A stretch of 64,000 nucleotides of DNA, taken from positions 1 to 64,000 of the forward strand of contig NZ_NTFY01000033.1 in assembly GCF_002289565.1 (NCBI RefSeq), in the 5' to 3' direction. Of the stretch, positions 1 to 64,000 are shown piece by piece. The notes below the pieces were generated by a model, which saw only the letters and a program-made list of their open reading frames with translations, was not told where the DNA came from and did no database searches. The position numbers and the translations under genes are program-made. Origin of the DNA: Rhodopirellula sp. SM50 (GTDB lineage Bacteria; Planctomycetota; Planctomycetia; Pirellulales; Pirellulaceae). Each line of letters opens with the position of its first letter. Position 1 is the stretch's first letter.

Positions 1-120
1 ACTTTGAAGTGTGGTAACTCCAATGCCTATCAGGACTAAGGCTTTCGCGCTAGGGGGGGAGTCGAATCAGCGGATGCAATATCCGGGCTAGTGCCGTCAG
101 GCACAGCCTGACCTACGCCG
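1..120. other. non-coding left edge
   Basis: No gene is seen here. The segment holds a short palindrome (gtgccgtcaggcac, near 91-104) of the kind scattered between planctomycete genes. It lies just beyond the stop codon of the minus-strand glycosyltransferase gene. Confidence 0.5.
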
Positions 121-1101
121 CTACGCTGCATCCCTGTGGAGTTGCGATTGGGCCGAGGGCAGGTTGACCACGTGGGCCCTGTCGTCGGCCGACGGGACGC
201 TGTCGGGGTCGATCGCGCGACGGACCGCCGAAAGGCTGTTGCGATAGCGCATCATCCCGATCATCTCGCCCACCGAACTTGAACCCAGCAGCGCCTCTCG
301 GAGCATCGCGACCTTTCCGGGGACCGGCTCGCCGGGCAACACACGATGACGGATCGCGCCGAGGCATTGGCCACGCGCCATGTCCGAGTCATCGGCCGTT
401 GCCAACGCGTCTTCGGCCTCAATGCAGCAGTCGTCCGCCGAGGCGAATTTCCATCCGGCACGTTTCATCAGGCATCCCATCGCGTAGCTGACCGCGATCG
501 GATCGCTCATCGCCGGTGCGACGGCGTCGAGCAGATTGCCGAGCAAGTGGCGGCGGGCGAAAAAGGCGTTCACAAAAAAACCACTGAGCGGCCCTTGGGG
601 CGCCCGCCCGGAGCGGCTTTGACAGAATCGCCCGTCGGAATCGGCCCAATGCGCGCCTTCGACGGGCCGGCCGGACCGGTCGATCAATGTCGGCCCCACG
701 GCTCCGATTTGCGGGTCGTCAAATGGCTGCAACGCCCGCTCCAGCCAATCGGCCTGCGCCCGCATGCCGGTCCCCAGAACGTGGACGAACGGGGCCGCCG
801 TGACATCAAACGCATCACGCACCAAGTCGGTCAAGTTGGACGATCGGGCGGTGACAAAGCTGACCTCGTCGCTCAGCTCAAAGGGATCAGCATACGTCCC
901 ATTGTGAACCGCGATGATCTGGCAATCATCCGTCTGATTTTCCAAAACACTGAGCAGCGTTTCCTCGAAAAGTTTCTCGTCACGCTGCAGCGGAATCACA
1001 ATCGAGACGCGGGCGGGCCGCGGAAATTTCGGCACTGGAAGACTCCAGTAATGCGTAGGTGAACAGGGTCTGGAAAGAAAATCGGAGTTCTGAGCCGGCA
1101 A
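121..1101 (-). CDS. GT2-like glycosyltransferase
   Basis: This is a 326-residue protein of glycosyltransferase family 2 type. The opening beta strand of a GT-A fold is visible as VSIVIPL near residues 33-39, followed by the typical LLSVLENQ helix and a WLERAL helix after about 110 residues. GT2 enzymes move a sugar from a nucleotide donor onto a glycan or lipid. The usual DxD metal-binding motif is not visible: the expected place reads HVLGTGMRAQ. The protein may therefore be a divergent or catalytically altered member. No partner genes adjoin it. The family call is fair and the substrate is unknown. Confidence 0.7.
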   Translation of the reverse strand: MPAQNSDFLSRPCSPTHYWSLPVPKFPRPARVSIVIPLQRDEKLFEETLLSVLENQTDDCQIIAVHNGTYADPFELSDEVSFVTARSSNLTDLVRDAFDVTAAPFVHVLGTGMRAQADWLERALQPFDDPQIGAVGPTLIDRSGRPVEGAHWADSDGRFCQSRSGRAPQGPLSGFFVNAFFARRHLLGNLLDAVAPAMSDPIAVSYAMGCLMKRAGWKFASADDCCIEAEDALATADDSDMARGQCLGAIRHRVLPGEPVPGKVAMLREALLGSSSVGEMIGMMRYRNSLSAVRRAIDPDSVPSADDRAHVVNLPSAQSQLHRDAA

Positions 1102-1276
1102 TATTCAGTCGATCAGCGGGCCAGGGGGGCGGTTTCAGTGGCAAGAAGATGCCGACAGACGGTTCGACGCGTACAACCGGAAAGGTTTGACAGCGCGGGC
1201 GCAGTCCGCGACAGCGACGGCCGGTGCTTGCCAGATGCGGTAACGCGAGGAGCAGGGTGGCGAGAAAGACGGAATG

Positions 1277-1390
1277 GGTCAAAAAATCGATTTGGTCAAA
1301 AAATGATGTCAAGCGTCGACCGTAAGTTGCTGGCAACCCGCCGGGGTAACGCTAAGGACTTGCATTTTTTGACCACCCAATTTTTTGACC
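1277..1390. repeat. inverted repeat with GGTCAAAAAAT arms
   Basis: The gap between the glycosyltransferase and the thioredoxin-like gene (1102-1412) has no convincing gene. It carries a double inverted repeat. GGTCAAAAAAT occurs twice on the left (1277 and about 1294) and its reverse complement twice on the right (about 1363-1390). It looks like a dispersed extragenic palindrome and could fold into a long hairpin. Confidence 0.7.
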
Positions 1391-1412
1391 ACCGATTGTC
1401 TTGACCAACCGA

Positions 1413-1979
1413 TCAGTCCCCGTGCTTTTCGCGCAGGCGCCCCGACAGTCGCAGCATCCATTGGATACGCTCGAACTCGGCGAGCCATTCGGCGGTGACG
1501 GCCTGGAGCAGGTCGACGTTGACGGCGCCGATACCGGTCGGGCAACTGGGGCCGAGCTGGGTGGCCGCCATGTGTCGATAGGTCGCCAGGGTGCGGTCGC
1601 CGTAGCGTCCGCAAACGAAATTGTCTTCGCTGAGAAACAAGACCGACGGGACGCGATGTGCGCCGCACGTCGAAATCGATTCGGCGAACTCGCTGTGTTC
1701 GTCTCGATCAAAGAAACGCACCCGGATGTTCTCATTCGCGGCTGCGAAGTGATCGAACACGGGGCACTGATTGATACAGTCACCGCACCAGGCGCCGGCC
1801 GAGACGAGAACCTTCATCTCGCGGACGAATCCCGCCAACAGTTCGCGTTGTGGTTCGCTGAGGCGAACCTCCGAGTGCACCGCACTCCAACGGCTCCGCT
1901 GGGCCTCGTTGCCGTATTTGGCCAAGAACGCTTCGTACGAAAGCCCTTGATCGAACAGGGCGGCAAGGTCGAGTGGCAT
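1413..1979 (-). CDS. thioredoxin-family protein
   Basis: This is a 188-residue thioredoxin-fold protein. The redox motif WCGDC lies in SAGAWCGDCINQCPVF near residue 63, and a cis-proline-like RVPSVLFLS follows about 45 residues later. There is no signal peptide, so it should be cytoplasmic. The WCGDC form is typical of thioredoxin-like proteins whose partners are mostly unknown. It begins 3 bases after the citrate synthase stop codon on the same strand, so the two genes are probably one transcript. Its redox target cannot be told from sequence. Confidence 0.85.
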   Translation of the reverse strand: MPLDLAALFDQGLSYEAFLAKYGNEAQRSRWSAVHSEVRLSEPQRELLAGFVREMKVLVSAGAWCGDCINQCPVFDHFAAANENIRVRFFDRDEHSEFAESISTCGAHRVPSVLFLSEDNFVCGRYGDRTLATYRHMAATQLGPSCPTGIGAVNVDLLQAVTAEWLAEFERIQWMLRLSGRLREKHGD

Positions 1980-1982
1980 CGA

Positions 1983-3299
1983 TTAGCGATTTTCAATCGG
2001 GACGACGGTTCGTTCGTTTTGCCCGGTGTAAATTTGCCGGGGACGATAGATTCGCTTTCCGGGCGTCGCGTGAAGCTCTTTCCAGTGAGCGATCCAACCG
2101 GGGAGTCGCCCGAGGGAGAACAGCACGGTAAACATCTGGACGGGAATTCCCATCGCCCGATAGATCACGCCGGAATAAAAGTCGACGTTCGGATAGAGTT
2201 TCCGTTCGACGAAGTATTCATCTTCCAGCGCCACGTCTTGCAGTTCTTGAGCGACGTGGAACAAGGGGTCGTCGATGTTCAGTTTGGCGAGCAGCTTGTC
2301 GCAGCAGGCCCGGATGATTTGGGCGCGGGGGTCAAAGTTCTTGTAGACGCGGTGGCCGAATCCCATCAAGCGGAAACTGCTGTTTTTGTCTTTGGCCATA
2401 TCGACGTACTTTTTGACGTTCCCGCCATCGGCCGCGATTTGCTCCAGCATATTCACGCAAGCTTCATTGGCACCCCCGTGCAGCGGTCCCCATAAGGCAC
2501 CGATCCCGGCGGAGATCGATGCGAACAGGTTGGCATTGCTGCTGCCGACCATTCGCACCGTCGAGGTGCTGCAGTTCTGTTCGTGATCGGCGTGGACGAT
2601 CAACAGCAAGTTCAGGGCTTCGGCAAAGTCGGGGTCGACGAGGTGATCGTGGGCCGGCGTCGCGAACATCATGTGCAAGAAGTTCTCGCAGTAATCCAAA
2701 TCGTTGTTCGGATACATGAACGGCTGGCCGATCGACTTTTTGTAGGCGTAGGCGGCGATCGTCGGCAGTTTCGCGAGTAGTCGATAGATCGAGATCTCCA
2801 CTTGATCCGGGTCATCGACCTGCATCGAATCTTGATAAAAGGTCGACAGCGCGCCGACGACGCTGCTGAGGATGGCCATCGGGTGGGCGTCACGCGGGAA
2901 TCCGTTGTAGAACGACCGCATGTCCTCGTGGATCATCGTGTGGTGACGAATCCCGCTGCGAAAGTTGGCGGCTTCTGCCGGGCTCGGCAATTCGCCATGA
3001 ATCAGCAGGTAGGCGACTTCGACGAAGTCGCAGTGGGCGGCCAGATCCTCGATCGGGTAACCGCGATAACGCAGGATGCCTTTTTCGCCGTCCAGGAAGG
3101 TGACCGCGCTGCGGGTGCTGCCGGTGTTGACGAAACCTTCGTCCAGGGTGACCAGCCCGGTGCTTCCGCGAAGCGCGGAGATATCGATTCCGCGTTCCCC
3201 CTCGGAGCCTTCGACGACCGGGAGCTCGATCTCCTGGTCACCGTAAGTCAGACGAACCGTGCCGGCGTCTTGGGTTTCCAAATTAACGCTTGAACTCAT
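1983..3299 (-). CDS. gltA: citrate synthase
   Basis: This is a 438-residue type II citrate synthase, which condenses acetyl-CoA and oxaloacetate to citrate in the TCA cycle. Family landmarks are present in order: FLDGEKGILRYRGYPI near the N-terminus, HADHEQNCSTSTVR, the catalytic histidine region GPLHGGANEA, GFGHRVYKNFDPRA, and VDFYSGVIY towards the C-terminus. Length and motif order match the hexameric bacterial enzyme. It leads the transcript that continues into the thioredoxin-like gene. Confidence in the assignment is very high. Confidence 0.97.
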   Translation of the reverse strand: MSSSVNLETQDAGTVRLTYGDQEIELPVVEGSEGERGIDISALRGSTGLVTLDEGFVNTGSTRSAVTFLDGEKGILRYRGYPIEDLAAHCDFVEVAYLLIHGELPSPAEAANFRSGIRHHTMIHEDMRSFYNGFPRDAHPMAILSSVVGALSTFYQDSMQVDDPDQVEISIYRLLAKLPTIAAYAYKKSIGQPFMYPNNDLDYCENFLHMMFATPAHDHLVDPDFAEALNLLLIVHADHEQNCSTSTVRMVGSSNANLFASISAGIGALWGPLHGGANEACVNMLEQIAADGGNVKKYVDMAKDKNSSFRLMGFGHRVYKNFDPRAQIIRACCDKLLAKLNIDDPLFHVAQELQDVALEDEYFVERKLYPNVDFYSGVIYRAMGIPVQMFTVLFSLGRLPGWIAHWKELHATPGKRIYRPRQIYTGQNERTVVPIENR

Positions 3300-3447
3300 C
3301 TCGTGATCCAGGAAATCTCGATGGGGCGAGGGCAGTGCAGTACGGGGGGCTTCGCAATGCGAATGGCGGGGTGGAAATCACTCCGCGGCAGTCGCTGTGT
3401 CCACCGCAGGAGTGTACCCCGGTGTCACGCGATCGACAATTAGACTG

Positions 3448-6108
3448 TCAGTGGATCGGCAGAAGACTGCTTTTGATCGGCTCACAGCCTTTGCAGTAGG
3501 GGTGCCGATTCCGCAGCCGGTCGATGTCGCGGTGCAGGGCCTCGTCGGCGGTCACATCGGGCAGGCGAGCTTCCCAGGGCCGGCACTCGCGATTGAGCGG
3601 GCCGTTGAACAAGCGTTTCTCCGTCCGTTCCCACTCGATTTGCTTTCGCATCGGATCGTCTTCACTGTAGTGACCGTCGCGACAGGGGTCGATGATGTGG
3701 GGGATCAGGGCCACGATGATCTCGGTCCGCGCCCGTGAAGTCTCGCGGCGTTGAAAGAACTTTCCGACGTGCTTGACGTCACCGAGCCACGGCAGCTTTT
3801 TGATCACCACGCGGTCCTCTTCCTGGATCAATCCTCCCACAATCATGCCTTGGTGGTTGTCCAGCATGACCGAGGTTTCCACTTCACGCGTCGTTTCTTC
3901 CGGCAGCAGGGTGTCGGGATTGATTTCGCCACTGCTGACTTTGGGTTTGACCTGCAGCAGGATTCGGTGATCGCGGCTGATCGTCGGCGTGACGTTGAGC
4001 ACGACGCCGGTGTCCAGATAACGAACGTCTTGAATCGTCGACGTTTGTGTGACCGTGGCGACGGCAAAACCGAGTTGCTGACCGACTTGAATCTTTGCAT
4101 TCTGGCCGTTGACCACCATCACCCGTGGCGTGGCCAACGTTTTGGCGTCGGTCGTCGTTTCCAACAGCGTCAACAGGGCTTTCAAGTCGCTGCCGCTGAT
4201 CTCACCAAAGTAAAACGGGCTGGTCGACGTGGCGATGTTGTCGGTCAACCGAAATCCGCCCACTCGAACGTCGCCGCCGAAGATCTCTTCAAAGTTGACA
4301 CCGTGCTCCATGTTGTCCTTGAGCTCGATCTCCATCACGCGAGCTTCGATCATCACCTGCAGCGGGGCCTGGTCGGCCTGCATCAAGTACCGCTCCACTT
4401 GCTCCAGCACGTCGGGCGTGTCGACAACCACGATCGACTCGCGACCTTTGCGATTGTCCAGATCGTCCGCCTTGGAACTGTAGACGCTGCCGATCGGGGA
4501 CAGCAGCCCGTTGATCGTCGGCTCGATATCTTCGGATCGGGCAAAGTCCAGCGAGAACACACGCAGCTCGCGCGATTCCCGGGGCAGATTGTCTTTGGGG
4601 TAGATCAGGATCACGTTGTCGTCGCGCTGGATCGCCAGACCGCACATCCGTGCGATGCTGGTGAGCGTTTGCTCGGGGGTCAGCCCTGCGACGTTGGCGG
4701 TCACCGTGCCCTCAACATCGGGAGCGACCAGGATGTTCATGCCGTAGCCTTTGGCCAACATTTCCAACACCGTTCGGACATCGACATCGTCAACGCTGAG
4801 CGTGACGTCGTCCGTGTTTCCTGGTGTCGGCAGGGTTTCGCGTGCGCCCATCTTGAAGGGCCATTGCAGCGCGACCTCTGCATCGGGCGCGGCGGCCGCC
4901 GGCGGCATCGTTGCCAGCGGCGACGGAGACGAGGCCGTCTGAAGCGGTGTTTCGGCGGGCGTTCCTTCCGCGGACTCCGTCGCTGCCAGCTGAGCCGTCG
5001 CTGCCGGCTGAGCCGCTGCGGGAGCTGCCGTTGCGGGGGCTGTCGTCAGCGAACGACCGGGTTCCGGTTCGACAGGGGGCGCCGCCGGGGCAACGGGCCC
5101 CGAGCGCAAGGGAGCGGGGCGAATCGGATCCGGGAGCAGATCATTCGGTTCCGCAATCGGAGCGATCGGGGCCGAAGCCACGACCGGTGCGGCGGGCGGC
5201 GTCGCCGAGACAAGCGGAGAGCGTGGTGACCGCGGGGACACCAACGCAACCGCCGGCGTGTCCGACAGAAACGCGGAAAAACTTGTGTCTTCTGGGCCGT
5301 CGGTCGACGCGGCCGATTTCGAATCGCGGTTGCCCTGCGGTTCCGTTCCGCCGGCACGGCCGGGCCGGTCGGCCGCTGTCGCGAACTTCTGTTGACCGGC
5401 TAGCGATTCGTCGACCACCACCGATTCCAGTGCGGGGCTGTCGGTTTGACCGTCCAGTTTCTCCGAATGAGCGGGCACGACCACCAGCGGGACGTATCGG
5501 CCCGGCCGTCGTGGTTCCTGCCGCAAATCACCGAGGCCCGGCGAAACGGTTTCGGGGGGCGCCTCCAGGCTGAATGTTTTGGGGCGGAGCAACGTGACGA
5601 CTTGGGCCGTGCCGCCGGTTCCGTTCGAGGCATCGTCTTGGTAAGCCGTCATCTGAATACGCTGACCGGAAACAGCCCCACCCACCATCGGCGGATGGAC
5701 CACCGGCGTTGCGCGATGTTGTCGATTGGCGGCACGTCGCGCGATGGACTGGCGCAGCTTGATGCGGGTCTGCTCGGTTTCAATCATGGCCGTATACAGC
5801 GAATCCAACCGAGACGCTTTATCGATGCGACCGAGCGCGTCCAGGTTTCCCAACGCGATCGCCGCGTCAACTTGAGATCGCGCCATGCGTTCGCGATACG
5901 GCGCGTCGCTGCCTTGGCCGATCTGTTCTGCCGACGCAACCCCTGACGCACCGATCGACGCCAACCCGATGATCAATCGAGCCAGTAGGGACCGGTAGGC
6001 TGCCGGTCCGCAGGGCGCTGTCGGCGGTCCTGCTCGTTGCCCGTCATCGCTCGCTGGCGAAGGGACCGAGTTGGCAGAACGTGCGGGATAGGAATTCTGT
6101 TTCAGCAT
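3448..6108 (-). CDS. secretin (GspD/PilQ type)
   Basis: This is an 886-residue outer-membrane secretin. The N-terminal third is low-complexity and rich in proline and alanine. A secretin N-domain begins near residue 450 (VDDVDVRTVLEMLAKGYG), a second N-domain follows (RVFSLDFARSEDIEPTINGL), and the C-terminal secretin barrel carries LATPRVMVVNGQNAKIQVG and VGGLIQEEDRVVIKKLPWLG. Secretins form the outer-membrane pore of type II secretion or type IV pilus machines. No other secretion gene adjoins it, so which machine it serves cannot be decided here. The long disordered insert may span the periplasm or a cell-wall layer. Confidence 0.93.
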   Translation of the reverse strand: MLKQNSYPARSANSVPSPASDDGQRAGPPTAPCGPAAYRSLLARLIIGLASIGASGVASAEQIGQGSDAPYRERMARSQVDAAIALGNLDALGRIDKASRLDSLYTAMIETEQTRIKLRQSIARRAANRQHRATPVVHPPMVGGAVSGQRIQMTAYQDDASNGTGGTAQVVTLLRPKTFSLEAPPETVSPGLGDLRQEPRRPGRYVPLVVVPAHSEKLDGQTDSPALESVVVDESLAGQQKFATAADRPGRAGGTEPQGNRDSKSAASTDGPEDTSFSAFLSDTPAVALVSPRSPRSPLVSATPPAAPVVASAPIAPIAEPNDLLPDPIRPAPLRSGPVAPAAPPVEPEPGRSLTTAPATAAPAAAQPAATAQLAATESAEGTPAETPLQTASSPSPLATMPPAAAAPDAEVALQWPFKMGARETLPTPGNTDDVTLSVDDVDVRTVLEMLAKGYGMNILVAPDVEGTVTANVAGLTPEQTLTSIARMCGLAIQRDDNVILIYPKDNLPRESRELRVFSLDFARSEDIEPTINGLLSPIGSVYSSKADDLDNRKGRESIVVVDTPDVLEQVERYLMQADQAPLQVMIEARVMEIELKDNMEHGVNFEEIFGGDVRVGGFRLTDNIATSTSPFYFGEISGSDLKALLTLLETTTDAKTLATPRVMVVNGQNAKIQVGQQLGFAVATVTQTSTIQDVRYLDTGVVLNVTPTISRDHRILLQVKPKVSSGEINPDTLLPEETTREVETSVMLDNHQGMIVGGLIQEEDRVVIKKLPWLGDVKHVGKFFQRRETSRARTEIIVALIPHIIDPCRDGHYSEDDPMRKQIEWERTEKRLFNGPLNRECRPWEARLPDVTADEALHRDIDRLRNRHPYCKGCEPIKSSLLPIH

Positions 6109-6372
6109 CGGGTGGCTCGTTGACCGGGACCGTCAGGCTTGTCGCAACCACCGGCGTCAGTCCGGCAGGGCCTCTTGTACCGTTCGCATCGGTCGATCCG
6201 ACTGTTGGGGTTGATCGGCACGTTCGGGAAGACGCGAAAGTGCGGGTGGGCCGGTCATTTGTCCCGCAAGATCAAAACGAACCGCAGTACCGGCAAAACC
6301 ACGCCAACCGGAAAACTCTTCCCCCCATCGCCCAGCCCCCACCCCGTGCGGCCCGATGGAGTGGGTGCCCGT

Positions 6373-6951
6373 TCAGTGCCCCAAGCATTCAAAAAGCGTC
6401 TGCAACGTCGCCCGCAACGGCTGAACCATGCCAGAGCCGCCGCGTTGCACGAGCAGCCAGGTCTGTCGCGACGGGGCCAAATCAATGGCTCGGTCCAGGC
6501 GGATGAGGCGATCCCCCAACAAACCCACTTGGTGTCCGTTGACGGTCAGAATCCGGTCCCCCACAGAAAGCCCGCAACGTTCGGCGGCGCTGCCGGGCAG
6601 GACGGCGGTGATCACACATCCCGCCGCGGTCGGCGTGGAACGAACGCCCAAAATCCAACGCCGCGCCGCGTCGTCTCGGCGACGCTGATCTTGCCGGGGA
6701 CCGATTCCGTCTCGGTTCACCGGGGTGGCATGCTTTGTCGCACCCGATTTGTCCGCAACACGATGATTGCCCTGTGCGGTTTCCACCGTGTCGGCGATGA
6801 CATTGGTTTTCGGCAGCACCACGGGCGTGTGATCCGGTCCCTGGCCGAATACGGTTGCCGAAAGCATGCCGACGACCAGGGCGACCGCGATCACCACGTA
6901 GCCCAACACCGGATTTTCAAGCTGATCTTCGTTCATTGGACGGTCTCGCAT
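6373..6951 (-). CDS. membrane-anchored PDZ protein
   Basis: This is a 192-residue protein with one N-terminal membrane segment (VLGYVVIAVALVVGMLSA, residues about 15-32), a variable linker, and a C-terminal PDZ domain recognised by LGVRS, PGSAAERCGLSVGDRILTVNG and a closing helix. PDZ domains bind protein C-termini, often in periplasmic proteases or secretion (GspC-like) factors. It lies upstream of the secretin gene on the same strand, separated by 264 bases. A GspC-like adaptor for that secretin is possible but unproven. An alternative start five codons in is equally plausible. Confidence 0.75.
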   Translation of the reverse strand: MRDRPMNEDQLENPVLGYVVIAVALVVGMLSATVFGQGPDHTPVVLPKTNVIADTVETAQGNHRVADKSGATKHATPVNRDGIGPRQDQRRRDDAARRWILGVRSTPTAAGCVITAVLPGSAAERCGLSVGDRILTVNGHQVGLLGDRLIRLDRAIDLAPSRQTWLLVQRGGSGMVQPLRATLQTLFECLGH

Positions 6952-7152
6952 GATTCTTGTGGCGGTTTCAAAGGTCGCAAAAGACGCGGTTCACCAAACC
7001 AAGCGGGATGCCACCTGCGATGTTACCGATCACCTGGGGTCACCAAAAAGAAACACAGTCGGTACCATTCCGCAGATTGGCGTCGGCGGCCATCGGGCGG
7101 CAAAGCCATCGCAGAACACCCCTCCTATCCAAAACAGAGATTCGCACGGTCC

Positions 7153-8559
7153 ATGTCCGGGCACGAAACTTCAAAGGGCGGCGTTATCCGCTTCCTGATC
7201 GACAATTCTCTCCTGCTGGTGATCGGAGCCGTTGCGGCTTTGATCTGGGCCAATTTGGCTGATCGAAGCGGCAGCTCCAGCTATCAGGATTTCATTCATT
7301 ACGATGTCCGAAATCTATGGGGCGGCGGTGACCACCACCCCCCCAGCCCCGTTTCGATCGACGATCACGCCGCCGTGCCGCATGTGGGGGAATCCGCGTC
7401 GGCAGACCAAGCGGCCGATCAGGCGGCCGTCGGGGCGACCGCCCACGCTGAAGACGCTGATGGAGAAAGCCACGGTGATGGCGGCCACCATTGGTATTCG
7501 CTCGGTTTTTTGATCAACGATGTGTTGATGGCATTGTTCTTTGCCATCGCGGCCAAAGAGGTTTGGGAATCGTTGTTGCCCGGCGGGGCGCTGTCCAATC
7601 CCCGGAAAGCGGCCACGCCGTTGCTGGCGACCCTCGGCGGCATCGTCGGTCCGGCGCTGTTTTATCTCGCCGGAGCCTACGCGACGGGAACCCAGGCCGA
7701 ACTGGGACAGGGATGGGCGGTGCCGTGTGCGACCGATATCGCGTTCAGTTACCTGGTTGCCCGATTGATCTTTGGCGCAGGGCACCCGGCGATCGCCTTC
7801 TTGCTGTTGCTAGCAATCGCAGACGACGCAGCCGGCTTGATGATCTTGGCGATCTTTTATCCGTCGGCGCCGATCGAACCGATTTGGTTGCTGTTGACCG
7901 CCACCGCGATGGGTTTGGCGTGGTTGCTAAGAAAACTGAAGGTTCATTCGCACTGGTTTTACATTCTGGGACCGGGGGTGCTGTCCTGGTTTTCGTTTTA
8001 CTCGGCGCACATCCACCCCGCCTTGGGTTTGGTGCCGATCATCCCGCTGCTTCCCGCCGCGACGTCCGACCTGGGGATTTTCGCCAAGGCGGAGCTGCAG
8101 CGTGACGACACGTTGAACGAATTCGAGCACTTCTGGAAAACCCCCGTCGAATGTATTTTGGGCCTGTTCGGACTCGCCAATGCGGGCGTCGTGCTCAGCA
8201 GCGTCGGGACGGGGACCTGGCTGGTGCTGGCCGGACTGCTGCTCGGCAAGCCGGTGGGGATCACGGCGATGACGTTGCTGGCCGAAAAAGGGTTTCGACT
8301 GCAAAAACCGGCCGGAATGGATTATCGCCATGTCGTCACCCTCGGTATGGTTGCCGGCATCGGGTTCACGGTCGCGCTGTTCGTTTCGGTGGCGGCCTTC
8401 AAGATCCCCGGCGCGACACAGGACTCGGTGAAGATGGGCGCGTTACTCAGTTTCGGCGCCGCCCCCCTGGCAATCCTGATCGCCAAACTGCTATCGATCC
8501 GCGCCGACAGCGACGACGAGGATGACGACAAAGAAACCGAGAGCGACGTGGCCGCGTGA
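7153..8559 (+). CDS. nhaA: Na+/H+ antiporter NhaA
   Basis: This is a 468-residue NhaA-type sodium/proton antiporter, which uses the proton gradient to expel Na+ and control cytoplasmic pH. The paired transport aspartates are in LAIADDAAGLMIL and the helix IV aspartate in CATDIAFSY, matching D163/D164 and D133 of the E. coli protein. The start at 7153 is chosen because it opens directly into the first membrane segment; the open frame upstream has no NhaA similarity. A loop rich in His, Asp and Ala (residues about 57-110) between the first two helices is longer than usual, and the C-terminus is highly acidic. Confidence 0.95.
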   Translation: MSGHETSKGGVIRFLIDNSLLLVIGAVAALIWANLADRSGSSSYQDFIHYDVRNLWGGGDHHPPSPVSIDDHAAVPHVGESASADQAADQAAVGATAHAEDADGESHGDGGHHWYSLGFLINDVLMALFFAIAAKEVWESLLPGGALSNPRKAATPLLATLGGIVGPALFYLAGAYATGTQAELGQGWAVPCATDIAFSYLVARLIFGAGHPAIAFLLLLAIADDAAGLMILAIFYPSAPIEPIWLLLTATAMGLAWLLRKLKVHSHWFYILGPGVLSWFSFYSAHIHPALGLVPIIPLLPAATSDLGIFAKAELQRDDTLNEFEHFWKTPVECILGLFGLANAGVVLSSVGTGTWLVLAGLLLGKPVGITAMTLLAEKGFRLQKPAGMDYRHVVTLGMVAGIGFTVALFVSVAAFKIPGATQDSVKMGALLSFGAAPLAILIAKLLSIRADSDDEDDDKETESDVAA

Positions 8560-8602
8560 GCCGGCTTTTTGAGCCTTCCCCATGTTTGACGGATAAACGC
8601 CG

Positions 8603-9664
8603 ATGCAACCCAATCCAACGGATCCGGAACACTTACCGCCCGAGGCGATCGGTGAATGCGAACTCGAACGGCCACAACCGGCCGACGAACCGATTTCGAC
8701 AGTCCCGGCGGTCGAGAGCTCGGATCTGTTTGACGAGATGCGTGCGACCATTGCCCGGCTGGAGAAAGACCGCACCTCCCGCGGTGACTTGAAGATCCTG
8801 TCCCGCACGCTGCTGGAACTGCGCTATGCCTTCAAGGTGTTTCGTCCGTACCGCCGCCGTCGAAAGGTGACGATTTTCGGTTCCGCCCGCACCCAACCCG
8901 ATCACCCCGACTACCAGTCGGCGGTCGAACTGGGGCGGCGAATGGCCGAACATGGCTGGATGGTGATCACCGGCGCCGGGGGCGGCATCATGGAAGCCGG
9001 CCACGTCGGTGCCGGCAAAGAAGCCTCGATGGGGCTGAACATCATGCTCCCCTTTGAACAGGGCGCCAACGATGTGATCGAGGGTGATCCCAAGCTCGTG
9101 ACGATGAAGTACTTCTTCACGCGAAAGTTGATGTTCGTCAAAGAATGCAGTGCCGTGGTCTGCTGCGCCGGTGGATTCGGCACGCTGGACGAAGCCCTGG
9201 AGACGTTGACATTGATGCAAACCGGAAAGCAGACGATGCTTCCGCTGGTGTTGCTGGACCATCCACAGGGAAGCTACTGGAGCGATCTGGGAAAGTTCAT
9301 CGACAAGCAATTGCTCGGCGGCGGCATGATCAGCCCCGACGACGTCGCGCTCTACCGGATCACCAATGACGTCGACATGGCGATCGAAGAGATCCTCGGA
9401 TTCTATCGCCGCTACCACAGCATGCGTTACGTCCGCGACCGCCTGGTCTTCCGGCTCAAGGAAAGTCTGCCGGAGGAAAAGATGGAAAAGATCCAGACCG
9501 AGTATTCCGGCATCCTGGTGGACGGCCGCTTTGAGCAATGCAAGGCCCTGGCCGAGGAAGCCGGCGAACCGGATCTGGCCGGTCTGCCGCGCCTGGTGTT
9601 TCACTTCAACCGTCGCAGCCTCGGCAAGCTGCGAAAACTGATCAACGAAATCAACGCCGACTGA
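8603..9664 (+). CDS. LOG-family (TIGR00730-like) protein
   Basis: This is a 353-residue Rossmann-fold protein of the LOG / TIGR00730 family. The nucleotide-binding start is VTIFGSART near residue 91, followed by ITGAGGGIMEAGHVGAGKE and the family signature region CAGGFGTLDEALE. Characterised relatives are nucleotide 5'-monophosphate phosphoribohydrolases, including the cytokinin-activating LOG enzymes. In the signature the usual PGGxGT proline is replaced (CCAGGFGT). The first ~90 residues are an extra, charged segment. It follows nhaA by 43 bases on the same strand and may be co-transcribed. Its physiological substrate is unknown. Confidence 0.85.
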   Translation: MQPNPTDPEHLPPEAIGECELERPQPADEPISTVPAVESSDLFDEMRATIARLEKDRTSRGDLKILSRTLLELRYAFKVFRPYRRRRKVTIFGSARTQPDHPDYQSAVELGRRMAEHGWMVITGAGGGIMEAGHVGAGKEASMGLNIMLPFEQGANDVIEGDPKLVTMKYFFTRKLMFVKECSAVVCCAGGFGTLDEALETLTLMQTGKQTMLPLVLLDHPQGSYWSDLGKFIDKQLLGGGMISPDDVALYRITNDVDMAIEEILGFYRRYHSMRYVRDRLVFRLKESLPEEKMEKIQTEYSGILVDGRFEQCKALAEEAGEPDLAGLPRLVFHFNRRSLGKLRKLINEINAD

Positions 9665-9738
9665 ACGGCAGGCGACTGCAATCGTCGTGAAGCAGGGCAT
9701 GCAACGCCCAAGGTAAGCGCCCCCAATCCTCCCCTCGA

Positions 9739-9964
9739 TCCCGGAGGGATCACAGCGAGTAGCCGGAGGTCAGCGCAGCGGCACCTCCGGACCACGCCCC
9801 CGATCCGCCCCTCGACCCCCGGACGGGGTCGCAGCGAATCCCGGCACCTCGCCGAGCGCAACCTCATACTCAATGGGCTCCCAGCGAGTGGGATAGGCTT
9901 CCAGCCTGTCATTCCAGCGTCGACAGGCTGGAAGCCTATCCCACTTTTTTCCGTGCGTTGCTAA
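9739..9964. repeat. 226-bp dispersed repeat with REP hairpin
   Basis: The stretch from 9665 to about 10288 contains no gene. It holds a repeat of about 226 bp that recurs almost unchanged at 13594-13819. Inside is a palindrome (9887-9945) with 24-base arms beginning agtgggataggcttccagc. A diverged single arm recurs near 63096. Open frames drawn across it are artefacts of the repeat. Confidence 0.85.
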
Positions 9965-10288
9965 CTGCGTCTTGATCTCAGTGGTGCACTTCCAACGTCC
10001 CAAGCCGCTCGACTCGCAAGGATCGACGCGTCGTGCGTTTGGTCGAATTCCCCTTTTAGTAAAAGAAAAATAATTTCGATCACACAACGCGAGTCGCGGG
10101 GGAGTCCTGCGCCACTGGATCACACGATGCGACACAAGAGATCAAGACGACGACCGCACCAAAACGCTGACGACCTACGGCCAGTCGATTCAAGAATCTG
10201 GCGTCAGCCTTTCGGCCCGGAGTCCCACGCTGGCCTGAGCCCACCGCGACCGCACATCAACCGCCGAAGCAGTAAGCAATTCGATTAA

Positions 10289-10377
10289 GTTCAACGGCAG
10301 CCGTCACCGGGCACAGAGAGCCGACTTTCCATTTGTGAACCTTGCAAGCCGTGCTCCGCGTGCACGGCATTGTTATC
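10289..10377 (-). other. attC-like site a
   Basis: Read on the minus strand, the site opens with GATAACAATGCCGTGCACG and closes with GGTGACGGCTGCCGTTGAAC. The ends pair imperfectly (GCCGTGCACGCGG against GCCGTCACCGG), leaving extrahelical G residues as in folded integron attC sites. The stop codon of the preceding gene (10373-10375) lies inside the R'' box, as is common for gene cassettes. It is the outermost site of the array. Confidence 0.8.
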
Positions 10378-10594
10378 GGCTTGCTGGCCCCGAATCCCGA
10401 CGCGGCCAACCAAGCTCACCATAAAGCAGCTGTTCATATTCCTCGTGTCCAGCGATTCGCGTCTCTAACTCGATCGCGTCTTTGGGAATACTCTGAAACA
10501 GGTGTTGCCTATCAGGAAGTGCAAGCGAATAGAAATACAATTCAACCAAGTTCTGTGACGAGGCTGCGGCAACCATTTCAGATAGCGTCATCAA
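10373..10594 (-). CDS. small hypothetical cassette protein
   Basis: This is a 73-residue, mainly helical protein of unknown function, without a signal peptide or recognisable motif. The case for it being real comes from context. It starts about 20 bases after the end of attC-like site b and its stop codon sits in the R'' box of site a, so it exactly fills an integron cassette. Cassette genes are usually promoterless and rely on an upstream promoter or read-through. It could be truncated. Confidence 0.55.
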   Translation of the reverse strand: MMTLSEMVAAASSQNLVELYFYSLALPDRQHLFQSIPKDAIELETRIAGHEEYEQLLYGELGWPRRDSGPASR

Positions 10595-10614
10595 TCAGAT
10601 TACGTTCTTTTCGT

Positions 10615-10697
10615 CCAATAACGGCAGCGGGGCCCGCTAGTTGAGCATCCATTCGTGAAAACTGACCAACGGTCCTCCGTGTGCACGCGTTGATTAC
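10615..10697 (-). other. attC-like site b
   Basis: The minus-strand sequence opens with AATCAACGCGTGCACACGGAG and ends GGGCCCCGCTGCCGTTATTGG. It aligns with site a over the GTGCAC/CGGAG block, the central TTCACgAATGGA block and the CTGCCGTT end. Pairing of the two ends is weaker than in the other sites. Confidence 0.7.
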
Positions 10698-10713
10698 CCG
10701 CCACGCCGCCAGG

Positions 10714-11169
10714 TCAGTGCCAGTCAGCACCGCAGTGAAAACATTGTAGTGACTTTTGAGTTCGTAGTGGCTTGGAACATTTTGGACACGGTGGTCCGTC
10801 CGATGGAAACGTGCGAGGGGGCATTTCCGAAGTGGTAGCGCCAACATCCAATTCGCCCCAAGGCAACGACGCAGACCAGACGCAGGCAAAGCCAACTAAT
10901 AGCAGTGGTAGTGATCCATGGATCGTCATCGCCGTTAGTCCGAACGGCAAGATCGTCGTTAGTCCGCCTGCTGCGAGCAGAGCACCGAAACCACCGAGCA
11001 TCCACCGGAGTGAGTTGTCCGACGGGTATCCGGCAACGATCACGGAGAATATGAAAGCTAGAAAAATCGCGATTGGGTATCCCCAGAAAGGACCGCGAAA
11101 GACGGAACACAAAGCGGCGATCGTGAGCGTCAGCCAAACGACGTGAAACGTGAAGCGTCGTATTCGCAT
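10714..11169 (-). CDS. membrane protein with C-terminal zinc ribbon
   Basis: This is a 151-residue cassette protein with three to four predicted membrane segments (residues about 8-30, 32-48, 57-78 and 86-102) and a C-terminal zinc ribbon (CPKCSKPLRTQKSLQCFHCG). Zinc ribbons on a membrane stub often mediate protein or nucleic-acid contacts, but no function is known here. It lies between attC-like sites c and b, starts about 20 bases after the former and ends 17 bases before the latter. That spacing supports it as a mobile cassette gene. Confidence 0.75.
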   Translation of the reverse strand: MRIRRFTFHVVWLTLTIAALCSVFRGPFWGYPIAIFLAFIFSVIVAGYPSDNSLRWMLGGFGALLAAGGLTTILPFGLTAMTIHGSLPLLLVGFACVWSASLPWGELDVGATTSEMPPRTFPSDGPPCPKCSKPLRTQKSLQCFHCGADWH

Positions 11170-11190
11170 GTAGGCGATGCTAATTCAGTC

Positions 11191-11284
11191 GGGTAAATCA
11201 CGCGTAACCGAGAACCCGCGGGAGATGTTGTGATGGCCAAACCGCCTTGCTCGCGTTCTTCGGTTCACGCGATGGCTATGCACC
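11191..11284 (-). other. attC-like site c
   Basis: The core arms are CGCGTGAACCGAAGAACGCG and, 40 bases on, CGCGGGTTCTCGGTTACGCG. They are near-perfect reverse complements with single unpaired bases, the hallmark of attC. The outer R'' and R' boxes are degenerate. It separates two cassette genes. Confidence 0.75.
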
Positions 11285-11299
11285 ATCGGACTAGTTGAG

Positions 11300-11740
11300 C
11301 TAGCGTACCAACACATCATAAGCGACGGTAGTGATCACCCCATCTATCACACGAATAGTGAGCCAAGCATCACCTTCCTGGAATCGGTCTGGTTCGAACT
11401 TGGACTCGGTGCGAAATACGAAATGGTAGTACAGTCCGCCTTCCAGTTTCCCAGACTCATCTGCTAGGTCGAGAAACGATTGAAACGTTGTCGCCATTTC
11501 TCCTTCTAGCCGTTTGGTCCATGCGACGTTGAGGCCATCCGAGGATTTAGCACGTAGGTCATCGTGCAGTTGCCGGTAGAGAGCTTTACGCTCCGCGCGT
11601 TCCAAAGAAGTCAATTCACGTTGAACGACGTCAGTGGGCGTATTCTGAGTGTCGGTCAATATCGGTAGAAAGCCAGCGAGAACCCATATCAATGCGAGAG
11701 CGGCAATTCCGTTTCGCAGCACCTTCGGCTTCATGGGCAA
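11300..11740 (-). CDS. single-pass hypothetical cassette protein
   Basis: This is a 146-residue protein with an N-terminal membrane anchor or uncleaved signal (GIAALALIWVLAGFLPIL, residues about 11-28) followed by a charged helical stretch and a C-terminal beta-rich segment. No family is recognised. It lies between attC-like sites d and c, starting 22 bases after the former, so it is best read as an integron cassette gene. The exported or membrane-tethered topology is shared with several neighbours in the array. Confidence 0.7.
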   Translation of the reverse strand: MPMKPKVLRNGIAALALIWVLAGFLPILTDTQNTPTDVVQRELTSLERAERKALYRQLHDDLRAKSSDGLNVAWTKRLEGEMATTFQSFLDLADESGKLEGGLYYHFVFRTESKFEPDRFQEGDAWLTIRVIDGVITTVAYDVLVR

Positions 11741-11762
11741 TGAAATTCAATAGAGCTATGTT

Positions 11763-11853
11763 GGCGAACGTCCGGGTTGACCGGGGACGAGCGGGAAGGT
11801 AACCACTGCCTGAAAACGTTTTCGAGTCCTCCGCGTCCAACCCATGGTTCGTC
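11763..11853 (-). other. attC-like site d
   Basis: On the minus strand it opens CGAACCATGGGTTGGACGCGG and ends GGTCAACCCGGACGTTCGCC. The arms GGGTTGGACGCGGAGGAC and GGGTTGACCGGGGAC pair with two extrahelical G residues. This is one of the clearest attC sites here. It is the leftover 3' end of a cassette whose gene was removed by the IS91 remnant beside it. Confidence 0.85.
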
Positions 11854-11934
11854 GGCATTCACCGTGAAAGCGGCGGTCGTGGTTTGCATCTGGATATTAT
11901 AGAATCCGTCCGGCAGTCGTGGCAAAACCTCTTC

Positions 11935-12557
11935 ACATGGGAAAGCGTCCTACCGAGTCACCGAGAACCAGGTTCGGCACTATGGCTGAATGAGCAGCAA
12001 TTCGTCGATCCACCTGGACGAGCTCAAGCTTCTTGTCTGGATGTCCCTGGGCTGGGTGTACTGGCTGGTCGGCGGTCACGCTCCGCAAAGCGAACCACTG
12101 GTCCGGGCACCACGCTGTGCACTCTGTGGAGGCGACTTGCGCGTGGTGACGGTCAGCTTCGACCCGATGCCACTTCCACGTGAACCTCCGCCGGCCCTGT
12201 TTCAAAGGAGAGCCGATTGAACTTCCGGCAGCCAACTGACTCGCAAAATCAAACGTCATCGGGGAGGCGAACGGGGATGCTCTGCGCCGCTCTTGCGCCA
12301 AACCGCCCAGCCATGACAGCGGCGCTCTTCAGCGATCGGAAATTCGGTCATCTGAAGCAGCAGGATGATCTGATGGGACCCAGCATGGCAACCGAAGCAG
12401 CGTTTCGCACCCGACAACGGGCCTCGGACGAGTCCCGTCCATCGAAGCAAAATCCAAGAATGAGTTAGCCGCCCGAGCAAGCGTTAACGGGCTTCTTGAA
12501 CAGAGGACTTGAGCGTCGGCTCGCAAGCTCGCGAAGTCAAATCCTTACTGGTTCTGC
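11935..12557 (+). mobile_element. IS91-family remnant (right end copy 1)
   Basis: This is a decayed IS91-family element. The 11990-12220 frame encodes the C-terminal part of a Y2 transposase: MSLGWVYWLVGG followed by CALCGGDLRV matches WLWRGWTYWLASG...CDRCGGELEV of the intact transposase at 16873. The last 65 bases (about 12490-12556) match the right end of the intact element (ttgaacagag, then gaagtcaaatccttactgg). The end abuts GTTC, that is GAAC on the minus strand, just outside the stop codon of the next gene. Confidence 0.75.
11990..12220 (+). pseudogene. IS91 transposase C-terminal fragment
   Basis: About 75 codons survive. They cover the end of the catalytic domain and the C-terminal zinc-binding CxxCGG of an IS91-family transposase. 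The HUH and Y2 motifs are missing. It is clearly diverged from the intact copy 4 kb downstream, so it derives from an older, related insertion. Confidence 0.7.
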
Positions 12558-12561
12558 CAAG

Positions 12562-13245
12562 TCATTCGGCCATGCAAACTTCAGCGATCTCCCAATCGCG
12601 AAGAGTGACAAAATAGCCGCGGAATTCTGGATCACCCTCAACGCTGTAGGCGATCTCGATCGCGTTTGAGTCATCATACAAGTTGATGCCAACGTGAGGC
12701 ACAAGCCGAGAAGTAAGTTCGTCGGATGTTTTGATCTCGGGATGGCATTTGATCAGTGCCGAGCAGATGTCTGGCCATAGTTGAGCGTGCCGAACCCGCA
12801 GGTTGGCAATCAAGTCACGTTGGTTTTGGGTAGGGCCAGAATCATCGGCCCGTATGTGAATGTGCGCGGAGTCAATCGGTGCAGAGTCGAATGGAATGTC
12901 GGCATCCCATGAGTCGACATAGTAGTTAAGGTGCCCAAAGTCTGGATCGTCGACCGTTTCTTGCGGGCTGCCGGTCATGCCATCGGGTTCGTCGTATTCA
13001 CCAGCGGGGAGAATCCGAATCGTGATTTCATCACCCGTTGTCACATCAGGTGACGGCCATCCTGCGTGATGTTGCCGGTCTTGCGAACCGTCGTACAAAC
13101 CAAGTCCGCCAATTTGGAGATCGTGGGAGTGTTCTTGGCCGGGATGTTTCACGTATGTGAGTCCGACCGATAGTACACCGTCGCCGTTGATCCCGGAGAG
13201 GCAAACTCGCTCGCCGTTCTTCAGTATCTCGAAACGCGTTGACAT
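12562..13245 (-). CDS. hypothetical cassette protein, 227 aa
   Basis: This is a 227-residue soluble, acidic protein with alternating predicted strands and helices and no signal peptide. It ends with a strand-rich segment (FRGYFVTLRDWEIAEVCMAE). No family is recognised with confidence. Its stop codon lies 6 bases from the right end of an IS91 remnant, and the junction on the minus strand reads GCAGAAC, resembling an attC R'' box cut by the insertion. It was therefore probably a cassette gene whose attC was lost. Confidence 0.7.
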   Translation of the reverse strand: MSTRFEILKNGERVCLSGINGDGVLSVGLTYVKHPGQEHSHDLQIGGLGLYDGSQDRQHHAGWPSPDVTTGDEITIRILPAGEYDEPDGMTGSPQETVDDPDFGHLNYYVDSWDADIPFDSAPIDSAHIHIRADDSGPTQNQRDLIANLRVRHAQLWPDICSALIKCHPEIKTSDELTSRLVPHVGINLYDDSNAIEIAYSVEGDPEFRGYFVTLRDWEIAEVCMAE

Positions 13246-13489
13246 TTAGTGAAAGATTCTCATCGTGGCAGAACGAATTGCGATCGATCCGCGCATGCGG
13301 AGGAACGGGGATAGATCGGGCGACAGAACTTTGTCGCTCCTCAGGTGGGCCGGTCACAGGACCTGATTAGAACGGATCCTGCCACACGGTACCAGTTTCT
13401 CGGGCCAGGCGAAGTTCACCAGGAAACAACGTTGACGCAACATTCGTCCACGATATCCCGGGGAATGTCGATTCAATTGTTGACGGAGA

Positions 13490-13556
13490 TGGCACCCTTC
13501 TCCCCCACAAATCGTTAACAAGCTTGCTTGTCGATTTGTGGGGGAGAGGGGTGCCA
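13490..13556. repeat. 25-bp palindromic hairpin
   Basis: Arms 13490-13514 and 13532-13556 are reverse complements with one mismatch in 25 (core ctcccccacaaatcg), separated by a 17-base loop. The gap 13246-13823 has no gene. It holds this hairpin followed by the second copy of the 226-bp repeat. The lack of a T-run on either side argues against a simple terminator. Confidence 0.8.
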
Positions 13557-13593
13557 GTGTATTTAATACAGATTCGGCAGTAATAAAATCGAC

Positions 13594-13819
13594 ATCCCGG
13601 AGGGATCACAGCGAGTAGCCGGAGGTCAGCGCAGCGGCACCTCCGGACCACGCACCCGATCCGCCCCTCGACCCCGGACGGGGTCGCAGCGAATCCCGGC
13701 ACCTCGCCGAGCGCAACCTCATGCTCAATGGGCTCCCAGCGAGTGGGATAGGCTTCCAGCCTGTCATTCCAGCGTCGACAGGCTGGAAGCCTATCCCACT
13801 TTTTTCCCGTGCGTTGCTA
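13594..13819. repeat. 226-bp dispersed repeat, second copy
   Basis: This is nearly identical to 9739-9964, including the REP palindrome (13742-13800). It stops exactly where the IS91 right-end fragment begins (after cgtgcgttgctaac). The two copies bracket the left part of the cassette array. Confidence 0.85.
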
Positions 13820-13822
13820 ACG

Positions 13823-14179
13823 TCGCCAAATGTCGCTCGACGGCATGGGGCTACCCGTCTGCGCGGTGGCAGCGACAAGACCTCCCAACGCCACTCCAAG
13901 AGTTGTCTGATGGTGGACTTCTCATCGGCCCGGACCGTCGAGAAACCCATGCCATCGCTTTCTCGGCGTTTCAACAGGCACCCAAGCCGAATCACGGCCT
14001 GTGAATTGCCGTGCCAATCAGAGCAAAACCCAATCGAATTTTTCGCCGACTCCGGGCGTCTTGAACAGAGAATTTGAGCATCGGCTCTTCCGCCGGAGTG
14101 GACGCTGCCCTTCGGCTGCAAACAGGGAACAGAGAGAGACACCGCTCGTCATTCACGCGATGTCAAATTCTTATTGGTT
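13823..14179 (+). mobile_element. IS91-family right-end fragment (copy 2)
   Basis: This 357-bp segment is about 90% identical to the non-coding right end of the intact IS91-family element (18093-18451). It starts just past where the transposase gene would end and finishes at the same base. It contains no transposase code, as expected for a one-ended or rolling-circle transposition product or a deletion remnant. The outer end abuts TAAC on the minus strand at the stop codon of the next gene. Confidence 0.85.
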
Positions 14180-14705
14180 ATGGCTTGTGCAGTTTGACTT
14201 CACCGAACGTCATGTAGACCAAGGTATTCCCGGCTGGTCCACGGTAAGCGCCGTTCGCATTGCCAAGACGCGCCGCAACGGCAGTAAATTCCCATGCCTC
14301 GTCTTCGGTACATGCTACGAGTCGATCCGTGAAGTTGGGCAGATTGTGTTGTTCTCCGAACTGTCGTGCAAGTTTTGCGTGGGCACGAAGTGGTTCTTCA
14401 ACCGACGGATGATCCCAGCCCCAGAGAAACGAGCCGTCCTCCGTATTGTAGGTGCCAATAATCTGCATGTCTGCCTCCGCAATCGTTCCGTCGGCAAACG
14501 AGAATTCAATTAGACCCGAATCTTGGTCAGCCGACCAATTGTCTTCGTCGCCCAGATGCCAAGTAGATGAATGAGCAGCCGTTTGCACGCGCAGCCCTTC
14601 GATCGCCTGTTGCATGTAGAGTTCAGCTTCCACGTTCGGCGTCCTTTTTGCGCAGCCCGAAAGCATAAGTAGAATGACGGCGATTGTGCCCAGTACACGA
14701 TTCAC
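14178..14705 (-). CDS. DUF6882-like lipoprotein (cassette gene)
   Basis: This is a 175-residue lipoprotein: a short signal ends in LMLSGC, giving cysteine 18 as the lipidated residue. The body resembles the DUF6882 family (GTYNTEDGSFLWGWDHPSV followed by an LPNFTDRLVACTEDEAWE helix), whose role is unknown. The GTG start at 14705 lies 7 bases after attC-like site e, typical of cassettes. The stop codon is formed at the junction with an IS91 right end (CATAAC on the minus strand), so the last residues may be altered and the original attC has been lost. Confidence 0.75.
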   Translation of the reverse strand: MNRVLGTIAVILLMLSGCAKRTPNVEAELYMQQAIEGLRVQTAAHSSTWHLGDEDNWSADQDSGLIEFSFADGTIAEADMQIIGTYNTEDGSFLWGWDHPSVEEPLRAHAKLARQFGEQHNLPNFTDRLVACTEDEAWEFTAVAARLGNANGAYRGPAGNTLVYMTFGEVKLHKP

Positions 14706-14711
14706 TTAAAA

Positions 14712-14800
14712 GCCATAACGGCAGACATCACGGGAAACGGACGAAAGATTCTCTACTTCAAAAACCGCGCAATCCGTTCTCCCGCGCATGCCATGGTTCG
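14712..14800 (-). other. attC-like site e
   Basis: The minus strand opens CGAACCATGGCATGCGCGGG and ends CCGTGATGTCTGCCGTTATGG. The arms CATGCGCGGGAGAACGG and CATCACGGGAAACGG pair with a few bulged bases. A second attC-like start (CTCAACGCGTGCGC) lies 20 bases upstream, perhaps the relic of a fused site. Confidence 0.8.
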
Positions 14801-14833
14801 CCGCCCGTTTGCGCACGCGTTGAGCTACGGTCA

Positions 14834-15202
14834 TCATTGGTCAGGTTCAGGGTGAGTCATGTGTATGTCGTCATCAGTCCCGGATTCCCCGTCTGGACCT
14901 GGCGAAGATAGCACAAACCCTTTTTCTGTCACCTGATAGTTTACGGAGTTGCCCCATTCGTCCACAAGCAGCGTGAAGTCACCGCCAAGAAAAGGTGCGA
15001 GTTCAGGTTCGATCAGTTCCTCCGGGTATGTTCCGTACGATGAGTGGTAGAGCTGACATGCAAGCGATATGGCTCGTAGATTGTTCGTCTGAGCCAAGAC
15101 GTAGTCATACTTGTTGCAGCCCGGAGAGACAGCGAGCAGCAGCAGCATGGCGATCGCAAAACAGAGTGCGGATTGGTGTGGACGAGCCGTTCTGGTGGTC
15201 AC
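14834..15202 (-). CDS. pseudopilin-like C-terminal lipoprotein (cassette gene)
   Basis: A GTG start at 15202 is preferred because the longer frame begins inside attC-like site f. The resulting 122-residue protein has a signal peptide ending LLAVSPGC, a likely lipidation site. The rest resembles the globular end of GspG-type pseudopilins: a helix LRAISLACQLYHSSYGTYPEEL, then DEWGNSVNY and SPGPDGESGTDDDI, the last being the calcium-loop signature. The N-terminal type IV pilin helix is absent, so it cannot assemble as a normal pilin. Its role as an exported cassette product is unknown. Confidence 0.7.
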   Translation of the reverse strand: MTTRTARPHQSALCFAIAMLLLLAVSPGCNKYDYVLAQTNNLRAISLACQLYHSSYGTYPEELIEPELAPFLGGDFTLLVDEWGNSVNYQVTEKGFVLSSPGPDGESGTDDDIHMTHPEPDQ

Positions 15203-15215
15203 GGTACTAGTCGAT

Positions 15216-15305
15216 CGGCGAACGGCACGCGTCACCTGGCACGAGCGGAAACACTTGAACTCAAAACTGACTCGATCGAGTGCTCAGGTGCACGGCATTG
15301 TTCCT
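15216..15305 (-). other. attC-like site f
   Basis: The minus strand opens GGAACAATGCCGTGCACCTG and ends CCAGGTGACGCGTGCCGTTCG. The arms GTGCACCTGAGCAC and GTCACCTGGCAC pair with extrahelical G residues. Its first 15 bases closely match the opening of site a. Confidence 0.85.
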
Positions 15306-15762
15306 CGGACCTCGTCGAGTGCTCGGCGGCAGCGTTGAATGCGACCGATGCAAGAGGATACCGCGGCGAGACAGACCAAGCAAATTTTTGCCCGTCAAAC
15401 GAGCGGCGCGAACGTGGCGGGACCACACAGCGGTAGATCGCCACGAAAAACACGAGAAGACACAAAAAGAGGAAGGGGCATGGTGGCACGTGGAGAGTTT
15501 GACGGGCGATCCATCGGGACCGCACTCAGGCCCGCCGTGGCTCGGACCAAGTCTCCGATTTGCGTCAGCCAGGGGACCGTGACGATCCAAAGCAATCAGA
15601 CGCAACGTGCGGCATCGATCAATCGACCGAAACCGCCCGACGCCGAAACCTCAACGCGGTGTGCACGCGACGGAAAAGTGCGACGGAAAAGTGCGACGCT
15701 CAGACAATCGGCCCAGTAAATTCGGCAAGTCAGTCCGACGCCTGGAACTGCCTCGCTGCTTA
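15306..15762 (-). other. apparently gene-less cassette
   Basis: These 457 bases lie between attC-like sites g and f. No minus-strand frame looks like a real protein. They contain a segment (cacgagaagacacaaaaagag, near 15450) of a type often repeated in planctomycete genomes. It could be a non-coding or decayed cassette. Confidence 0.45.
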
Positions 15763-15852
15763 CGAGGAACGACTGCCGTAACCGGGAACGGACAGTTAAC
15801 TTTCCTTGTGTACAACCTTGCAAGCCGTTCTCCGGTTCACGGCTTGGTTCAA
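15763..15852 (-). other. attC-like site g
   Basis: The minus strand opens TTGAACCAAGCCGTGAACCGG and ends CCCGGTTACGGCAGTCGTTCC. The arms GCCGTGAACCGGAGAACGG and GCCGTAACCGGGAACGG pair almost perfectly with two extrahelical G residues, the best attC fold in the window. It abuts the left end of the IS91-family element. It may be the displaced attC of the cassette gene that ends at 18457. Confidence 0.88.
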
Positions 15853-15948
15853 GTAAGCCGCTGCGCGGCGTAGATGATCGGAAAGTTTTGGAAAAATGGG
15901 TCGGCAGAGCATGCTGGTTCTCTTGTCTCTCACACAAAGGAGCACGCT

Positions 15949-16872
15949 ATGCCGACCTATGACAATCTACCCAAGACGTCGCAGTACTTCAAAGGAAAAT
16001 GGTACGACAAAATGGTCGAAGACCTGCAGTTGGACGGAAAGGCCAAGCGAACGGTCTACGGATACGTTCGCGAAGTCCGCAAGCTCGCGGATTTTCACCA
16101 AAAATCACCTGCCAAGGTCACTGAAAAGGACCTCCGATCCTACCTGCTGTATCAGATCGTCGACCAGGAAGTCGCTTCAGGGTCCCAGAGCGTCACGCTC
16201 TCGGGAATCAAGTTCTTCTACCGCATCACCTGCCCTCGAAATTGGAAAGTTCTCGATCAAACAAAGATCAACTACATCAGTGCACTGCCCGAGGTGATCA
16301 CCCAGAGACAGGTCTTTCAAATGCTCGACGCCTGCCGAACCTTTCGCATGAAGAGTTTCATTTGGGTCACCTACACGCTCGGCCTGAGAATTAGCGAGGC
16401 GGCCAACTTGCAGGTCGGCGATATCGATAGCGAGCGGATGATGGTCCACGTCCATCGTGGTAAAGGCGCAAAAGATCGCTACATCATTCTGGCGAACTCG
16501 ACCCTCGCGGTACTCCGAGCGGTCTGGACCGAACATCGAAACCCGAAGTTCGTCTTTCCTGCCAAAGGACGCAATCATCAGGACGGTTCTCAGTCCAAGA
16601 CGCATGTCAGCATTTCGACCATCCAAAGTGCCATCACACAGATCACCAAGCAGTTAAACTTCGGCAAGAAGGTGTCCACGCATACGCTCAGGCACTCGTA
16701 CGCCACGCATCTGCTGGAAGCAGGGGTCAGCCTGAAGGCCATTCAGAAATTCCTCGGCCACAAAAGTCTGCAAACGACGTTGATCTATCTGCATCTAACT
16801 GAGACCGCCGAAGCGGATGCACGAAAGATCATCAACAAGCTGTTTGTCGGCCGCAAGAAGTCCGGCGAATAG
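15949..16872 (+). CDS. tyrosine recombinase of IS91-type element
   Basis: This is a 307-residue site-specific recombinase. The start at 15949 has a strong ribosome-binding site (AAAGGAG, 7 bases upstream). An N-terminal SAM-like core-binding domain (residues about 12-95) precedes the catalytic domain, where the active-site set is visible: Arg in TLGLRISEAAN, Lys in RGKGAKDR, HTLRHSYATHLLEAG, LGHKS, and the nucleophile Tyr in LIYLHL. It lacks the extra helix that marks integron integrases, so it is not IntI. The stop codon is followed immediately by the ATG of the transposase, implying translational coupling. Its job in the element is unproven; co-integrate resolution or target choice are possibilities. 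Confidence 0.92.
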   Translation: MPTYDNLPKTSQYFKGKWYDKMVEDLQLDGKAKRTVYGYVREVRKLADFHQKSPAKVTEKDLRSYLLYQIVDQEVASGSQSVTLSGIKFFYRITCPRNWKVLDQTKINYISALPEVITQRQVFQMLDACRTFRMKSFIWVTYTLGLRISEAANLQVGDIDSERMMVHVHRGKGAKDRYIILANSTLAVLRAVWTEHRNPKFVFPAKGRNHQDGSQSKTHVSISTIQSAITQITKQLNFGKKVSTHTLRHSYATHLLEAGVSLKAIQKFLGHKSLQTTLIYLHLTETAEADARKIINKLFVGRKKSGE

Positions 16873-18069
16873 ATGGTCGCCGTCGCAGAGGTGGCGGACT
16901 CTACCGTCGCCGATGCACTGCGAACGTTTGCTCCCGGCTACGTTGCCAAGTATCACCAGCGCATGCCGCCCCATCACCGCAAGGTGCTGGGGTTGATCAC
17001 GCGCTGTAAAACGGGTGAGCTCGGCAACGTGATGTATCGCTGCGAGACCTGCGGGATCCGTCACTGGGTCGGTCGCTCCTGCGGCAATCGGCATTGTCCG
17101 AACTGCCAAAAGGAGAAGACTCAAGCCTGGCTCGCCAAGCAGACCGGCAAGCTGCTTCCGGTGCAACATTTTGTCGTCACGTTTACGGTTCCTGAGGAAC
17201 TGCGACCGCTGCTGCGCGCCCATCCGGAAGTCGGCTACGAGGCGATCTTCAACGCCGGCAGTGAAACGATCCGCACGCTGTTGAAGAAGCCCAAAAACCT
17301 CGGCAGCGACAAAGTCGGCTTCTTCGGCGTGCTGCACACCTGGGGGCGTGACCTGACGGCCTACCATCCGCACGTGCACTTCGTGGTTCCCGGCGGTGGC
17401 GTCAGCCCGGACGGTTCGCAGTGGCTGCAAGTCAACAAGGACCAACTGTTTCATCCACTGCCGGCCAAGATGCTTTACAAGAAGCTGTTTGTCGAGGCGA
17501 TCCGCAAAGCAGGACTCTACGACCAACTGCCCCACGGCGTGCTCAAGTTTGATTGGGTGGTGAACCTCAAACCGGTCGGTGATGGCGAAGCGGTGTTGAA
17601 ATACTTGGCACCGTACGTTTACCGCGTCGCGATCAGTGATAATCGGATCGTGTCGGTTGACGAGCATGGCGTGAGCTACAAGGTCAAGCCCTCGGGTAAA
17701 CGCGTCTACGAAACGCGTCGACTTGAGGGCGAGTCGTTCGTCCGCGCGTTCGCCCAGCACATCCTGCCGCCCGGTTTTAAGAAGATCCGTTACTACGGCT
17801 TCATGAGCCCCAACTGCAAACTCCAACTCGCCGATGCGCGTTGGTTGGCGTGGTTGTGGCGCGGCTGGACGTACTGGCTGGCCAGCGGAATGTTTCAGCG
17901 AGAGCCGGTCACACGGAAACCTCCGAAATGCGATCGATGCGGTGGCGAGCTTGAAGTCGAAGGCGTGACCGACAGCGACGGTCGTTGGCTCTGGCGTCGC
18001 CAGCTTGCCGTGCGCGGTCCACCTGTGGCTCGTTCAAAAACTACGGGCGAGAGGGCGGCGATCGCATGA
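16873..18069 (+). CDS. IS91-family Y2 HUH transposase
   Basis: This is a 398-residue rolling-circle transposase. An N-terminal zinc-binding region (CETCGIRHWVGRSCGNRHC, then CPNCQ; residues about 57-78) is followed by the HUH metal motif HPHVH (165-169) and the paired catalytic tyrosines Y244 and Y248 in YLAPYVYR. A second CxxCGG ribbon closes the protein. These enzymes nick one strand and transpose by replication from the right end, without target duplication. It starts on the base after the recombinase stop codon. It appears intact, so the element may be active. Confidence 0.95.
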   Translation: MVAVAEVADSTVADALRTFAPGYVAKYHQRMPPHHRKVLGLITRCKTGELGNVMYRCETCGIRHWVGRSCGNRHCPNCQKEKTQAWLAKQTGKLLPVQHFVVTFTVPEELRPLLRAHPEVGYEAIFNAGSETIRTLLKKPKNLGSDKVGFFGVLHTWGRDLTAYHPHVHFVVPGGGVSPDGSQWLQVNKDQLFHPLPAKMLYKKLFVEAIRKAGLYDQLPHGVLKFDWVVNLKPVGDGEAVLKYLAPYVYRVAISDNRIVSVDEHGVSYKVKPSGKRVYETRRLEGESFVRAFAQHILPPGFKKIRYYGFMSPNCKLQLADARWLAWLWRGWTYWLASGMFQREPVTRKPPKCDRCGGELEVEGVTDSDGRWLWRRQLAVRGPPVARSKTTGERAAIA

Positions 18070-18456
18070 CCGTCAATCGCCCAACAAACCGAACGTCGCC
18101 AAATGTCGCTCGACGGCATGGGGCGACCCGTCTGCGCGGTGGCAGCGACAAGACATTCGAAGGCCACTGCAACAGTCGTCTGATTGCAAACTTCTCATCG
18201 TTCCGGATCGTCGAGCAACCCATGGCATCGCTTTCTCGGCGTTTCATCAGGCACCAAAGCCGAATCACGGCCTGTGAATTGCTGTGCCAATCAGAGCAAA
18301 ACCCAATCGGGTTTTTCGCCGACTCCGGGCTTCTTGAACAGAGAATTTGAGCATCGGCTCTTCCGCCGGAGTGGACGCTGCCCTTCGGCTGCAAACAGGG
18401 AACAGAGAGAGACACCGCTCGTCATTCACGCGATGTCAAATTCTTATTGGTTCGTC

Positions 18457-19347
18457 CTAATTGGGGCGAGGACAAAGGTGATTCTCGTTAAGCGCAAAGT
18501 CTCGTAGATCGCAACCGCAGATTGGGAATTGAGAATGGATTGCATCGAGAGACGCCGGATCAAAATAATTTTCAAATGCGTGCGATATGGCAGATTTTCG
18601 ACGGGGATCAGACACGAGGAACATTACAACGGAGTCAGTTTGTAATCTCGGATGCACGAAACGAGAATGAGGGGCGATTTGATATCCCATCCGATTGTAC
18701 AGGGGGATCATCGGTATGTGAACGTTGATCAAATCGATTCTCATCCCGTCTAAATGTTGATCCCTCCAAACGGCAGCAACAAATTCAAACACCTCTTTCG
18801 GGCTTCCACGGTGTAGTGGCGACTTGGTTAGACGCGAAGCGGAACCTATTAACGGTCTCAGCATTTTCAGGACTGGGGACGGATAGTAGCTTTCGCAATC
18901 AAGTTCTCCGCGTCGTGCTTGGTTTACACGCATCGTGACAGTTGGGACACCATTTTGCTCTTGGATATAGTGATCGGCTGTTTCGTCAAATTCGTCTGTT
19001 GTGGGCGTTGTCGACGTGTGCTGCAACCTAAGGTCGATGACGTGCGAAAACTCTGGGGCATCCGATCGTAGTTTTCGAATACGCGCATGTTCCAAAGGCG
19101 ATGACGCCGACGCGCATAAAGGCCGCAGCGTGGTGAGAGGGCCAATATCTGGGATCGAGTCTATTTTCGACTGCGTGGTTTCGTTGTAAATGTAAAGCAA
19201 ATTTTCGTCTTCAGAACGGACTCGTGCATGCGAACCGTCGCAATATGGTTTGTTTTGACTCAATCCGCATCTGCATACCCATTGCGCGCGAGTACTCGGT
19301 GGAATTTTGAGTGGCGAATCAGCAGTATGTCGAATTAATCGTGGCAT
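18457..19347 (-). CDS. CDGSH iron-sulfur / GNAT-like fusion
   Basis: This is a protein of about 296 residues. The N-terminus has a CDGSH-type [2Fe-2S] motif (CRCGLSQNKPYCDGSHARV, residues about 26-44). The remaining 240 residues resemble the GNAT acyltransferases related to N-acyl amino acid and acyl-homoserine-lactone synthases, with a late YNRMGYQ helix-strand. The start at 19347 has GGGAG upstream and overlaps the preceding gene by 13 bases, so translation is coupled. It is the last gene of a four-gene operon with two diiron oxidases. It ends 6 bases from an IS91 right end, the junction reading GACGAAC on the minus strand. The enzyme activity is inferred only. Confidence 0.7.
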   Translation of the reverse strand: MPRLIRHTADSPLKIPPSTRAQWVCRCGLSQNKPYCDGSHARVRSEDENLLYIYNETTQSKIDSIPDIGPLTTLRPLCASASSPLEHARIRKLRSDAPEFSHVIDLRLQHTSTTPTTDEFDETADHYIQEQNGVPTVTMRVNQARRGELDCESYYPSPVLKMLRPLIGSASRLTKSPLHRGSPKEVFEFVAAVWRDQHLDGMRIDLINVHIPMIPLYNRMGYQIAPHSRFVHPRLQTDSVVMFLVSDPRRKSAISHAFENYFDPASLDAIHSQFPICGCDLRDFALNENHLCPRPN

Positions 19348-20060
19348 ACTCGTTCTCCCGTTGCGCGGAGGAAGGCAGCGTTCCACAGTGCATGAGGATA
19401 AACAACGCGAAACGTATCAAATCCGTACTGGATATGCGAAGCAGCATCATCATATCGGTTGAGACATTCCGCAATTACGTTAGCTAGCATGTCCGCATGT
19501 CGAACATCTTCTTCCGCGTGCAATCTCATGAATTCCAGCCGATCATCTGGATATCCAGCGCGTAGCAGTGTCGGTGCGACCTTTTCGGTCATCAGTGTTG
19601 TGAATTTTTCAAAAAAGTACATAAAGCCAAGGTGACAAAGCGGATGTTCCCGTTCGCCGAGATTTCGAACCGTGCCGATAAGTGCTTGCGCGGTCGGGGT
19701 GGGTCTCGAATCGCGACAGGCGATTTGGTTGTTAGTCAGGATGGCATAGTCCGCTGCGGCAATCGCACCGTGTCCAACCTCTTCAACCTGCACAGCAATC
19801 ATTGCGCGAATTAAGCCCTGTTCATCGATCACAGTGCCGAGGCGGCCGACAGCGGAGAAGACGGCTTTGTTTACTTCGAGCTGATACGAGCCGATATCTC
19901 GCATTACTTCCGCCATGATCTTAAGTACGATTGATGACGGAGTCGTTGGCGCTATGAACGTCTTCCAGTACGCCTGATGCTCGACTTCTGTTTCGATTTC
20001 AAACAACAGTTGATCAAGGTTATCGAGGAATTCGAAGTTGGTTACAACGGCGTGTGCCAT
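19335..20060 (-). CDS. heme-oxygenase-like diiron oxidase 1
   Basis: This is a 241-residue all-helical protein of the iron-containing redox enzyme (CADD/PqqC-like, HDO) group. Metal-ligand motifs are EEVGH near residue 93 and HAEEDVRH near residue 188. The latter has the His-x3-Asp-x2-His spacing of the diiron oxidases SznF and CADD. Such enzymes activate O2 to hydroxylate, cleave or decarboxylate amine or fatty-acid substrates. It has a good ribosome-binding site (AGGAG). It is paralogous to the next gene upstream in the same operon. The product is unknown. Confidence 0.78.
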   Translation of the reverse strand: MAHAVVTNFEFLDNLDQLLFEIETEVEHQAYWKTFIAPTTPSSIVLKIMAEVMRDIGSYQLEVNKAVFSAVGRLGTVIDEQGLIRAMIAVQVEEVGHGAIAAADYAILTNNQIACRDSRPTPTAQALIGTVRNLGEREHPLCHLGFMYFFEKFTTLMTEKVAPTLLRAGYPDDRLEFMRLHAEEDVRHADMLANVIAECLNRYDDAASHIQYGFDTFRVVYPHALWNAAFLRATGERVCHD

Positions 20061-20205
20061 AGCTACTCCTAGATGGAATGAAAACGGGACTATTGAAGGG
20101 ACGAACGTTTACGTTCAACACCAGCGATAACCGGGCAATGTGATCGAAGCGGAGGCAGCGAAAAATGCCGAAGGCAACACCGCCGTAGTTATCCGACGCG
20201 CGTGA

Positions 20206-20946
20206 TCATGCGTCCGACCGCATTGCTCTCTCGTACGCAGTTCGCCAGACGGGAATGGGGTAAACGGCTTCGAAATATTCGTATCCCCGCTGAACAGAAT
20301 CAAGTGCTTCAGGATAGCTTGAAACAACTTCAGCAATCAGGTGGTTTACCAGTCTCGCGTGTTTCAGGTCTTCAGTCGAATGGAACTCAACGTATTCAAG
20401 CTGATCTTCCCTCATTCCTTTTGCTCGGAGTCCCTCTTTTACGGCATCAGTTACGATCGGAGTCAAGCCCTCAAAAAGATACAACGCGTCAATGTAAGCG
20501 AATGGATCCCTGAGTTGCGTGATCATCCACCAAACGCCAGCAACCGCGAATGAAGGTGGGCTCATCGGCAAGTTTCTCGCGTAGGTTTCATCACCGCCCA
20601 TGTTAACGAAATCGCGGAGCGCCATCTCGCCATGGTCCCATTCGTCAGCTTGGTGGTACAGCATTGATCGAATCATTTTGGGCTTCATTGAGCGAGGCAA
20701 TTGCGCAATTGAAGCTATTGCGGCTTCAATAACATGTGGCTGGTATCCAACTATCTCGAGGTAAATTTCCCGCATTATTGCCTGGACAACATGATCGGGA
20801 GTGGTTGGGTCTGTAACCGTCAGCCAAAACGGCTCTTGCTTCATGCGTTCGAGCAGTTCATCAACTCGGCCAGCAAGCCAGGATACGATCTCAGCGTCTT
20901 GGCATTTCAAGTCATCAGTGGATTCAATACTGCTAGTTGAGGACAT
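20206..20946 (-). CDS. heme-oxygenase-like diiron oxidase 2
   Basis: This is a 246-residue paralogue of the preceding oxidase. The ligand motifs are DEWDHGE near residue 98 and HSTEDLKH near residue 192, again His-x3-Asp-x2-His. The start at 20946 is chosen for its AAGGA ribosome-binding site and overlaps the upstream GNAT-like gene by 14 bases. The spacer to the downstream oxidase is 145 bases and has a weakly attC-like palindrome. Two different HDOs side by side suggest successive oxidations of one substrate or a heterodimer. The substrate cannot be named from sequence. Confidence 0.78.
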   Translation of the reverse strand: MSSTSSIESTDDLKCQDAEIVSWLAGRVDELLERMKQEPFWLTVTDPTTPDHVVQAIMREIYLEIVGYQPHVIEAAIASIAQLPRSMKPKMIRSMLYHQADEWDHGEMALRDFVNMGGDETYARNLPMSPPSFAVAGVWWMITQLRDPFAYIDALYLFEGLTPIVTDAVKEGLRAKGMREDQLEYVEFHSTEDLKHARLVNHLIAEVVSSYPEALDSVQRGYEYFEAVYPIPVWRTAYERAMRSDA

Positions 20947-21538
20947 ATGTCTTTGTTCCTTTTGGAGTAGAGGCAGTTGCACGGGATTTGGCGAAGGGCG
21001 ATTTGATTGATCTCAGGTAGGCTTGATCGGCTAAATCAAGCTTCATTACGACTACATCCCCATACTCAGGGTGCGAAATCTCGCGGACCCTTTTGTGCCC
21101 CATTCTGAAGAAGAATTTGTCAAGCGGCGGATTGCAGTCGATAAAGTCAGTTTGAATGGCGTGTTGCTGTGCGAATTGAAAGACAGCCTTGGACAGTTTC
21201 ACTGCTAGCGTACCTGAGCGAAACTCTTTGGCGATCATTAGGCGTGTCGTTATAGAGGTTGAAACCCGCTGCTGCTCACTCAGGGAGCCAAGACCATAAA
21301 AGTCGTCGTACTCGCCAACGCTACCATCACGTAGGAATTTAATTCTCAACGTCCCCACGATCGCGCCATGTTCGTACGCGACAAGGGTGTGTCCGAAATC
21401 ATCAAGCGAATCGCGGATACTACGCTGGGAATGATCCGCGTACCGCTGAGGGCGATTCATCTCCAAAACGTAGATTGAGTATCGAAAACGGTACACTTCT
21501 GACAACTCGATCGCCGTTTTGGCAAGCCTAATTTCCAT
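20933..21538 (-). CDS. N-acyl amino acid synthase-like GNAT protein
   Basis: This is a protein of about 201 residues resembling the autoinducer-synthase-like GNAT group (FeeM-type N-acyl amino acid synthases). The opening VYRFRYSIYVLEMNR is typical of that group, with a strand IVGTLRIKFL and a late LDKFFFRMGHKRV. These enzymes join an acyl chain from acyl-ACP to an amine such as an amino acid. The start at 21538 has GGGGA five bases upstream; a TTG start 21 bases earlier is also open. It is the first gene of the operon, 14 bases overlapping the diiron oxidase. The downstream order suggests acylation followed by oxidation. Confidence 0.68.
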   Translation of the reverse strand: MEIRLAKTAIELSEVYRFRYSIYVLEMNRPQRYADHSQRSIRDSLDDFGHTLVAYEHGAIVGTLRIKFLRDGSVGEYDDFYGLGSLSEQQRVSTSITTRLMIAKEFRSGTLAVKLSKAVFQFAQQHAIQTDFIDCNPPLDKFFFRMGHKRVREISHPEYGDVVVMKLDLADQAYLRSIKSPFAKSRATASTPKGTKTYVLN

Positions 21539-21583
21539 TGCATCCCCATTGAGCCGCAAGCAGCGATCCGCACGAACAAAGAG

Positions 21584-23827
21584 CTAAGCTGATTTCTGTC
21601 CGTCGCCCCAAAAAACCGTCACGACATGTGTGTCCGCGGGACTCTCGTCTTCGTAAATTCCCGTAGCGGTCACCGTGTCATTTTCGTCAGCCACCGGCGT
21701 CGCATCGATCGAAACAAGCGCCGGCGCCGAATTCAACACGGTCAATGTGGCCTGTGAGGTGGATGATGCTCCCAATCGATCGGTCGCACGTACGCGGATA
21801 ACAAAGTCGCCGTTGTCGTCGATCTCGTGCGCGACCAAGTCATTCCACGTGATGACGGGACGCGCTCCCTGGGCATCGTCAAATCGCCCATCGCCGCCAA
21901 GGTCCCAATCGAAACGCAACGAGTCCGCGTCACCGGGATCGACGTCATCTCCGACGGCTTTCAGATTCAGCAGATCTCCTTCGTCGATAAGGTACATTCC
22001 ACCCGCAAAAACGTCGGGAGCCGCATTGGTCACCGTCAGCCGCACACTGGAAATGCGTTCCGAAGCGTCGCCGACCCAGCCGTCTGAATCGGCATCGACT
22101 GCCCGTAGTTCGACGCGGAAATCGCCCGGGCCAAACTCGTCCAGCGAAATGCGGTCGTTAGCGCCGACCTGCACGGAACGGATGACGACATCATCCTGAT
22201 AGATGGTGGCATCGACGCTGGCGATCCCTGAGTCGTCTGTGACTGACCAGGAGACCGAGTTGGCGATCCCGTGCGATTCTGTGTGCGAATCGTCCAGCAG
22301 CGGAGAGCCGTCGGAGGTGAAAAACGCGATGGTCGGTTTCGCCGTATCGTCGTCGTAAATGGTGAACGATGTCGAGCGAGACGAGGTAACTGAGGAGTCG
22401 TCGATGCTGCCCGAGCCATCCCAATCACGATCGTCGTCGACAGCCGAGCGGCTCAACACGTAGTTGCCGGGAGGCTGCGCGTCAAAACTGAAGGAGCCGC
22501 TAACCGGAGCCCCTCCGCTCGCCCATGTGCCAGGCGAGAGACGTTCTCCATGCCGGCCCGTCGCCGTAATACTGACTTCGCGCACGCTCGATTCGTCCGT
22601 TGCGTCCCAGCGAAACGTTAGCGGCGCGCTATCGGCGATCCGGCGGCTGGCGGGGCCCGTCAAGGTAATCGTTGGTCCGCTACTGTCATCGTCCTGAACG
22701 ATCACTTTTTGCTTTATTGTGACGCTGTTAAAAGCGTGCGCGGTAATCGAAAAGACGTACTCTCCTAAGCCGTACTGGTTGAAATCGACGCTTCCGGACG
22801 GTGAGACCTCGCCGCTCAGTTCCGGTATCCGCTCCCCCTCACGATAGACCTGCAGCTCGACGGAACTGGGCGTATCTTGCTCGCCCCACGAGAAAACGTG
22901 GTTGCGAACATCCCAGCGGAAAACCTGGTCGGCTGCATCATCTTCTGTAACGGATCTCCCGTAGTTCGTCTCGATCGTCGGCCGAGCTTCCAGCTTCTCG
23001 CCGATGATGTTTCTCAACTGCTGTTCGATCCAGTCATCGTGGGACAGCTTGCCATGGTCGGTCCGGGTGGTCGTCGTGGTCCCACTGAAAGCTTTGCAGA
23101 AGCCTTTCAGGTAGTCCGGCGCGGTGCAGCCGCGTTTTTTCGTGCCTCCGGCTGCATTGCGTATGTCGTTCTGTTTCAGTTGGTCATCGAACGTAGATGC
23201 CGTGTCTTGAACGGCGATTCTTCCATCCGAGCCATAATCGACCGGCCAGGGATAATTCTGCTGCCAGCGGTTGAAAAAGTACCCCACGCTCTCCGGAACA
23301 GAGACGTCTTGGAGCGGCTTTCGGAAACCGGTCGTAATCCGTGAAACGGGGTCGATCGTGGCCAGCAGATCGATTTCCGCGGAAAGCGTAGCCTTAGAGG
23401 CGAGCAACGCTTTCTCGCCACCAATACTGTGGCCGACAAGGATCACCACATCGTCCGGTTTCGTGGACGCGCTGATATACGCTCCGTATGCAGCGGCGAA
23501 TGTCACAGAATCGTAGGCCTCTCGAATCAATTCGATCCTGGATCCGCCTCGGCCATTAAAAGAGGCGTTCAGTTCATCGTAGATTTCTTTGGCAGGGATT
23601 GGCCCCTCTGCAAAAAGTCCTCCTGGTGCGAAAAAAGCCCGCACATCGTCCCCCCGGAACTGATGTTCGCCGAGCAGATAGTCAGGGTAAGGGAACGCAA
23701 TCGTGTCACTCACCAACAGCCTCCGCGCTTCAAGTGCCTGGTACTGTAGCCTCCGCCGGCGACTAGCAGTGCGTTGGTGACCACGGGCATTCCTTGAGGA
23801 TCGACGCAAACGGTGTAACAGTGACAT
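21584..23827 (-). CDS. LEPR-XLL alpha/beta hydrolase with Ig-like repeats, 3' truncated
   Basis: This is a 747-residue exported surface protein. The N-terminus has the planctomycete LEPR-XLL-like motif (LQYQALEARRLLVSD). A hydrolase domain follows with a nucleophile elbow GHSIGGEKAL near residue 130. The C-terminal half is a series of Ig/PKD-like repeats marked by SWSVTDDSG, FDWDLGGDG and related segments. The reading frame stops abruptly in the middle of a repeat (TVFWGDGQKSA), where the adjoining operon DNA begins. The gene was therefore probably cut by the island junction near 21590. The truncated product may not be functional. Confidence 0.75.
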   Translation of the reverse strand: MSLLHRLRRSSRNARGHQRTASRRRRLQYQALEARRLLVSDTIAFPYPDYLLGEHQFRGDDVRAFFAPGGLFAEGPIPAKEIYDELNASFNGRGGSRIELIREAYDSVTFAAAYGAYISASTKPDDVVILVGHSIGGEKALLASKATLSAEIDLLATIDPVSRITTGFRKPLQDVSVPESVGYFFNRWQQNYPWPVDYGSDGRIAVQDTASTFDDQLKQNDIRNAAGGTKKRGCTAPDYLKGFCKAFSGTTTTTRTDHGKLSHDDWIEQQLRNIIGEKLEARPTIETNYGRSVTEDDAADQVFRWDVRNHVFSWGEQDTPSSVELQVYREGERIPELSGEVSPSGSVDFNQYGLGEYVFSITAHAFNSVTIKQKVIVQDDDSSGPTITLTGPASRRIADSAPLTFRWDATDESSVREVSITATGRHGERLSPGTWASGGAPVSGSFSFDAQPPGNYVLSRSAVDDDRDWDGSGSIDDSSVTSSRSTSFTIYDDDTAKPTIAFFTSDGSPLLDDSHTESHGIANSVSWSVTDDSGIASVDATIYQDDVVIRSVQVGANDRISLDEFGPGDFRVELRAVDADSDGWVGDASERISSVRLTVTNAAPDVFAGGMYLIDEGDLLNLKAVGDDVDPGDADSLRFDWDLGGDGRFDDAQGARPVITWNDLVAHEIDDNGDFVIRVRATDRLGASSTSQATLTVLNSAPALVSIDATPVADENDTVTATGIYEDESPADTHVVTVFWGDGQKSA

Positions 23828-24041
23828 AAGCTCTCAATGTGGTAATCCGCAAACTTCTGTGGCGCATCCGATCTGCAGCGGCGTATTGCCAAGCAAGGTG
23901 TTCGTCGGGCCATCACCACTCCATGCTCCGCCCAGGGTCATTTGGGGTCAGCTTTTTTTTGAAATTGAGAATTTTTCGATCCGAAGGGCGGACAAGGTGT
24001 CAGGGGCAGAAAACCGATGGGTGCTAGAGTATCCTGCTTTT

Positions 24042-24635
24042 ATGAATGACTTGACGCAGTTAATCCATAAGATTGCAGGATGGCGATCTAGCGGCTTCCG
24101 AGGAACTCTTGCCGCTGGTTTACGACGAACTGCGGAAGCTGGCTGCCGCGAAAATGGCCGGCGAGCGTCTCGACCACACTCTGCCTCCGACGGCGTTGGT
24201 GCATGAGGCTTATTTGCGGCTGATCGGCTCGGACAAAAACGATGGTTCCGTTCGAGGCGCCCGGTGGGAGGGACGCGGGCATTTCTTTGCGGCTGCGGCC
24301 GAAGCGATGCGGCGGATCCTTGTCGATCACGCCCGCAATTCCAGACGTCTGAAGCGGGGTGGCGAATTCCGCAAGTTCTCGCTCGAGGGCATCGAGCTCG
24401 CTTGGAACCCCAAATACGGTCACATCCTCGAACTCAGCGAGTCGCTCGATGGACTAGCCGAGGTGGCTCCCGAGGCAGCCGAACTGGTCAAGTTACGCTG
24501 TTTCGCCGGGCAAACCTTCCCCGAAGCAGCGGCGTTACTAGGAATTTCGATACGACGGCCAAGCGACGTTGGGCATTTGCCCGGGCTTGGCTCTACCAAG
24601 CGATGCTGGACCAAGAATCACAAGAGGAAAGTTGA
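24042..24635 (+). pseudogene. ECF sigma factor pseudogene (two frameshifts)
   Basis: The sequence encodes a planctomycete ECF sigma factor but in three frames. The start [11 protein letters not shown] (from 24042) shifts frame at about 24075 into [21 protein letters not shown], which carries sigma region 2 through to region 4 ([11 protein letters not shown]). A second shift near 24545 moves to [20 protein letters not shown] and the true stop at 24635. Two frameshifts in 594 bases indicate a dead gene unless they are sequencing errors. Sigma factors of this group normally sit beside exported or kinase genes; the LEPR-XLL gene is divergent from it. Confidence 0.8.
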
Positions 24636-24722
24636 GCGATTATTGTTGGAGGGCGGTGCGCCGGGGTCAGGCCTTGAATTCGGTGTTCGAGGGGTGTAGC
24701 GTCAAGAGCCGCCTATCACGGA

Positions 24723-24971
24723 GTGGAGCCGACAGACTACGCTGTCTTGCGTAGCGTCGCGGCAGGCCGTGACATGGCGGCTTGGCTTTGCCGGCGATGG
24801 TCCTCAGCCACGCTGCGAGACCTGGGACCGAGGTTCGGCCTGTCGGGGGTGGACAACGTATCGAACTTGGTCCGACGAGCGGAACGGCGGCACCAGGAGT
24901 CCCCGCAGTGGCGTCAAGACGCTGCGAGTATTGAACAGCAACTCAACCTAAACACCGAACACAAGGCCTGA
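24723..24971 (+). pseudogene. REP-associated transposase C-terminal remnant
   Basis: About 80 codons resemble the DnaA-like helix-turn-helix tail of planctomycete Y1 (REP-associated) transposases: MAAWLCRRWSSATLRDLGPR followed by SGVDNVSNLVRRAERR. The catalytic HUH and tyrosine part is missing. It sits directly after the dead sigma gene in decayed DNA. Confidence 0.6.
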
Positions 24972-25376
24972 CCCCGGCGAAGCCTGCTCCCGGCGAAGCC
25001 TGCTCCCCCGATCAACCCGTTGAGCCGGAAACCGCCCCAGCGCCCGACAAAGCCATCGACGGCAAACTGGCCGACTGCTGCTCAGGCCGAGGTCCGGACG
25101 AGGCCACTCTGAAAGCGGCAGGATTGGGTCAGCCGACGAAATCGTTCAGCAGGGTCTCGTGATGTCTTTAGTCGTCCGCAGCTAGTCAAGACGTTCTGAC
25201 CACTGTGCGGATTAACCGGCTGTAAACCCGAAAGCCAAACGTTTCGAAAGAGTAGTTGTCGAAAGAGGCGATATCGCTCCAAACGAAATCGACGTAAGTC
25301 ATGGTGGGGCAGCCGCTTGTCTCAGAACCGCGAAACGAAAACTCTCTGAAACACGTTCGTTTCGGGGAGCTGAATT
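24972..25376. other. intergenic stretch without recognised gene
   Basis: About 405 bases. The first part has a short tandem duplication (cggcgaagcctgctcccgg twice). The remainder shows nothing recognisable. Small frames crossing it have no family resemblance. Confidence 0.5.
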
Positions 25377-25428
25377 TAAAAAAGCGAAAACGCCCGCGAA
25401 AGTTAGCTCCTCCGCGAGCGTTATTGTA
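25377..25428 (-). terminator. Rho-independent terminator after ARPP-like gene
   Basis: On the minus strand the sequence reads AACGCTCGCGGAGGAGC, a short loop, then TTTCGCGGGCGTTTTCGC and a T-rich tail. The GC-rich stem followed by T residues lies 20-70 bases beyond the stop codon. The stem resembles the hairpin behind the EF-Tu gene (about 41219-41250). Confidence 0.7.
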
Positions 25429-25447
25429 TTAGCAGAGTTGTTGGAGC

Positions 25448-26494
25448 TCAAATCGCGAACGGTTCGGCTCGCGTCCATGCTTGGCTCTTGACGAAGGCAC
25501 TGGTCGCTGGGAGTGATGCGTAGACGATCTTGTCGCCGTCGCGGATCACTTGACCAGTGAAGTGTTCCGAGGTTGCGGTGTCGATCGACACGTCGGCCAC
25601 GGTTTCCTCAAACAGCAAGTCAAGTGGTTCGTCGAGCAGGTCGCGGACCGTTGATCGCGCTCGCTCGTCTTCTTGCGAAGCGATCTCGGCGATCAGCGAT
25701 TCCAGTTCGTCGAGCGATGCGATTTCGACCGGCAGTTGGACTCTCGGTGATCGGTCAGGTGCACGATCTCCGTTCGCCTTGGCTGCTTCGATCGCCAACG
25801 ATCCGTAGCACTCGCGAATCAGACTTGGCCAAATGCTCAGCCAGTATTCATGCGACGGTGCTCGCTCGATGCCAACGACGCGGTCATCAACCAAGACGAT
25901 CGCACCCACTTGGCCTGGAACGCACTCGAACTCGGCGACGAATTCGTCCAGCTCCTTCTTGAATGCCTTCAAGAAGTACTCGAGGTGACCTTGGCCAGTC
26001 ACGCCAAGTCGCTGGTTGAACACCGAGATGTCGTCCCACAGCTTCTGGTAGTTCTTCTCGCCTCGCTTCTGCAGTGCGTGCTCACGCAACGCGTGCGGCA
26101 GAATCAGCATGCGGTACGAGCCCTTCTTGATGAATCCACCTTGCGATGCCTGGATGCAGGCCGCGGTGTCGTAGCGGCGATCGCCCGCAGCAGCGACCAC
26201 GCCGGCGTGTGCCATCGCGTGGTCTTGTGCGTGCTGCTTAACGACATATCCGGCATGGCACGGAACGATCATCACCGATTCGCTTGAGTTAAGGAAACCG
26301 AGCGTTCCGTAGCTGGTCGTGTACACGTCGGCATCACACTGGACCGGCGATACGAATCGATCGTCGTTCAAGTCGCTGACCAGCGGGATGACTTGCATGT
26401 AGCCAACGCTTTGCAGTCGGCCAGCTTCGCATCCGCGCAGGACTTCGCGTACTTCGATGCGCGTGCTTGTGTTCTTCTTTCGCTTACGGAACAT
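25448..26494 (-). CDS. ARPP-like conserved protein
   Basis: This is a 348-residue protein of a planctomycete-enriched family resembling ARPP proteins (ARG and Rhodanese-Phosphatase-superfamily associated proteins). Conserved blocks include GYMQVIPLVSDL, YGTLGFLNSSESVMIVPC, GYVVKQHAQDHAMAHAG and FCxxSQGG-like CIQASQGG. No catalytic motif is obvious. The start has AGGAG upstream. It lies 77 bases downstream of the Ro60-like vWA gene on the same strand and is surely co-transcribed with it. That link, and similar genes elsewhere in the window, suggest a role in RNA repair or RNP handling. The exact family name is uncertain. Confidence 0.65.
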   Translation of the reverse strand: MFRKRKKNTSTRIEVREVLRGCEAGRLQSVGYMQVIPLVSDLNDDRFVSPVQCDADVYTTSYGTLGFLNSSESVMIVPCHAGYVVKQHAQDHAMAHAGVVAAAGDRRYDTAACIQASQGGFIKKGSYRMLILPHALREHALQKRGEKNYQKLWDDISVFNQRLGVTGQGHLEYFLKAFKKELDEFVAEFECVPGQVGAIVLVDDRVVGIERAPSHEYWLSIWPSLIRECYGSLAIEAAKANGDRAPDRSPRVQLPVEIASLDELESLIAEIASQEDERARSTVRDLLDEPLDLLFEETVADVSIDTATSEHFTGQVIRDGDKIVYASLPATSAFVKSQAWTRAEPFAI

Positions 26495-26571
26495 TTTTCA
26501 AAGATCTCCTGGCTATTCACCGAGATGCCCGGCACCCGATCGTGGATCGGACGCCGGGACATTCAATGGAA

Positions 26572-28134
26572 TTAGGCCGCCGGCAAGTAGCCAGCGACCT
26601 TGGTCATTCCAAACAGAGCCGCAACGCCTCTTTCGACGTCGGACTCGATCAACGCCTTCAGCAATCCAAGTCCGATTGCTTCCGGCTTGCTGACCGGCAT
26701 CGCAACCACAGAATCGCTCAGCGTGCGAACGCCTTGCGATTCGGCCGCGAAGACCGGCGTAAATTGGTGAATCGGTGTATGAATACCGATTCGTCGTACG
26801 GCCGCGACCGTTTCACCAAAGCGTCCGGCCGGCGCGTTTTCGTATCCATCCGACAGAACGAATACGACATCCGGATCGGACTTCAGCAACTGAACCAATC
26901 CTGCCGCCAGCGACGTGTCGCCTGACGGTTCGACCAGTTCGTAGCTGTCGATCGCTCGGCCATCCGAAGTAATGGCAACGGCGTCATCGGCAGTTGCCGA
27001 CAACAGGTCGCGTAGAGCTAGGGCCGTCGCGATTGGACGACGAGCCTGTGTGTCGTGACCGATCATCGATTGCGATGCATCGATCAGCACACCCACTCGC
27101 TCGAACTGTACCGGCAGCCCTGCGGCGGCCGTTTCCGCCTTGTTGCGAAGGGCCAGGCGAATTTCATCGGTCATGCCCATCTCGAAAGTGTAAACGTACA
27201 GTCGAACTGCGTCGTACTTCGCCGGATCGAACTCGACCTCAACACCCGACTGTTCCGCCTTTCGCTGAACGGCGATCTTTTGACCGGTCGTCAGTTGAGA
27301 CTTCGTCAGTTCGAGCACTTCGGCGCTGGTACGATCCTTGTGATATCGGCTTCGCAGACCTTCCATCGTTTCCGGTGGCAGCACTGCTCCGCGATCGAAG
27401 TCGGACTTCGCGTCACGGTACGCCGCCAAACGACCAAGCGTTGCGCCAGTCTCGTCACCAAGAACGAAACGCACGCATTGTTCGACTCGGCCTGCAGCGT
27501 CGTCCCGAACGAAACGCGTCACGTTCTGGCGAACAATCTGCGTTTCCTTTTCGGTACGCTCATCCGGCGACTTCGCCAACACGCTGCGTAGGATGCTTGC
27601 CGTTCGGCGCCCCCACGCGTGCGTCATCGCGACCCGCAGCTTTTCGCGGTACTTGACTGCCCAGAACTCCAGACCGCCAGCACCGAGGATTTCGCTCAGG
27701 ATCAATCGACGCGTTCGCGCGTTGTTGACGCGGTCACGACGTAGCATTCCGAACAACTTCAGCATTCGCTGCGTCGGCAGTCCGCGGACCAGGAGCGTCA
27801 TTGCCGCTGCTTCGAACTCGGCCGGCAGGATTCCGCCGTCGCGAGTCGTTTGCAGCAATCGACGCACACCGATCTGTCGACTGTAGTCCGTCACGCCCGG
27901 GAGCATCAGAGCTGCGGTGTAAACGTCACGATCGATGTCGAACAGGTCGTGATGTGCCGCCTCAACGGCTGCGGCTTGTTCTTCACGTGAGTTATAGAAC
28001 GTGCCGCGGCCGGTAGCCGTTGCGACCGAGTCAAGGAAGGAACCGAATGCAAGCGGCAGCAATTCACGCTGCGTTTCAGTCAGCCCAAACGCTTGCTTGC
28101 GATCGTCGACTTGCGTTGCGATCAGATTTTGCAT
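26572..28134 (-). CDS. Ro60/TROVE-like vWA-domain protein
   Basis: This is a 520-residue protein with an N-terminal all-helical region (residues about 30-330) and a C-terminal von Willebrand A domain. The MIDAS metal site is complete: DASQS near residue 363, the threonine in SGDTSLAAGL, and the aspartate in FVLSDGYEN. Helical ring plus vWA is the architecture of Ro60/Rsr proteins, which bind misfolded RNAs and tRNA-like Y RNAs. The TROVE assignment itself is by architecture, not by a clear signature. Its position directly downstream of about 31 tRNA genes on the same strand fits an RNA-binding role. Confidence 0.7.
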   Translation of the reverse strand: MQNLIATQVDDRKQAFGLTETQRELLPLAFGSFLDSVATATGRGTFYNSREEQAAAVEAAHHDLFDIDRDVYTAALMLPGVTDYSRQIGVRRLLQTTRDGGILPAEFEAAAMTLLVRGLPTQRMLKLFGMLRRDRVNNARTRRLILSEILGAGGLEFWAVKYREKLRVAMTHAWGRRTASILRSVLAKSPDERTEKETQIVRQNVTRFVRDDAAGRVEQCVRFVLGDETGATLGRLAAYRDAKSDFDRGAVLPPETMEGLRSRYHKDRTSAEVLELTKSQLTTGQKIAVQRKAEQSGVEVEFDPAKYDAVRLYVYTFEMGMTDEIRLALRNKAETAAAGLPVQFERVGVLIDASQSMIGHDTQARRPIATALALRDLLSATADDAVAITSDGRAIDSYELVEPSGDTSLAAGLVQLLKSDPDVVFVLSDGYENAPAGRFGETVAAVRRIGIHTPIHQFTPVFAAESQGVRTLSDSVVAMPVSKPEAIGLGLLKALIESDVERGVAALFGMTKVAGYLPAA

Positions 28135-28140
28135 GGCGAA

Positions 28141-28231
28141 AGAAGTTTGAAGTGAGAGGGGGGGAGTGTGAAAGTCTGAGGAATGAGTCGGAGTCTTATT
28201 TCAAACTTCGAACTTCACTCTTCAAACTTCT
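28141..28231. repeat. inverted repeat upstream of Ro-like gene
   Basis: AGAAGTTTGAAGTGAGAG (28141) and CACTCTTCAAACTTCT (28215-28231) form a long-range inverted repeat in the 258-base gap between the tRNA array and the vWA gene. It would place a hairpin in the leader of the vWA transcript. Confidence 0.6.
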
Positions 28232-28393
28232 AAAGGTTGTGATGCAAAAGTGCCGGGATAAGGTTCTGGTCAATGCCTTTCAAAAGGTCCTGAACCTTTC
28301 GCGTTGGTAACACGCACTGAATTGACGAGAGAGTCCCCGGCGACACGGTTCCGAAGAACCATGGAAGGATTTCGAGGTAGGTTGCCAGTCATG

Positions 28394-28467
28394 TTTCAAG
28401 CACGGGACTCGAACCCGTTACATTCAGATTAAGAATCTGATGCTCTAACCAAATGAGCTAGCTGTAA
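28394..28467 (-). tRNA. tRNA-Lys(CTT), imperfect acceptor
   Basis: The anticodon arm TCAGA-TTCTTAA-TCTGA gives CTT. T arm ACGGG-TTCGAGT-CCCGT. Two of seven acceptor pairs are mismatched, so function is doubtful. Confidence 0.7.
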
Positions 28468-28490
28468 TGACGTGCTAGTCCTCGAATCAG

Positions 28491-28561
28491 AAACGCTGGT
28501 GGGAGTCGAACCCACTTCGACCGGGTTGCAGCCGGTTGCCTGGCCATCTGGCTCCAGCGTT
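28491..28561 (-). tRNA. tRNA-Cys(GCA)
   Basis: Anticodon arm ACCGG-CTGCAAC-CCGGT gives GCA. The acceptor AACGCTG/CAGCGTT is perfect and the discriminator is T, as usual for cysteine. Confidence 0.9.
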
Positions 28562-28631
28562 TTGTTGTCCGCCGTTGCGACGGACACGTTTCAGTCTTTG
28601 TCTCTAAAAGTAGTCGTCTCTATTAGATCCA

Positions 28632-28799
28632 TCAAAAGCGGCCCGACTTGAGACAACATCGTTTGAAGCGTTGTCCGCTACCGCATGGGCAGGGATCATT
28701 GCGTCCGAGTTTTTCCTCGAGCTGCTTTTCGCCATGGACAACCCGCACTCCACACTTGACTTGCGTTTCCGATGGGAATCCGCGTCGTCGTTTACTCAT
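28632..28799 (-). CDS. SEC-C motif mini-protein inside the tRNA array
   Basis: This is a protein of about 55 residues consisting of a basic N-terminus ([11 protein letters not shown]) and a C-terminal SEC-C zinc motif ([18 protein letters not shown]). SEC-C motifs bind zinc and contact SecB, ribosomes or other partners. They are best known at the C-terminus of SecA and also occur in small free-standing proteins. The gene lies between tRNA-Cys and tRNA-Arg genes on the same strand, so it should share their transcript. The start is the first Met after the tRNA-derived sequence. Its function within the array is unknown. Confidence 0.7.
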
Positions 28800-28888
28800 C
28801 GGCTCGAAAGCAATGGTCTTCGTTATGCTCGTGTTCGTATCGCATTGGTCCGCTCCGGTGTGAGTGATCAACGTTTGTTGGTAACAAG

Positions 28889-28961
28889 TGCTCTCGCCAG
28901 GAATCGAACCTGGTCTACGACCTTCGCAAAGTCGCGTGCGAATCCGGCACACTCCGAGAAC
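28889..28961 (-). tRNA. tRNA-Arg(GCG)
   Basis: Anticodon arm CGACT-TTGCGAA-GGTCG gives GCG. Acceptor GTTCTCG/CGAGAGC pairs with one wobble. T loop TTCGATT. Confidence 0.85.
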
Positions 28962-28986
28962 ATGCTGGGCTCATCGAAGAGCCGAG

Positions 28987-29058
28987 TAACCCGCCCAGGA
29001 ATCGAACCTGGTCCGACAGTTTCGAAGACTGCCATGCTGTCCAGCACACCCGCGAGTC
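28987..29058 (-). tRNA. tRNA-Arg(TCG)
   Basis: Anticodon arm GCAGT-CTTCGAA-ACTGT gives TCG. Acceptor GACTCGC/GCGGGTT pairs with several wobbles. T loop TTCGATT. Confidence 0.8.
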
Positions 29059-29082
29059 ATTTGATTAATACATAGTCACAAG

Positions 29083-29156
29083 AGCCGACGACTGGGTTCG
29101 CACCAGCATGGTCTGCTTTACAAGAGCAGCGCCTTTCTAAATCGAGCCACGTCGGC
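29083..29156 (-). tRNA. tRNA-Thr(TGT)
   Basis: Anticodon arm CTGCT-CTTGTAA-AGCAG gives TGT. Acceptor GCCGACG/CGTCGGC is perfect. The T loop is TGCGAAC instead of the usual TTCGAAC, a deviation seen in several array members. Confidence 0.82.
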
Positions 29157-29173
29157 TTGGGTTGTCATATCAG

Positions 29174-29253
29174 TAGCCCGACCAGGAATCGAACCCGGAA
29201 CTTCTGGTTAGAAGCCAGAGATGATGTCCGTTTCACCATCGAGCCAGGATTAG
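29174..29253 (-). tRNA. tRNA-Arg(TCT), unpaired 5' acceptor strand
   Basis: Anticodon arm TCTGG-CTTCTAA-CCAGA gives TCT and the T arm is good. The 3' acceptor strand TCGGGCT finds no partner at the 5' end, where unrelated sequence (CTAATCC) stands. The 5' boundary is therefore a guess. Confidence 0.6.
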
Positions 29254-29254
29254 C

Positions 29255-29335
29255 TTGTTAGCAGTTAGCGAGCTAGCAATTAGCTTTTGAGGATCTGGGC
29301 TGTCACAGTCCGCCTAACCCGCTAATCGGCTAACA
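29255..29335. repeat. gttagc-type palindromic spacer
   Basis: Between two arginine tRNA genes lies a spacer rich in gttagc/gctaac units (gttagcagttagcgagctagc, then ctaatcggctaacagc). It can fold back on itself and resembles dispersed repeats found in other planctomycetes. Confidence 0.5.
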
Positions 29336-29354
29336 GCAAATTCGCTATTCAAAG

Positions 29355-29434
29355 TAGCCCGACCAGGATTCGAACCTGGAACCTCTCGTTCGAAGCGAGA
29401 CATGATGTCCGTTTCACCATCGAGCCATATTGGA
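29355..29434 (-). tRNA. tRNA-Arg(TCG) second copy, unpaired 5' acceptor strand
   Basis: Anticodon arm TCTCG-CTTCGAA-CGAGA gives TCG. D and T arms match the tRNA-Arg at 29174 almost exactly. The 3' acceptor strand is again TCGGGCT, with no complement at the 5' end. Confidence 0.6.
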
Positions 29435-29438
29435 AAAG

Positions 29439-29524
29439 CGGAAGGCAAGGGATTTGAACCCTCATCACCTCTTGGTGGCACGCATTAGCAGTGCGGCCCG
29501 GCAAACCGTATCCGGCTACCTCCC
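29439..29524 (-). tRNA. tRNA-Ser(GCT)
   Basis: A type II tRNA with a long variable arm. Anticodon loop CTGCTAA gives GCT. Acceptor GGGAGGT/GCCTTCC pairs throughout, and the discriminator is G as in serine tRNAs. Confidence 0.85.
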
Positions 29525-29534
29525 GAAAGTTGAG

Positions 29535-29616
29535 TGGACCGGAAGGGAATCGAACCCTTCTCACCGATCTTGCAAGGATCAGTCGCCCGCAGAGTTTGCT
29601 ACACGGCGAACATGCC
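29535..29616 (-). tRNA. tRNA-Ala(TGC)-like, irregular D arm
   Basis: Anticodon arm TGATC-CTTGCAA-GATCG gives TGC, and T arm AAGGG-TTCGATT-CCCTT is regular. The D arm is long and the 5' acceptor pairs only partly with CCGGTCC. Confidence 0.6.
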
Positions 29617-29632
29617 AGCCCATTTCACTCAG

Positions 29633-29703
29633 AGGTCCGTCCGGGAATTGAACCCGGTCTTCGTCCATACCACAGACGCGTGCTGCCGCAACACTTACAG
29701 ACC
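29633..29703 (-). tRNA. tRNA-Thr(GGT)
   Basis: Anticodon arm CGTCT-GTGGTAT-GGACG gives GGT. Acceptor GGTCTGT/ACGGACC is complete. T loop TTCAATT. Confidence 0.82.
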
Positions 29704-29790
29704 TTCTTCCCGTTGGACGAGCGCCCCGTACGTTTCGTGTTAGAAGAGGACCTTGCACCGTTGCGGGTTCGCCTCTTTCAAACTTTTCAG

Positions 29791-29881
29791 TACCCAGAGC
29801 AGGGGTCGAACCTGCAAACACTCGGGTTGCTGTGTCTATTGCCGGAAGGGCTCGTCGCACTGCCGATTGGCGTACCTGGGC
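29791..29881 (-). tRNA. type II tRNA-like gene, anticodon unresolved
   Basis: 91 nt with a good acceptor (GCCCAGG/TCTGGGT), a Leu-like D arm and a regular T arm. No five-pair anticodon stem can be formed in the middle, so the gene is probably degenerate. The 85 bases before it (29704-29790) also look like tRNA debris, with an Arg(TCT)-like loop CTTCTAA. Confidence 0.45.
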
Positions 29882-29893
29882 GTTTTGAAAAAG

Positions 29894-29965
29894 TAGTCCT
29901 GGATGGAATCGAACCATCGTTTCCTGCGTGTAAAACAGGCGTCGTAGCCGTTGGACCACAGGATT
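29894..29965 (-). tRNA. tRNA-Val(TAC)
   Basis: Anticodon arm CCTGT-TTTACAC-GCAGG gives TAC. Acceptor AATCCTG/CAGGACT has one A-C mismatch. T arm GATGG-TTCGATT-CCATC. Confidence 0.8.
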
Positions 29966-29976
29966 GCGTTTGTCAG

Positions 29977-30047
29977 CACGTCCCCAAGGATTTGAACCCT
30001 GACTTACTGGTTTGGAATCAGCAGTGCTACCGTTACACCAAGGACGT
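29977..30047 (-). tRNA. tRNA-Trp(CCA)
   Basis: Anticodon loop TTCCAAA gives CCA, with one mismatch at the base of the stem. Acceptor ACGTCCT/GGGACGT is complete and the discriminator is G, as in tryptophan tRNAs. Confidence 0.78.
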
Positions 30048-30057
30048 GTGAGTGAAG

Positions 30058-30132
30058 TGGGAACGCAAGGAATCGCACCTCTCGCCGACTACCACGCAAT
30101 TCAATGCAGAAGGCTTTTCAAAAAAACCTCCC
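30058..30132 (-). tRNA. degenerate tRNA-like remnant
   Basis: Acceptor GGGAGGT/CGTTCCC pairs over five positions and a T arm with loop TGCGATT is present. The D arm is vestigial and no proper anticodon stem forms. Confidence 0.35.
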
Positions 30133-30160
30133 GTGTGGAAACGCTCCCAAGTTTTTCAGG

Positions 30161-30236
30161 CGGAAGCCGTGGGACTCGAACCCACAACGGTTTAACCCGC
30201 AGCTGTTTTCAAGCTGGACCAGCTCCCGCGGCTCTT
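30161..30236 (-). tRNA. tRNA-Ser-like, altered anticodon loop
   Basis: A serine-type variable arm (CGGGTTAAACCG), discriminator G and a perfect T arm. The anticodon stem CAGCT/AGCTG encloses TGAAAAC, which lacks the invariant U33. A shifted reading would give the Ser anticodon TGA. Two acceptor pairs are lost. Confidence 0.5.
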
Positions 30237-30315
30237 GCCTTCACCCTCCCTAGTCGGTCGGCGGCCGAGCCTTGCGTCCGGCCGGGTGACTTCCGAGTGT
30301 TGCGATTGCTCGCAG

Positions 30316-30390
30316 TGACGTGAGCGGGAATCGAACCCGCGGACTCCTGGCTGAGAACCAAGCGATTCTGCCATCAGAATCTACCACGCC
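30316..30390 (-). tRNA. tRNA-Glu(CTC)
   Basis: Anticodon arm CTTGG-TTCTCAG-CCAGG gives CTC. Acceptor GGCGTGG/TCACGTC pairs with wobbles. T loop TTCGATT. Confidence 0.85.
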
Positions 30391-30415
30391 ATCGTTTTGC
30401 GTCGTTTGAAGCGAG

Positions 30416-30487
30416 TACCGCATGGGAGTTTCGATCTCCCTCCTGCTGTCTGAAAAACAGCCGACCTAGCCAGTAGTCGAATGCGGC
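30416..30487 (-). tRNA. tRNA-Glu(TTC)
   Basis: Anticodon arm GCTGT-TTTTCAG-ACAGC gives TTC. Acceptor GCCGCAT/ATGCGGT is complete. The T loop is ATCGAAA, losing the usual first T. Confidence 0.8.
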
Positions 30488-30496
30488 ATGTAAAAG

Positions 30497-30572
30497 GGTG
30501 ACCAACCGGAATTGAACCGGCGACAAACTCATTCACAGTGAGTCTCTGGAAACCAGCACCAGATCTGGCCAC
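30497..30572 (-). tRNA. tRNA-His(GTG)
   Basis: Anticodon arm ACTCA-CTGTGAA-TGAGT gives GTG. Acceptor GTGGCCA/TGGTCAC is complete, and discriminator C is as in histidine tRNAs. The D arm is enlarged. Confidence 0.82.
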
Positions 30573-30574
30573 AG

Positions 30575-30645
30575 TCGGGTATCAGTGAGTCGCACACTGT
30601 CCATGCGTGGTCCCAAACCACACCGCTTACTCCAAGCTATACCCG
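30575..30645 (-). tRNA. tRNA-Pro(TGG)
   Basis: Anticodon arm TGTGG-TTTGGGA-CCACG gives TGG. Acceptor CGGGTAT/ATACCCG is perfect. T loop TGCGACT. Confidence 0.82.
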
Positions 30646-30660
30646 CAATTTTTCAACAAG

Positions 30661-30735
30661 CGCCGAGGACAGGAATCGAACCTGTGTGTGCCTGATTCAG
30701 AGTCAGGTGCAACGACCAGCAGTTGCCGCCTCGGT
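30661..30735 (-). tRNA. tRNA-Gln(CTG)
   Basis: Anticodon arm CCTGA-CTCTGAA-TCAGG gives CTG. Acceptor ACCGAGG/CCTCGGC is paired except at position 1. Discriminator G. Confidence 0.85.
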
Positions 30736-30753
30736 GTTTCAACTTTTAAGAAG

Positions 30754-30821
30754 CACTCCGTCCGGGAATCGCACCCGATCAGCGGGCTTCAAAGGCCCAC
30801 GTCGCGTCTACGCGCCGGAGA
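30754..30821 (-). tRNA. tRNA-Gln(TTG)
   Basis: Anticodon arm TGGGC-CTTTGAA-GCCCG gives TTG. The acceptor pairs at five of seven positions. T loop TGCGATT. Confidence 0.72.
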
Positions 30822-30840
30822 GAATTGCAATCGCTCCAAG

Positions 30841-30912
30841 CTCCGGCGGAAGGACTCGAACCTTCACTCGTCTCCTTAACAGGGAGCCGCCTTACCATTG
30901 GGCCACACCGGA
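30841..30912 (-). tRNA. tRNA-Asn(GTT)
   Basis: Anticodon loop CTGTTAA gives GTT on a four-pair stem. Acceptor TCCGGTG/CGCCGGA is complete, discriminator G. T loop TTCGAGT. Confidence 0.85.
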
Positions 30913-30920
30913 TTCTGCAA

Positions 30921-30991
30921 AGCGCCCAGTGGGAGTCGAACCCACACTTCCGCCATGGCAAGGCAGCAGGCTACCGCTACATCATGGGCGC
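30921..30991 (-). tRNA. tRNA-Gly(GCC)
   Basis: Anticodon arm CTGCC-TTGCCAT-GGCGG gives GCC. Acceptor GCGCCCA/TGGGCGC is perfect, discriminator T. Confidence 0.88.
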
Positions 30992-31046
30992 AAAATTGCA
31001 TCACAACCAAATTGTCAAAGATCATGGATGCACGAGGCATCCAAAG

Positions 31047-31117
31047 AGCACCGAGTCGGAGTCGAACCGACGTCTCCTCGTTACGACGGAGGGATCTTCC
31101 CGCTAGACGATCAGTGC
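31047..31117 (-). tRNA. tRNA-Thr(CGT)
   Basis: Anticodon loop GTCGTAA gives CGT, with one mismatch in the stem. Acceptor GCACTGA/TCGGTGC is complete. Discriminator T, as in the other two threonine genes. Confidence 0.72.
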
Positions 31118-31131
31118 TTGCTGTATTTCAG

Positions 31132-31204
31132 TGGGACCGGTGAGAATCGAACTCACATCGTTCGGTTTAAGAGACCGATGCATTACCTTGTCTGCCACAA
31201 TCCC
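31132..31204 (-). tRNA. tRNA-Lys(CTT)
   Basis: Anticodon arm TCGGT-CTCTTAA-ACCGA gives CTT. Acceptor GGGATTG/CGGTCCC is complete with wobbles. It is a second and better formed lysine CTT gene. Confidence 0.78.
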
Positions 31205-31234
31205 AAATTGTTTGTTGTCGTTGTTTCGTTTCAG

Positions 31235-31307
31235 TCGGCGTGGCGGGAATTGAACCCGCGACCGTCGCCTTATAAGGACGCCGCTCTCACCCCTGAGCTA
31301 CACGCCG
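31235..31307 (-). tRNA. tRNA-Ile(TAT)
   Basis: Anticodon loop CTTATAA gives TAT, reading AUA. Acceptor CGGCGTG/CACGCCG and T arm are perfect. Most bacteria read AUA with a modified CAT tRNA instead, so this anticodon is rare. Confidence 0.82.
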
Positions 31308-31319
31308 ATGCGTAGCAAG

Positions 31320-31416
31320 TGGGGCCGGAGAGATTCGAACTCTCGCCTGCACGACGACCAACGCATCGTGCGTCGGTGCCCGAAGTCCGTCATGCTGCCA
31401 GTTACACCACAACCCC
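31320..31416 (-). tRNA. tRNA-like gene with long hairpin in the variable region
   Basis: 97 nt. Acceptor GGGGTTG/CGGCCCC, D arm and T arm are good. A 31-base hairpin (arms CGACGCA/TGCGTTGGTCG) occupies the variable region. The anticodon stem is poor, and loop ...CTTCGGG... could be Arg(TCG) or Pro(CGG). Confidence 0.5.
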
Positions 31417-31487
31417 ATGAATCGATCAGGGGTATGCGTTTCAATCGCTGAAGCATGTTGGGTTCTCCTTCGTGTCGTTGTCGTAAG

Positions 31488-31559
31488 TGGTAGCCCTGGG
31501 AATTGAACTCAGCGCAACTCGGTTATCAGCCGTGTTTGGGCAACCAGCCCTCGACTACC
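31488..31559 (-). tRNA. tRNA-Ile(GAT)
   Basis: Anticodon arm CACGG-CTGATAA-CCGAG gives GAT with one mismatch. Acceptor GGTAGTC/GGCTACC is complete. T loop TTCAATT. Confidence 0.78.
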
Positions 31560-31577
31560 CTGTTGTTTCCATCCAAG

Positions 31578-31678
31578 TCGGACACCTCGGAGTCGAACCG
31601 CCCGTCGCGGAGCGACCCACAAATGAAAGCAGTCTCCTGCTCCCAAAGCAGGCGTGCTTCCATCTGCACCTGTATCCG
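31578..31678 (-). tRNA. tRNA-Pro(TGG) with inserted variable region
   Basis: Anticodon arm CCTGC-TTTGGGA-GCAGG gives TGG. Acceptor CGGATAC/GTGTCCG is complete. About 30 extra bases, including a GTCGCTCCGCGAC hairpin, separate the anticodon and T arms, giving a 101-nt gene. Confidence 0.65.
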
Positions 31679-31720
31679 ATGTGTGTTGCCGCTTCCGTCG
31701 GCGCATATCTCCCTTGTCAG

Positions 31721-31792
31721 TGGGCCGGGAGGCGCTCGAATCCTCGTCTGCGGTTCTTCAGACCGCCGCTAGACCGTCTCAGCTACCAGCCC
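31721..31792 (-). tRNA. tRNA-Phe(GAA)
   Basis: Anticodon arm GCGGT-CTGAAGA-ACCGC gives GAA. Acceptor GGGCTGG/CCGGCCC is complete. The T stem has one mismatch. Confidence 0.82.
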
Positions 31793-31832
31793 ATGTTGGG
31801 TTGTTCTGGGGTTGCCCGATTTGGACACGAAA

Positions 31833-31868
31833 AAAGGCTCGATGCCTGTGTGACACCGAGCCTTCATG
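31833..31868 (-). terminator. intrinsic terminator upstream of tRNA-Phe
   Basis: On the minus strand AAGGCTCGGTGTCACACAGG is followed by CATCGAGCCTTTTTT, a GGCTCG/CGAGCC stem with a T run. It would stop transcripts entering the array from the right, so the array promoter probably lies left of it (31793-31832). Confidence 0.65.
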
Positions 31869-31909
31869 TAGAAAGCAATTCGCTTGAAGCGAGTGTCACG
31901 TGAGCAATC

Positions 31910-31987
31910 GATACGGGGAATTGCCGGGCTGGAACGTATTGGCTAAAGACCAATCGCTACCGCCGAAGGCGTTCCCTTCGTGTATCC
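31910..31987 (-). tRNA. tRNA-Lys(TTT)-like, degenerate
   Basis: The anticodon stem ATTGG/CCAAT is perfect and encloses TCTTTAG (TTT if read normally, but position 33 is C). The acceptor pairs over five bases (GATAC/GTATC) and the T arm is distorted. It is the first member of the array in the transcription direction. Confidence 0.4.
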
Positions 31988-32270
31988 GTTCGAGTCGACT
32001 TGATTGCTGTTTGGTAAACATCGAACTGGGAAACTCTTGCTCGCTTGTCTGGGTGTGACTTGTGTGGACCAGCGTCGCCGGTTCTGGGGTAATAGACGCT
32101 ATCGGATCTGAATGGTTCGCGAAAAAAACTCGCTTTCACAAAACTAGATGCACTCGGTCGCGGGATTATTTCACGGTTGCAAGAAAAACTTTGCCATCTC
32201 TCGCACGATAGTCAAACGATTCGTCCATGCGTTTGTACTCGCAGGTTGCGAGATTTTCTTCACTAGCCAA

Positions 32271-32738
32271 TCACGAGGGCTCACCTTGCGCGCGAAGATG
32301 TCGGAGATGGTTAGCAGCATGGGCTGTGTGGATTTCCAGAATCTTCTCGCGTGGCAATCGGCCGAATCCCGGGTGAGGAGCGAAGCCGCCGGAGTGGTGA
32401 AGCAGACGCCCAACACTTGCCGCGAATGCCTCCACTTCGGTCGCATCCTCCAAATCATCTGGCGGAACGAACATCGGAGCCGTTCGAATCCCACGAGGAG
32501 AGTCTCCGCTGAGCACCTTGGGCAAAAGTATCCGTCGCACCAGAGGTCGCAATGGCGCAAAGAGCGACATCCAAACGGGATAGCCATCAACGCTGGAATC
32601 TTGCACCAAAACCAAGTGCCGGCAGATTTGTCCTAGCGACCAGTTCCCTTGACGGACATAGCCAGTCGCCAACAATTGCCGAGCATCGTCAACCGCCTTC
32701 CCCAGAGTTTCAAATTTCAAATCGCGGAGCGTACCCAT
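32271..32738 (-). CDS. DUF1569 protein, copy A
   Basis: This is a 155-residue protein of the DUF1569 family, a four-helix DinB-like fold. Characteristic parts are NWSLGQICRHLVLVQD near residue 33, with its metal-ligand-type histidine, and a late HTAHAANHLRHL. DinB-like proteins are metal-dependent thiol-linked enzymes or of unknown function. A paralogue about 85% identical lies on the other strand at 55171, and similarity continues through the intergenic DNA into a GNAT gene, so a block of about 0.8 kb has been duplicated in inverted orientation. Confidence 0.85.
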   Translation of the reverse strand: MGTLRDLKFETLGKAVDDARQLLATGYVRQGNWSLGQICRHLVLVQDSSVDGYPVWMSLFAPLRPLVRRILLPKVLSGDSPRGIRTAPMFVPPDDLEDATEVEAFAASVGRLLHHSGGFAPHPGFGRLPREKILEIHTAHAANHLRHLRAQGEPS

Positions 32739-32817
32739 GTCGTATCTGCCGTTTGCCTAAAATCAGTATCGATACAAAGCTCAGTATGGCCGACTCGCTC
32801 AATGATGGACATGAGTC

Positions 32818-33000
32818 ATGAATTCCCACGCAGTTTAATTTCGACTCGCTTGCGACGAAATTCACCAACAAATTCTTGCGTTACATCGCGATGCATTTGG
32901 CGTTGAAGAAGGCGAAGTGATTGCGCGCGCGGTACAAAAACCTTGCGACCTCGAGACCCAGCGTTATGCGGACCGAAATCGATGCGGAATGTGTCCAGTG
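32818..33000 (+). pseudogene. GNAT acetyltransferase remnant, copy A
   Basis: This is the remnant counterpart of the GNAT gene at 54834-55091. The ATG at 32818 runs into a stop after five codons. The frame is then recognisable as LALHRDAFGVEEGEV against ALHRDAFGAEEGEM in the other copy, after which similarity ends. It is a dead gene inside the inverted duplicate. Confidence 0.65.
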
Positions 33001-33259
33001 ACGAGAATTAAAAGGACACACCAGAATTGAACCAATGATCGAAAAGCCATTCATCCTTGCTACCGTTCCATTGGCGCGGCAGCGAACAATCGATCTTTGA
33101 CAAGCTGGCAACGCCAAAAGGCCGGCAACTATCTCTTGGCTACGCGGCAGGCCGATACGATCTCAGCAGGCCACCAAGTTCGGTGTGGCACACGATCTTG
33201 GTAGTCTTCAAGTCGATCGTCGGCGGCGAATCCAGATTGGTTTTATACGGGGAGTGCAA

Positions 33260-33345
33260 GGGCGAAATTCAAGATCGACGAAAACTTACCAGTCGAAGTG
33301 GCCGAAATGCTGAAGGCCGCCGGCCATGATGCGATGGGCGTCGCA
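33260..33345 (+). pseudogene. DUF5615 PIN-like toxin remnant
   Basis: About 28 codons match the start of DUF5615 PIN-like proteins: KFKIDENLPVEVAEMLKAAG followed by HDAMGV. These are putative nucleases usually paired with a small DUF433 antitoxin. Nothing after this point continues the domain. The rest of the 32.74-33.63 kb gap has no recognisable gene. Confidence 0.6.
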
Positions 33346-33635
33346 AGAACTGAACGATCCGCCGCCGTAACGCGATTGCCGCGAACAGACGACGGTCAAT
33401 CGAAACGGGATCTCTTGCTCGTCATTCACTTCCGTCTATTGATCTCATCAAGGATATGGCCTTGGCCAACACAAATAGTCAGCTCACGACCACCATCTTG
33501 GCTTCGCGAAAGCAAATCGCATATTTCCCAATCCGCAACAGACTTGAAGGAACAGGAGCTACATGGAACAGCTGTTTCGTCGTAAATTAACGGTTCCGCC
33601 GACTGTCGTATCAGAAGACTCACAAGGAAAACGGA

Positions 33636-34118
33636 GTGACCATCCATGAGCGTTTGCCCGATACCCTGCGTGCACTCATGCGGCGTGTTCTTCAAGATGA
33701 CGCAGCAGCGGTGCGTGCCGAATCGCGAGCCGCCATGCGGAAGCAGTCCGGCCAGCCCACGTGGCCGGTCAATGCCGGCTCTCGCACGCTCGAAGAACTC
33801 CGGGAGTTGGCAAACACAAAAGCAGATCAAAGGAAGAAACGCGAACTTGCCAGCGAGAAACGCAAACTCGAAAAACGACTCGCCAAAATACGCAAAGATC
33901 CCGCAGCAGCGATCGCGGATGCCGAAAAGCTAATTCAAACTCGTTCGACGCAAAATTACACCAAAGCCGCGAAGATGCTCGCCGAACTCCGGGAAGCCGT
34001 TGGTGGCGATGAAGGATCGCGAATCGCTGACCAAGCCGCCAAGAAGATTGCTAAGAAATATCCAACACTCAGTTACGCCAAACGAGCGTTCAAAGAAGAA
34101 GGATTGAACTACCGTTGA
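33636..34118 (+). CDS. SWIM-protein-associated coiled-coil protein
   Basis: This is a 160-residue, highly charged protein with a long helical and coiled-coil centre (residues about 50-100, rich in Lys, Arg and Glu) and a C-terminal helical repeat (TKAAKMLAELREAVGG). It resembles the tail found after SWIM zinc-finger domains in planctomycetes. The open frame reaches back to a stop at 33588 without any SWIM motif, so it may be a truncated piece of a larger protein. A GTG start at 33636 has AAGGAAA upstream. The next gene starts on its stop codon (TTGA overlap). Confidence 0.55.
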   Translation: MTIHERLPDTLRALMRRVLQDDAAAVRAESRAAMRKQSGQPTWPVNAGSRTLEELRELANTKADQRKKRELASEKRKLEKRLAKIRKDPAAAIADAEKLIQTRSTQNYTKAAKMLAELREAVGGDEGSRIADQAAKKIAKKYPTLSYAKRAFKEEGLNYR

Positions 34119-34684
34119 AACGCCGCGCCAAACCAACTAAGAAAGTCGACAAAGTCGAGCCATCGCCCAGCGAGTTGATTCGATCGGCGATCGGCAAATG
34201 CAAGAAGGCAGTGTTGATTGACCTCCTGGTGGAGTTTGCGAAGCAGCACCTCGAAGTCCGTCACGAACTGGAAGCACGCCTGAATATCGAAAAACCAGTC
34301 TCACTCTTGCTTGATGACATTGAGACAGCGATCGCTCTGGCAACCGATTTCGATGAACGACGAATGAATTACAACTTCGACTACGACCACGAATCCTACG
34401 AAGCGGTCGAAAAGGGGCTCAAGAAGCTTGTCCAGCACGAAGAACTGGAAGAAGCCAAGCGGCTTTCCATCGAACTGATGAAACGCGGCAGCTACCAAGT
34501 CGCATGCAGTGACGAGGGCTTGATGAGCTACGAGATAGAAGACTGCTTGAAACCAGTCATCAAGGCGGTCAAACGTGCCGGTGGTGAACAGGCAAAACAG
34601 TGGGCTGCCGAAATGATCAGAGCCGATGAAGGGGGCTTTATCTGCGATGTGGAATTGGGGAAGTTGGCGGGGTCGAAATCGTGA
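34115..34684 (+). CDS. SWIM-associated helical protein
   Basis: This is a 189-residue acidic helical protein with the blocks CKKAVLIDLLVEFAKQHLEV, DFDERRMNYNFDYDHESYEA and SDEGLMSYEIEDCL, which recur in proteins encoded next to SWIM zinc-finger genes. It starts with TTG inside the stop of the preceding gene and its stop overlaps the GTG of the next. The three genes therefore form a translationally coupled operon. The molecular role is not known. Confidence 0.7.
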   Translation: MKRRAKPTKKVDKVEPSPSELIRSAIGKCKKAVLIDLLVEFAKQHLEVRHELEARLNIEKPVSLLLDDIETAIALATDFDERRMNYNFDYDHESYEAVEKGLKKLVQHEELEEAKRLSIELMKRGSYQVACSDEGLMSYEIEDCLKPVIKAVKRAGGEQAKQWAAEMIRADEGGFICDVELGKLAGSKS

Positions 34685-35025
34685 AAACTTCTTATCCAAC
34701 TTGGCTGACCAAGTGTGACCCGACTGAGATCGAAGAAGCCTACGAGGAGGCTACCGTTGACTGTTACGGAGACGAACAGGCCTCGGGCTTGGTCGACATG
34801 GCCATTGAAGAACTCGTTCTTCCCTTTGCCGCCGTCGTGTTGGGTCAACGAGTCGATGTTGTCGACGCGGTTCCTGCCAGGAATGCTGCTTGGGGCGTCG
34901 ATCTGATTGTGAAATCCGGTAAGAAACAGTTTCCAATTTCCGCCTCATCGATCGAACTCGTTGAGCCCTTTCCCGTGGGCCATCTCTATCTCGCTGCGTT
35001 GCTGGTTTGGCATTCCAAGATGTGA
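34681..35025 (+). CDS. CcbP-like calcium-binding protein
   Basis: This is a 114-residue protein resembling the CcbP-type calcium-binding family: an opening DCYGDEQASGLVDMAIEEL helix, a LPFAAVVLGQRVDVVDAV strand pair and a closing PISASSIELVEP. Members bind Ca2+ through clustered acidic residues without EF-hands. The GTG start overlaps the stop codon of the preceding gene. It completes the three-gene operon and might regulate it; that is inference only. Confidence 0.65.
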   Translation: MKTSYPTWLTKCDPTEIEEAYEEATVDCYGDEQASGLVDMAIEELVLPFAAVVLGQRVDVVDAVPARNAAWGVDLIVKSGKKQFPISASSIELVEPFPVGHLYLAALLVWHSKM

Positions 35026-35158
35026 CGCCGGGAAAATCATAACGACGTTTGAATCATGATTTCATATTAAGTTGTATCCAGCGTCTGAGCCCGGCAAGGT
35101 TCACCGTCGTCAAAGCAGCCTCGCTAGAGGCTTGGCGTGATCACCGTCATGCCTATGG

Positions 35159-35398
35159 TTAGTCGCTAACTCTCTTACCATGCTCGTAAACGTCAGCCAA
35201 CTGATAAGGACGTTCCAGGTTGCTGTTGTCGTAACCCAAGACATGGGGCAAGCATGCGATGGCGCGTTGAAGGTTCGCTTTCGTTCGCTCGAATCGCGAT
35301 TTGAGTTTTTCGTCGGGCACATCATGCCCGCCCTGGCTGGCTCGCATCGCTACACGACGGATCGATTCGCCGACATCATGTAACTGGATAAAGATCAT
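35159..35398 (-). pseudogene. zeta-toxin-like ATPase C-terminal remnant
   Basis: About 79 codons match the end of zeta-toxin-like P-loop kinases (RVAMRASQGGHDVPDEKLKS followed by FERTKANLQRAIACLPHV). The Walker A part is absent: the frame has no plausible continuation upstream of 35398. It is one of several toxin-type fragments in this segment. Confidence 0.6.
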
Positions 35399-35545
35399 GG
35401 CCCAAGCGGTATCGAGGCGACCAATTCCGACGTCAGCGTGGTGGATGTATGAATGTCTTTGCAGGAACTGGACCTAAGGAATATTTCGGAATTTCTTGGC
35501 AAATGGCTGCCAGACTCGGAAACTTCCGCCATCAACAACGGCCCA

Positions 35546-38500
35546 CTACTGAGCGTTTTTCTGCTTCTGTCGTCGCGGCGTTGCTTTCTTTCTGCTCTGA
35601 TTCGGATATCTCATCAGTCGCTCCTTCGAGATCGATTCAGCGGCTGCCGGATCAAGCGTGCCCCAGTCTTTTTCATGACTGATCACAGGGATGTCAGGAA
35701 ACAGTGAACCGGTCGGTCGCTGTGAAGTGCCACGTTGCATGAATTCGCCGAGGTTCTGGCGAACCGATCCGGCGAGTGCCATAATCTGCCGCACAACATT
35801 GGGATTGTCGGCTGCCACGTTTGTCGTTTCGGCTTCGTCCGACGCCAGGTTGTAGAGGACTGGCTTCTGAAGATTAGCGAACACCTTGTTCTGGTCCCAG
35901 AACGGCAGTTGCTTCTGGCTTCGTGGCAGGTGGAGCTTCCATTCACCGCGGCGGATCGCCTGAAGATTCTCACAGTTGTAATAATAGAAGGGCTGAGCCG
36001 CCGGCCGCTTGAGCGGTATCCCATCAATGAGCGGCAACAGATTCTCGCCATCGTAAACGCGTTCTTTCGGAAGAGGCGTTCCAATAACCGCAGACAGCGT
36101 CGGAAAGACGTCCATGGCGTTGATGCTCACGTCGGAAACGGATGGCTCCGTGATCCGAGCGGGCCAGTGGAAGATGAACGGCACCCGATGACCGCCTTCA
36201 AACGTGACGTACTTTGTTCCTCGATACGGCTTCGCATACCTGTTGGAAGTCGGGCCGTTGTCAGAGGTGAAGATCACAATCGTGTTGTCTGCGATGCCCA
36301 CTTCTTTCATTGCAGCCATCATCTCGCCGACTCCCCAATCGAGCTCCTGCATGACATCGCCGCGGACACCGTCTTCCGATGTGCCTTTGAATTGCTCACC
36401 GGCCTGATACGGCGTGTGCGGATAGTTGTGTGAGTAGTACAGAAAAAATGGCTCGCCGCTTTTCGCCTGATCGCGAATGATTGATGTAACGCGTTCAGTA
36501 TAAAGCCGTGTCAGTTGGTCGAGCGGCGTTTTTGCAAAGATTTCTTTATCGTCGTCAAGGAACTTCGGCGAATGAGAGAAGTTGCAGGGCATGCCATAGT
36601 AATGATCAAAGCCCTGCTTGCGAGGAAGAAACTCTGGCTCAGTGCCGAGGTGCCATTTGCCGACCATATGGGTTGCGTAACCCTGCTGCTGAAACTGCTC
36701 GGCGATGGTGATCTCATCCGGATGCAGCCCGAGGAACCAATGAGCTCGCCGCTTCGGATTGATACCCATATAGAGTCCCGCTCTCTGCGGATACGCTCCC
36801 GTCAGAAAAGCCGCCCGCGATGGCGAGCAGATTGATGCCGCGGTATGAAAATCGGTGAACCGGATGCCTTCTGCAGCAAGCCGGTCGATGTGTGGCGTTT
36901 TGACACTCTGTGCTCCGTAGCAGCCGACGTCCGAGTAGCCCAAGTCGTCAGTCAGCATGAAGATGACGTTCGGCAAGCGTGCCGCTTGACCCGGATGCGG
37001 CTGCGCTGCGGGTTTCATACGATGACCTTCCAGGGCCGTCACCGTTTCTGCTTTCGCCTCGGTTTTCGCCGGTTCCGGAGCACCACCGTGCGGAGCCGCC
37101 TGAGAGGCCGGTTCCGGTAAATGTGGATATCCGTCCAGCAACTTCGCGTCAAACTGGAAGTTGTCGGCGGTGATATGGCCCCAGCCATCGGTTGCCTTGT
37201 CGACGATCTTGATGAACATCTTTTTGCCGGCAAACGGGGCGAGATCCCAACTGGCTTTCTGCATTGCCTGATCGTTCACGCCGCGAGCCTGATAGACTTC
37301 TTTGCCGTCTGCCGTACAAAGAGCCACGTACACATCAGGGCCGTTGCCTCCGCCGACACGGAACGTCATTGAGCCACCTTGCGGAATAAACAATGATGAA
37401 ACGATCACACCGGTTTGCAGGTCCGAGCCTTTGACCGCGTCGGCACTATCTTCCAACGTGGTCAGGTAATACTCGCCCTGCTTGTTGTACGCTTGCTTGC
37501 CGTGGAAGAAGTGATTTCGATTGCCAATCACATGCCCGAATTCTCCGTCGACGACTTTCCAGGGTTCTAAGGTGCCCGATTCGAAATCAAACGATGCGCT
37601 CCGTTCGCTCGGTGTTGCGGCAACCCTGGGAGCGTCGTTGCGTTTCACCCGCTTTGCCCTGGGAGCATTCGAACGATAGGACTCCAGCAACGCCTTCAGT
37701 TCCTTCACGACGTCTGGGTTCTCGCGGTAAACATTCGTGGTCTGGGACAGGTCGTTTTCAAGATCGTAAAGCTGAGCGGGGGGAGCGTCCTTCCTGATTT
37801 TGCCGTCTTCAATGTCGTTGTTCTTATAACCCGCGTACGTAATCGCTGCCGGGCCGCCGAAGGCGTGTGCGCCTCGTTTCGCGGCCGTGAATCCGCCACT
37901 TCCCTGCGCGCCGATGTACATCCACTTGCCTTTGCGAACCGCCAGATGACTTTGCCTGCTGGGAGCGAGCACGATGTGATCTCGTAGCGGCTTCGATGGA
38001 TTGTCCGTCAATGCGGAAAGTACATTCACACTGTCGCGCCCGTGTCCCTTCTTCAGTTGCCCGCCCGTCAAAGCCGCGAACGTTGCGATCATGTCGATGT
38101 TGGAGATCAACTCGTCCGATACGGATCCCGCTTCGATCTTTCCAGGCCATCGGGCGATAAAGGGCACACGATGTCCGCCTTCCCAGGCTCCGAACTTGAA
38201 GCCGAGAAGTTCACCATTGAGACGATGTCCATCGTCCCAGGCATTTTGCCCACCGACGTTGAACATGCCACCGTTGTCGCTGGTGAAAACGACAAGCGTA
38301 TTGTCCGCGACGCCTTTTGCTTCCAGCGTTTTCATCACTTCGCCCACGATCCAATCGAGTTCGTGTATGAAATCGCCATAGGGGCCGCATTTACTCGTGC
38401 CTTTGAACCGTGGTGCTGGCGTGAACGGGTGATGAATATTGGTCGTCGCCAGATACAGAAAGAATGGGTTCTTTCCGCGATCCTTAATCCAGTCGACCGC

Positions 38501-39202
38501 TTTTTCTGTCAGTGTCGTTCCGACCGCTTCGTCGTCGTACAGTGCGTGAGCCGCGTCAGCCCCGCCAATCTGATCCATTCCCATCTTCTCGAAGAACTCT
38601 CGAGTCTTCGCCTTTTTACCGAAGACGAAAGGATCATCGGGGACGAGTCCAACGACTTTGTGGTTCTCAACATAGACGAAAGGCGGGTGGCTATTGACGA
38701 CAGGAACGCCGTAGTAGTAATCAAATCCGCATTCCAGTGGTCCAGGCTTCAGCTCGCCGTTCCAGTCAGGAGCACGGTCTCCGAACCCAAGATGCCACTT
38801 ACCAATACAGGCGGTATCGTATCCGGCGTCTTTCATCACGCTGGCCGCGGTCTGCTGTTTCGTGTCAAGCACCAGGCCAGTTTTGAGAAAGACCGGCCTG
38901 CTGAGATTCCTGCGGTGAGGGTACTCGCCAGTCAGCAGCGCGTAACGCGATGGCGTGCAAACAGCAGACGCCGAATGGGCGTCCGTGAACCGGCGTCCCT
39001 CTTTGGCCAGCCGATCGATGTTCGGCGTCTTCACCTTCGTCGCGCCGTAACAACCAACGTCGCCGTAGCCGAGATCGTCGGCGAAGATCAGGACGATATT
39101 AGGATGAGTCGCTTGTGAAACGTTCGTTTCTTCAGCAAGTGCGGAAACGGCTGATCCGAGCAGGCAGACGAGAGCAAGTAGCGTTCGCTCAAATGTATTC
39201 AT
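35546..39202 (-). CDS. tandem two-domain sulfatase
   Basis: This is an exported protein of about 1218 residues containing two complete sulfatase domains. A signal peptide (LLALVCLLGSAVSALA) is followed by domain 1 with CTPSR in AVCTPSRYALLTGEYP, then a carbohydrate-binding-like beta domain (FDFESGTLEPWKVVDG onward, about 160 residues). Domain 2 has CSPSR in SICSPSRAAFLTGAYP. In each CxPxR the cysteine is converted to formylglycine by a maturase. Sulfatases of this type remove sulfate from algal polysaccharides, a planctomycete speciality. The ATG at 39202 is preferred to an upstream extension. Two fused catalytic domains are unusual. Confidence 0.93.
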   Translation of the reverse strand: MNTFERTLLALVCLLGSAVSALAEETNVSQATHPNIVLIFADDLGYGDVGCYGATKVKTPNIDRLAKEGRRFTDAHSASAVCTPSRYALLTGEYPHRRNLSRPVFLKTGLVLDTKQQTAASVMKDAGYDTACIGKWHLGFGDRAPDWNGELKPGPLECGFDYYYGVPVVNSHPPFVYVENHKVVGLVPDDPFVFGKKAKTREFFEKMGMDQIGGADAAHALYDDEAVGTTLTEKAVDWIKDRGKNPFFLYLATTNIHHPFTPAPRFKGTSKCGPYGDFIHELDWIVGEVMKTLEAKGVADNTLVVFTSDNGGMFNVGGQNAWDDGHRLNGELLGFKFGAWEGGHRVPFIARWPGKIEAGSVSDELISNIDMIATFAALTGGQLKKGHGRDSVNVLSALTDNPSKPLRDHIVLAPSRQSHLAVRKGKWMYIGAQGSGGFTAAKRGAHAFGGPAAITYAGYKNNDIEDGKIRKDAPPAQLYDLENDLSQTTNVYRENPDVVKELKALLESYRSNAPRAKRVKRNDAPRVAATPSERSASFDFESGTLEPWKVVDGEFGHVIGNRNHFFHGKQAYNKQGEYYLTTLEDSADAVKGSDLQTGVIVSSLFIPQGGSMTFRVGGGNGPDVYVALCTADGKEVYQARGVNDQAMQKASWDLAPFAGKKMFIKIVDKATDGWGHITADNFQFDAKLLDGYPHLPEPASQAAPHGGAPEPAKTEAKAETVTALEGHRMKPAAQPHPGQAARLPNVIFMLTDDLGYSDVGCYGAQSVKTPHIDRLAAEGIRFTDFHTAASICSPSRAAFLTGAYPQRAGLYMGINPKRRAHWFLGLHPDEITIAEQFQQQGYATHMVGKWHLGTEPEFLPRKQGFDHYYGMPCNFSHSPKFLDDDKEIFAKTPLDQLTRLYTERVTSIIRDQAKSGEPFFLYYSHNYPHTPYQAGEQFKGTSEDGVRGDVMQELDWGVGEMMAAMKEVGIADNTIVIFTSDNGPTSNRYAKPYRGTKYVTFEGGHRVPFIFHWPARITEPSVSDVSINAMDVFPTLSAVIGTPLPKERVYDGENLLPLIDGIPLKRPAAQPFYYYNCENLQAIRRGEWKLHLPRSQKQLPFWDQNKVFANLQKPVLYNLASDEAETTNVAADNPNVVRQIMALAGSVRQNLGEFMQRGTSQRPTGSLFPDIPVISHEKDWGTLDPAAAESISKERLMRYPNQSRKKATPRRQKQKNAQ

Positions 39203-39403
39203 GGATTGTGTATTTCTCATGCCTTGGGTTTGACTCTCAGAGTCGAATAGATGTTTCGTCCCGCCTTTGAAAGGAACTCGGGAATGAATAACCGGAGTTG
39301 GTGTCAGGTGTGCATGACACTGCACGTTGTGAGTCATGAGGTGCTGCAGGCTGCCGCGCAAAACAGTAGTATACCGCCGACGGGCATTCTCGAAACGCTG
39401 CAT

Positions 39404-39746
39404 CGGCGTGATCGTTCGAAACAGGGCTTACCATAGAAAGCCGGGGAGAATGCCGACCGAAGAGAACGTTGCCTTTAACGAAATGGTCTTCCGTTGCCTT
39501 CGTGAAGGAGCGGACGACAAGGTGGACGTGATTCACGGCGGCCACGGTCAGTGCAGTGCCGAAGGGGCAATCGCGACCTGCAATCCGTCCGGGCCCAAAA
39601 GACTAAACGCGAATCTCTTTTGAAAGAACCGATCAAAATCGACGGCTACTATTTCGTGCCTTCCGGCAAACTGGGATTGGGTTACGAATACGATGAGAAA
39701 TTCGTTGCGAGCCGGAAAAGGCTGGCGTGAATAATGAACAGTGTGA
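39404..39746. other. intergenic region without recognised gene
   Basis: About 340 bases between the sulfatase and the broken DUF1961/LRR gene. No repeat or gene is recognised. Confidence 0.5.
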
Positions 39747-41105
39747 ATGAGTTCAACCGCTGCGGTTGCCCACGAGAGTCCCCATGCCACTCCGCTACTG
39801 ACACGCAGTTTCTGCGCCCTGGTTGCCTGCTTCCTTCTCGCCACCCGTGTGACGGCTGATAAGCCAAAGCCCGATCCCGCTGCGGACAAAGCCGCGTTCG
39901 AAAGGGCCGCAGCAAGTGCTGCGTGGGCGGAAGACTTTTCTGATTCTTGCACGGCGGATTAGAAGGGCGGCGAAGCGGGCGCCATGACGAACAGCCCCGG
40001 GGGTATGATCCTGACGGCCGGTCCGGAATTCAGAAACGATGACGACGCCATCGAAATGCTGCGTCTTTGTGCCCTTGCAAACGAATCGAAGTACCCGCTT
40101 TGGTTGTCGGTCAATGATTCCGATGGCACGCCGATGGCAATCCAAAACAAGTTTGTCACCTCACTCCAAGACCAGGTTAACCAGGGAACCGAGTCAGAAA
40201 AAGCTGCGGCGTTGGAATCGGCGCAGAGATTTGGCACCGCCGTGGGTCGCGCGATTGCATTTCAACTGTCAGTGAAACCGGAAAACGATTGGAACTATTT
40301 TGGCGGCGCGGAATTGAATCAACCGAATCGCCCTCTGCTTTGGTACGCACCCGAGGCAGACGACAAATACACCATCGTTTACGCAGATTTGACGACCAAG
40401 CAAGTCACTCAAGATGAACTGCCCACGCCGCCCGACGCGGTTGTGCGACCAGGGTTCGCTCGCAATGCAGTTCAAGTTTCCACACCACAATTCGAGCTTC
40501 CCGCCGACGCGGTTCGTCGTTTCGCAAAGCTTCAAGAGATTCGCGATCGTGGTCAGCAAGCCGAGGTCGAGTATCTCAAACTGGGGCTGATGCCCGAGTT
40601 CATTGAGTCTCAGGTTCAGTTTGTACCGGGTGAAGAAGTCGTCATGAAGGTGGTGGACCCGAGCTGGAAGCCGGACCGCGATGGAAGCTCTTCGCGATTT
40701 GCGTTCTTGAAGGAGTTCACCAATCTGAAAGGTCTCGACTTGATGCACCTGTATCTGACGCAAAGCGATCTAGACACGATCGGCAGTCTCACCAGTCTGC
40801 AACGGCTTTCACTCAGTGGCGTGCAGGTATTTGATTCATCATCGCGCCGACTGATCGGAGATGACCTCGCGAAGCTCTCGTCATTGAAGTCTCTCGAACT
40901 GCTCGACTTGAGCCAGTCGAACTTCCGCGGTGGCTTAAAGCACCTCCAAGAGCTTCCGAAATTACACACTCTGTACCTGAGTTCGTTCGAGCATCTTAAT
41001 GATGCGTCCGTGGCCGAACTGAGCGTGTTGCCCAATTTGGAAACGCTGGTTCTCGCAGCCACCAATCATCCCGTGACTCAACGATGCGATGCCCAGCGTC
41101 ATTGA
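39747..41105 (+). pseudogene. chimeric DUF1961 / leucine-rich-repeat gene with in-frame stop
   Basis: A single frame runs from 39747 to 41105, interrupted by one TAG at 39960. The first part has a signal peptide and DUF1961-like blocks (EDFSDSCTAD, stop, then MTNSPGGMILTAGPEFRND). The rest is unrelated: a helical stretch and a leucine-rich-repeat domain (LKGLDLMHLYLTQSDL, LQRLSLSGV, LKSLELLDLSQS). The expected Trp codon of DUF1961 falls at the TAG and a few codons are missing beside it. A deletion fusing two genes plus a nonsense mutation explains this. A restart at 39984 could still make a 373-residue LRR protein, whose end also looks truncated. Confidence 0.65.
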
Positions 41106-41218
41106 TCGCCCGCCGCAGCCTTGTGTGGGAATTTGGGAACACTTCGGATTCAAGAATCCAGAGGATCGAAGTCACAGCTTGTCTCGCCACCTAACGAATA
41201 CTTTCAGAAGAAACCCAG

Positions 41219-41250
41219 GACGCTCGCGACGAATTTCTCCGCCGCGAGCG
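41219..41250 (-). terminator. hairpin after EF-Tu gene
   Basis: ACGCTCGCG and CGCGAGCGT form a nine-pair perfect stem about 30-60 bases past the stop codon of the EF-Tu gene on the minus strand. No strong T run follows. The stem shares the ACGCTCGCGG sequence with the terminator behind the ARPP-like gene. Confidence 0.6.
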
Positions 41251-41279
41251 TTGTGCAATGTTACCCAATTGTCGTCGAT

Positions 41280-42482
41280 CTAGCCGACAACGCGTGTCAC
41301 TACGCCCGATCCGACGGTCCTGCCGCCTTCACGGATCGCGAAGCGGTCACCGCCAGCGACTGCGATCGGTTGCTTCAACGTGACTTTCAACTGCACGCCG
41401 TCGCCCGGCATCGCCATGTCGACTCCGCCCAGCACGTTCGCACTGCCGGTCACGTTCGTGGTTCGGAAAAAGAACTGAGGGGCATAGCCGTCAAAAAACG
41501 GCGTGTGCCGGCCTCCTTCCTCTTTCTTCAACACGTAAACCTCCGCCTCGAATTCGCGATGCGGGGTGAGCGTTCCCACCCTCGCCAAGACTTGACCCTT
41601 GGTGATCTCGTTGTGAGCCGTCTTGCGAAGCAACACACCAACGTTGTCACCAGCATTTCCGGCCTCCAAGACCTCGCCGAACGATTCCACTTGCGTGATC
41701 ACGTCCGTCGCGGTCGCGGATCTCAGTCCGAGGATCTCGACGCTGTCTCCGGCGCGAACCATTCCCTGCTCAATCTTCCCGGTCACGACGGTGCCGCGGC
41801 CGGCGATCGAGTAGACGTTCTCAATTGGCATCAAGAACGGCTTGTCGATCAAGCGAACAGGATCAGGAATCCAGCGGTCCAGAGCATCCAGCAACTGCTC
41901 GATGCACTCGATTGCCTCTGGGTTCGTGGGATTGTCGTGAGCCTGCTTGGCCGAGCCGCGAATGACCGGAGTCATTTCGCCGTCGTAACCGTACTCATTG
42001 AGCAATTCACGCAAATCCAGTTCGACCAGCTCGAGCAATTCGGCATCTTCAACCAAGTCGCACTTATTCATGAACACGACCAAGTGCGGTACGCCAACTT
42101 GTCGGGCGAGCAACAAGTGTTCACGAGTTTGCGGCATCGGACCATCAGCCGCAGACACCAGCAACACCGCGCCGTCCATTTGAGCCGCACCGGTGATCAT
42201 GTTCTTGATGTAGTCGGCGTGGCCGGGGCAGTCGATGTGAGCGTAGCTACGACCAGCGGTCTCGTACTTCACGTGCGAAGCGATCACAGTCACGGTCTTA
42301 TTCTTGTCGCGAACAATGCCGCCTGTGGCGATCGATTCGTACGACTTGTACTTGGCCAGTCCCTTCTCCGATTGCACGTGCAGCAGGGCCGAAGTCAGTG
42401 TCGTTTTACCGTGGTCGATGTGACCAATCGTGCCGACGTTGACCGACACCTTTCCATTTCGCGTCATTGCATTTTGAACCAT
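41280..42482 (-). CDS. tuf: elongation factor Tu, divergent paralogue
   Basis: This is a 400-residue EF-Tu, the GTPase that delivers aminoacyl-tRNA to the ribosome. G motifs are intact: GHIDHGKT near residue 22, DCPGH, NKCD and a GSA loop. The C-terminal [17 protein letters not shown] is nearly canonical. The effector loop reads [18 protein letters not shown], the planctomycete form instead of the usual RGITI. Many substitutions at otherwise conserved places suggest a second copy, not the housekeeping tuf. The start at 42482 has AAGGAG ten bases upstream. It lies between a tRNA array and RNA-repair genes, not in the ribosomal operon. Confidence 0.93.
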
Positions 42483-42634
42483 AGCTCGCAAACTCCTTGG
42501 TAAAGGAAACGTTTCGCACCGATCGCCAGCGACCGAGGTGAGCAGCCTCGGCAACCTTTTTGCCCTGCGTGAGCGCCAGATGAACGGAAACGAAGAAACA
42601 GGAAAACGCCGTCAATCACAAATCGACAATCCAC

Positions 42635-42675
42635 AAAAAAAGCCCGCCAGGTGAATCACCAGGCGGGCTTTGCGA
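42635..42675 (-). terminator. Rho-independent terminator of the RlaP pair
   Basis: Minus strand: AAAGCCCGCCTGGTGATTCA then CCTGGCGGGCTTTTTTTG, a strong GCCCGCC/GGCGGGC stem followed by seven T residues. It closes the transcript coming from the two RlaP genes and insulates the EF-Tu gene downstream. Confidence 0.88.
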
Positions 42676-42844
42676 ATCGTTTTGAACTTAACCTTCAACC
42701 ACGACGCACCATCCCCGCCTCGCCGTCGAATGACGAGTCGGTCGTTGATGTTGTCGATGTTGTGGTGAAAGTAGTCATTGGGTTTCTAGAATTGACGGAC
42801 CGAAGCAGAGACACCTATGGGTGAGACTGGTTCGCCATTTTTTC

Positions 42845-42899
42845 GTAGTGGACGAGGTGACGAGTCCCAGCGTAAGGGATTCGTCGCCTCGTCCACTAC
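42845..42899. repeat. gtagtggacgagg palindrome
   Basis: A 55-bp near-perfect palindrome (gtagtggacgaggtgacgag against its reverse complement) ending 5 bases before the RlaP stop codon. The same repeat family occurs inside the sigma-kinase gene at 63771-63863. Confidence 0.85.
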
Positions 42900-42903
42900 T
42901 ATT

Positions 42904-43668
42904 TCACCGCAAACGCAGCTGAACGAGAAGCTCGTTCAAGTCATTACGGGCCGACGGCATTTCGGGAAGCGTGGAGGCTTCGTACGCGGACTCGAGTTCA
43001 GCGGTGAGTCGTTCGTATTCTCGGGTGTGGAATTCCAAATCGGCCTCTCGGAGCGTTCCTTTCTCGGATCCAGAACGCTTGCGGTCCACGAGCTCGTCAA
43101 TGTAAGCGAGCTTTGCCGACTCGTTCAGCGTGATCAGGTTGGCTTCGACTTCGCCGGTGCGCATCAGGTGGATCCCCGTCAGCAGCACGCGGTAGACATA
43201 CAGCAGCGGCTTGACGCGCGGCGGTGACTCCTTTGCGAAGAGCTTCCACTGGGTCGCGGCAAATCCGAGATAGTGATGTGCGTGGTGACGCGTGATGCAG
43301 TTCTTGGCGATCACCTTGAGCTCTTCGTGCTCGGGTGTGCTGTACACCACCAGCGGCGAGAAGATTTGCTCGAGCACATACCCGTTCCGTTTCAGCATCA
43401 ACCGAAAGAACTTCTCCGCGTCGTGCGTGACCAGATCGATTTCCAGGCCGTCGTAGATGCCTTCCTTCTCAACGGTTTGATCGCCTTCGTCGAGTCCGAC
43501 GACGGTCTCTAGCGGGAGCATGTGAACACCACGGAGATCGAAGTCGGAATCGGGCGAAGGGAAGCCATAAAGATGGGCTCCACTGATGGTCGCAAAAAGC
43601 AGCGGGTGCGGATGCGACTCGACGTGCTCCATCATTTTCGCGTAGTCAATCGTGCTGGCATCGGTCAT
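42904..43668 (-). CDS. RlaP-family nucleotidyltransferase, short form
   Basis: This is a 254-residue protein of the DNA-polymerase-beta nucleotidyltransferase superfamily, RlaP type (RNA repair pathway). The nucleotide-binding and catalytic motif is SGAHLYGFPSPDSDFDLRG near residues 29-47, followed by a helical C-terminal half with a conserved YVYRVLLTGIHLMRTGE. RlaP proteins are predicted to add nucleotides to damaged RNA ends. The start codon overlaps the stop of the upstream paralogue by ATGA, so both proteins are made together, perhaps as a heterodimer. A strong terminator follows about 230 bases downstream. Confidence 0.85.
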   Translation of the reverse strand: MTDASTIDYAKMMEHVESHPHPLLFATISGAHLYGFPSPDSDFDLRGVHMLPLETVVGLDEGDQTVEKEGIYDGLEIDLVTHDAEKFFRLMLKRNGYVLEQIFSPLVVYSTPEHEELKVIAKNCITRHHAHHYLGFAATQWKLFAKESPPRVKPLLYVYRVLLTGIHLMRTGEVEANLITLNESAKLAYIDELVDRKRSGSEKGTLREADLEFHTREYERLTAELESAYEASTLPEMPSARNDLNELLVQLRLR

Positions 43669-44858
43669 GGCAAAGACTCCTCCATCGCTCGCCGGCGTGC
43701 ATCAACCAGGAACGCGTTGGCACGCTCGTAGTTGGGACGGTCGGGAAGCTTGGTTGATTGGAACGCAGACTCAAATTCACTTTGCAGCTCCTTCCGCCAC
43801 AAGTCTGCTTCGGCGAACGGCATCTCACCTCGTTTGATCGCCAGTAACTGGTCGCGCTTGCTGCCAACGTCCACCATCAGCTCACCCGAACGCAACACGT
43901 GGGTTCCTGAAAGCAGCAACCGGATCAAGTGCATGACGTGCTTCCACTTCACGCGACCCTGGTTACGAATGTCCGTTTGCATCTTCTTGAACTGCGAAGC
44001 GACGTATCCGGAGAACGTCTGGAAAATGAGCTTCGACAAGAATGCGCCGCGCATCGCGAGCAGTTCTTCGCCTAACGGAGTTACCGACTCAACGATTGGA
44101 GAATAGAGGCACTCAAGTACATTTGGGTTCGCCTTTAGAGCCAACATGATGAACTTCTGCAGTTCCCAGTAAACCTCCTGCGTTTCGTCGTTCTCCAACT
44201 GCTCCGGAACCCCGTACAGAGACCAATGCAGGTCGGCCGTCGGTAAGTAAATTCCACGGCGATCGGTATCCGACGCCTCGTCATCCAGGCCGTAGGCCCG
44301 CGATCCGATCACGCAGCGATAGATGACGCGATCGTACAAGCCTGAACTCATCAGTGGCGCATCGCCATCGCGGATGCTGTTGGATTTGAACTCCGCCAGC
44401 CGAATGAGTTGGTCGTGATGGATCGGAGCCTCAAAACCGTCGCTGAACTTCACGCGATACGCGTGGGTGCGATCGACTGGCGACCGAACAATCACACCGA
44501 CAGCGCCCGCCGGGTGCGCAATGCGACCGCCCGTCGCCATGACTTCTTTCTGAGCGACCACCTGTGTGCCGACACTGTAGATAAGTGATTGTTCCGTCAC
44601 CGACGTTTTTCCGTTGAAATCGATTTCGATAAAGTCTCTGCCAACAAACATTCCCACGCGTTCAGTTCCGTCTGCCTCGACGCGGCGGAGAAGACTCAGG
44701 TTTCCAGAAATCGCATGGAAACGTGGAAATGGGAGAGAATTCAAATACGCCGTCAGGCGCTCCCGCCCTTCCTCCGTGTCGACTTCCGCAATTGCCTCCG
44801 CCAGACTCTTCTGATTGGAAGTTTCGGTCACCGAAAGGTTCCTTGTAGAGTGTGACAC
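43665..44858 (-). CDS. RlaP-family nucleotidyltransferase, long form
   Basis: This is a 397-residue paralogue of the preceding gene product. The catalytic motif IGSRAYGLDDEASDTDRRG lies near residue 190. The same helical tail appears with HVMHLIRLLLSGTHVLRSGE. The extra N-terminal ~170 residues are predicted beta-rich, with repeated short blocks, and may bind RNA or nucleotide. The catalytic motif here has SDTDRRG where the partner has SDFDLRG; both keep the two metal-binding aspartates. It is divergent from the PARG-like gene, 128 bases away, and they may share a control region. Confidence 0.85.
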   Translation of the reverse strand: MSHSTRNLSVTETSNQKSLAEAIAEVDTEEGRERLTAYLNSLPFPRFHAISGNLSLLRRVEADGTERVGMFVGRDFIEIDFNGKTSVTEQSLIYSVGTQVVAQKEVMATGGRIAHPAGAVGVIVRSPVDRTHAYRVKFSDGFEAPIHHDQLIRLAEFKSNSIRDGDAPLMSSGLYDRVIYRCVIGSRAYGLDDEASDTDRRGIYLPTADLHWSLYGVPEQLENDETQEVYWELQKFIMLALKANPNVLECLYSPIVESVTPLGEELLAMRGAFLSKLIFQTFSGYVASQFKKMQTDIRNQGRVKWKHVMHLIRLLLSGTHVLRSGELMVDVGSKRDQLLAIKRGEMPFAEADLWRKELQSEFESAFQSTKLPDRPNYERANAFLVDARRRAMEESLP

Positions 44859-44986
44859 CCCGGAATTGATTGGACGACACTATAGAGACAGATTTTAGCT
44901 GGATTGATTCTGCCGGAGCGAACCGAAACACCAAAGCACGTGTCCTGTCATGATTTAAAGGAGAATCCCGCAGGGAGGAATTCAAC

Positions 44987-45796
44987 ATGACACTGAAACA
45001 ACTCGCACAAGAAACACTCGACCTGATCGAGGCGGGCGAATACCAGGCGGACGGTCGGACCGTGAAGTTTGCCGAGCAGCAAGAGTCGGCCGTCGGTGGC
45101 ACTCGCCTCTACCGACCCGATGAAATCGCTGCGCTATCCGCGTCGCCAGCCGGAGAGAACCAAACGATTCGCGTGGTTGATGGGACGACTCAAATCGTTG
45201 CCCAGATCTTGGCCGAACAAGGAGAAGTTGCGCTGTTGAACTTCGCATCGGCCCGAAATCCCGGCGGCGGATTTCTGAATGGTGCGAAGGCACAGGAAGA
45301 GGACCTGTGTCGCTGCAGCGGTTTGTATCCGTGTTTGATCCAGTGCATGGACTACTACGAGACCAATCGCGCTCAATCGTCGCCACTCTACACCGACCAC
45401 GTGATCTTCAGTCCGTCGGTTCCGTTCTTCAAGACACGCGGCACAGGCGACTTGCTTGCCGAGCCGTTCTTTGCCTCGGTGATCACCGCCCCGGCGCCGA
45501 ACAGTGGTCCGTTCCTGCGAGGCAACCCCGGCGCAACCGAAGAGCTCGAGCAAACGTTCGAGCGACGCTGGCGGAATGTGCTACGCATCTCACGAGACCA
45601 AAGTGTAAAGCGTTTGCTCTTGGGGGCATGGGGATGCGGCGCGCTCGGAGGTGATCCGGTCATGGCTTCACAGACGGCGAAATCGACGATCGACAAGGAC
45701 GGAGGCGGAATCGACATAATCGTCTTCGCGATCCCCGGCAAGGGCCGGCAAAGCAAAGCCAACTTGGATGCGTTTCGCGATACCTTCGGTCTCTAG
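44987..45796 (+). CDS. TIGR02452 PARG-like protein
   Basis: This is a 269-residue protein of the TIGR02452 family, a bacterial branch of poly(ADP-ribose) glycohydrolase folds. The catalytic region is clear: SARNPGGGFLNGAKAQEEDL near residues 85-105, with the PARG GGG-x(n)-QEE signature and both glutamates. A late GAWGCGALGGDP matches the macro-type phosphate loop. It should remove ADP-ribose units from protein or nucleic acid. A good ribosome-binding site precedes it (AGGGAGGAA). It is divergent from the RlaP pair and followed 24 bases on by the exonuclease gene, so the latter two form an operon. Confidence 0.9.
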   Translation: MTLKQLAQETLDLIEAGEYQADGRTVKFAEQQESAVGGTRLYRPDEIAALSASPAGENQTIRVVDGTTQIVAQILAEQGEVALLNFASARNPGGGFLNGAKAQEEDLCRCSGLYPCLIQCMDYYETNRAQSSPLYTDHVIFSPSVPFFKTRGTGDLLAEPFFASVITAPAPNSGPFLRGNPGATEELEQTFERRWRNVLRISRDQSVKRLLLGAWGCGALGGDPVMASQTAKSTIDKDGGGIDIIVFAIPGKGRQSKANLDAFRDTFGL

Positions 45797-45820
45797 TAAT
45801 CACACAACAAGGAAGAACAG

Positions 45821-46384
45821 ATGGCAAGAAAACTAGATCAGATTTTGGTGGTCGACGTTGAGTCGACGTGTTGGGATGGCCCGCCACCAGAAGGCGAAGA
45901 GAGCGAGATCATTGAGATCGGTTTGTGCGTGGTCGATGTTGGCAAGCTCGAGCGACTGAGCAAACACAGTCTCCTCGTCCGTCCCGAGCGATCGACGATC
46001 AGTCCGTTCTGCACGGAACTCACAACTTTGACGCCGGATATGTTCGAGTCTGCGGGCTCACTCCGCGACGCGGTCAAACGATTGAAACAAGAGTTTGATT
46101 CGAAAGACCGACTTTGGGCCAGCTGGGGAGACTACGATCGTCGCCAGTTCGAACGAGTTTGTTCGGCGGCAGGCGTTGGCTATCCGTTTGGAATCACCCA
46201 CCTGAACGTCAAATCTCTATTCGCAGTTTCGCTGGGCCTGAAACACGAGGTCGGACTCGACGGCGCGTACGACACATTGGGTCTTCAGATGGAAGGCACC
46301 CACCACCGGGGAGACGACGACGCCTGGAACATCGCCGGGATTCTTTGCCGATTGCTTGAAGCCGCGAGAGTTGCCAAGCCATAG
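45821..46384 (+). CDS. DEDDh 3'-5' exonuclease (KapD-like)
   Basis: This is a 187-residue RNase-T/DnaQ-type exonuclease. Exo I is VVDVEST near residue 12, Exo II lies in WASWGDYDRRQF, and Exo III is HHRGDDDAWN near residue 165, giving the DEDDh set. Proteins of this length and type (KapD, ERI-1-like) trim RNA 3' ends. It is co-transcribed with the PARG-like gene. Beside two RNA-end nucleotidyltransferases it would provide trimming before repair, an inference from context. Confidence 0.88.
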   Translation: MARKLDQILVVDVESTCWDGPPPEGEESEIIEIGLCVVDVGKLERLSKHSLLVRPERSTISPFCTELTTLTPDMFESAGSLRDAVKRLKQEFDSKDRLWASWGDYDRRQFERVCSAAGVGYPFGITHLNVKSLFAVSLGLKHEVGLDGAYDTLGLQMEGTHHRGDDDAWNIAGILCRLLEAARVAKP

Positions 46385-46510
46385 TTGCAAGTTCGACGAA
46401 TCCCGTTCGTCGGCCCGGGCGTGAACCGGGTAGGTAAGTCTCGTTGGCTGTTACTGCGCCACTTTCTCACGCGTCGCTCAAAAGTCCGTCGGGTCGAATC
46501 CGGATAGCAA

Positions 46511-47010
46511 CCGCCGCAGTTCTTCAACTTGTCCGTCCGTGACCATCGCAATCTCCGTGAAAACAAGGAGTTGCGATGATGACTCGAATTCCAGTATCAG
46601 GGAATTCTAATTGTCGCTGGCGATTCCAGCCTCGCGGAGAATCCGCTTCAACCCCGGAAAACTAGTTGTCGCTGGCCGGGAAATCCAATCGCCGCTAGAC
46701 ACCAGTTCGGCGACAATTGGTTCTCCGCTTTAGCGACAACTAAAATTCCCGATCACGAAGTTGATTTTTTTTCCGAAGCCCTTGGTGCTTGTCCACCTGA
46801 TTTGGTTTGCCTGGCAGTCTCCACCCGATAGAGCGTGTGGTCAAAGGGCACTCCTGCAATGGTGACATGAAGCTCGTTCATGTCCGTAAAGTCGCTTGCT
46901 GCAAGGCGAGTAACCGCCGCAGTTCTTCAACTTGTCCGTCCGTGACCATCGCAATCTCCGTGAAAACAACGAGTTACGATGATAACTCGAATTCCAGAAT
47001 CAGGGAATGC
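46511..47010 (-). mobile_element. IS21-family left-end remnants (two copies)
   Basis: The gap 46385-47000 holds two direct copies (46511-46610 and 46916-47010) of about 95 bp. On the minus strand they read through an ATG into MVTDGQVEELRRLL, which resembles the first residues of IS21-family IstA. Between them are several TTGTCGC-type repeats (ttgtcgctaaagcggagaac and variants), typical of IS21 multiple terminal repeats. No transposase body is left. The right-hand copy forms the end of the truncated kinase gene. Confidence 0.65.
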
Positions 47011-48367
47011 TATCGCCTGCGGGCTCGGATTGCTCCTGGTGCAGAGTTTTGCCGTTCAGTTGCCAACTTGGGAAACCAACGTGCGATCCTTCATCAGTTT
47101 CTGTTTGCGTGGCTTGGAGCACCTTCGCGAAATCGGCGGCCGACTCAAATCGATCTTGTGGATCTTCTGCGATCGCCTGCCGGCATACGTCGACAAGAGA
47201 TGGCGAAGCGGTGGATTCATCGAGAAACCCTGGATCCAAATCGTACTTCCGCGACCGCACGAGGGCGAGTTGAGGAGATTTGGCGGCGAACGGCGAGACG
47301 CCGGTGAGAACCCGGTAGAGAATTGCACCCAATGCAAAGACGTCGGCGCGAGACGTTATCTTCTCGGAGTTTCCCCAAGCTTGTTCGGGTGGCATGTATT
47401 CCGGTGTTCCGGAAATGCGGTCTTCTTCGTTCGAGACATCGCTCCAGACATCGCGTGATCGCGCCAAACCAAAGTCGATCACTTTGGCTTCGTCGTTCTC
47501 AGTGATCACGATGTTGCCCGGCTTGAGATCGAGATGCAACACGCCGCGTCGGTGCGCGTAGTCCAATGCATCGGCAGCCGCGGACAGCCATTTGATGATC
47601 CTGTCTTCGGAAACCTTGCCTTCTCCTAGAATCGTTGCCATCGAACGACCGCGGACTAGTTCCAAGACCAGAATGGGAAATCCCTCTTCGTCAAAGTCCA
47701 AGTCACGTATCTTTGCAATCCCGGGATGATCGAGTTCGCAGAGCACCTGCGCTTCATCCACCATCGCTTGTCGCGAAGTTTCGTCCAGTTTCTTGTTGCC
47801 GACCTTAATGGCAACTTCGATAGGAAGCGTCGGATGGGCTGCGCGGAAAACATCCGCCTGGCCGCCGCCCCCAAGTTCCGACAGAATGGTGTATCGCCCA
47901 ATCTGCTTTCGACCTGTGGGCGCGGCCCCCACAGGCTTTTGCTGCTGGACTGACTTTCGCTGCTCAGCGAAGTCGACCGTGTCGGGCATGTCGGCGCTGA
48001 AATCATGCTCCACATCGATCGATGAATCTTGGTTCACCGTGATGGTGTCAGGCGGCTCGCGATCAGAAGACCCGAACTCTGAATCGATGATTAGGTCGAA
48101 CTCGGAAAACTGCTTTCGGTAGAACTCTGCATCGACGTCCATCGATCGGCGGCAACGGTGTTCAATGTCGATGGGCAGCAGCAACCGAAACAGGGACGCT
48201 CGATTCCGGTCCTCAACGGAATCCAGGAACGTCCGCAGATTTGGCGGTTCTAAATTCTCTGACCAGGCCGATTCGAATCGGGAGCAGGCCTCGTCAAGTT
48301 GAAACATTTCGTCAGGCAGATTCATTCTTTCCTTACCTAGCCTCTGCAGGCCCTCGTTCGACTGCAA
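47000..48367 (-). CDS. Ser/Thr protein kinase, C-terminally truncated
   Basis: This is a 455-residue Hanks-type kinase. The glycine loop LGGGGQADVFRAA lies near residue 163, the lysine in VAIKVGNKK, the catalytic loop HLDLKPGNIV, and the metal site VIDFGLARS. The usual HRD arginine is Leu (HLD), so activation-loop dependence may differ. Planctomycete kinases usually continue into a membrane span and repeats. This one ends just after the kinase fold, exactly where the IS21 remnant begins (stop near 47000), so it is truncated. It lies 205 bases downstream of an ECF sigma gene on the same strand. Confidence 0.88.
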   Translation of the reverse strand: MQSNEGLQRLGKERMNLPDEMFQLDEACSRFESAWSENLEPPNLRTFLDSVEDRNRASLFRLLLPIDIEHRCRRSMDVDAEFYRKQFSEFDLIIDSEFGSSDREPPDTITVNQDSSIDVEHDFSADMPDTVDFAEQRKSVQQQKPVGAAPTGRKQIGRYTILSELGGGGQADVFRAAHPTLPIEVAIKVGNKKLDETSRQAMVDEAQVLCELDHPGIAKIRDLDFDEEGFPILVLELVRGRSMATILGEGKVSEDRIIKWLSAAADALDYAHRRGVLHLDLKPGNIVITENDEAKVIDFGLARSRDVWSDVSNEEDRISGTPEYMPPEQAWGNSEKITSRADVFALGAILYRVLTGVSPFAAKSPQLALVRSRKYDLDPGFLDESTASPSLVDVCRQAIAEDPQDRFESAADFAKVLQATQTETDEGSHVGFPSWQLNGKTLHQEQSEPAGDSIP

Positions 48368-48572
48368 CTTCGTCAGGCTGTACTTTCCGTCCGGGATAAC
48401 TCAATTCACCGCCAATCGCGTACAGGGAATCCCTGCGTTTCCGCAAATTTTGGATGCAACCTCCGAGTCGTCACCAAGCAGGATTCATTCGTCCAGACCG
48501 CCCGCTACTGATCAATGCTCCCTTTGCTCGATCAAGGGGGCATGGTTTTTTAGAAAAAGAAAGATGAATCGA

Positions 48573-49199
48573 TCAATCCGGGTCAATGAGGTCCCGGATC
48601 ATGCTCAGGTTTCGCCGGACCGTGACTTCGCTTTGTCCGATGGCTTCGGCGATCTCACGTTGCGTGTGCCCGCTGAGTGTCATTGTCATCACCTGGATGA
48701 TTCTTTCCGCCTGGTCAGCGTTGGTTGATCGGTCCTGGATCTTTTGTTCAAGGTCTGAGAGCGTGTCCGAGAGTGCCGCAACTTCTTCGGCTGTCGGTCC
48801 GCCGTCGGCTTGTTTAAAAACCGCCGACTCGGCATCGCTCACCCTCTGGGCCTGTCGGCCGGCGCGCCCCGCCTGATTGAGCGCGTTGTTACGCGTGATC
48901 GTCGCCAGCAAGCACCACAGTTCGTGCCGATCGGCGACTTCGTTGTATTTACCTCGCTGCAAGGCGTCGAAGAACTTGGCGAACGCCGCGTTGACGATGC
49001 TGTCCTCGCTGGCCTGTGCGGGCGTGATGCCCCGTTGGCGGAGCACCGCCCGGGCCAAACCGAAGAGCCGCTTGGAGTAGGCGTCCCACAACTCTGCCGG
49101 AGCCTGGGAATCGCCTTCCACGGCGCGTTGGTACATCACGGTGACCGAACCGAGTGACTCGGCGATGCTTTCGGCCTCTTTGTTAGCTGGCGTGACCAT
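48573..49199 (-). CDS. ECF sigma factor (kinase-linked)
   Basis: This is a 208-residue sigma factor of the extracytoplasmic-function class. Region 2 includes VNAAFAKFFDALQRG and LWCLLATITRNNALNQ, and region 4 has the helix-turn-helix HTQREIAEAIGQSEVTVRRN. It leads the sigma-kinase pair common in planctomycetes, in which the kinase is thought to control sigma activity. No anti-sigma gene is present. The start at 49199 is preceded by a non-coding stretch that may hold its own promoter. Confidence 0.9.
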   Translation of the reverse strand: MVTPANKEAESIAESLGSVTVMYQRAVEGDSQAPAELWDAYSKRLFGLARAVLRQRGITPAQASEDSIVNAAFAKFFDALQRGKYNEVADRHELWCLLATITRNNALNQAGRAGRQAQRVSDAESAVFKQADGGPTAEEVAALSDTLSDLEQKIQDRSTNADQAERIIQVMTMTLSGHTQREIAEAIGQSEVTVRRNLSMIRDLIDPD

Positions 49200-49382
49200 G
49201 GTTGCGATCGAACCTCAATGGAATGCAAAAAACGCCAAAAACGGCGGCAAAACAAGCGTTCTCGAAAAAAACTTTGGTTTTCGATGATCGGTTTCCTGAT
49301 CGTCCAAGGTTATCCGAATCGAGCGGACAACGAAAGCAAAACCGCTCGAAAGTCAAACGCCATCCACCTGGGGAGAATCGCC

Positions 49383-49505
49383 ATGAAAGGTCAAAAGAAA
49401 GCCGCTCTGAGAAGCAAGATGATCAAGGACACCAACCAGTTCTTGAACAAGAGCCTGCCCAGCACGTTCAAGCCATCCAGCACGAACCCGGCTCGAAGAA
49501 AGTGA
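49383..49505 (+). CDS. basic micro-protein A (40 aa)
   Basis: This is a 40-residue, strongly basic protein (MKGQKKAALRSKMIKDTNQF at the start). A good ribosome-binding site (GGGGAG) stands 7 bases upstream. It shares the pattern LR-x-(K/R)-M-I-x-(D/Q)-T-x-x-F-L with a second micro-protein 58 bases downstream, which makes both more credible than chance frames. The net charge suggests RNA or ribosome binding. No family is known to me. Confidence 0.6.
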   Translation: MKGQKKAALRSKMIKDTNQFLNKSLPSTFKPSSTNPARRK

Positions 49506-49562
49506 GTTTCCGGGATCGGTTCATCAAACAAGATTCGTTACGTTGACCAGGAGGACCCTGTC

Positions 49563-49682
49563 ATGCCCCAATCACACACCCAAAGTCTGCGAACTCGTAT
49601 GATCGATCAGACGCAACTCTTTCTGACCCAGCGACTGCGTCCACGACCCTATCGTCCGACCATTCGATATCGCACTCGCTAA
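49563..49682 (+). CDS. basic micro-protein B (39 aa)
   Basis: This is a 39-residue basic protein (SLRTRMIDQTQLFLTQRLR in the centre) related to the micro-protein encoded just upstream. The ribosome-binding site CAGGAGGA is near-perfect. It is arginine-rich where the partner is lysine-rich. The two lie between an ECF sigma gene and a phosphoesterase gene and are probably one transcript. Confidence 0.6.
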   Translation: MPQSHTQSLRTRMIDQTQLFLTQRLRPRPYRPTIRYRTR

Positions 49683-49755
49683 TTTGGACTGCCTGGCGGG
49701 CGAGCAATCTTGCTCCTGGCCGGGTAGTCTGTTTCCAACAGACCCAGGCGACCGA

Positions 49756-50367
49756 ATGAAACTTGGCATCATCACTGACGTCCACGAACACATTGAGTTT
49801 CTTGACGCTGCGCTCGACCAGTTTCGGAAAGAGTGTGTTGACCACATCGTCGTGATTGGAGATCTGTTTGAGACGGGCGAGCGAATTGAGCAGACTTGTC
49901 AACGATTATGTGATGCCGGCGTGGTCGGCGTTTGGGGCAATCATGACTATGGACTCTGCCAAGATGTCGAATCGGAGACACGAGAAAAATACAGTGAAAA
50001 TGTTCTCGAATTCATGAGCTCATTGAAACCACGGTTGGAGTTGACGGGGTGTCACTTCATGCATAACGAGCCATGGCTCAATCCAAACGACTTGGAAGAC
50101 CTTTGGTACTTCGGTGGTCCTCCGACTCAATTGGAAAATCTTGACAGGATCTTCAACTCCACCCAATGTCAATGGATGTTCGCCGGACACTACCATCGAT
50201 GGATGCTGATGTCGTCAGCGAGATTTCATTCGTGGCACGGAGAACGGCCGATCTGTCTGGCCGATGATCGATACTTTGTCGTCGTCGGAGCACTGTTCGA
50301 AGGCAACTGCGCGATCTTCGATACCGGCACCGGAGAACTCGTGCCGATCCGCTTGCACGCAACCTGA
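49756..50367 (+). CDS. calcineurin-like metallophosphoesterase
   Basis: This is a 203-residue phosphoesterase of the YfcE/MJ0936 type. Metal-binding motifs appear in order: DVHEH near residue 8, GDLFETG, GNHDYG, and GHYHRW near residue 160. The family hydrolyses phosphodiesters such as cyclic nucleotides or 2',3'-cyclic ends. The first motif is DVHEH, not DxHxN/G. It precedes the dioxygenase gene by 43 bases and may be in one operon with it. The substrate is unknown. Confidence 0.85.
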   Translation: MKLGIITDVHEHIEFLDAALDQFRKECVDHIVVIGDLFETGERIEQTCQRLCDAGVVGVWGNHDYGLCQDVESETREKYSENVLEFMSSLKPRLELTGCHFMHNEPWLNPNDLEDLWYFGGPPTQLENLDRIFNSTQCQWMFAGHYHRWMLMSSARFHSWHGERPICLADDRYFVVVGALFEGNCAIFDTGTGELVPIRLHAT

Positions 50368-50410
50368 ACGACCTGGATACCACCACGGGCCGAGTACTTG
50401 GATTGAGAAC

Positions 50411-50992
50411 ATGAACAAAGAACGACTCGCTGGCGAAGACGTCTTTAGCGTCGCCGACTTCCTCTCGACGAATGAGTGTGATGAGTTCATCCACTGGAGC
50501 GAATCCTTGGGATACGAACCGTCGATGGTGAGTACACCGGACGGCGCGAAAATGAACTTGGATTGGCGCAATAACATGCGGGTGATTGTCGACAACGACA
50601 CGCGAGCGGAATGGCTTTGGAAACGGGCCGAGCCCTTCGTGCCCGACACGATCGCTGATTGGCAGCCGATCGGTCTCAATGAACGTCTGAGGTTCTATCG
50701 CTACGATCCCGGCGAACAATTCGACTGGCACTCCGATGGTTGCTTTATCCGCGACAACGGTGATCGAAGTTTTCTGACCTTCCTTGTCTATCTGTCGGAG
50801 GATTGCACCGGCGGAGAAACCCTGTTTAGCGACAACCGTGTACGTCCGCAATTCGGTGATTTTTCGGTCGCACCGCAAACTGGAAAAGCGTTGTTTTTCG
50901 AACACACGTTGCTGCATAAAGGTGAACGCGTCACCACGGGACGCAAATATGTGTTGCGTTCCGATGTGATGTATCGAAAACGGGCAGAATGA
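50411..50992 (+). CDS. 2OG-Fe(II) dioxygenase (prolyl-hydroxylase type)
   Basis: This is a 193-residue 2-oxoglutarate/iron oxygenase. The iron ligands are WHSDG near residue 108 and the distal histidine in HTLLHKGE, with the 2OG-binding arginine in TTGRKYVLRSDVMY. Relatives hydroxylate proline in proteins, including ribosomal and EF-Tu targets in bacteria and ribosomal protein S23 in eukaryotes. That makes an EF-Tu or ribosome substrate conceivable here, but this is inference. The start at 50411 is chosen because the earlier open frame overlaps the preceding gene. Confidence 0.85.
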   Translation: MNKERLAGEDVFSVADFLSTNECDEFIHWSESLGYEPSMVSTPDGAKMNLDWRNNMRVIVDNDTRAEWLWKRAEPFVPDTIADWQPIGLNERLRFYRYDPGEQFDWHSDGCFIRDNGDRSFLTFLVYLSEDCTGGETLFSDNRVRPQFGDFSVAPQTGKALFFEHTLLHKGERVTTGRKYVLRSDVMYRKRAE

Positions 50993-51029
50993 AATCAGAC
51001 CGGTTCAATTTGCACAAAGATTCGAAGGG

Positions 51030-51938
51030 CTACGTCGCAGCAAGGATACTGATATGGACCGGAACGCGGTCATAGAACAACACTGAAGCGTGATCTCCCG
51101 CGTCAGATACTGAACGGTATTCGTCGCCCTCTCCCGATGCTTCTCGTTTTTCCCACTCCCAATCCTTTGACGACCGAACCACATCGTCAACGTTTGTGGC
51201 TGTGGCCTTTGCGTCCAAGTCGTCTAATTTCAGCGAGTCGACGATCGCACCGGTGAGTAGTCTGTCCCATACTTGCTCGCAGGTTGTGGGGGAATCAAAA
51301 AGATCCAGAGAGAGAACCTGATCTCCGATTGCGACCGCCAGTCCCGTGGCTCCTTCGATGTAACCCAGTTTGCTCTGGACCGATTGGATTCGCTGCTGGA
51401 AGGACTCGAAAGCGTCCGACATGGCAGCCGTTTTCGAATGAACGCCGTGCGATGCATGAAACGCAGCTTCTTCTTGCCAAACCTGACGTTGATCAGAAGC
51501 GTGGCCTTTCGCCTCTCTCAATGATTTGCTGACCGAGCCCTTCAGCGCCCGCCGAAGTTTTGAAGGACTGTGGGAACCGCTCGATCCGAAATACGTTGAA
51601 CGATGGGACCAACGTCCTTGTTCGACGCACGAGACCGGTATTTTCGCTTTTCGATGTGCCGCCACCAGGACCGAGGTGTTCAGCACTCGATTCTGTTTCG
51701 CTCCGACCAACTCTTCACCTTCCAGGAAGAGCACAAGCTTGTCACTCTTGTTTTGAACCATTAATTCTGGAACCGAACCCTCTTGGGTCACTTCCTCGAC
51801 GAGTAACGATTGGTCGGCGATGGCTTGACTTGCAAGGCGATAGCTTACAGTCCGCCCATTGGAGAACAGTGGGAAGACAGCAAGGGAATCATGTCGCAGC
51901 GGCGTGCCGACGCGGACGCTAGGGATTAGGTCAAGCAT
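51030..51938 (-). CDS. ARPP-1 domain protein
   Basis: This is a protein of about 302 residues matching the ARPP-1 family (ARG and Rhodanese-Phosphatase-superfamily-associated protein). The diagnostic block is VLFLEGEELVGAKQNRVLNT near residue 70, followed by SVLVAAHRKAKIPVSCVEQG. The family is predicted to act with ADP-ribosylglycohydrolases and rhodanese/phosphatase enzymes, both of which occur elsewhere in this window. The start at 51938 has GGAG upstream. Just upstream (51960-52043) lies a short partial duplicate of its own start region (LVFPLFSRTT). The molecular function is unknown. Confidence 0.8.
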   Translation of the reverse strand: MLDLIPSVRVGTPLRHDSLAVFPLFSNGRTVSYRLASQAIADQSLLVEEVTQEGSVPELMVQNKSDKLVLFLEGEELVGAKQNRVLNTSVLVAAHRKAKIPVSCVEQGRWSHRSTYFGSSGSHSPSKLRRALKGSVSKSLREAKGHASDQRQVWQEEAAFHASHGVHSKTAAMSDAFESFQQRIQSVQSKLGYIEGATGLAVAIGDQVLSLDLFDSPTTCEQVWDRLLTGAIVDSLKLDDLDAKATATNVDDVVRSSKDWEWEKREASGEGDEYRSVSDAGDHASVLFYDRVPVHISILAAT

Positions 51939-52139
51939 TGCTTTAACTCCAGAACAGAGAGAACGGTTGCTTCTACAGACACAGGCGATGCGAATCGTGT
52001 TCGCATCTCTCGTTGTTCTGGAGAACAGCGGAAAGACGAGCAACCACGCAGGAAATCCCGGAAACTATCTTTCTTTTTGCAGTACGGTGCGATTGCCGTG
52101 GCAGCTAAGTGCCCTGGGGTGATGTGTTGCCAGGAGGGA

Positions 52140-52403
52140 TCACCACAACATCCGCCCAGGTGCCCCGGCTCCGATGAGATTACAACTCCTCAAACGACCT
52201 CGGATCGCTTCGTACTTGCCACCACGACCGAAGAGCCGCTGAAGCCAAGGTTGGGAAGTCTGCTTCATCACCTGCTCGAGACTTCCGATGAGATCCGTTT
52301 CTCTGCCCCGGCGAGTTTTCATTACGGAGAGTCTCGCGTAACATAAACTTGGGATAACAACTGCAACACTCCTGTCCACGGGGCCTCGCCGCGCTGGAGC
52401 CAA
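52140..52403 (-). pseudogene. TIGR02996-type fragment, copy 1
   Basis: The 3' part of a planctomycete repeat-companion (TIGR02996-like) gene. The segment TDLIGSLEQVMKQTSQPWLQ, RLFGRGGKYEAIRGRLRSCN is nearly identical to the copy at 53081. The 5' part, with the YADWLEE motif, is scrambled by frameshifts. The DNA is about 90% identical to 53090-53260. Confidence 0.6.
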
Positions 52404-52449
52404 TCCGTGTACGGATCATATTACGCATCGACGGAGCAGAGGAACGAAG

Positions 52450-52839
52450 ATGACAAATCATGAATCGCTGCTTCGGGAAGTCGAAGAAATCAATAGCATC
52501 TACGTGGTGCGATTTTGCGACTTGCGAGATCCCGCTCTCCACAATAGCAAGTCTGTGCTATTGGAATCAGCGCTTGCTTCCATTGCAGAACGACAATCCC
52601 GGGGGATTGTCTTGGATTACGAGGACAGATATTTCACGCCTTCCGCAACGATTTTGACTCTTTTGGCCAGGTTCCATCGGGGATTAGATTGGAAGCTCAA
52701 GATGTGCAGTATTCACGCCGAAGTGCAAAAACATCTGAATCGAAATGGACTGGCCGAGATGTTCAGTATCTATCCGAATTTGCGGGCGGCTTTAGAAGGG
52801 TTTGGTGACGACGTAGCTACAACACAGCAGGAGTTGTAG
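52450..52839 (+). CDS. STAS-domain protein
   Basis: This is a 129-residue STAS-fold protein (anti-sigma-factor antagonist type). Strand-helix pattern: a central GIVLDYEDRYFTPSATILTL where SpoIIAA proteins have the phosphorylatable Ser region, and a late CSIHAEVQKHLNRNGLAEMF. The phospho-acceptor would be Ser or Thr in YFTPSATI. Such proteins bind anti-sigma kinases and free sigma factors. No cognate kinase adjoins it. Confidence 0.78.
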   Translation: MTNHESLLREVEEINSIYVVRFCDLRDPALHNSKSVLLESALASIAERQSRGIVLDYEDRYFTPSATILTLLARFHRGLDWKLKMCSIHAEVQKHLNRNGLAEMFSIYPNLRAALEGFGDDVATTQQEL

Positions 52840-53080
52840 GTGGCCGGTTCAGCATTTGAATGACGGACCACGAACCAAGACTCTGGCTGGGGCACGATGG
52901 CTTTCGGGAGACGCTCGTAGCATGGGCGCTTCAGGACACCCTTTACGATGCTACAAGTCACAGATTCGGTGTCAAGTTCGATCGAGATGCAACTCGCTCT
53001 GGACTTTTCATCGATGCCTCGCGGACCACACAAGTGCACCGGCAACAACGGCCGTCTCTACTTTCGGCCAGGCGACAATC

Positions 53081-53431
53081 TCACCCCAACATCCGCCAAG
53101 ACGCTCCGGCTCCGATGAGATTGCAACTCCTCAAACGACCTCGGATCGCTTCGTACTCACCACCACGACCGAAGAGCCGCTGAAGCCAAGGTTGGGACGT
53201 CTCTTTCGTGACCTGCTCGAGACGTCCGATGAGATCCATCTCACCGTCACGATCGAGTTTTCGGTACGAGGGGTCTTGCGCGAAGTAGATCTGAGCGAAA
53301 AATCGCAACATGTGCGCCCTTGGGTCGGTGCGTTCTTCGAGCCAATCCGCGTATCGGTCAAACGCCGCTTCGTCACGGTGATTCTTCTCAATGGCATCCA
53401 AGAACGACTGTTCCTCGGGAAGCCAAAACAT
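53081..53431 (-). CDS. TIGR02996-domain protein, copy 2
   Basis: This is a 116-residue protein with the planctomycete repeat-companion domain: EQSFLDAIEKNHRDEAAFDR, then YADWLEERTDPRAHMLRF. The C-terminal half matches the fragment 0.9 kb away at 52140. TIGR02996 domains occur at the N-terminus of many planctomycete repeat proteins and have no known activity. Here it stands alone, so it is either a free domain or a truncated gene. The 52840-53080 gap before it contains nothing recognisable. Confidence 0.65.
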   Translation of the reverse strand: MFWLPEEQSFLDAIEKNHRDEAAFDRYADWLEERTDPRAHMLRFFAQIYFAQDPSYRKLDRDGEMDLIGRLEQVTKETSQPWLQRLFGRGGEYEAIRGRLRSCNLIGAGASWRMLG

Positions 53432-53627
53432 ACCCAGCAGAGTCGGCAGACGATCAGCAACTCAACCGCGAACTCGTCAAACAAGGCAAGCAGTTCGTTA
53501 AGTAATGACAGCCCGAGACCAGAATCGGAAGTTGGCTCCGCCCTCGCGACAGTCTCAACCGAGAACTCTCCGAGTCTCTGTTTTATCGACGAGATCGGTT
53601 AACAGGCGGGGTGTCGTACTGGATCAA

Positions 53628-54638
53628 TTAGCCAGAGCATCGCGAAACCAAGTCAGCGACTACGGGTTTTGATATCCCGTAGGAGACGACGGCTATGTCG
53701 ATATCGTGGTCACGGTATTTTGTGAACGCCCGCTCGATGGCTGCGGTGATCCACTCGTCACGATTGCCGAATACGCCTCCGCCAAGCAGTGTCAGGAAAA
53801 CGGTATTAACTCCGGTTCGCGATGCGTTCAAGATCGCGGCACAAATCGTTGCCTCATAGGCCGAGTCGAGAATCAATTTCGCGAAGTCGGTCCAGGCTTC
53901 GCAGGGCTGTCTCCCGTACGCGACCGGTAATCCGGAGCAGTACGCTTGTGAAACGCGATGCTCAGCGTTTGGTAGCGTGACTTCCGCGTTCCATTGCAAG
54001 CCGATTCTTAGCTCACCCCTGAGGTCATCGACCTCGGTGTCGCTGGCCAGCTGCAGGTGAGTTGTGATCTGTTCGAGCCCTTTATCAGTCGGAAACAGAT
54101 AGCCGTTTTCCATCGACCAGAGCTTGCAGTGGGAATTGCCGAGCGACTTTCCAAGATCCGCAGCGCAGTCGATTTGCTGGCTTGCAGATTGCCCGCTGAC
54201 AGATTGACCGTCGGCATCGACCAAGGGAGCAAAGTAGTTGCGGTAGATCGTGCCGGCTCCGCAAGCGATTGCGCAGGTGGGGCCTTGAGTGTGATCGTAC
54301 TCATAAATGCCGACACCGCGTTCGGGAGTCACTGCAGGGCCGGTCATTTCGAGCAAGTTGAATTGGGAGGCGACCTGAAACAGTGCATTCGCATTGTCCG
54401 GATCCGAATGCAAATGCCGAACATCGCCAACGACTTCGCGAATTCGCGATTGGCCTCGAGCGGCGTCGAGAGTCGCCACCGCCGACCGAAGCTCAGCGAG
54501 CCTTGGTGTTTCTAAACGGCCGAACGCAATCCTGCTCCCGTTTGGACAAACGATACAATCATGGTCAATCGAAAGTTCACGCCGAACTTGCTCGGGTGAT
54601 TCTTCGTCGATACCGGTAATGTCTTCAAACCAAGTCAT
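53628..54638 (-). CDS. conserved macro-like fold protein
   Basis: This is a 336-residue protein of a widely conserved but unnamed family. Blocks include GDVRHLHSDPDNANALFQVA, SQFNLLEM, YDHTQGPTCAIACGAGTIYR, and near the end NTVFLTLLGGGVFGNRDEWI followed by a helix and VVSYG. The glycine-rich GGGVFGN plus the terminal strand resemble the ADP-ribose phosphate loop of macro domains. A role in ADP-ribose metabolism is therefore plausible. It is co-located with an ARPP-1 gene and the phosphatase remnant. The function is not established. Confidence 0.65.
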   Translation of the reverse strand: MTWFEDITGIDEESPEQVRRELSIDHDCIVCPNGSRIAFGRLETPRLAELRSAVATLDAARGQSRIREVVGDVRHLHSDPDNANALFQVASQFNLLEMTGPAVTPERGVGIYEYDHTQGPTCAIACGAGTIYRNYFAPLVDADGQSVSGQSASQQIDCAADLGKSLGNSHCKLWSMENGYLFPTDKGLEQITTHLQLASDTEVDDLRGELRIGLQWNAEVTLPNAEHRVSQAYCSGLPVAYGRQPCEAWTDFAKLILDSAYEATICAAILNASRTGVNTVFLTLLGGGVFGNRDEWITAAIERAFTKYRDHDIDIAVVSYGISKPVVADLVSRCSG

Positions 54639-54697
54639 TTCATCCCTATTGATCAGCCGCGGAGTTCTCTAGGTAGATAGTAACGGACAAATTTCTA

Positions 54698-54856
54698 ATG
54701 AATACTCCAGCTGAACTTACGATTCCCCAGCCGCCAGCACCACTCGGTCGCACTCACTGGGTGGTCGCAGGCCAATTGCTCGCCGGAGCCTATCCAGGCA
54801 AACAAGATCCAGATGAGCATTTGGCAAGACTAATGGAGCAAGGATCTGCGCGGTGA
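54698..54856 (+). pseudogene. dual-specificity phosphatase N-terminal remnant
   Basis: A 52-codon frame encodes the start of a rhodanese/dual-specificity-phosphatase-like protein: TIPQPPAPLGRTHWVVAGQL then LAGAYPGKQDPDEHLARL. It breaks off before the catalytic CxxxxxR. The truncation coincides with the 3' truncation of the antisense GNAT gene, so one deletion probably removed both. Phosphatases of this type are the P of ARPP neighbourhoods. Confidence 0.6.
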
Positions 54857-55091
54857 CCTTTTCGTCGGATTCGAAGCGTACCGCCGTGAACAAAACATGG
54901 CCGACGAGTCGGTCATCCAGCTCGGCAACGAACGAATTGACCCGTTCGGCAGACGGATCCCCGAGCATCTCCTCGACGAGGTTCGCAATCATTTCGCCTT
55001 CCTCAGCGCCAAATGCATCGCGATGTAACGCACGAATTTGTTGGTGATCTTCGTCGCAGGCGAGTCGCAACTGAACGGCGTAGGAATTCAT
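54834..55091 (-). pseudogene. GNAT acetyltransferase, 3' truncated, copy B
   Basis: The first 86 codons are a normal GNAT start (RLACDEDHQQIRALHRDAFG, SFVAELDDRLVGHVLFTAVR, KVTAQILAPL) but the acetyl-CoA-binding loop is missing. Past about 54834 the frame runs into the antisense of the phosphatase remnant. It forms an inverted duplicate with 32818-32935 together with the adjoining DUF1569 genes. Confidence 0.7.
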
Positions 55092-55170
55092 GACTCATGT
55101 CCATCATTGAGCGAGTCGGTCATACTGAGCTTTGTATCGATACTGATTTTAGGCAAACGGCAGAAACGAC

Positions 55171-55629
55171 ATGGGTGTACTCCGCGATTTGAAATTCGAA
55201 ACTCTGGGCGAGGCGGTCGACGATGCTCGGCAATTGTTGGCGACTGGCTATGTCCGTCAAGGGAACTGGTCGCTAGGACAAATCTGCCGGCACTTGGTTT
55301 TGGTGCAAGATCCCAGCGTTGATGGCTATCCAGTTTGGATGTCTTTGTTTGCTCCGTTGCGGCCATTGATGCGAAGATGGCTGTTGCCAAAAGTGTTGCG
55401 ACCTGACTCGCCTCGCGGTATCCGGACTGCACCGATATTCGTGCCGCCGGACAATCTGGACGATGCTGCAGAAGTGGACGCATTTGCTGCCAGTGTCGAG
55501 CGATTGGCAAATCATTCCGGCATCTTCGCTCCGCATCCTGCGTTCGGCCGATTGCCGCGCGGCAAGATATTGGAGATCCACGCGGCACACGCAGCCCACC
55601 ATCTTCGCCACCTGACAAACCGCGACTGA
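55171..55629 (+). CDS. DUF1569 protein, copy B
   Basis: This is a 152-residue DinB-like DUF1569 protein, about 85% identical to the product of 32271-32738. The conserved NWSLGQICRHLVLVQD helix and the terminal HAAHAAHHLRHL are kept. Upstream identity continues through about 90 bases into the GNAT gene. Both DUF1569 copies are intact, while both GNAT copies are broken. Confidence 0.85.
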   Translation: MGVLRDLKFETLGEAVDDARQLLATGYVRQGNWSLGQICRHLVLVQDPSVDGYPVWMSLFAPLRPLMRRWLLPKVLRPDSPRGIRTAPIFVPPDNLDDAAEVDAFAASVERLANHSGIFAPHPAFGRLPRGKILEIHAAHAAHHLRHLTNRD

Positions 55630-55660
55630 GGCAGGCCGCGGGATCAAGTTGGTCTCTATT

Positions 55661-56176
55661 TCACTCGCATCCGCACGTTTTGTCGAACTCGATTGAACGC
55701 CGGTTTCTTAACACCATCAGCGGTGCGTAGTCCCAGGGTTGCAAGATACTCGCGAAAGGCCAATTGCTTGACGCCGTAGTATTGAACCATGGAATCAACC
55801 TGGGACTTGGGAAGGTGGCTGGGCGTCGCTGAAACCAGCTTGCGACTTGATTGAGCAGCGAGGAGTCCACCGGCGAATCGGACTTCGCTTTCCTCGGGTT
55901 TCGCTCTGGCTTGAGGATCAGGTTGAAAGCCAGGCAGACTCGAACACCTGAAGTGACTTTTTTCACTTCATGCTCGCAATCGGCAAAGAACGCGACATAC
56001 TGCGGCTGTCTCTGTGATCGGGCTTCACCAAACGAGAATGTCTGGCGAGGACCGCCGTGGTGAATCAGCAAGTCGCCACCGCCGAACTTGGAGGGCATGG
56101 TCAACCGTTCTACCATGTTCAGCAGAGAATTCGCATAATGATTCACTTCGAGCCGCGGCAGAATATGGATCATCAC
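55661..56176 (-). pseudogene. 2OG-Fe(II) oxygenase fragment
   Basis: The N-terminal 85 residues match the core of a 2OG-Fe(II) oxygenase (MPSKFGGGDLLIHHGGPRQT, then YVAFFADCEHEVKKVTSGVR), carrying the distal iron histidine and the 2OG arginine. The start of the protein, with the HxD, is missing. After KPERNPRK the frame loses similarity. A different frame (VQYYGVKQLAFREYLATLGL) near 55700-55790 suggests fusion with unrelated DNA. Confidence 0.55.
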
Positions 56177-56214
56177 GAGTCATTCAGCAATCGTTGACAA
56201 CCGGAGTCTGGACG

Positions 56215-57264
56215 ATGGAAGCAAAGAAATGTGCGTTTTTGCTAACGAGCAGCTTGGCGTTGCTCGCATTGGCTAGCAGCGCGAACGCAGAAGAGACCCA
56301 AGCAACGCAGGCTTCAATCGAGTCGAATTCAGGACGGCGCCTGCGCGAAGTCGTCGTCAGCCACACCGATGACAAGGGTATCCTCCAGCTCTACCGCATG
56401 AATGAGGACGGGTCACACAGCCGTCAGCTGACGCATTCCGAGCGTGGCTGCCGCATGCCCGCCAGCTCCCCGGACGGGAAGAGGCTAGTTTTCGTGCAAC
56501 AGATCGGCCACGGTCTGTCCCTGTGGATTTCTGATCTCGATGGCAAGAATGCCCGAGCACTCAGCGACGACGGAAGAAACTTGCTGCCTTCTTGGTTGCC
56601 AGATTCGAAGCACGTGGTCTGGATGAAGCCACAGCCGGGACAAGACCCATCGCGTAATAGCCAGATCCACCTCATGAACACGGAAACGGGTGAATCACGA
56701 AGGCTTTTCACCGATCCAGAGCAACTCAAATTCAGCAACTCGATGCCGGTCGTCTCACCCCAAGGAGATCGGATTGCATTCGTCTCCAACCGAGGCGGAG
56801 GGATGCGCATCTGGGTGAGCGATCTCGATGGAAGCAACGCTCGGGCGATATCCCCCGTCGCCAGCGATCTTGAAGAGACGCTCCAATTGCCGATGGAACA
56901 AAAGGTTCCCGCATGGTCGCCCGATGGCAAGTGGATTGCTCACTGGGAAGGCGTGGAAATGACCCACCTGAGCCGATTCACTGGGAAACAGGATCGCGAA
57001 AGAGACAGGCTGATCACCCAAACGTGGAACGTTTGGATCGTCGGCCGCGATGGGAAAAACAAGCGAAAGATCGGGCGTGGGGATGATCCCACTTGGTCAC
57101 CCGATGGATTTGTGACTCGGGCTTTCCCGGATCCAGAAAGGGGCGGTCCCAAGGTCATGATCGAAACCAAATCTGGTGACAAGGAGCTGTTGATCGTGCC
57201 TCGCAAAAAAAACTGGGGTCGGTTCACTTGGGTGCCACATAGCGTGCGAATTCGGACGGACTGA
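56215..57264 (+). CDS. TolB-like beta-propeller, exported
   Basis: This is a 349-residue secreted protein with a signal peptide (AFLLTSSLALLALASSANA) and WD40-like PD40 repeats of the TolB type: SSPDGKRLVFV, LPDSKHVVWM, VSPQGDRIAFVSNRGGG, WSPDGKWIAH, WSPDGFV. It should form a six-bladed propeller in the periplasm or outside the cell. TolB-type propellers bind other proteins; no Tol/Pal genes are near. The start at 56215 immediately precedes the signal peptide. Confidence 0.88.
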   Translation: MEAKKCAFLLTSSLALLALASSANAEETQATQASIESNSGRRLREVVVSHTDDKGILQLYRMNEDGSHSRQLTHSERGCRMPASSPDGKRLVFVQQIGHGLSLWISDLDGKNARALSDDGRNLLPSWLPDSKHVVWMKPQPGQDPSRNSQIHLMNTETGESRRLFTDPEQLKFSNSMPVVSPQGDRIAFVSNRGGGMRIWVSDLDGSNARAISPVASDLEETLQLPMEQKVPAWSPDGKWIAHWEGVEMTHLSRFTGKQDRERDRLITQTWNVWIVGRDGKNKRKIGRGDDPTWSPDGFVTRAFPDPERGGPKVMIETKSGDKELLIVPRKKNWGRFTWVPHSVRIRTD

Positions 57265-57510
57265 ATAAGAATCTCTGACGTTCGCGGCAGTTTTTGGGGA
57301 TGCAGTGCAGGAGTCAAGTTGATGAACGCGATATCATCGAGCGTGTCTACGCAACGCCCGCATTCGTGGGTGAGAGAATGTTCATTCGAGGACTTTTCCA
57401 CCTGATCTGTGTGGGGGAAAACGCAAGGACTGACCACCACAAGGAGTGACTCAATCATTGAGCTTCTTTCTGCCTTCCAAGCACCTGCGCCGCCTGTGCC
57501 CGGCTCACCC

Positions 57511-58299
57511 CTAAGCGATCGTAGGAATGAGGCCACCGTCGACTCGTATGGGTGCTCCGTTGATAGCCGATGCGAGTGGGCTGGCAACGAACGCAACCAT
57601 GTTGGCGATCTCCTCCGGCTGGATCAGTCTCTGGATCAGCGAGGACGGCCGATTGTCTGCCATGAATCGTTTTTCAGCCGAGTCGTATGCTTCGTCTGGG
57701 AACAGGTTGCTGACGAACTCCTTCACGCCCGGGGTCAACGTCGAACCAGGCATCACGGTGTTGACCGTGACAGAGCTTCCCTTGGTCAATTGAGCGAGGC
57801 TACGGGAGACGGCAAGTTGTGCCGTCTTCGTCATCGCGTAGTGAGGCATTTCCGGAGCGGGCACGACGCCGGATTCACTGCTGATGAAAATGATGCGTCC
57901 CGTGTTTTGCTCCAGCATTTGCTTCAGAAAATGCCGTGCGAGACGAACGCCGCTCATCACGTTGACGTCGAAGATGTGCTGCCACGCTTCATCTGTTAAG
58001 TCAAAAAACTCGACTGCTTCGAAAATACCTAGATTGTTGACGAGGATGTCAACCTGCGGATGTTCGGCGATGGTTCGTGCGACGCCTTCGGCCGTCCCGT
58101 TATCGGACACCAGTCCGATCAGGTCAGCCTGCGGCTGACTCTCACGAATTTTCTCAATCGCCTTGTCGACGTTCACTTCGCTGCGTCCGTTGACAATGGT
58201 TGTCGCCCCTTCGGCAGCCAGGCGAGTCGCGATCGCCAGACCGATTCCGCCAGTCGATGCAGTGACCAAGGCTATCTTGTTGTTGAGTTCCAAGTTCAT
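57511..58299 (-). CDS. short-chain dehydrogenase/reductase
   Basis: This is an SDR of about 262 residues with the classical motifs [10 protein letters not shown] (cofactor binding), NNLG, and the catalytic Ser then Tyr-x3-Lys in SSESGV...YAMTKTAQ. An Asn-Gly-Arg after the second strand (VNGRSEV) suggests NADP(H). The family oxidises or reduces alcohols, ketones and sugars. The ATG at 58299 is preferred to a TTG 15 bases earlier. It lies 465 bases from a co-oriented AraC-type regulator, which may control it. Confidence 0.9.
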
Positions 58300-58611
58300 C
58301 GAAGACTTATCCAATTTGTGTTTGACAGAGTTCTTTGCGGTTCATGGATCGAGGGCGAAGCGGATGCTTCAACCGGGATGGCATGCAGCCCTTCCACGCC
58401 ATGAGTCTAGGGAGGTGGCCGGGACGCTTCTTGAACGATTTTGCGCGCCGTCAAAAGAATTGACCGCAAGGATTGACGCGGGCTCTGGACCTGCGGATCG
58501 TCCCAGACGTTGTCCACTTTGGCATCAAGACGGTGGGCATTTTAGCGGAAGGGCGGGATCTATCCGATAATTCGAGACCCGTTGAGCATGACATCGGACG
58601 GCTTTGGGCAA

Positions 58612-58737
58612 CGCTGTGAAGCATTTTCTAGCGGCAGGGCGCGAGCCCTCCGGTGTTTTGGCAAAGAGGAAGAACCGGAGGGCTCGCGCCCTGCCGCTAA
58701 AACCTCAAGAAACACATGGGAAAAATGCTTCACAGCG
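58612..58737. repeat. nested inverted-repeat element
   Basis: The 58300-58763 gap contains no gene but a nested palindrome. Perfect 26-bp inner arms (58629-58654 and 58674-58699, core gcggcagggcgcgagccc) lie inside perfect 16-bp outer arms (58612-58627 and 58722-58737, cgctgtgaagcatttt). The structure looks like a MITE-like repeat inserted into, or grown around, a second palindrome. Confidence 0.9.
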
Positions 58738-58763
58738 GTGGGCTTTGGGGCTGCGACGGCGCG

Positions 58764-59591
58764 TCAGGAGTGGTTCGATGGATTCACCGCCTTGGAATAC
58801 GCTCCCGGCGCGACCCCAATGAATCGTTTGAAATGACGCGTGAAGTGCGACTGGTCCGCGAAACCGGCAGCGTAGGCGACATTCGCTAGCGTCTCACCGG
58901 CCATCAACATCTGCTGCGCACGACGCACTCGGATTTGAGAGAGATAGGCCTGGATGGGAATGCCGACCTCTTTGGAGAAGACACGGCTTAGATACGGGGC
59001 GGAGGTCCCAGCCAATTGGGCGAGTTCGTCAAGCGAGACATTCTCGCGGAATTTCGCTTCCAAGTTCTCCTTGACTCGGCTTATGTTCGCACGCCCCCGC
59101 TTTTTCGGAATGTCCGGCATTGAGGCGTGCCGCACTAAAAGCTCGCAGATGGCGTCATAAAAGGCTGATTCCTGATCCAACTGCGGATCTCCGTCGTCCA
59201 TCGCCTGGTGAGCCTGCAAAACGAGCTCCACAAGTTGCGTGTCGTCGATGACCGGGGGCAACAACATGGGTTCGATATCACCGTTGCGGTCAAACGTCCT
59301 GACGATATTGGCGACGACGTTCGGGTCAGCATAGAGATATCGCCACGCCCCGGTAGCCGTGCACGAATGCACTTCATTGGGGTGAATGACGAGCAGCTTT
59401 CCCGGTCCGGTGAAGTATCGCTGGCCACGATAGAAAAACGTTCCCGTCCCGCCTTCGGAAACCCCTAGTTTGTATTCAGGGTGTGAGTGATTCGGCCAAG
59501 TGTGTTCGACCGACTCCCATTGATGCACCGTAATCCTGTCATCTGCAGAACCACGAACCTTGAAATGCTTCACTGTGAACCCGGAAGCCAT
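58764..59591 (-). CDS. AraC-family regulator
   Basis: This is a 275-residue transcription regulator. An N-terminal cupin ligand domain (HQWESVEHTWPNHSHPEYKL, LLVIHPNEVHS) precedes the C-terminal double helix-turn-helix (SLDELAQLAGTSAPYLSRVF and TLANVAYAAGFADQSHFTRH). This layout binds small ligands and activates nearby genes. The co-oriented SDR gene downstream is a likely target. Confidence 0.9.
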   Translation of the reverse strand: MASGFTVKHFKVRGSADDRITVHQWESVEHTWPNHSHPEYKLGVSEGGTGTFFYRGQRYFTGPGKLLVIHPNEVHSCTATGAWRYLYADPNVVANIVRTFDRNGDIEPMLLPPVIDDTQLVELVLQAHQAMDDGDPQLDQESAFYDAICELLVRHASMPDIPKKRGRANISRVKENLEAKFRENVSLDELAQLAGTSAPYLSRVFSKEVGIPIQAYLSQIRVRRAQQMLMAGETLANVAYAAGFADQSHFTRHFKRFIGVAPGAYSKAVNPSNHS

Positions 59592-59787
59592 GCTGTCCTC
59601 GGTGGCGATTCAAACGACGTTAAACGTGTTCGACAGTTTACGTCGTGGGATGAGTGCGAGCAAGCGAGACGAAGAACCCTGCAAAACTCTCGGCCAATCT
59701 CTCGTCACCGCTCGAAGAAATGAAAAACGATCAAAAGCTCAACGCGTCAAACCAACTCCCAAGTAACCAATCACAATTCCCAATTTG

Positions 59788-60014
59788 CAATGTTCATTTT
59801 GCAATTTGCAATTTGCGGTGCTTGATATGACGAATCTTCGAAGGTGGATTTCGACGGATCTGTCCTGTCAGCCGTGGGGCCTGTCATCCAAGGCGTACTC
59901 CACGCACACTTAAAAGATCGGAATGCTTCAGTCCGTCCGGCCAGGAGTGGAGCTCAACCAAACTCAACGATTGTTAGTGGAGGAGATTGATTGCAAATTG
60001 CAAAATGAACATTG
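59788..60014. repeat. 227-bp element with 23-bp perfect terminal inverted repeats
   Basis: Arms 59788-59810 and 59992-60014 (caatgttcattttgcaattt, complete arm 23 bp) are perfect reverse complements. No gene lies between them. The rest of the 59592-60219 gap is empty of recognisable genes. The size and ends suggest a MITE or a non-coding RNA hairpin. Confidence 0.75.
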
Positions 60015-60219
60015 AAAAGTTAAAAATTGTCAAAAGTGGGCAAATTCAAGTTGGGGGAGCGGACCATGAAGCCGGATGATCTGTCAGAGCGTTTGCTAGA
60101 CCTTGCGGTGCGAGTTGGAAAAGTTGTCGATGCGTTGTCGGACACGCGTTTGCTACAATCGATCTCAAAATGGCTGCATTTCCCCCGTAGGGGGTTCGAA
60201 TGGGAGTTGGATTAAGAGA

Positions 60220-60777
60220 ATGAACACGGTGGATGATGACCTATCCAAACGGCAAGCTGTTCTGGCAACTGTGTTTGGCTTTTCTCAGACGGATCTCACA
60301 GTCAATCAGTCTGGTGAACTATCGGCGGCCCAGAAGGAGCGGGTCTCAAGTAAGCACTATGCGAACTCACGTTTTGCATGGGTTGCCTTCTCGATCGTTT
60401 TTGGAGTTGCTTTCCTTGGTTTCTGTGCAGACAGGCTTCGCACGGGCACCTTCGGGACGAACTCCTTGTCGGCGTACGTTGGTGTCACGGTGTTTTTTGG
60501 CCTGATTCTGTGGGGCTTCATTCTTCACTACCGGTATCAAATGAAGCGAACGCTTCGGGATGGAAAAACTTACCCTGTGAAAGGTAAAATCGAGTTGTTT
60601 ACGGTGCGGAAAGAAAAATCAATGCATCGATATTTTTGTATTGACGATCATCGGTTTGAAGTTGAGCGGTATGATCACTTTGCGTTGCTGCAGCAATCTG
60701 GCTTGGCAGGACAAGAAGCCACCATGTACGTTTCAGCACCGCGGAAGGAGGTTCAGTCGGTTGAGTTGACAACTTGA
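60220..60777 (+). CDS. two-span membrane protein, unknown
   Basis: This is a 185-residue protein with two adjacent membrane spans (AWVAFSIVFGVAFLGFC and YVGVTVFFGLILWGFIL, residues about 50-100) and a C-terminal soluble domain (KGKIELFTVRKEKSMHRYFC). No family is recognised. It is 58 bases upstream of the ADP-ribosylglycohydrolase gene and probably in the same transcript. Confidence 0.65.
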   Translation: MNTVDDDLSKRQAVLATVFGFSQTDLTVNQSGELSAAQKERVSSKHYANSRFAWVAFSIVFGVAFLGFCADRLRTGTFGTNSLSAYVGVTVFFGLILWGFILHYRYQMKRTLRDGKTYPVKGKIELFTVRKEKSMHRYFCIDDHRFEVERYDHFALLQQSGLAGQEATMYVSAPRKEVQSVELTT

Positions 60778-60835
60778 CTTTCTCCATGTTGCTTGCGGGT
60801 CGAATTTTGAATGCATCGTTGTTCGAGGAGATTGA

Positions 60836-61888
60836 GTGAACCACCACGCGATCGTTGGATGCATTCTGGGGACAGCGGTCGGTGATGCGCTAGGCCTGCC
60901 CTACGAAGGCGTGTCGCCAACGCGGTCACCCAGGCTGTTGGGGTCGCCGGACCGGCACCGATTCTTCTTTCGTCGCGGCATGATCTCCGACGACACCGAA
61001 CACACCTGCATGGTCGCTCAGGCGTTGATTGACGCGGGTGGCGACGTTCCAAAGTTCACGCGCAGTTTTGCGAGACGTTTGCGATGGTGGATTCTGGCTT
61101 TACCAGCGGGTGTGGGCAAAGCGACCGCTCGATCGGGAATCAAGTTGTGGCTCGGAGTAAGTCCCGAGAGGACAGGTGTGTTCTCGGCCGGGAATGGTCC
61201 CGCCATGCGTGCGGCGATCTTCGGCGCGGCGCTGGACGATATTCCATTGATGTTGAACTTCGTTCGAGCTTCCTCGCGGCTGACTCATAGCGACCCCAAA
61301 GCCGAATACGGCGCGATTGCCGTTGCGTTGGCGGCCAAGCACTCCAGGGGCCACGAGAAAGTCGACGCGAACCTTTGGCTGGGTGAAGTTGTCGATGCGT
61401 TGGGAGAAGGTGGGACGGAGTTGATCGATTTGTTCCGCCAAGTGATTCGCAGCACTGAATCCGGCGAACCGACGAGGAGTTTTGCCGATTCGCTTGGCCT
61501 CGATAGCGGCGTGACAGGGTACACCTATCATACGGTCCCGGTCGCAATCCACGCATGGCTGTCCAGCCCCAACGATTTCCGTCAGGCGGTCACGAGCATC
61601 ATCGAGTGCGGCGGCGACGCGGACACGACGGCCGCGATCGTCGGTGGCATCGTGGGCGCAGGTGCCGGGAGAGAAGGTGTCCCCAACGAATGGCTCGACG
61701 GCATTTGGGAATGGCCACGTAGCGTTGCTTGGATGGAGCGGCTCGGAGAGTCACTGGCTAATTCACTTAACGGCGATAGCGCGGTAAAGTCGCCCGCCAT
61801 CAATCCAATCGCAGTTCTTCTCCGCAATCTGCTGTTCCTATTCATCGTTCTCTTTCACGGCTTCCGCCGACTTGCTCCGCCTTACTGA
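60836..61888 (+). CDS. ADP-ribosylglycohydrolase (DraG type)
   Basis: This is a 350-residue enzyme that removes ADP-ribose from modified proteins or nucleic acids. The dinuclear-metal motifs are MISDDTEHTC near residue 50 and GGDADTTAAIVGGI near residue 262. The N-terminal GTAVGDALGLPYEG is typical of the family. The C-terminus has an unusual hydrophobic tail (AVLLRNLLFLFIVLFHGF), which may anchor it to the membrane. The start is GTG at 60836. A peptidase gene follows 15 bases later. It fits the ARG part of an ARPP-type neighbourhood. Confidence 0.92.
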   Translation: MNHHAIVGCILGTAVGDALGLPYEGVSPTRSPRLLGSPDRHRFFFRRGMISDDTEHTCMVAQALIDAGGDVPKFTRSFARRLRWWILALPAGVGKATARSGIKLWLGVSPERTGVFSAGNGPAMRAAIFGAALDDIPLMLNFVRASSRLTHSDPKAEYGAIAVALAAKHSRGHEKVDANLWLGEVVDALGEGGTELIDLFRQVIRSTESGEPTRSFADSLGLDSGVTGYTYHTVPVAIHAWLSSPNDFRQAVTSIIECGGDADTTAAIVGGIVGAGAGREGVPNEWLDGIWEWPRSVAWMERLGESLANSLNGDSAVKSPAINPIAVLLRNLLFLFIVLFHGFRRLAPPY

Positions 61889-61903
61889 TGTGCTGACTGA
61901 ACA

Positions 61904-62794
61904 ATGAATGGGAACCGCGACACGATCGAAGAGAATTTGCGACTGCATGTCGATCGGCTTGCGGGACTGATCGGTCCGCGCACCTTGAGCAAGCCCAAAA
62001 CGATTCAGGCCACGATCGGCTACATCGAAGGTCAGTGGTCCGGGATGGGATACAGTCATTCACGGGAATGCTACGACGCGATGGGCGACGAGGCGACGAA
62101 CCTGATTGTCGAGCGTCCCGGTATCAAACGAGCGGATGAGATCGTTTTGCTCGGCGCCCACTACGACACCGTCTTCAGCACTCCCGGCGCCGATGACAAC
62201 GCATCCGCCGTCGCAGTGTTGATTGAAGTCAGCCGCTTGCTTCGCGAGCACACCGGCAAACGGACTGCAAGGTTCGTCGCGTTTGCTTGCGAGGAACCGC
62301 CTTACTTCAACATGGATTCAATGGGCAGCCAGCACCACGCCCGCCTGTCTCGCGAGCGCGGTGACAACATCGTCGGCATGTTGTGCCTGGAGATGGTCGG
62401 TTTCTACAGTCTCACGAAAGGCTCGCAGACGGTTCCACCGGGAATCCCCAAATGGATGCACCGGTTTTTTCCACGACGGGGCAACTTCCTGGCGGCCGTC
62501 GGCAACATGCCATCCTGGAAGTTGTGCTGGAGATTCCGTCGAGGATTCAAACGCGGCACTCGCCGCTTGCCGCTGTTCTCGATCTGCTTACCCGAAACGA
62601 TCCATGAGATCCGCCTGAGCGATAACAGTTCGTTTTGGGATCAAGGCTATCCGGCTTTGATGCTCACCGACACCAGCTTTCTGCGCAACCCGCATTACCA
62701 CCAAGCCACCGACACACCAGACACGCTCGACTATCCCCGGATGACCGAAGTGACTCTCGGAGTCGCATCCGCGCTCCGGAAGCTGCTGGGCTAG
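61904..62794 (+). CDS. M28-family zinc peptidase
   Basis: This is a 296-residue aminopeptidase-type M28 protein. The metal ligands are visible: LLGAHYDTV, GADDNASAVAV, CEEPPYF, and the late LTDTSFLRNPHYHQATDT. There is no signal peptide, so it is probably cytoplasmic. It removes N-terminal residues from peptides. It is 15 bases downstream of the ADP-ribosylglycohydrolase gene, suggesting one operon. Confidence 0.9.
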   Translation: MNGNRDTIEENLRLHVDRLAGLIGPRTLSKPKTIQATIGYIEGQWSGMGYSHSRECYDAMGDEATNLIVERPGIKRADEIVLLGAHYDTVFSTPGADDNASAVAVLIEVSRLLREHTGKRTARFVAFACEEPPYFNMDSMGSQHHARLSRERGDNIVGMLCLEMVGFYSLTKGSQTVPPGIPKWMHRFFPRRGNFLAAVGNMPSWKLCWRFRRGFKRGTRRLPLFSICLPETIHEIRLSDNSSFWDQGYPALMLTDTSFLRNPHYHQATDTPDTLDYPRMTEVTLGVASALRKLLG

Positions 62795-62820
62795 GATCGG
62801 GCGATTGTAAATTGCAATCT

Positions 62821-63078
62821 CTATTCCGCCGGCGGGCATTCCCTGACCTTCGTCGCGTTTAATTCAATGAACCGATGCCATTGCTCCGGCACGTCATCTT
62901 CATGGAAAATCGCTTCAGTTGGGCATTCGGGAACACACGCACCGCAGTCGATGCATTCATCGGGGTCGATGTAGACCATTGGCTCGTCTTCGTCTGTGTA
63001 AAAACATTCGGCCGGGCAAACCACCAGACAGGCCTTGTCTTTGCAGCCGATGCAGGGTTGCGTAACCACCATTGCCAT
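62821..63078 (-). CDS. ferredoxin (two-cluster type)
   Basis: This is an 85-residue bacterial ferredoxin. The first motif is [14 protein letters not shown], where one cysteine position is replaced, as in 7Fe ferredoxins; the second, [12 protein letters not shown], is complete. It carries electrons to metabolic enzymes. The start at 63078 has AGGAG upstream. It is convergent with the peptidase gene. Confidence 0.92.
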
Positions 63079-63095
63079 TTTCGTGTCTCCTAAAG

Positions 63096-63150
63096 TGGGA
63101 TAGGCTTCTAGCCTGTCAGTTTTGCAATCACAGGCAGGATGCCTATGCCA
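63096..63150. repeat. diverged REP palindrome
   Basis: agtgggataggcttctagcc and a degenerate right arm match the REP palindrome at 9887-9945 and 13742-13800. It sits between the ferredoxin and the sigma-kinase gene. Confidence 0.7.
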
Positions 63151-63173
63151 CCGAGGAAGTGAGAAACCGCGTT

Positions 63174-64000
63174 TGGAACCGGACACCGACGGCGAAAAAG
63201 AATTGGGGAAAATTGAATCGGTGGCGGATCGGCCGGATAGCTGGCTGCTGCGCCGGTGGAAAAACGGAGACGAGCGGGCGGCCGAAGTCCTTTTTGACCG
63301 TTACGCATTCCGGCTCGTGGCCCTGGTTGCTAGCCGTCTGTACCGTCGGTATCGATCGCAAATCGATCCGGACGAAGTCATGCAGTCGGCAATGGGAAGC
63401 TTCTTCGACGCTGCCCGGCACAGTCGCATCCGGGTCAGCCACAGCGTTTCGCTCTGGCGGTTGCTGGCGACGTTCGCCCGTCGAAAGCTTGCGCGATCGA
63501 TCGAGCGTCATTCGGCGTCAAAGCGAGGCGGCGACCAAACTCGAATCCCCCTTGATCAAGCTGCGTTCCTAACCGAGATCGTTGCAGCGGACGACTCCGA
63601 CGCGGATGAATTTTCGAACGACCTGAAAGCAGAGCTTTCGGCCGATCAGTTCTCGGTTGTCGAAGGGTTGCTTGCCGGCCAGACACAGCGCGAGATTGCC
63701 GAATCACTCGGAATCGATGAGCGAACCGTGCGAAGGCGATTGGCAAAAGTCCGCCAGCGACTTTCACGCGTAGTGGATGAGGTGACGAATCCTGACGATG
63801 TGCTCACGACGAACCCTCGCGATGACAGCTTGCGCAATCAGCGACTCGTCGCCTCACCCACTACGAACTTGCCGCTGGTCAGCTACAACCAATTCGTGCT
63901 TGGCAAACTGATTGGCAGCGGTGGTTTCGGCAAAGTGTATCGCGCCAGCATGCAATCCGACGGCAGTACCGTCGCAGTAAAATTCCTCCGCAAAGCGTTC
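63174..64000 (+). CDS. ECF sigma factor fused to Ser/Thr kinase (partial)
   Basis: One open frame runs from a TTG at 63174 to the window edge without a stop. Residues about 15-195 are an ECF sigma factor: [34 protein letters not shown], and the region 4 helix-turn-helix [19 protein letters not shown]. After a linker of about 35 residues a kinase begins with the glycine loop [13 protein letters not shown] and VAVKFLRK. The linker is encoded by an inverted-repeat element (63771-63863). The true start could differ, and the rest of the kinase lies outside the window. A fused sigma and kinase would couple phosphorylation directly to promoter choice. Confidence 0.8.
63771..63863. repeat. tagtgg palindrome inserted in coding sequence
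   Basis: Arms tagtggatgaggtgacgaat and gactcgtcgcctcacccact (21 bp, three mismatches) enclose 51 bases. The family is the same as the intergenic palindrome at 42845-42899. Here it is translated in frame as the linker of the sigma-kinase protein. Confidence 0.85.

Follow-up and report, generated by a model that had tools for sequence, protein, structure and literature searches.

Pairs of predicted GNAT acyltransferases and putative heme-oxygenase-like diiron oxidases beside an integron cassette array in Rhodopirellula sp. SM50

Four neighbouring genes of Rhodopirellula sp. SM50 encode two acyltransferase-like proteins of the GNAT type and two putative heme-oxygenase-like diiron oxidases (HDOs), and the question raised by this locus is whether they form one pathway or two units brought together. 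The window analysed is the whole stretch of 64,000 nucleotides at the start of contig NZ_NTFY01000033.1. The original prediction had read the genes as a single linear operon in which an acyl amine is built and then oxidised twice, with a CDGSH domain passing the electrons.

The four open reading frames (ORFs), all on the minus strand, contain no internal stops, and with Pfam matches above the cut-offs they were confirmed as real, intact genes of the families named for them earlier (Table 1). They had been described as overlapping or nearly overlapping. This holds within each of two pairs, the FeeM-type GNAT and HDO-A sharing 14 nt, and HDO-B and the CDGSH-GNAT sharing 13 nt (the 3' end of HDO-B contains the ATG of the CDGSH-GNAT), but not between the pairs, which are parted by 145 nt.

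Table 1. Features of the locus and its surroundings, in coordinates of the window.
Feature	Position	Strand	Basis or remark
Integron cassette array, seven attC sites	10285..15855	- (strand of the four genes)	covariance model
attC sites	10285-10380, 10609-10701, 11187-11283, 11759-11855	-	covariance model
attC sites, continued	14709-14804, 15213-15308, 15760-15855	-	covariance model
IS91-family element: tyrosine recombinase (15874-16872), IS91 transposase (16873-18069)	15874..18069	+	NF033538, 3.4e-100
Repeat of ~360 nt, from AACCA after CDGSH-GNAT	18081..18452	-	repeat comparison
attC R''-type box GACGAACCA	18448..18456	-	directly after CDGSH-GNAT stop codon
CDGSH-GNAT (P0001; CDGSH iron-sulfur domain fused to FeeM/LuxI-like GNAT)	18457..19347	-	296 aa; PF09360
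HDO-B (second, more diverged putative heme-oxygenase-like diiron oxidase)	19335..20060	-	241 aa; PF14518
attC-like spacer between pairs, 145 nt	20061..20205	-	partial attC-arm match
HDO-A (P0003; putative heme-oxygenase-like diiron oxidase)	20206..20946	-	246 aa; PF14518
FeeM-type GNAT (P0004; predicted N-acyl amino acid synthase / autoinducer-synthase-like acyltransferase)	20933..21538	-	201 aa; PF21926
Giant PKD/Ig-domain gene, 5' remnant	21584..23827	-	homology to congener ORF

Both oxidases were matched by PF14518 (Haem_oxygenas_2) above the cut-off (HDO-A, 5e-13; HDO-B, 5.2e-14; Pfam). The intact H-x3-D-x2-H motif reported for them earlier was seen in both sequences; E-x2-H and the middle Glu are also kept, and the six-residue 3H/3C diiron ligand set (E-x2-H, E, H-x3-D-x2-H) is complete in each (E114, H117, E171, H201, D205 and H208 of HDO-A, P0003 numbering, with equivalents in HDO-B). 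The predicted structure of HDO-A (pLDDT 89.4) gave 3dde as its top structural match (Z 25.6), and among known HDOs it matched CADD (Z 22.4), HrmI (20.7) and UndA (18.8). A heme-oxygenase-like helical fold is thus predicted for HDO-A from the model and PF14518, and for HDO-B from PF14518; because TenA proteins score about as high, the fold alone is not decisive for the HDO class. The same fold, and in most cases the six-residue set, is described for UndA, BesC, CADD, HrmI, SznF and MboA (PMC13108848). HDO-A and HDO-B were placed in one clade of the tree (support 100/99), HDO-B being strongly diverged (branch 1.42), and by ligand set and family both are probably diiron oxidases.

The first acyltransferase, P0004, matches the FeeM family profile (PF21926; 3.4e-12, 46.8 bits against a cut-off of 27; Pfam), and the role predicted for it is that of an N-acyl amino acid synthase. 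In the CDGSH-GNAT, zf-CDGSH (PF09360) was found above the cut-off (8e-10; Pfam) and the ligands C-x1-C-x8-C-x3-H are intact (CRCGLSQNKPYCDGSH). Its GNAT half gave no match to a Pfam or NCBIfam GNAT family; it aligned with the FeeM-like family at an hhalign probability of 96% (E 4e-9), and in a low-confidence model its best PDB matches were LasI and FeeM. Since the profile match is absent and the similarity is remote only, P0001 is named FeeM/LuxI-like and not a member of the FeeM family.

Synteny of the same four genes in other genomes had been proposed as a check, and its absence everywhere else as a refutation. The exact set was found in no other genome searched, but the GNAT-HDO pair recurs. 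At least seven loci of the oxidase clade beyond this one were found, in searches that included a pattern scan of genome contigs. Among the matches listed, these seven belong to Verrucomicrobia, Phycisphaerae, Acidobacteria, Proteobacteria and a Rhizobium plasmid, and a FeeM-like GNAT was present near the HDO in 7/7 (adjacent in six, 2.2 kb away in one); again among the matches listed, two oxidases are found in 4/7. A fatty acid desaturase neighbours two of the loci (L033 and L035). These counts exclude L067 (the locus of a P0001 relative, which is not an HDO locus) and L068-L070 (other views of clade loci). More distant HDO loci were taken as an outgroup control, from which L025 was omitted (same genus as L023 and L059). 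A FeeM-like GNAT was adjacent in 5 of these 14 loci and fused to a cyclic-nucleotide-binding domain in 4 of the 5; none was seen in the other 9, some of which have short flanks. No Pfam family was passed by P0005 (the Rhizobium GNAT), the L036 GNAT or the second L034 GNAT; P0005 matched P0004 at E 0.012 only, and these three join the family via intermediates. Searches around the relatives at E 1e-15 (299, 337, 248, 240 and 247 genomes) gave no clade members beyond the centre genomes, and a pattern scan of the viral collection gave no GNAT or HDO relatives. Judged from sequence, the pair of acyltransferase and HDO-type oxidase is a recurring genomic unit across phyla. Weaker, distant HDOs were also seen in the relative-centred searches, five in one set and one in another.

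The cluster lies beside an attC array of an integron, its seven sites scoring E 9e-4 to 7e-16 with a covariance model built from one congener's array only. The 9-mer GACGAACCA, whose GAACC belongs to the attC consensus, occurs three times on the minus strand of the window and never on the plus strand; the site after the CDGSH-GNAT scores as attC at E 0.77 only. The repeat that begins there has a copy at 13819-14179, after a DUF6882 cassette ORF (93.6% identical over 361 nt), and a shortened copy, with pieces at 12488-12554, after a 227-aa cassette ORF; the junction at the end of the CDGSH-GNAT is common to three ORF ends, its own and those of two neighbouring cassettes. The 3' part of the spacer between the pairs matches 29/32 nt of an attC right arm in a congener's cassette array. 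The spacer is called attC-like only, because its fold is not unusually stable (z-score -0.2) and it gave no match to attC model R1 up to E 10. One candidate for an integron integrase was compared with family models, the recombinase at 15874-16872, and it was not recognised as one, scoring 155 bits against an integron-integrase cut-off of 265 and falling below the XerA cut-off as well. The four-gene cluster has a G+C content of 49.8%, lower than that of the array (55.4%) and of the flanks (58-61%), and the four genes are absent from 13/13 congeners. On the other side, homology of the truncated giant gene to a congener's 3433-aa ORF ends at the cluster boundary, position 21590, and when this ORF was compared with the window no match to the remainder was found left of 21392. 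From these sequence features the cluster probably arrived horizontally, as integron cargo. Each pair may be a mobile cassette; this split in two is less certain than the link with the array, because the spacer is unscored and the 3' site of the CDGSH-GNAT reaches only E 0.77.

The explanation that we favour, with middling confidence, is that [FeeM-type GNAT + HDO-A] and [HDO-B + CDGSH-GNAT] are two horizontally acquired pairs, probably carried by the integron, that would make oxidised N-acyl amino acids or similar amides. The substrate, reaction and electron route that we infer are as follows. The GNAT of each pair would most likely use acyl-ACP or acyl-CoA as fatty acyl donor and acylate an amino acid or a related amine at its amino group. 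The carboxylate of the resulting N-acyl amino acid would then most likely anchor it in the partner oxidase, by analogy with UndA and lauric acid; in UndA the fatty acid substrate binds the iron by its carboxylate (PMC13108848). Once O2 is activated and hydrogen removed, the product would most likely be an acyl amide that is desaturated, or both decarboxylated and desaturated (enamide-like). Where a locus includes a PEMT/ICMT-type protein, this carboxylate may instead carry a methyl group, and that would speak against its loss at such loci. The iron would be re-reduced by the CDGSH domain here and by the flavodoxin that neighbours clade locus L034. As electron donor to an HDO the CDGSH domain is a plausible, putative candidate, a second example of which was not found in the seven other clade loci among the matches listed (L031 covers 3.9 kb only).

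Related systems were compared. Stieleriacines of the planctomycete Stieleria maiorica are N-acyl dehydrotyrosine derivatives, and their cluster, like this locus, has a FeeM-family GNAT (PMC7293339); the pathway proposed in that account uses a dehydratase-like enzyme with a coupled oxidation and no HDO is mentioned in it, in contrast to the HDOs here. In the oxazolone pathways TyzACB, TrzAS and OxzAB an N-acyltransferase acts on an amino acid and the acyl amino acid is then oxidised, as in our scheme, but by a flavin-dependent oxidase and a ThiF-like cyclase instead of a diiron HDO (PMC12856293). A pathway of the oxazolone or stieleriacine type was rejected, as neither a ThiF-like cyclase nor a flavin-dependent oxidase is among the four genes (Pfam). 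MboA-MboB combines an HDO and an iron-sulfur electron donor in one cluster, like the candidate donor here, although MboB is an NAD(P)H-dependent flavin/Fe2S2 reductase (PMC13185094) and not a CDGSH domain fused to an acyltransferase. HDOs also occur in plasmid clusters of the order T_hemolysin, AMP-binding, HDO, SDR in Pseudoalteromonas, Variovorax, Vibrio, Pantoea and Salinivibrio (8 of 19 plasmid HDO records examined; PF12261 checked in 2 of the 8). There the HDO adjoins an AMP-binding, probably fatty-acid-activating enzyme; the FeeM-like GNAT model built here found no such GNAT in these clusters, and T_hemolysin aligned with the GNATs at an hhalign probability of 1% (E 0.05). In Vibrio cholerae a fatty-acid ligase lies beside the thermostable hemolysin in the 'dth region' (PMC12208996). 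Assignment of the cluster to a defence system was rejected (no PADLOC match for any of the four genes), as was an RNA element within it (two Rfam matches, both far under the gathering scores), and counts of promoters and terminators were near those in shuffled sequence.

Reversal of the two steps is the best placed of the alternatives, though rather unlikely: a free amino or fatty acid would first be altered by HDO-A and HDO-B, after which the GNAT would acylate the unusual amine or use the unusual acid. Gene order gives no direction and thus leaves room for this, as it varies among relatives: L031 and one L034 module start with the HDO, and L032 and L033 have an HDO on either side of the GNAT. 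Eight FeeM-like GNATs of relatives are 15-36% identical to P0004 and the relatives' oxidases 28-73% identical to HDO-A, a difference that fits, weakly, an oxidase seeing a common acyl-amide core and to that extent speaks against reversal. We consider it unlikely that the genes are chance neighbours, gathered by an integron array that collects unrelated genes, with unrelated pairs and a CDGSH-GNAT unconnected to oxidation. Consistent with chance, the genes adjoin the cassette array on its strand, and a CDGSH-GNAT was seen beside an HDO at this locus only; among relatives of its GNAT half the nearest one found (L006) lies beside a methyltransferase-like ORF (3.5 kb), and no HDO model match was found in the 16.5 kb around it. 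Against chance stand the overlaps within both pairs, the recurrence of two-HDO loci (4/7) and of GNAT-HDO pairing (7/7 clade loci, both among the matches listed, and 5/14 outgroup loci) in several phyla.

The linear four-step operon of the original prediction is now improbable. In L031 the HDO, the GNAT, a PEMT/ICMT-type membrane protein and a second HDO are consecutive, with overlaps or a 14-nt gap, a run that makes two oxidations in one pathway plausible elsewhere, and L034 has an electron carrier, the flavodoxin. Here the attC-like gap parts the pairs, the second acyltransferase would be left without a role, and the exact set has not been met again; the two pairs beside a cassette array, and the variable order in relatives, speak against one operon whose gene order is its reaction order. 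What survives of the double oxidation is that it is plausible within one pathway, because two HDOs per locus recur (4/7 among the matches listed); no sequence of reactions follows from gene order. Equally improbable is a diffusible signal, for which the GNAT would serve as autoinducer synthase, the HDO as tailoring enzyme and an adjacent LuxR-type regulator as receptor. In its favour, the FeeM-like family profile matched AHL synthases in the PDB (besides other GNATs), a low-confidence model of the P0001 GNAT half was nearest to LasI and FeeM (Foldseek), and LuxR-type proteins adjoin the pair in 3/7 clade loci among the matches listed (L020, L034 and L036; neighbours of L031-L033 lay outside the screen). 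Against it, GerE passes its Pfam cut-off in L020 only and falls below it in L034 and L036, PAS-like domains were matched weakly throughout, and no LuxR-type protein was found among the scanned ORFs of the window.

In agreement with the original prediction, no paper describing a pathway with this pairing was found in the literature searched; the words GNAT and CDGSH are absent from the main text of the HDO review (PMC13108848), and no paper found on the HDO family has a CDGSH-type redox partner. We also put forward, as a doubtful proposal when taken whole, that pairs of a FeeM-type acyltransferase and an HDO may be an undescribed, widely scattered module for oxidised acyl-amide lipids or signals, present here as two-gene integron cassettes with CDGSH as a dedicated electron donor to the HDO. 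The HDO superfamily has more than 10,000 members, of which approximately a dozen are functionally validated (PMC13108848). The recurrent pairing with FeeM-type acyltransferases would point to N-acyl amino acids as a substrate class that can be tested across an entire HDO clade, and on this basis new natural products of the acyl-amide kind are predicted in several phyla. How HDOs are re-reduced could be tested directly on the CDGSH fusion and, if the cassette setting holds, the locus would be an example of an integron shuffling biosynthetic gene pairs.

Four intact open reading frames, each assigned to its family above the Pfam cut-off, were found at the locus (see table), and the observation made in the original prediction was thus right. 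Its statement that the four genes overlap or nearly overlap holds within each of two pairs, the FeeM-type GNAT (P0004) with HDO-A (14 nt) and HDO-B with the CDGSH-GNAT fusion (P0001; 13 nt); the locus is not a single unbroken run, as HDO-A and HDO-B are separated by a 145-nt gap.

Positions of the four genes and of the repeat copies in the window
Feature	Position	Strand	Remarks
FeeM-family GNAT, 201 aa	21538-20933	minus	intact ORF; Pfam FeeM above cut-off
HDO-A, 246 aa	20946-20206	minus	intact ORF; Pfam Haem_oxygenas_2 above cut-off
HDO-B, 241 aa	20060-19335	minus	intact ORF; Pfam Haem_oxygenas_2 above cut-off
Protein with N-terminal CDGSH domain, 296 aa	19347-18457	minus	intact ORF; Pfam zf-CDGSH above cut-off
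~360-nt repeat	18081-18452		starts at AACCA of box GACGAACCA after CDGSH-GNAT
~360-nt repeat copy	13819-14179		after DUF6882 cassette ORF; 361 nt aligned at 93.6% identity; starts AACCA, box TAACCA
Shortened repeat	12488-12554		after 227-aa cassette ORF; starts GAACCA

The predicted H-x3-D-x2-H motif was present in both heme-oxygenase-like diiron oxidases (HDOs), together with E-x2-H and the middle Glu; this three-histidine/three-carboxylate ligand set is that described for HDOs (PMC13108848). Among 13 sequences of the clade (HDO-A, HDO-B and close relatives) both motifs were invariant, and the middle Glu was replaced by Asp in one protein of locus L034. The predicted structure of HDO-A (pLDDT 89.4) matched best 3dde (Z 25.6), an uncharacterised Shewanella protein that was also the closest solved chain by sequence profile (E 2.5e-20), followed by CADD (Z 22.4), the N-oxygenase HrmI (Z 20.7) and UndA (Z 18.8). 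Since TenA proteins score about equally high, the fold alone does not identify the reaction.

P0004 was placed in the FeeM family by profile search. When its family profile was compared with the PDB, AHL synthases were matched at 1.5e-5 and 2.3e-4, and ordinary GNATs were matched as well, with ElaA at the top (5e-7). The C-terminal half of P0001 had no Pfam match and was linked to the FeeM-like family by profile-profile comparison (probability 96%, E 4e-9). Its structure model was of low confidence (pLDDT averaging 60, and about 75-85 over much of the GNAT part); the first structural matches, LasI and FeeM, are supporting evidence only, because FeeM-like proteins were included in the underlying alignment. 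The CDGSH motif is spaced C-x1-C-x8-C-x3-H. Partial matches to P0001 among 59 relatives covered only the CDGSH part in 15 and only the GNAT part in one (G026, locus L006), and CDGSH parts alone were matched on plasmids (three records).

When a single genome of each species was scanned, at least six other clade loci were obtained; a plasmid search added one, on a Rhizobium plasmid. A FeeM-like GNAT was found near the oxidase in all seven loci listed, adjacent or overlapping in six and about 2.2 kb away in L035, and two oxidases were present in four (L031, L032, L033 and L034). The GNAT of L033 passed the Pfam FeeM cut-off (27 bits), and those of L031 (26.8), L034 (25.8) and L032 (22.2) fell below it; the Pfam scan assigned no family to the second L034 GNAT, the L036 GNAT or the Rhizobium GNAT, and the last matched P0004 at E 0.012 only, the family link running through intermediates. 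Among the neighbouring genes, L031 and L034 have PEMT/ICMT-type membrane proteins, L034 also has a flavodoxin, and L033 and L035 have fatty acid desaturases. LuxR-type regulators adjoin L020, L034 and L036, the Pfam cut-off being passed only in L020. No CDGSH match was found in the seven loci (the L031 stretch being only 3.9 kb); a small ORF elsewhere matched in two of the seven genomes or records behind them. The GNAT-HDO pairing is thus real and recurrent, whereas the exact four-gene set, sought in other genomes, is so far unique to this one.

The control consisted of 14 loci with more distantly related HDOs (L053-L066), searched with HMMs built from the clade. A FeeM-like GNAT directly adjoined the oxidase in five; in L053, L055, L056 and L058 it was fused to a C-terminal cyclic-nucleotide-binding domain and overlapped or touched the HDO gene (that of L055 passing Acetyltransf_5, not FeeM), and in L062 it scored 28.2 bits for FeeM. 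None was found in the other nine, some of which are short stretches (L065, 4.3 kb) or have the HDO near the end (L061). The association is therefore wider than the clade, yet far from universal. Among L066 (L004) and L065 (L003), one carries a ketoacyl-synthase III-HDO fusion and the other an enoyl-CoA hydratase gene convergent with the HDO gene. Even more distantly related HDOs occur in 19 plasmid records, of which eight were examined (L087-L094); all eight were annotated with a conserved cluster of thermostable hemolysin, AMP-binding enzyme, HDO and SDR (L091, 2519-4678), in which the GNAT model had no match. Profile comparison of T_hemolysin with the GNATs gave an equivocal result (probability 1%, E 0.05). 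Genes for a two-component system and a TPR protein often accompany this cluster, and Pseudoalteromonas donghaensis has a fusion of the AMP-binding enzyme with the HDO.

The cluster probably arrived horizontally. HDO-A had no match in 13 of 13 congeners among the first 59 relatives searched; weak, distant HDOs occurred in two of the 59. In 392 genomes at E 1e-10 the clade was found in the genome's own sequence only, besides seven distant HDOs, and in samples of 299, 337, 248, 240 and 247 genomes at E 1e-15 in the own or centre genome only (distant HDOs: five in the 240-genome and one in the 247-genome sample). The G+C content was lower in the cluster (49.8%) than in the cassette array (55.4%) and the flanks (58-61%). 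To the right lies a 747-aa ORF, the start of a giant PKD/Ig-domain gene (3433 aa in a congener), whose homology ends at base 21590, the cluster edge. At 28393-31792, 24 tRNA genes stand close together, every one of them on the minus strand.

A 32-nt part of the 145-nt spacer is identical at 29 positions to a contig of a congener (L086). This contig carries seven repeats resembling attC (the recombination site of integron cassettes), and a covariance model made from those seven alone detected seven attC sites in the window (10285-15855, all minus strand, the strand of the four genes; E 9e-4 to 7e-16) and six in another congener, L083, near the giant gene. An attC-type box, GACGAACCA, directly follows the CDGSH-GNAT stop codon. 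The ~360-nt repeat starts just past ORF ends at three places, as if inserted into attC sites, and an IS91 element carrying a tyrosine recombinase lies between the CDGSH-GNAT 3' end and the intact sites. Some results speak against an integron setting of the cluster: the model left the spacer unscored up to E 10 and scored the CDGSH-GNAT 3' end at only E 0.77; the spacer folded no better than shuffles, and no integron integrase was found (one candidate examined). The cluster is likely part of the cassette region, and each gene pair is possibly one cassette. Array ORFs include a DUF6882 protein and one that matches T2SSG weakly, below cut-off. The giant gene also lies near an attC array in the congener (L083 503-3530, window 21584-23827), with the L083 array on the other strand, and this may mark a shared integron position.

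The integron setting adds to the original prediction. In a literature search, from which subscription papers were mostly absent, no description of an acyltransferase-HDO module stood among the matches listed, nor among those listed for planctomycete integrons and for integron cassettes with biosynthetic clusters; as far as searched the pairing is undescribed. The closest chemistry among these matches is that of the stieleriacine cluster, which comes from a planctomycete (PMC7293339), and of the oxazolone pathway, in which the oxidase is flavin-dependent (PMC12856293).

The chemistry of the cluster can only be proposed. N-acyl amino acids are the products of FeeM-type enzymes, with acyl-ACP as acyl donor. 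The HDOs characterised so far use O2, mostly on amino or fatty acids, and in UndA the substrate carboxylate is bound directly to iron (PMC13108848). Since a carboxylate and an acyl chain are both present in an N-acyl amino acid, the simplest joint chemistry would be acylation of an amino acid by the GNAT, followed by oxidative desaturation or decarboxylation of the product by the HDO. Because the loci differ in gene order, oxidation before acylation is a serious alternative. As for electron supply, MboA with MboB is described as perhaps the first HDO to be characterised together with a dedicated redox partner (PMC13185094). The CDGSH domain here and the flavodoxin in L034, each seen once, are candidates for the same role.
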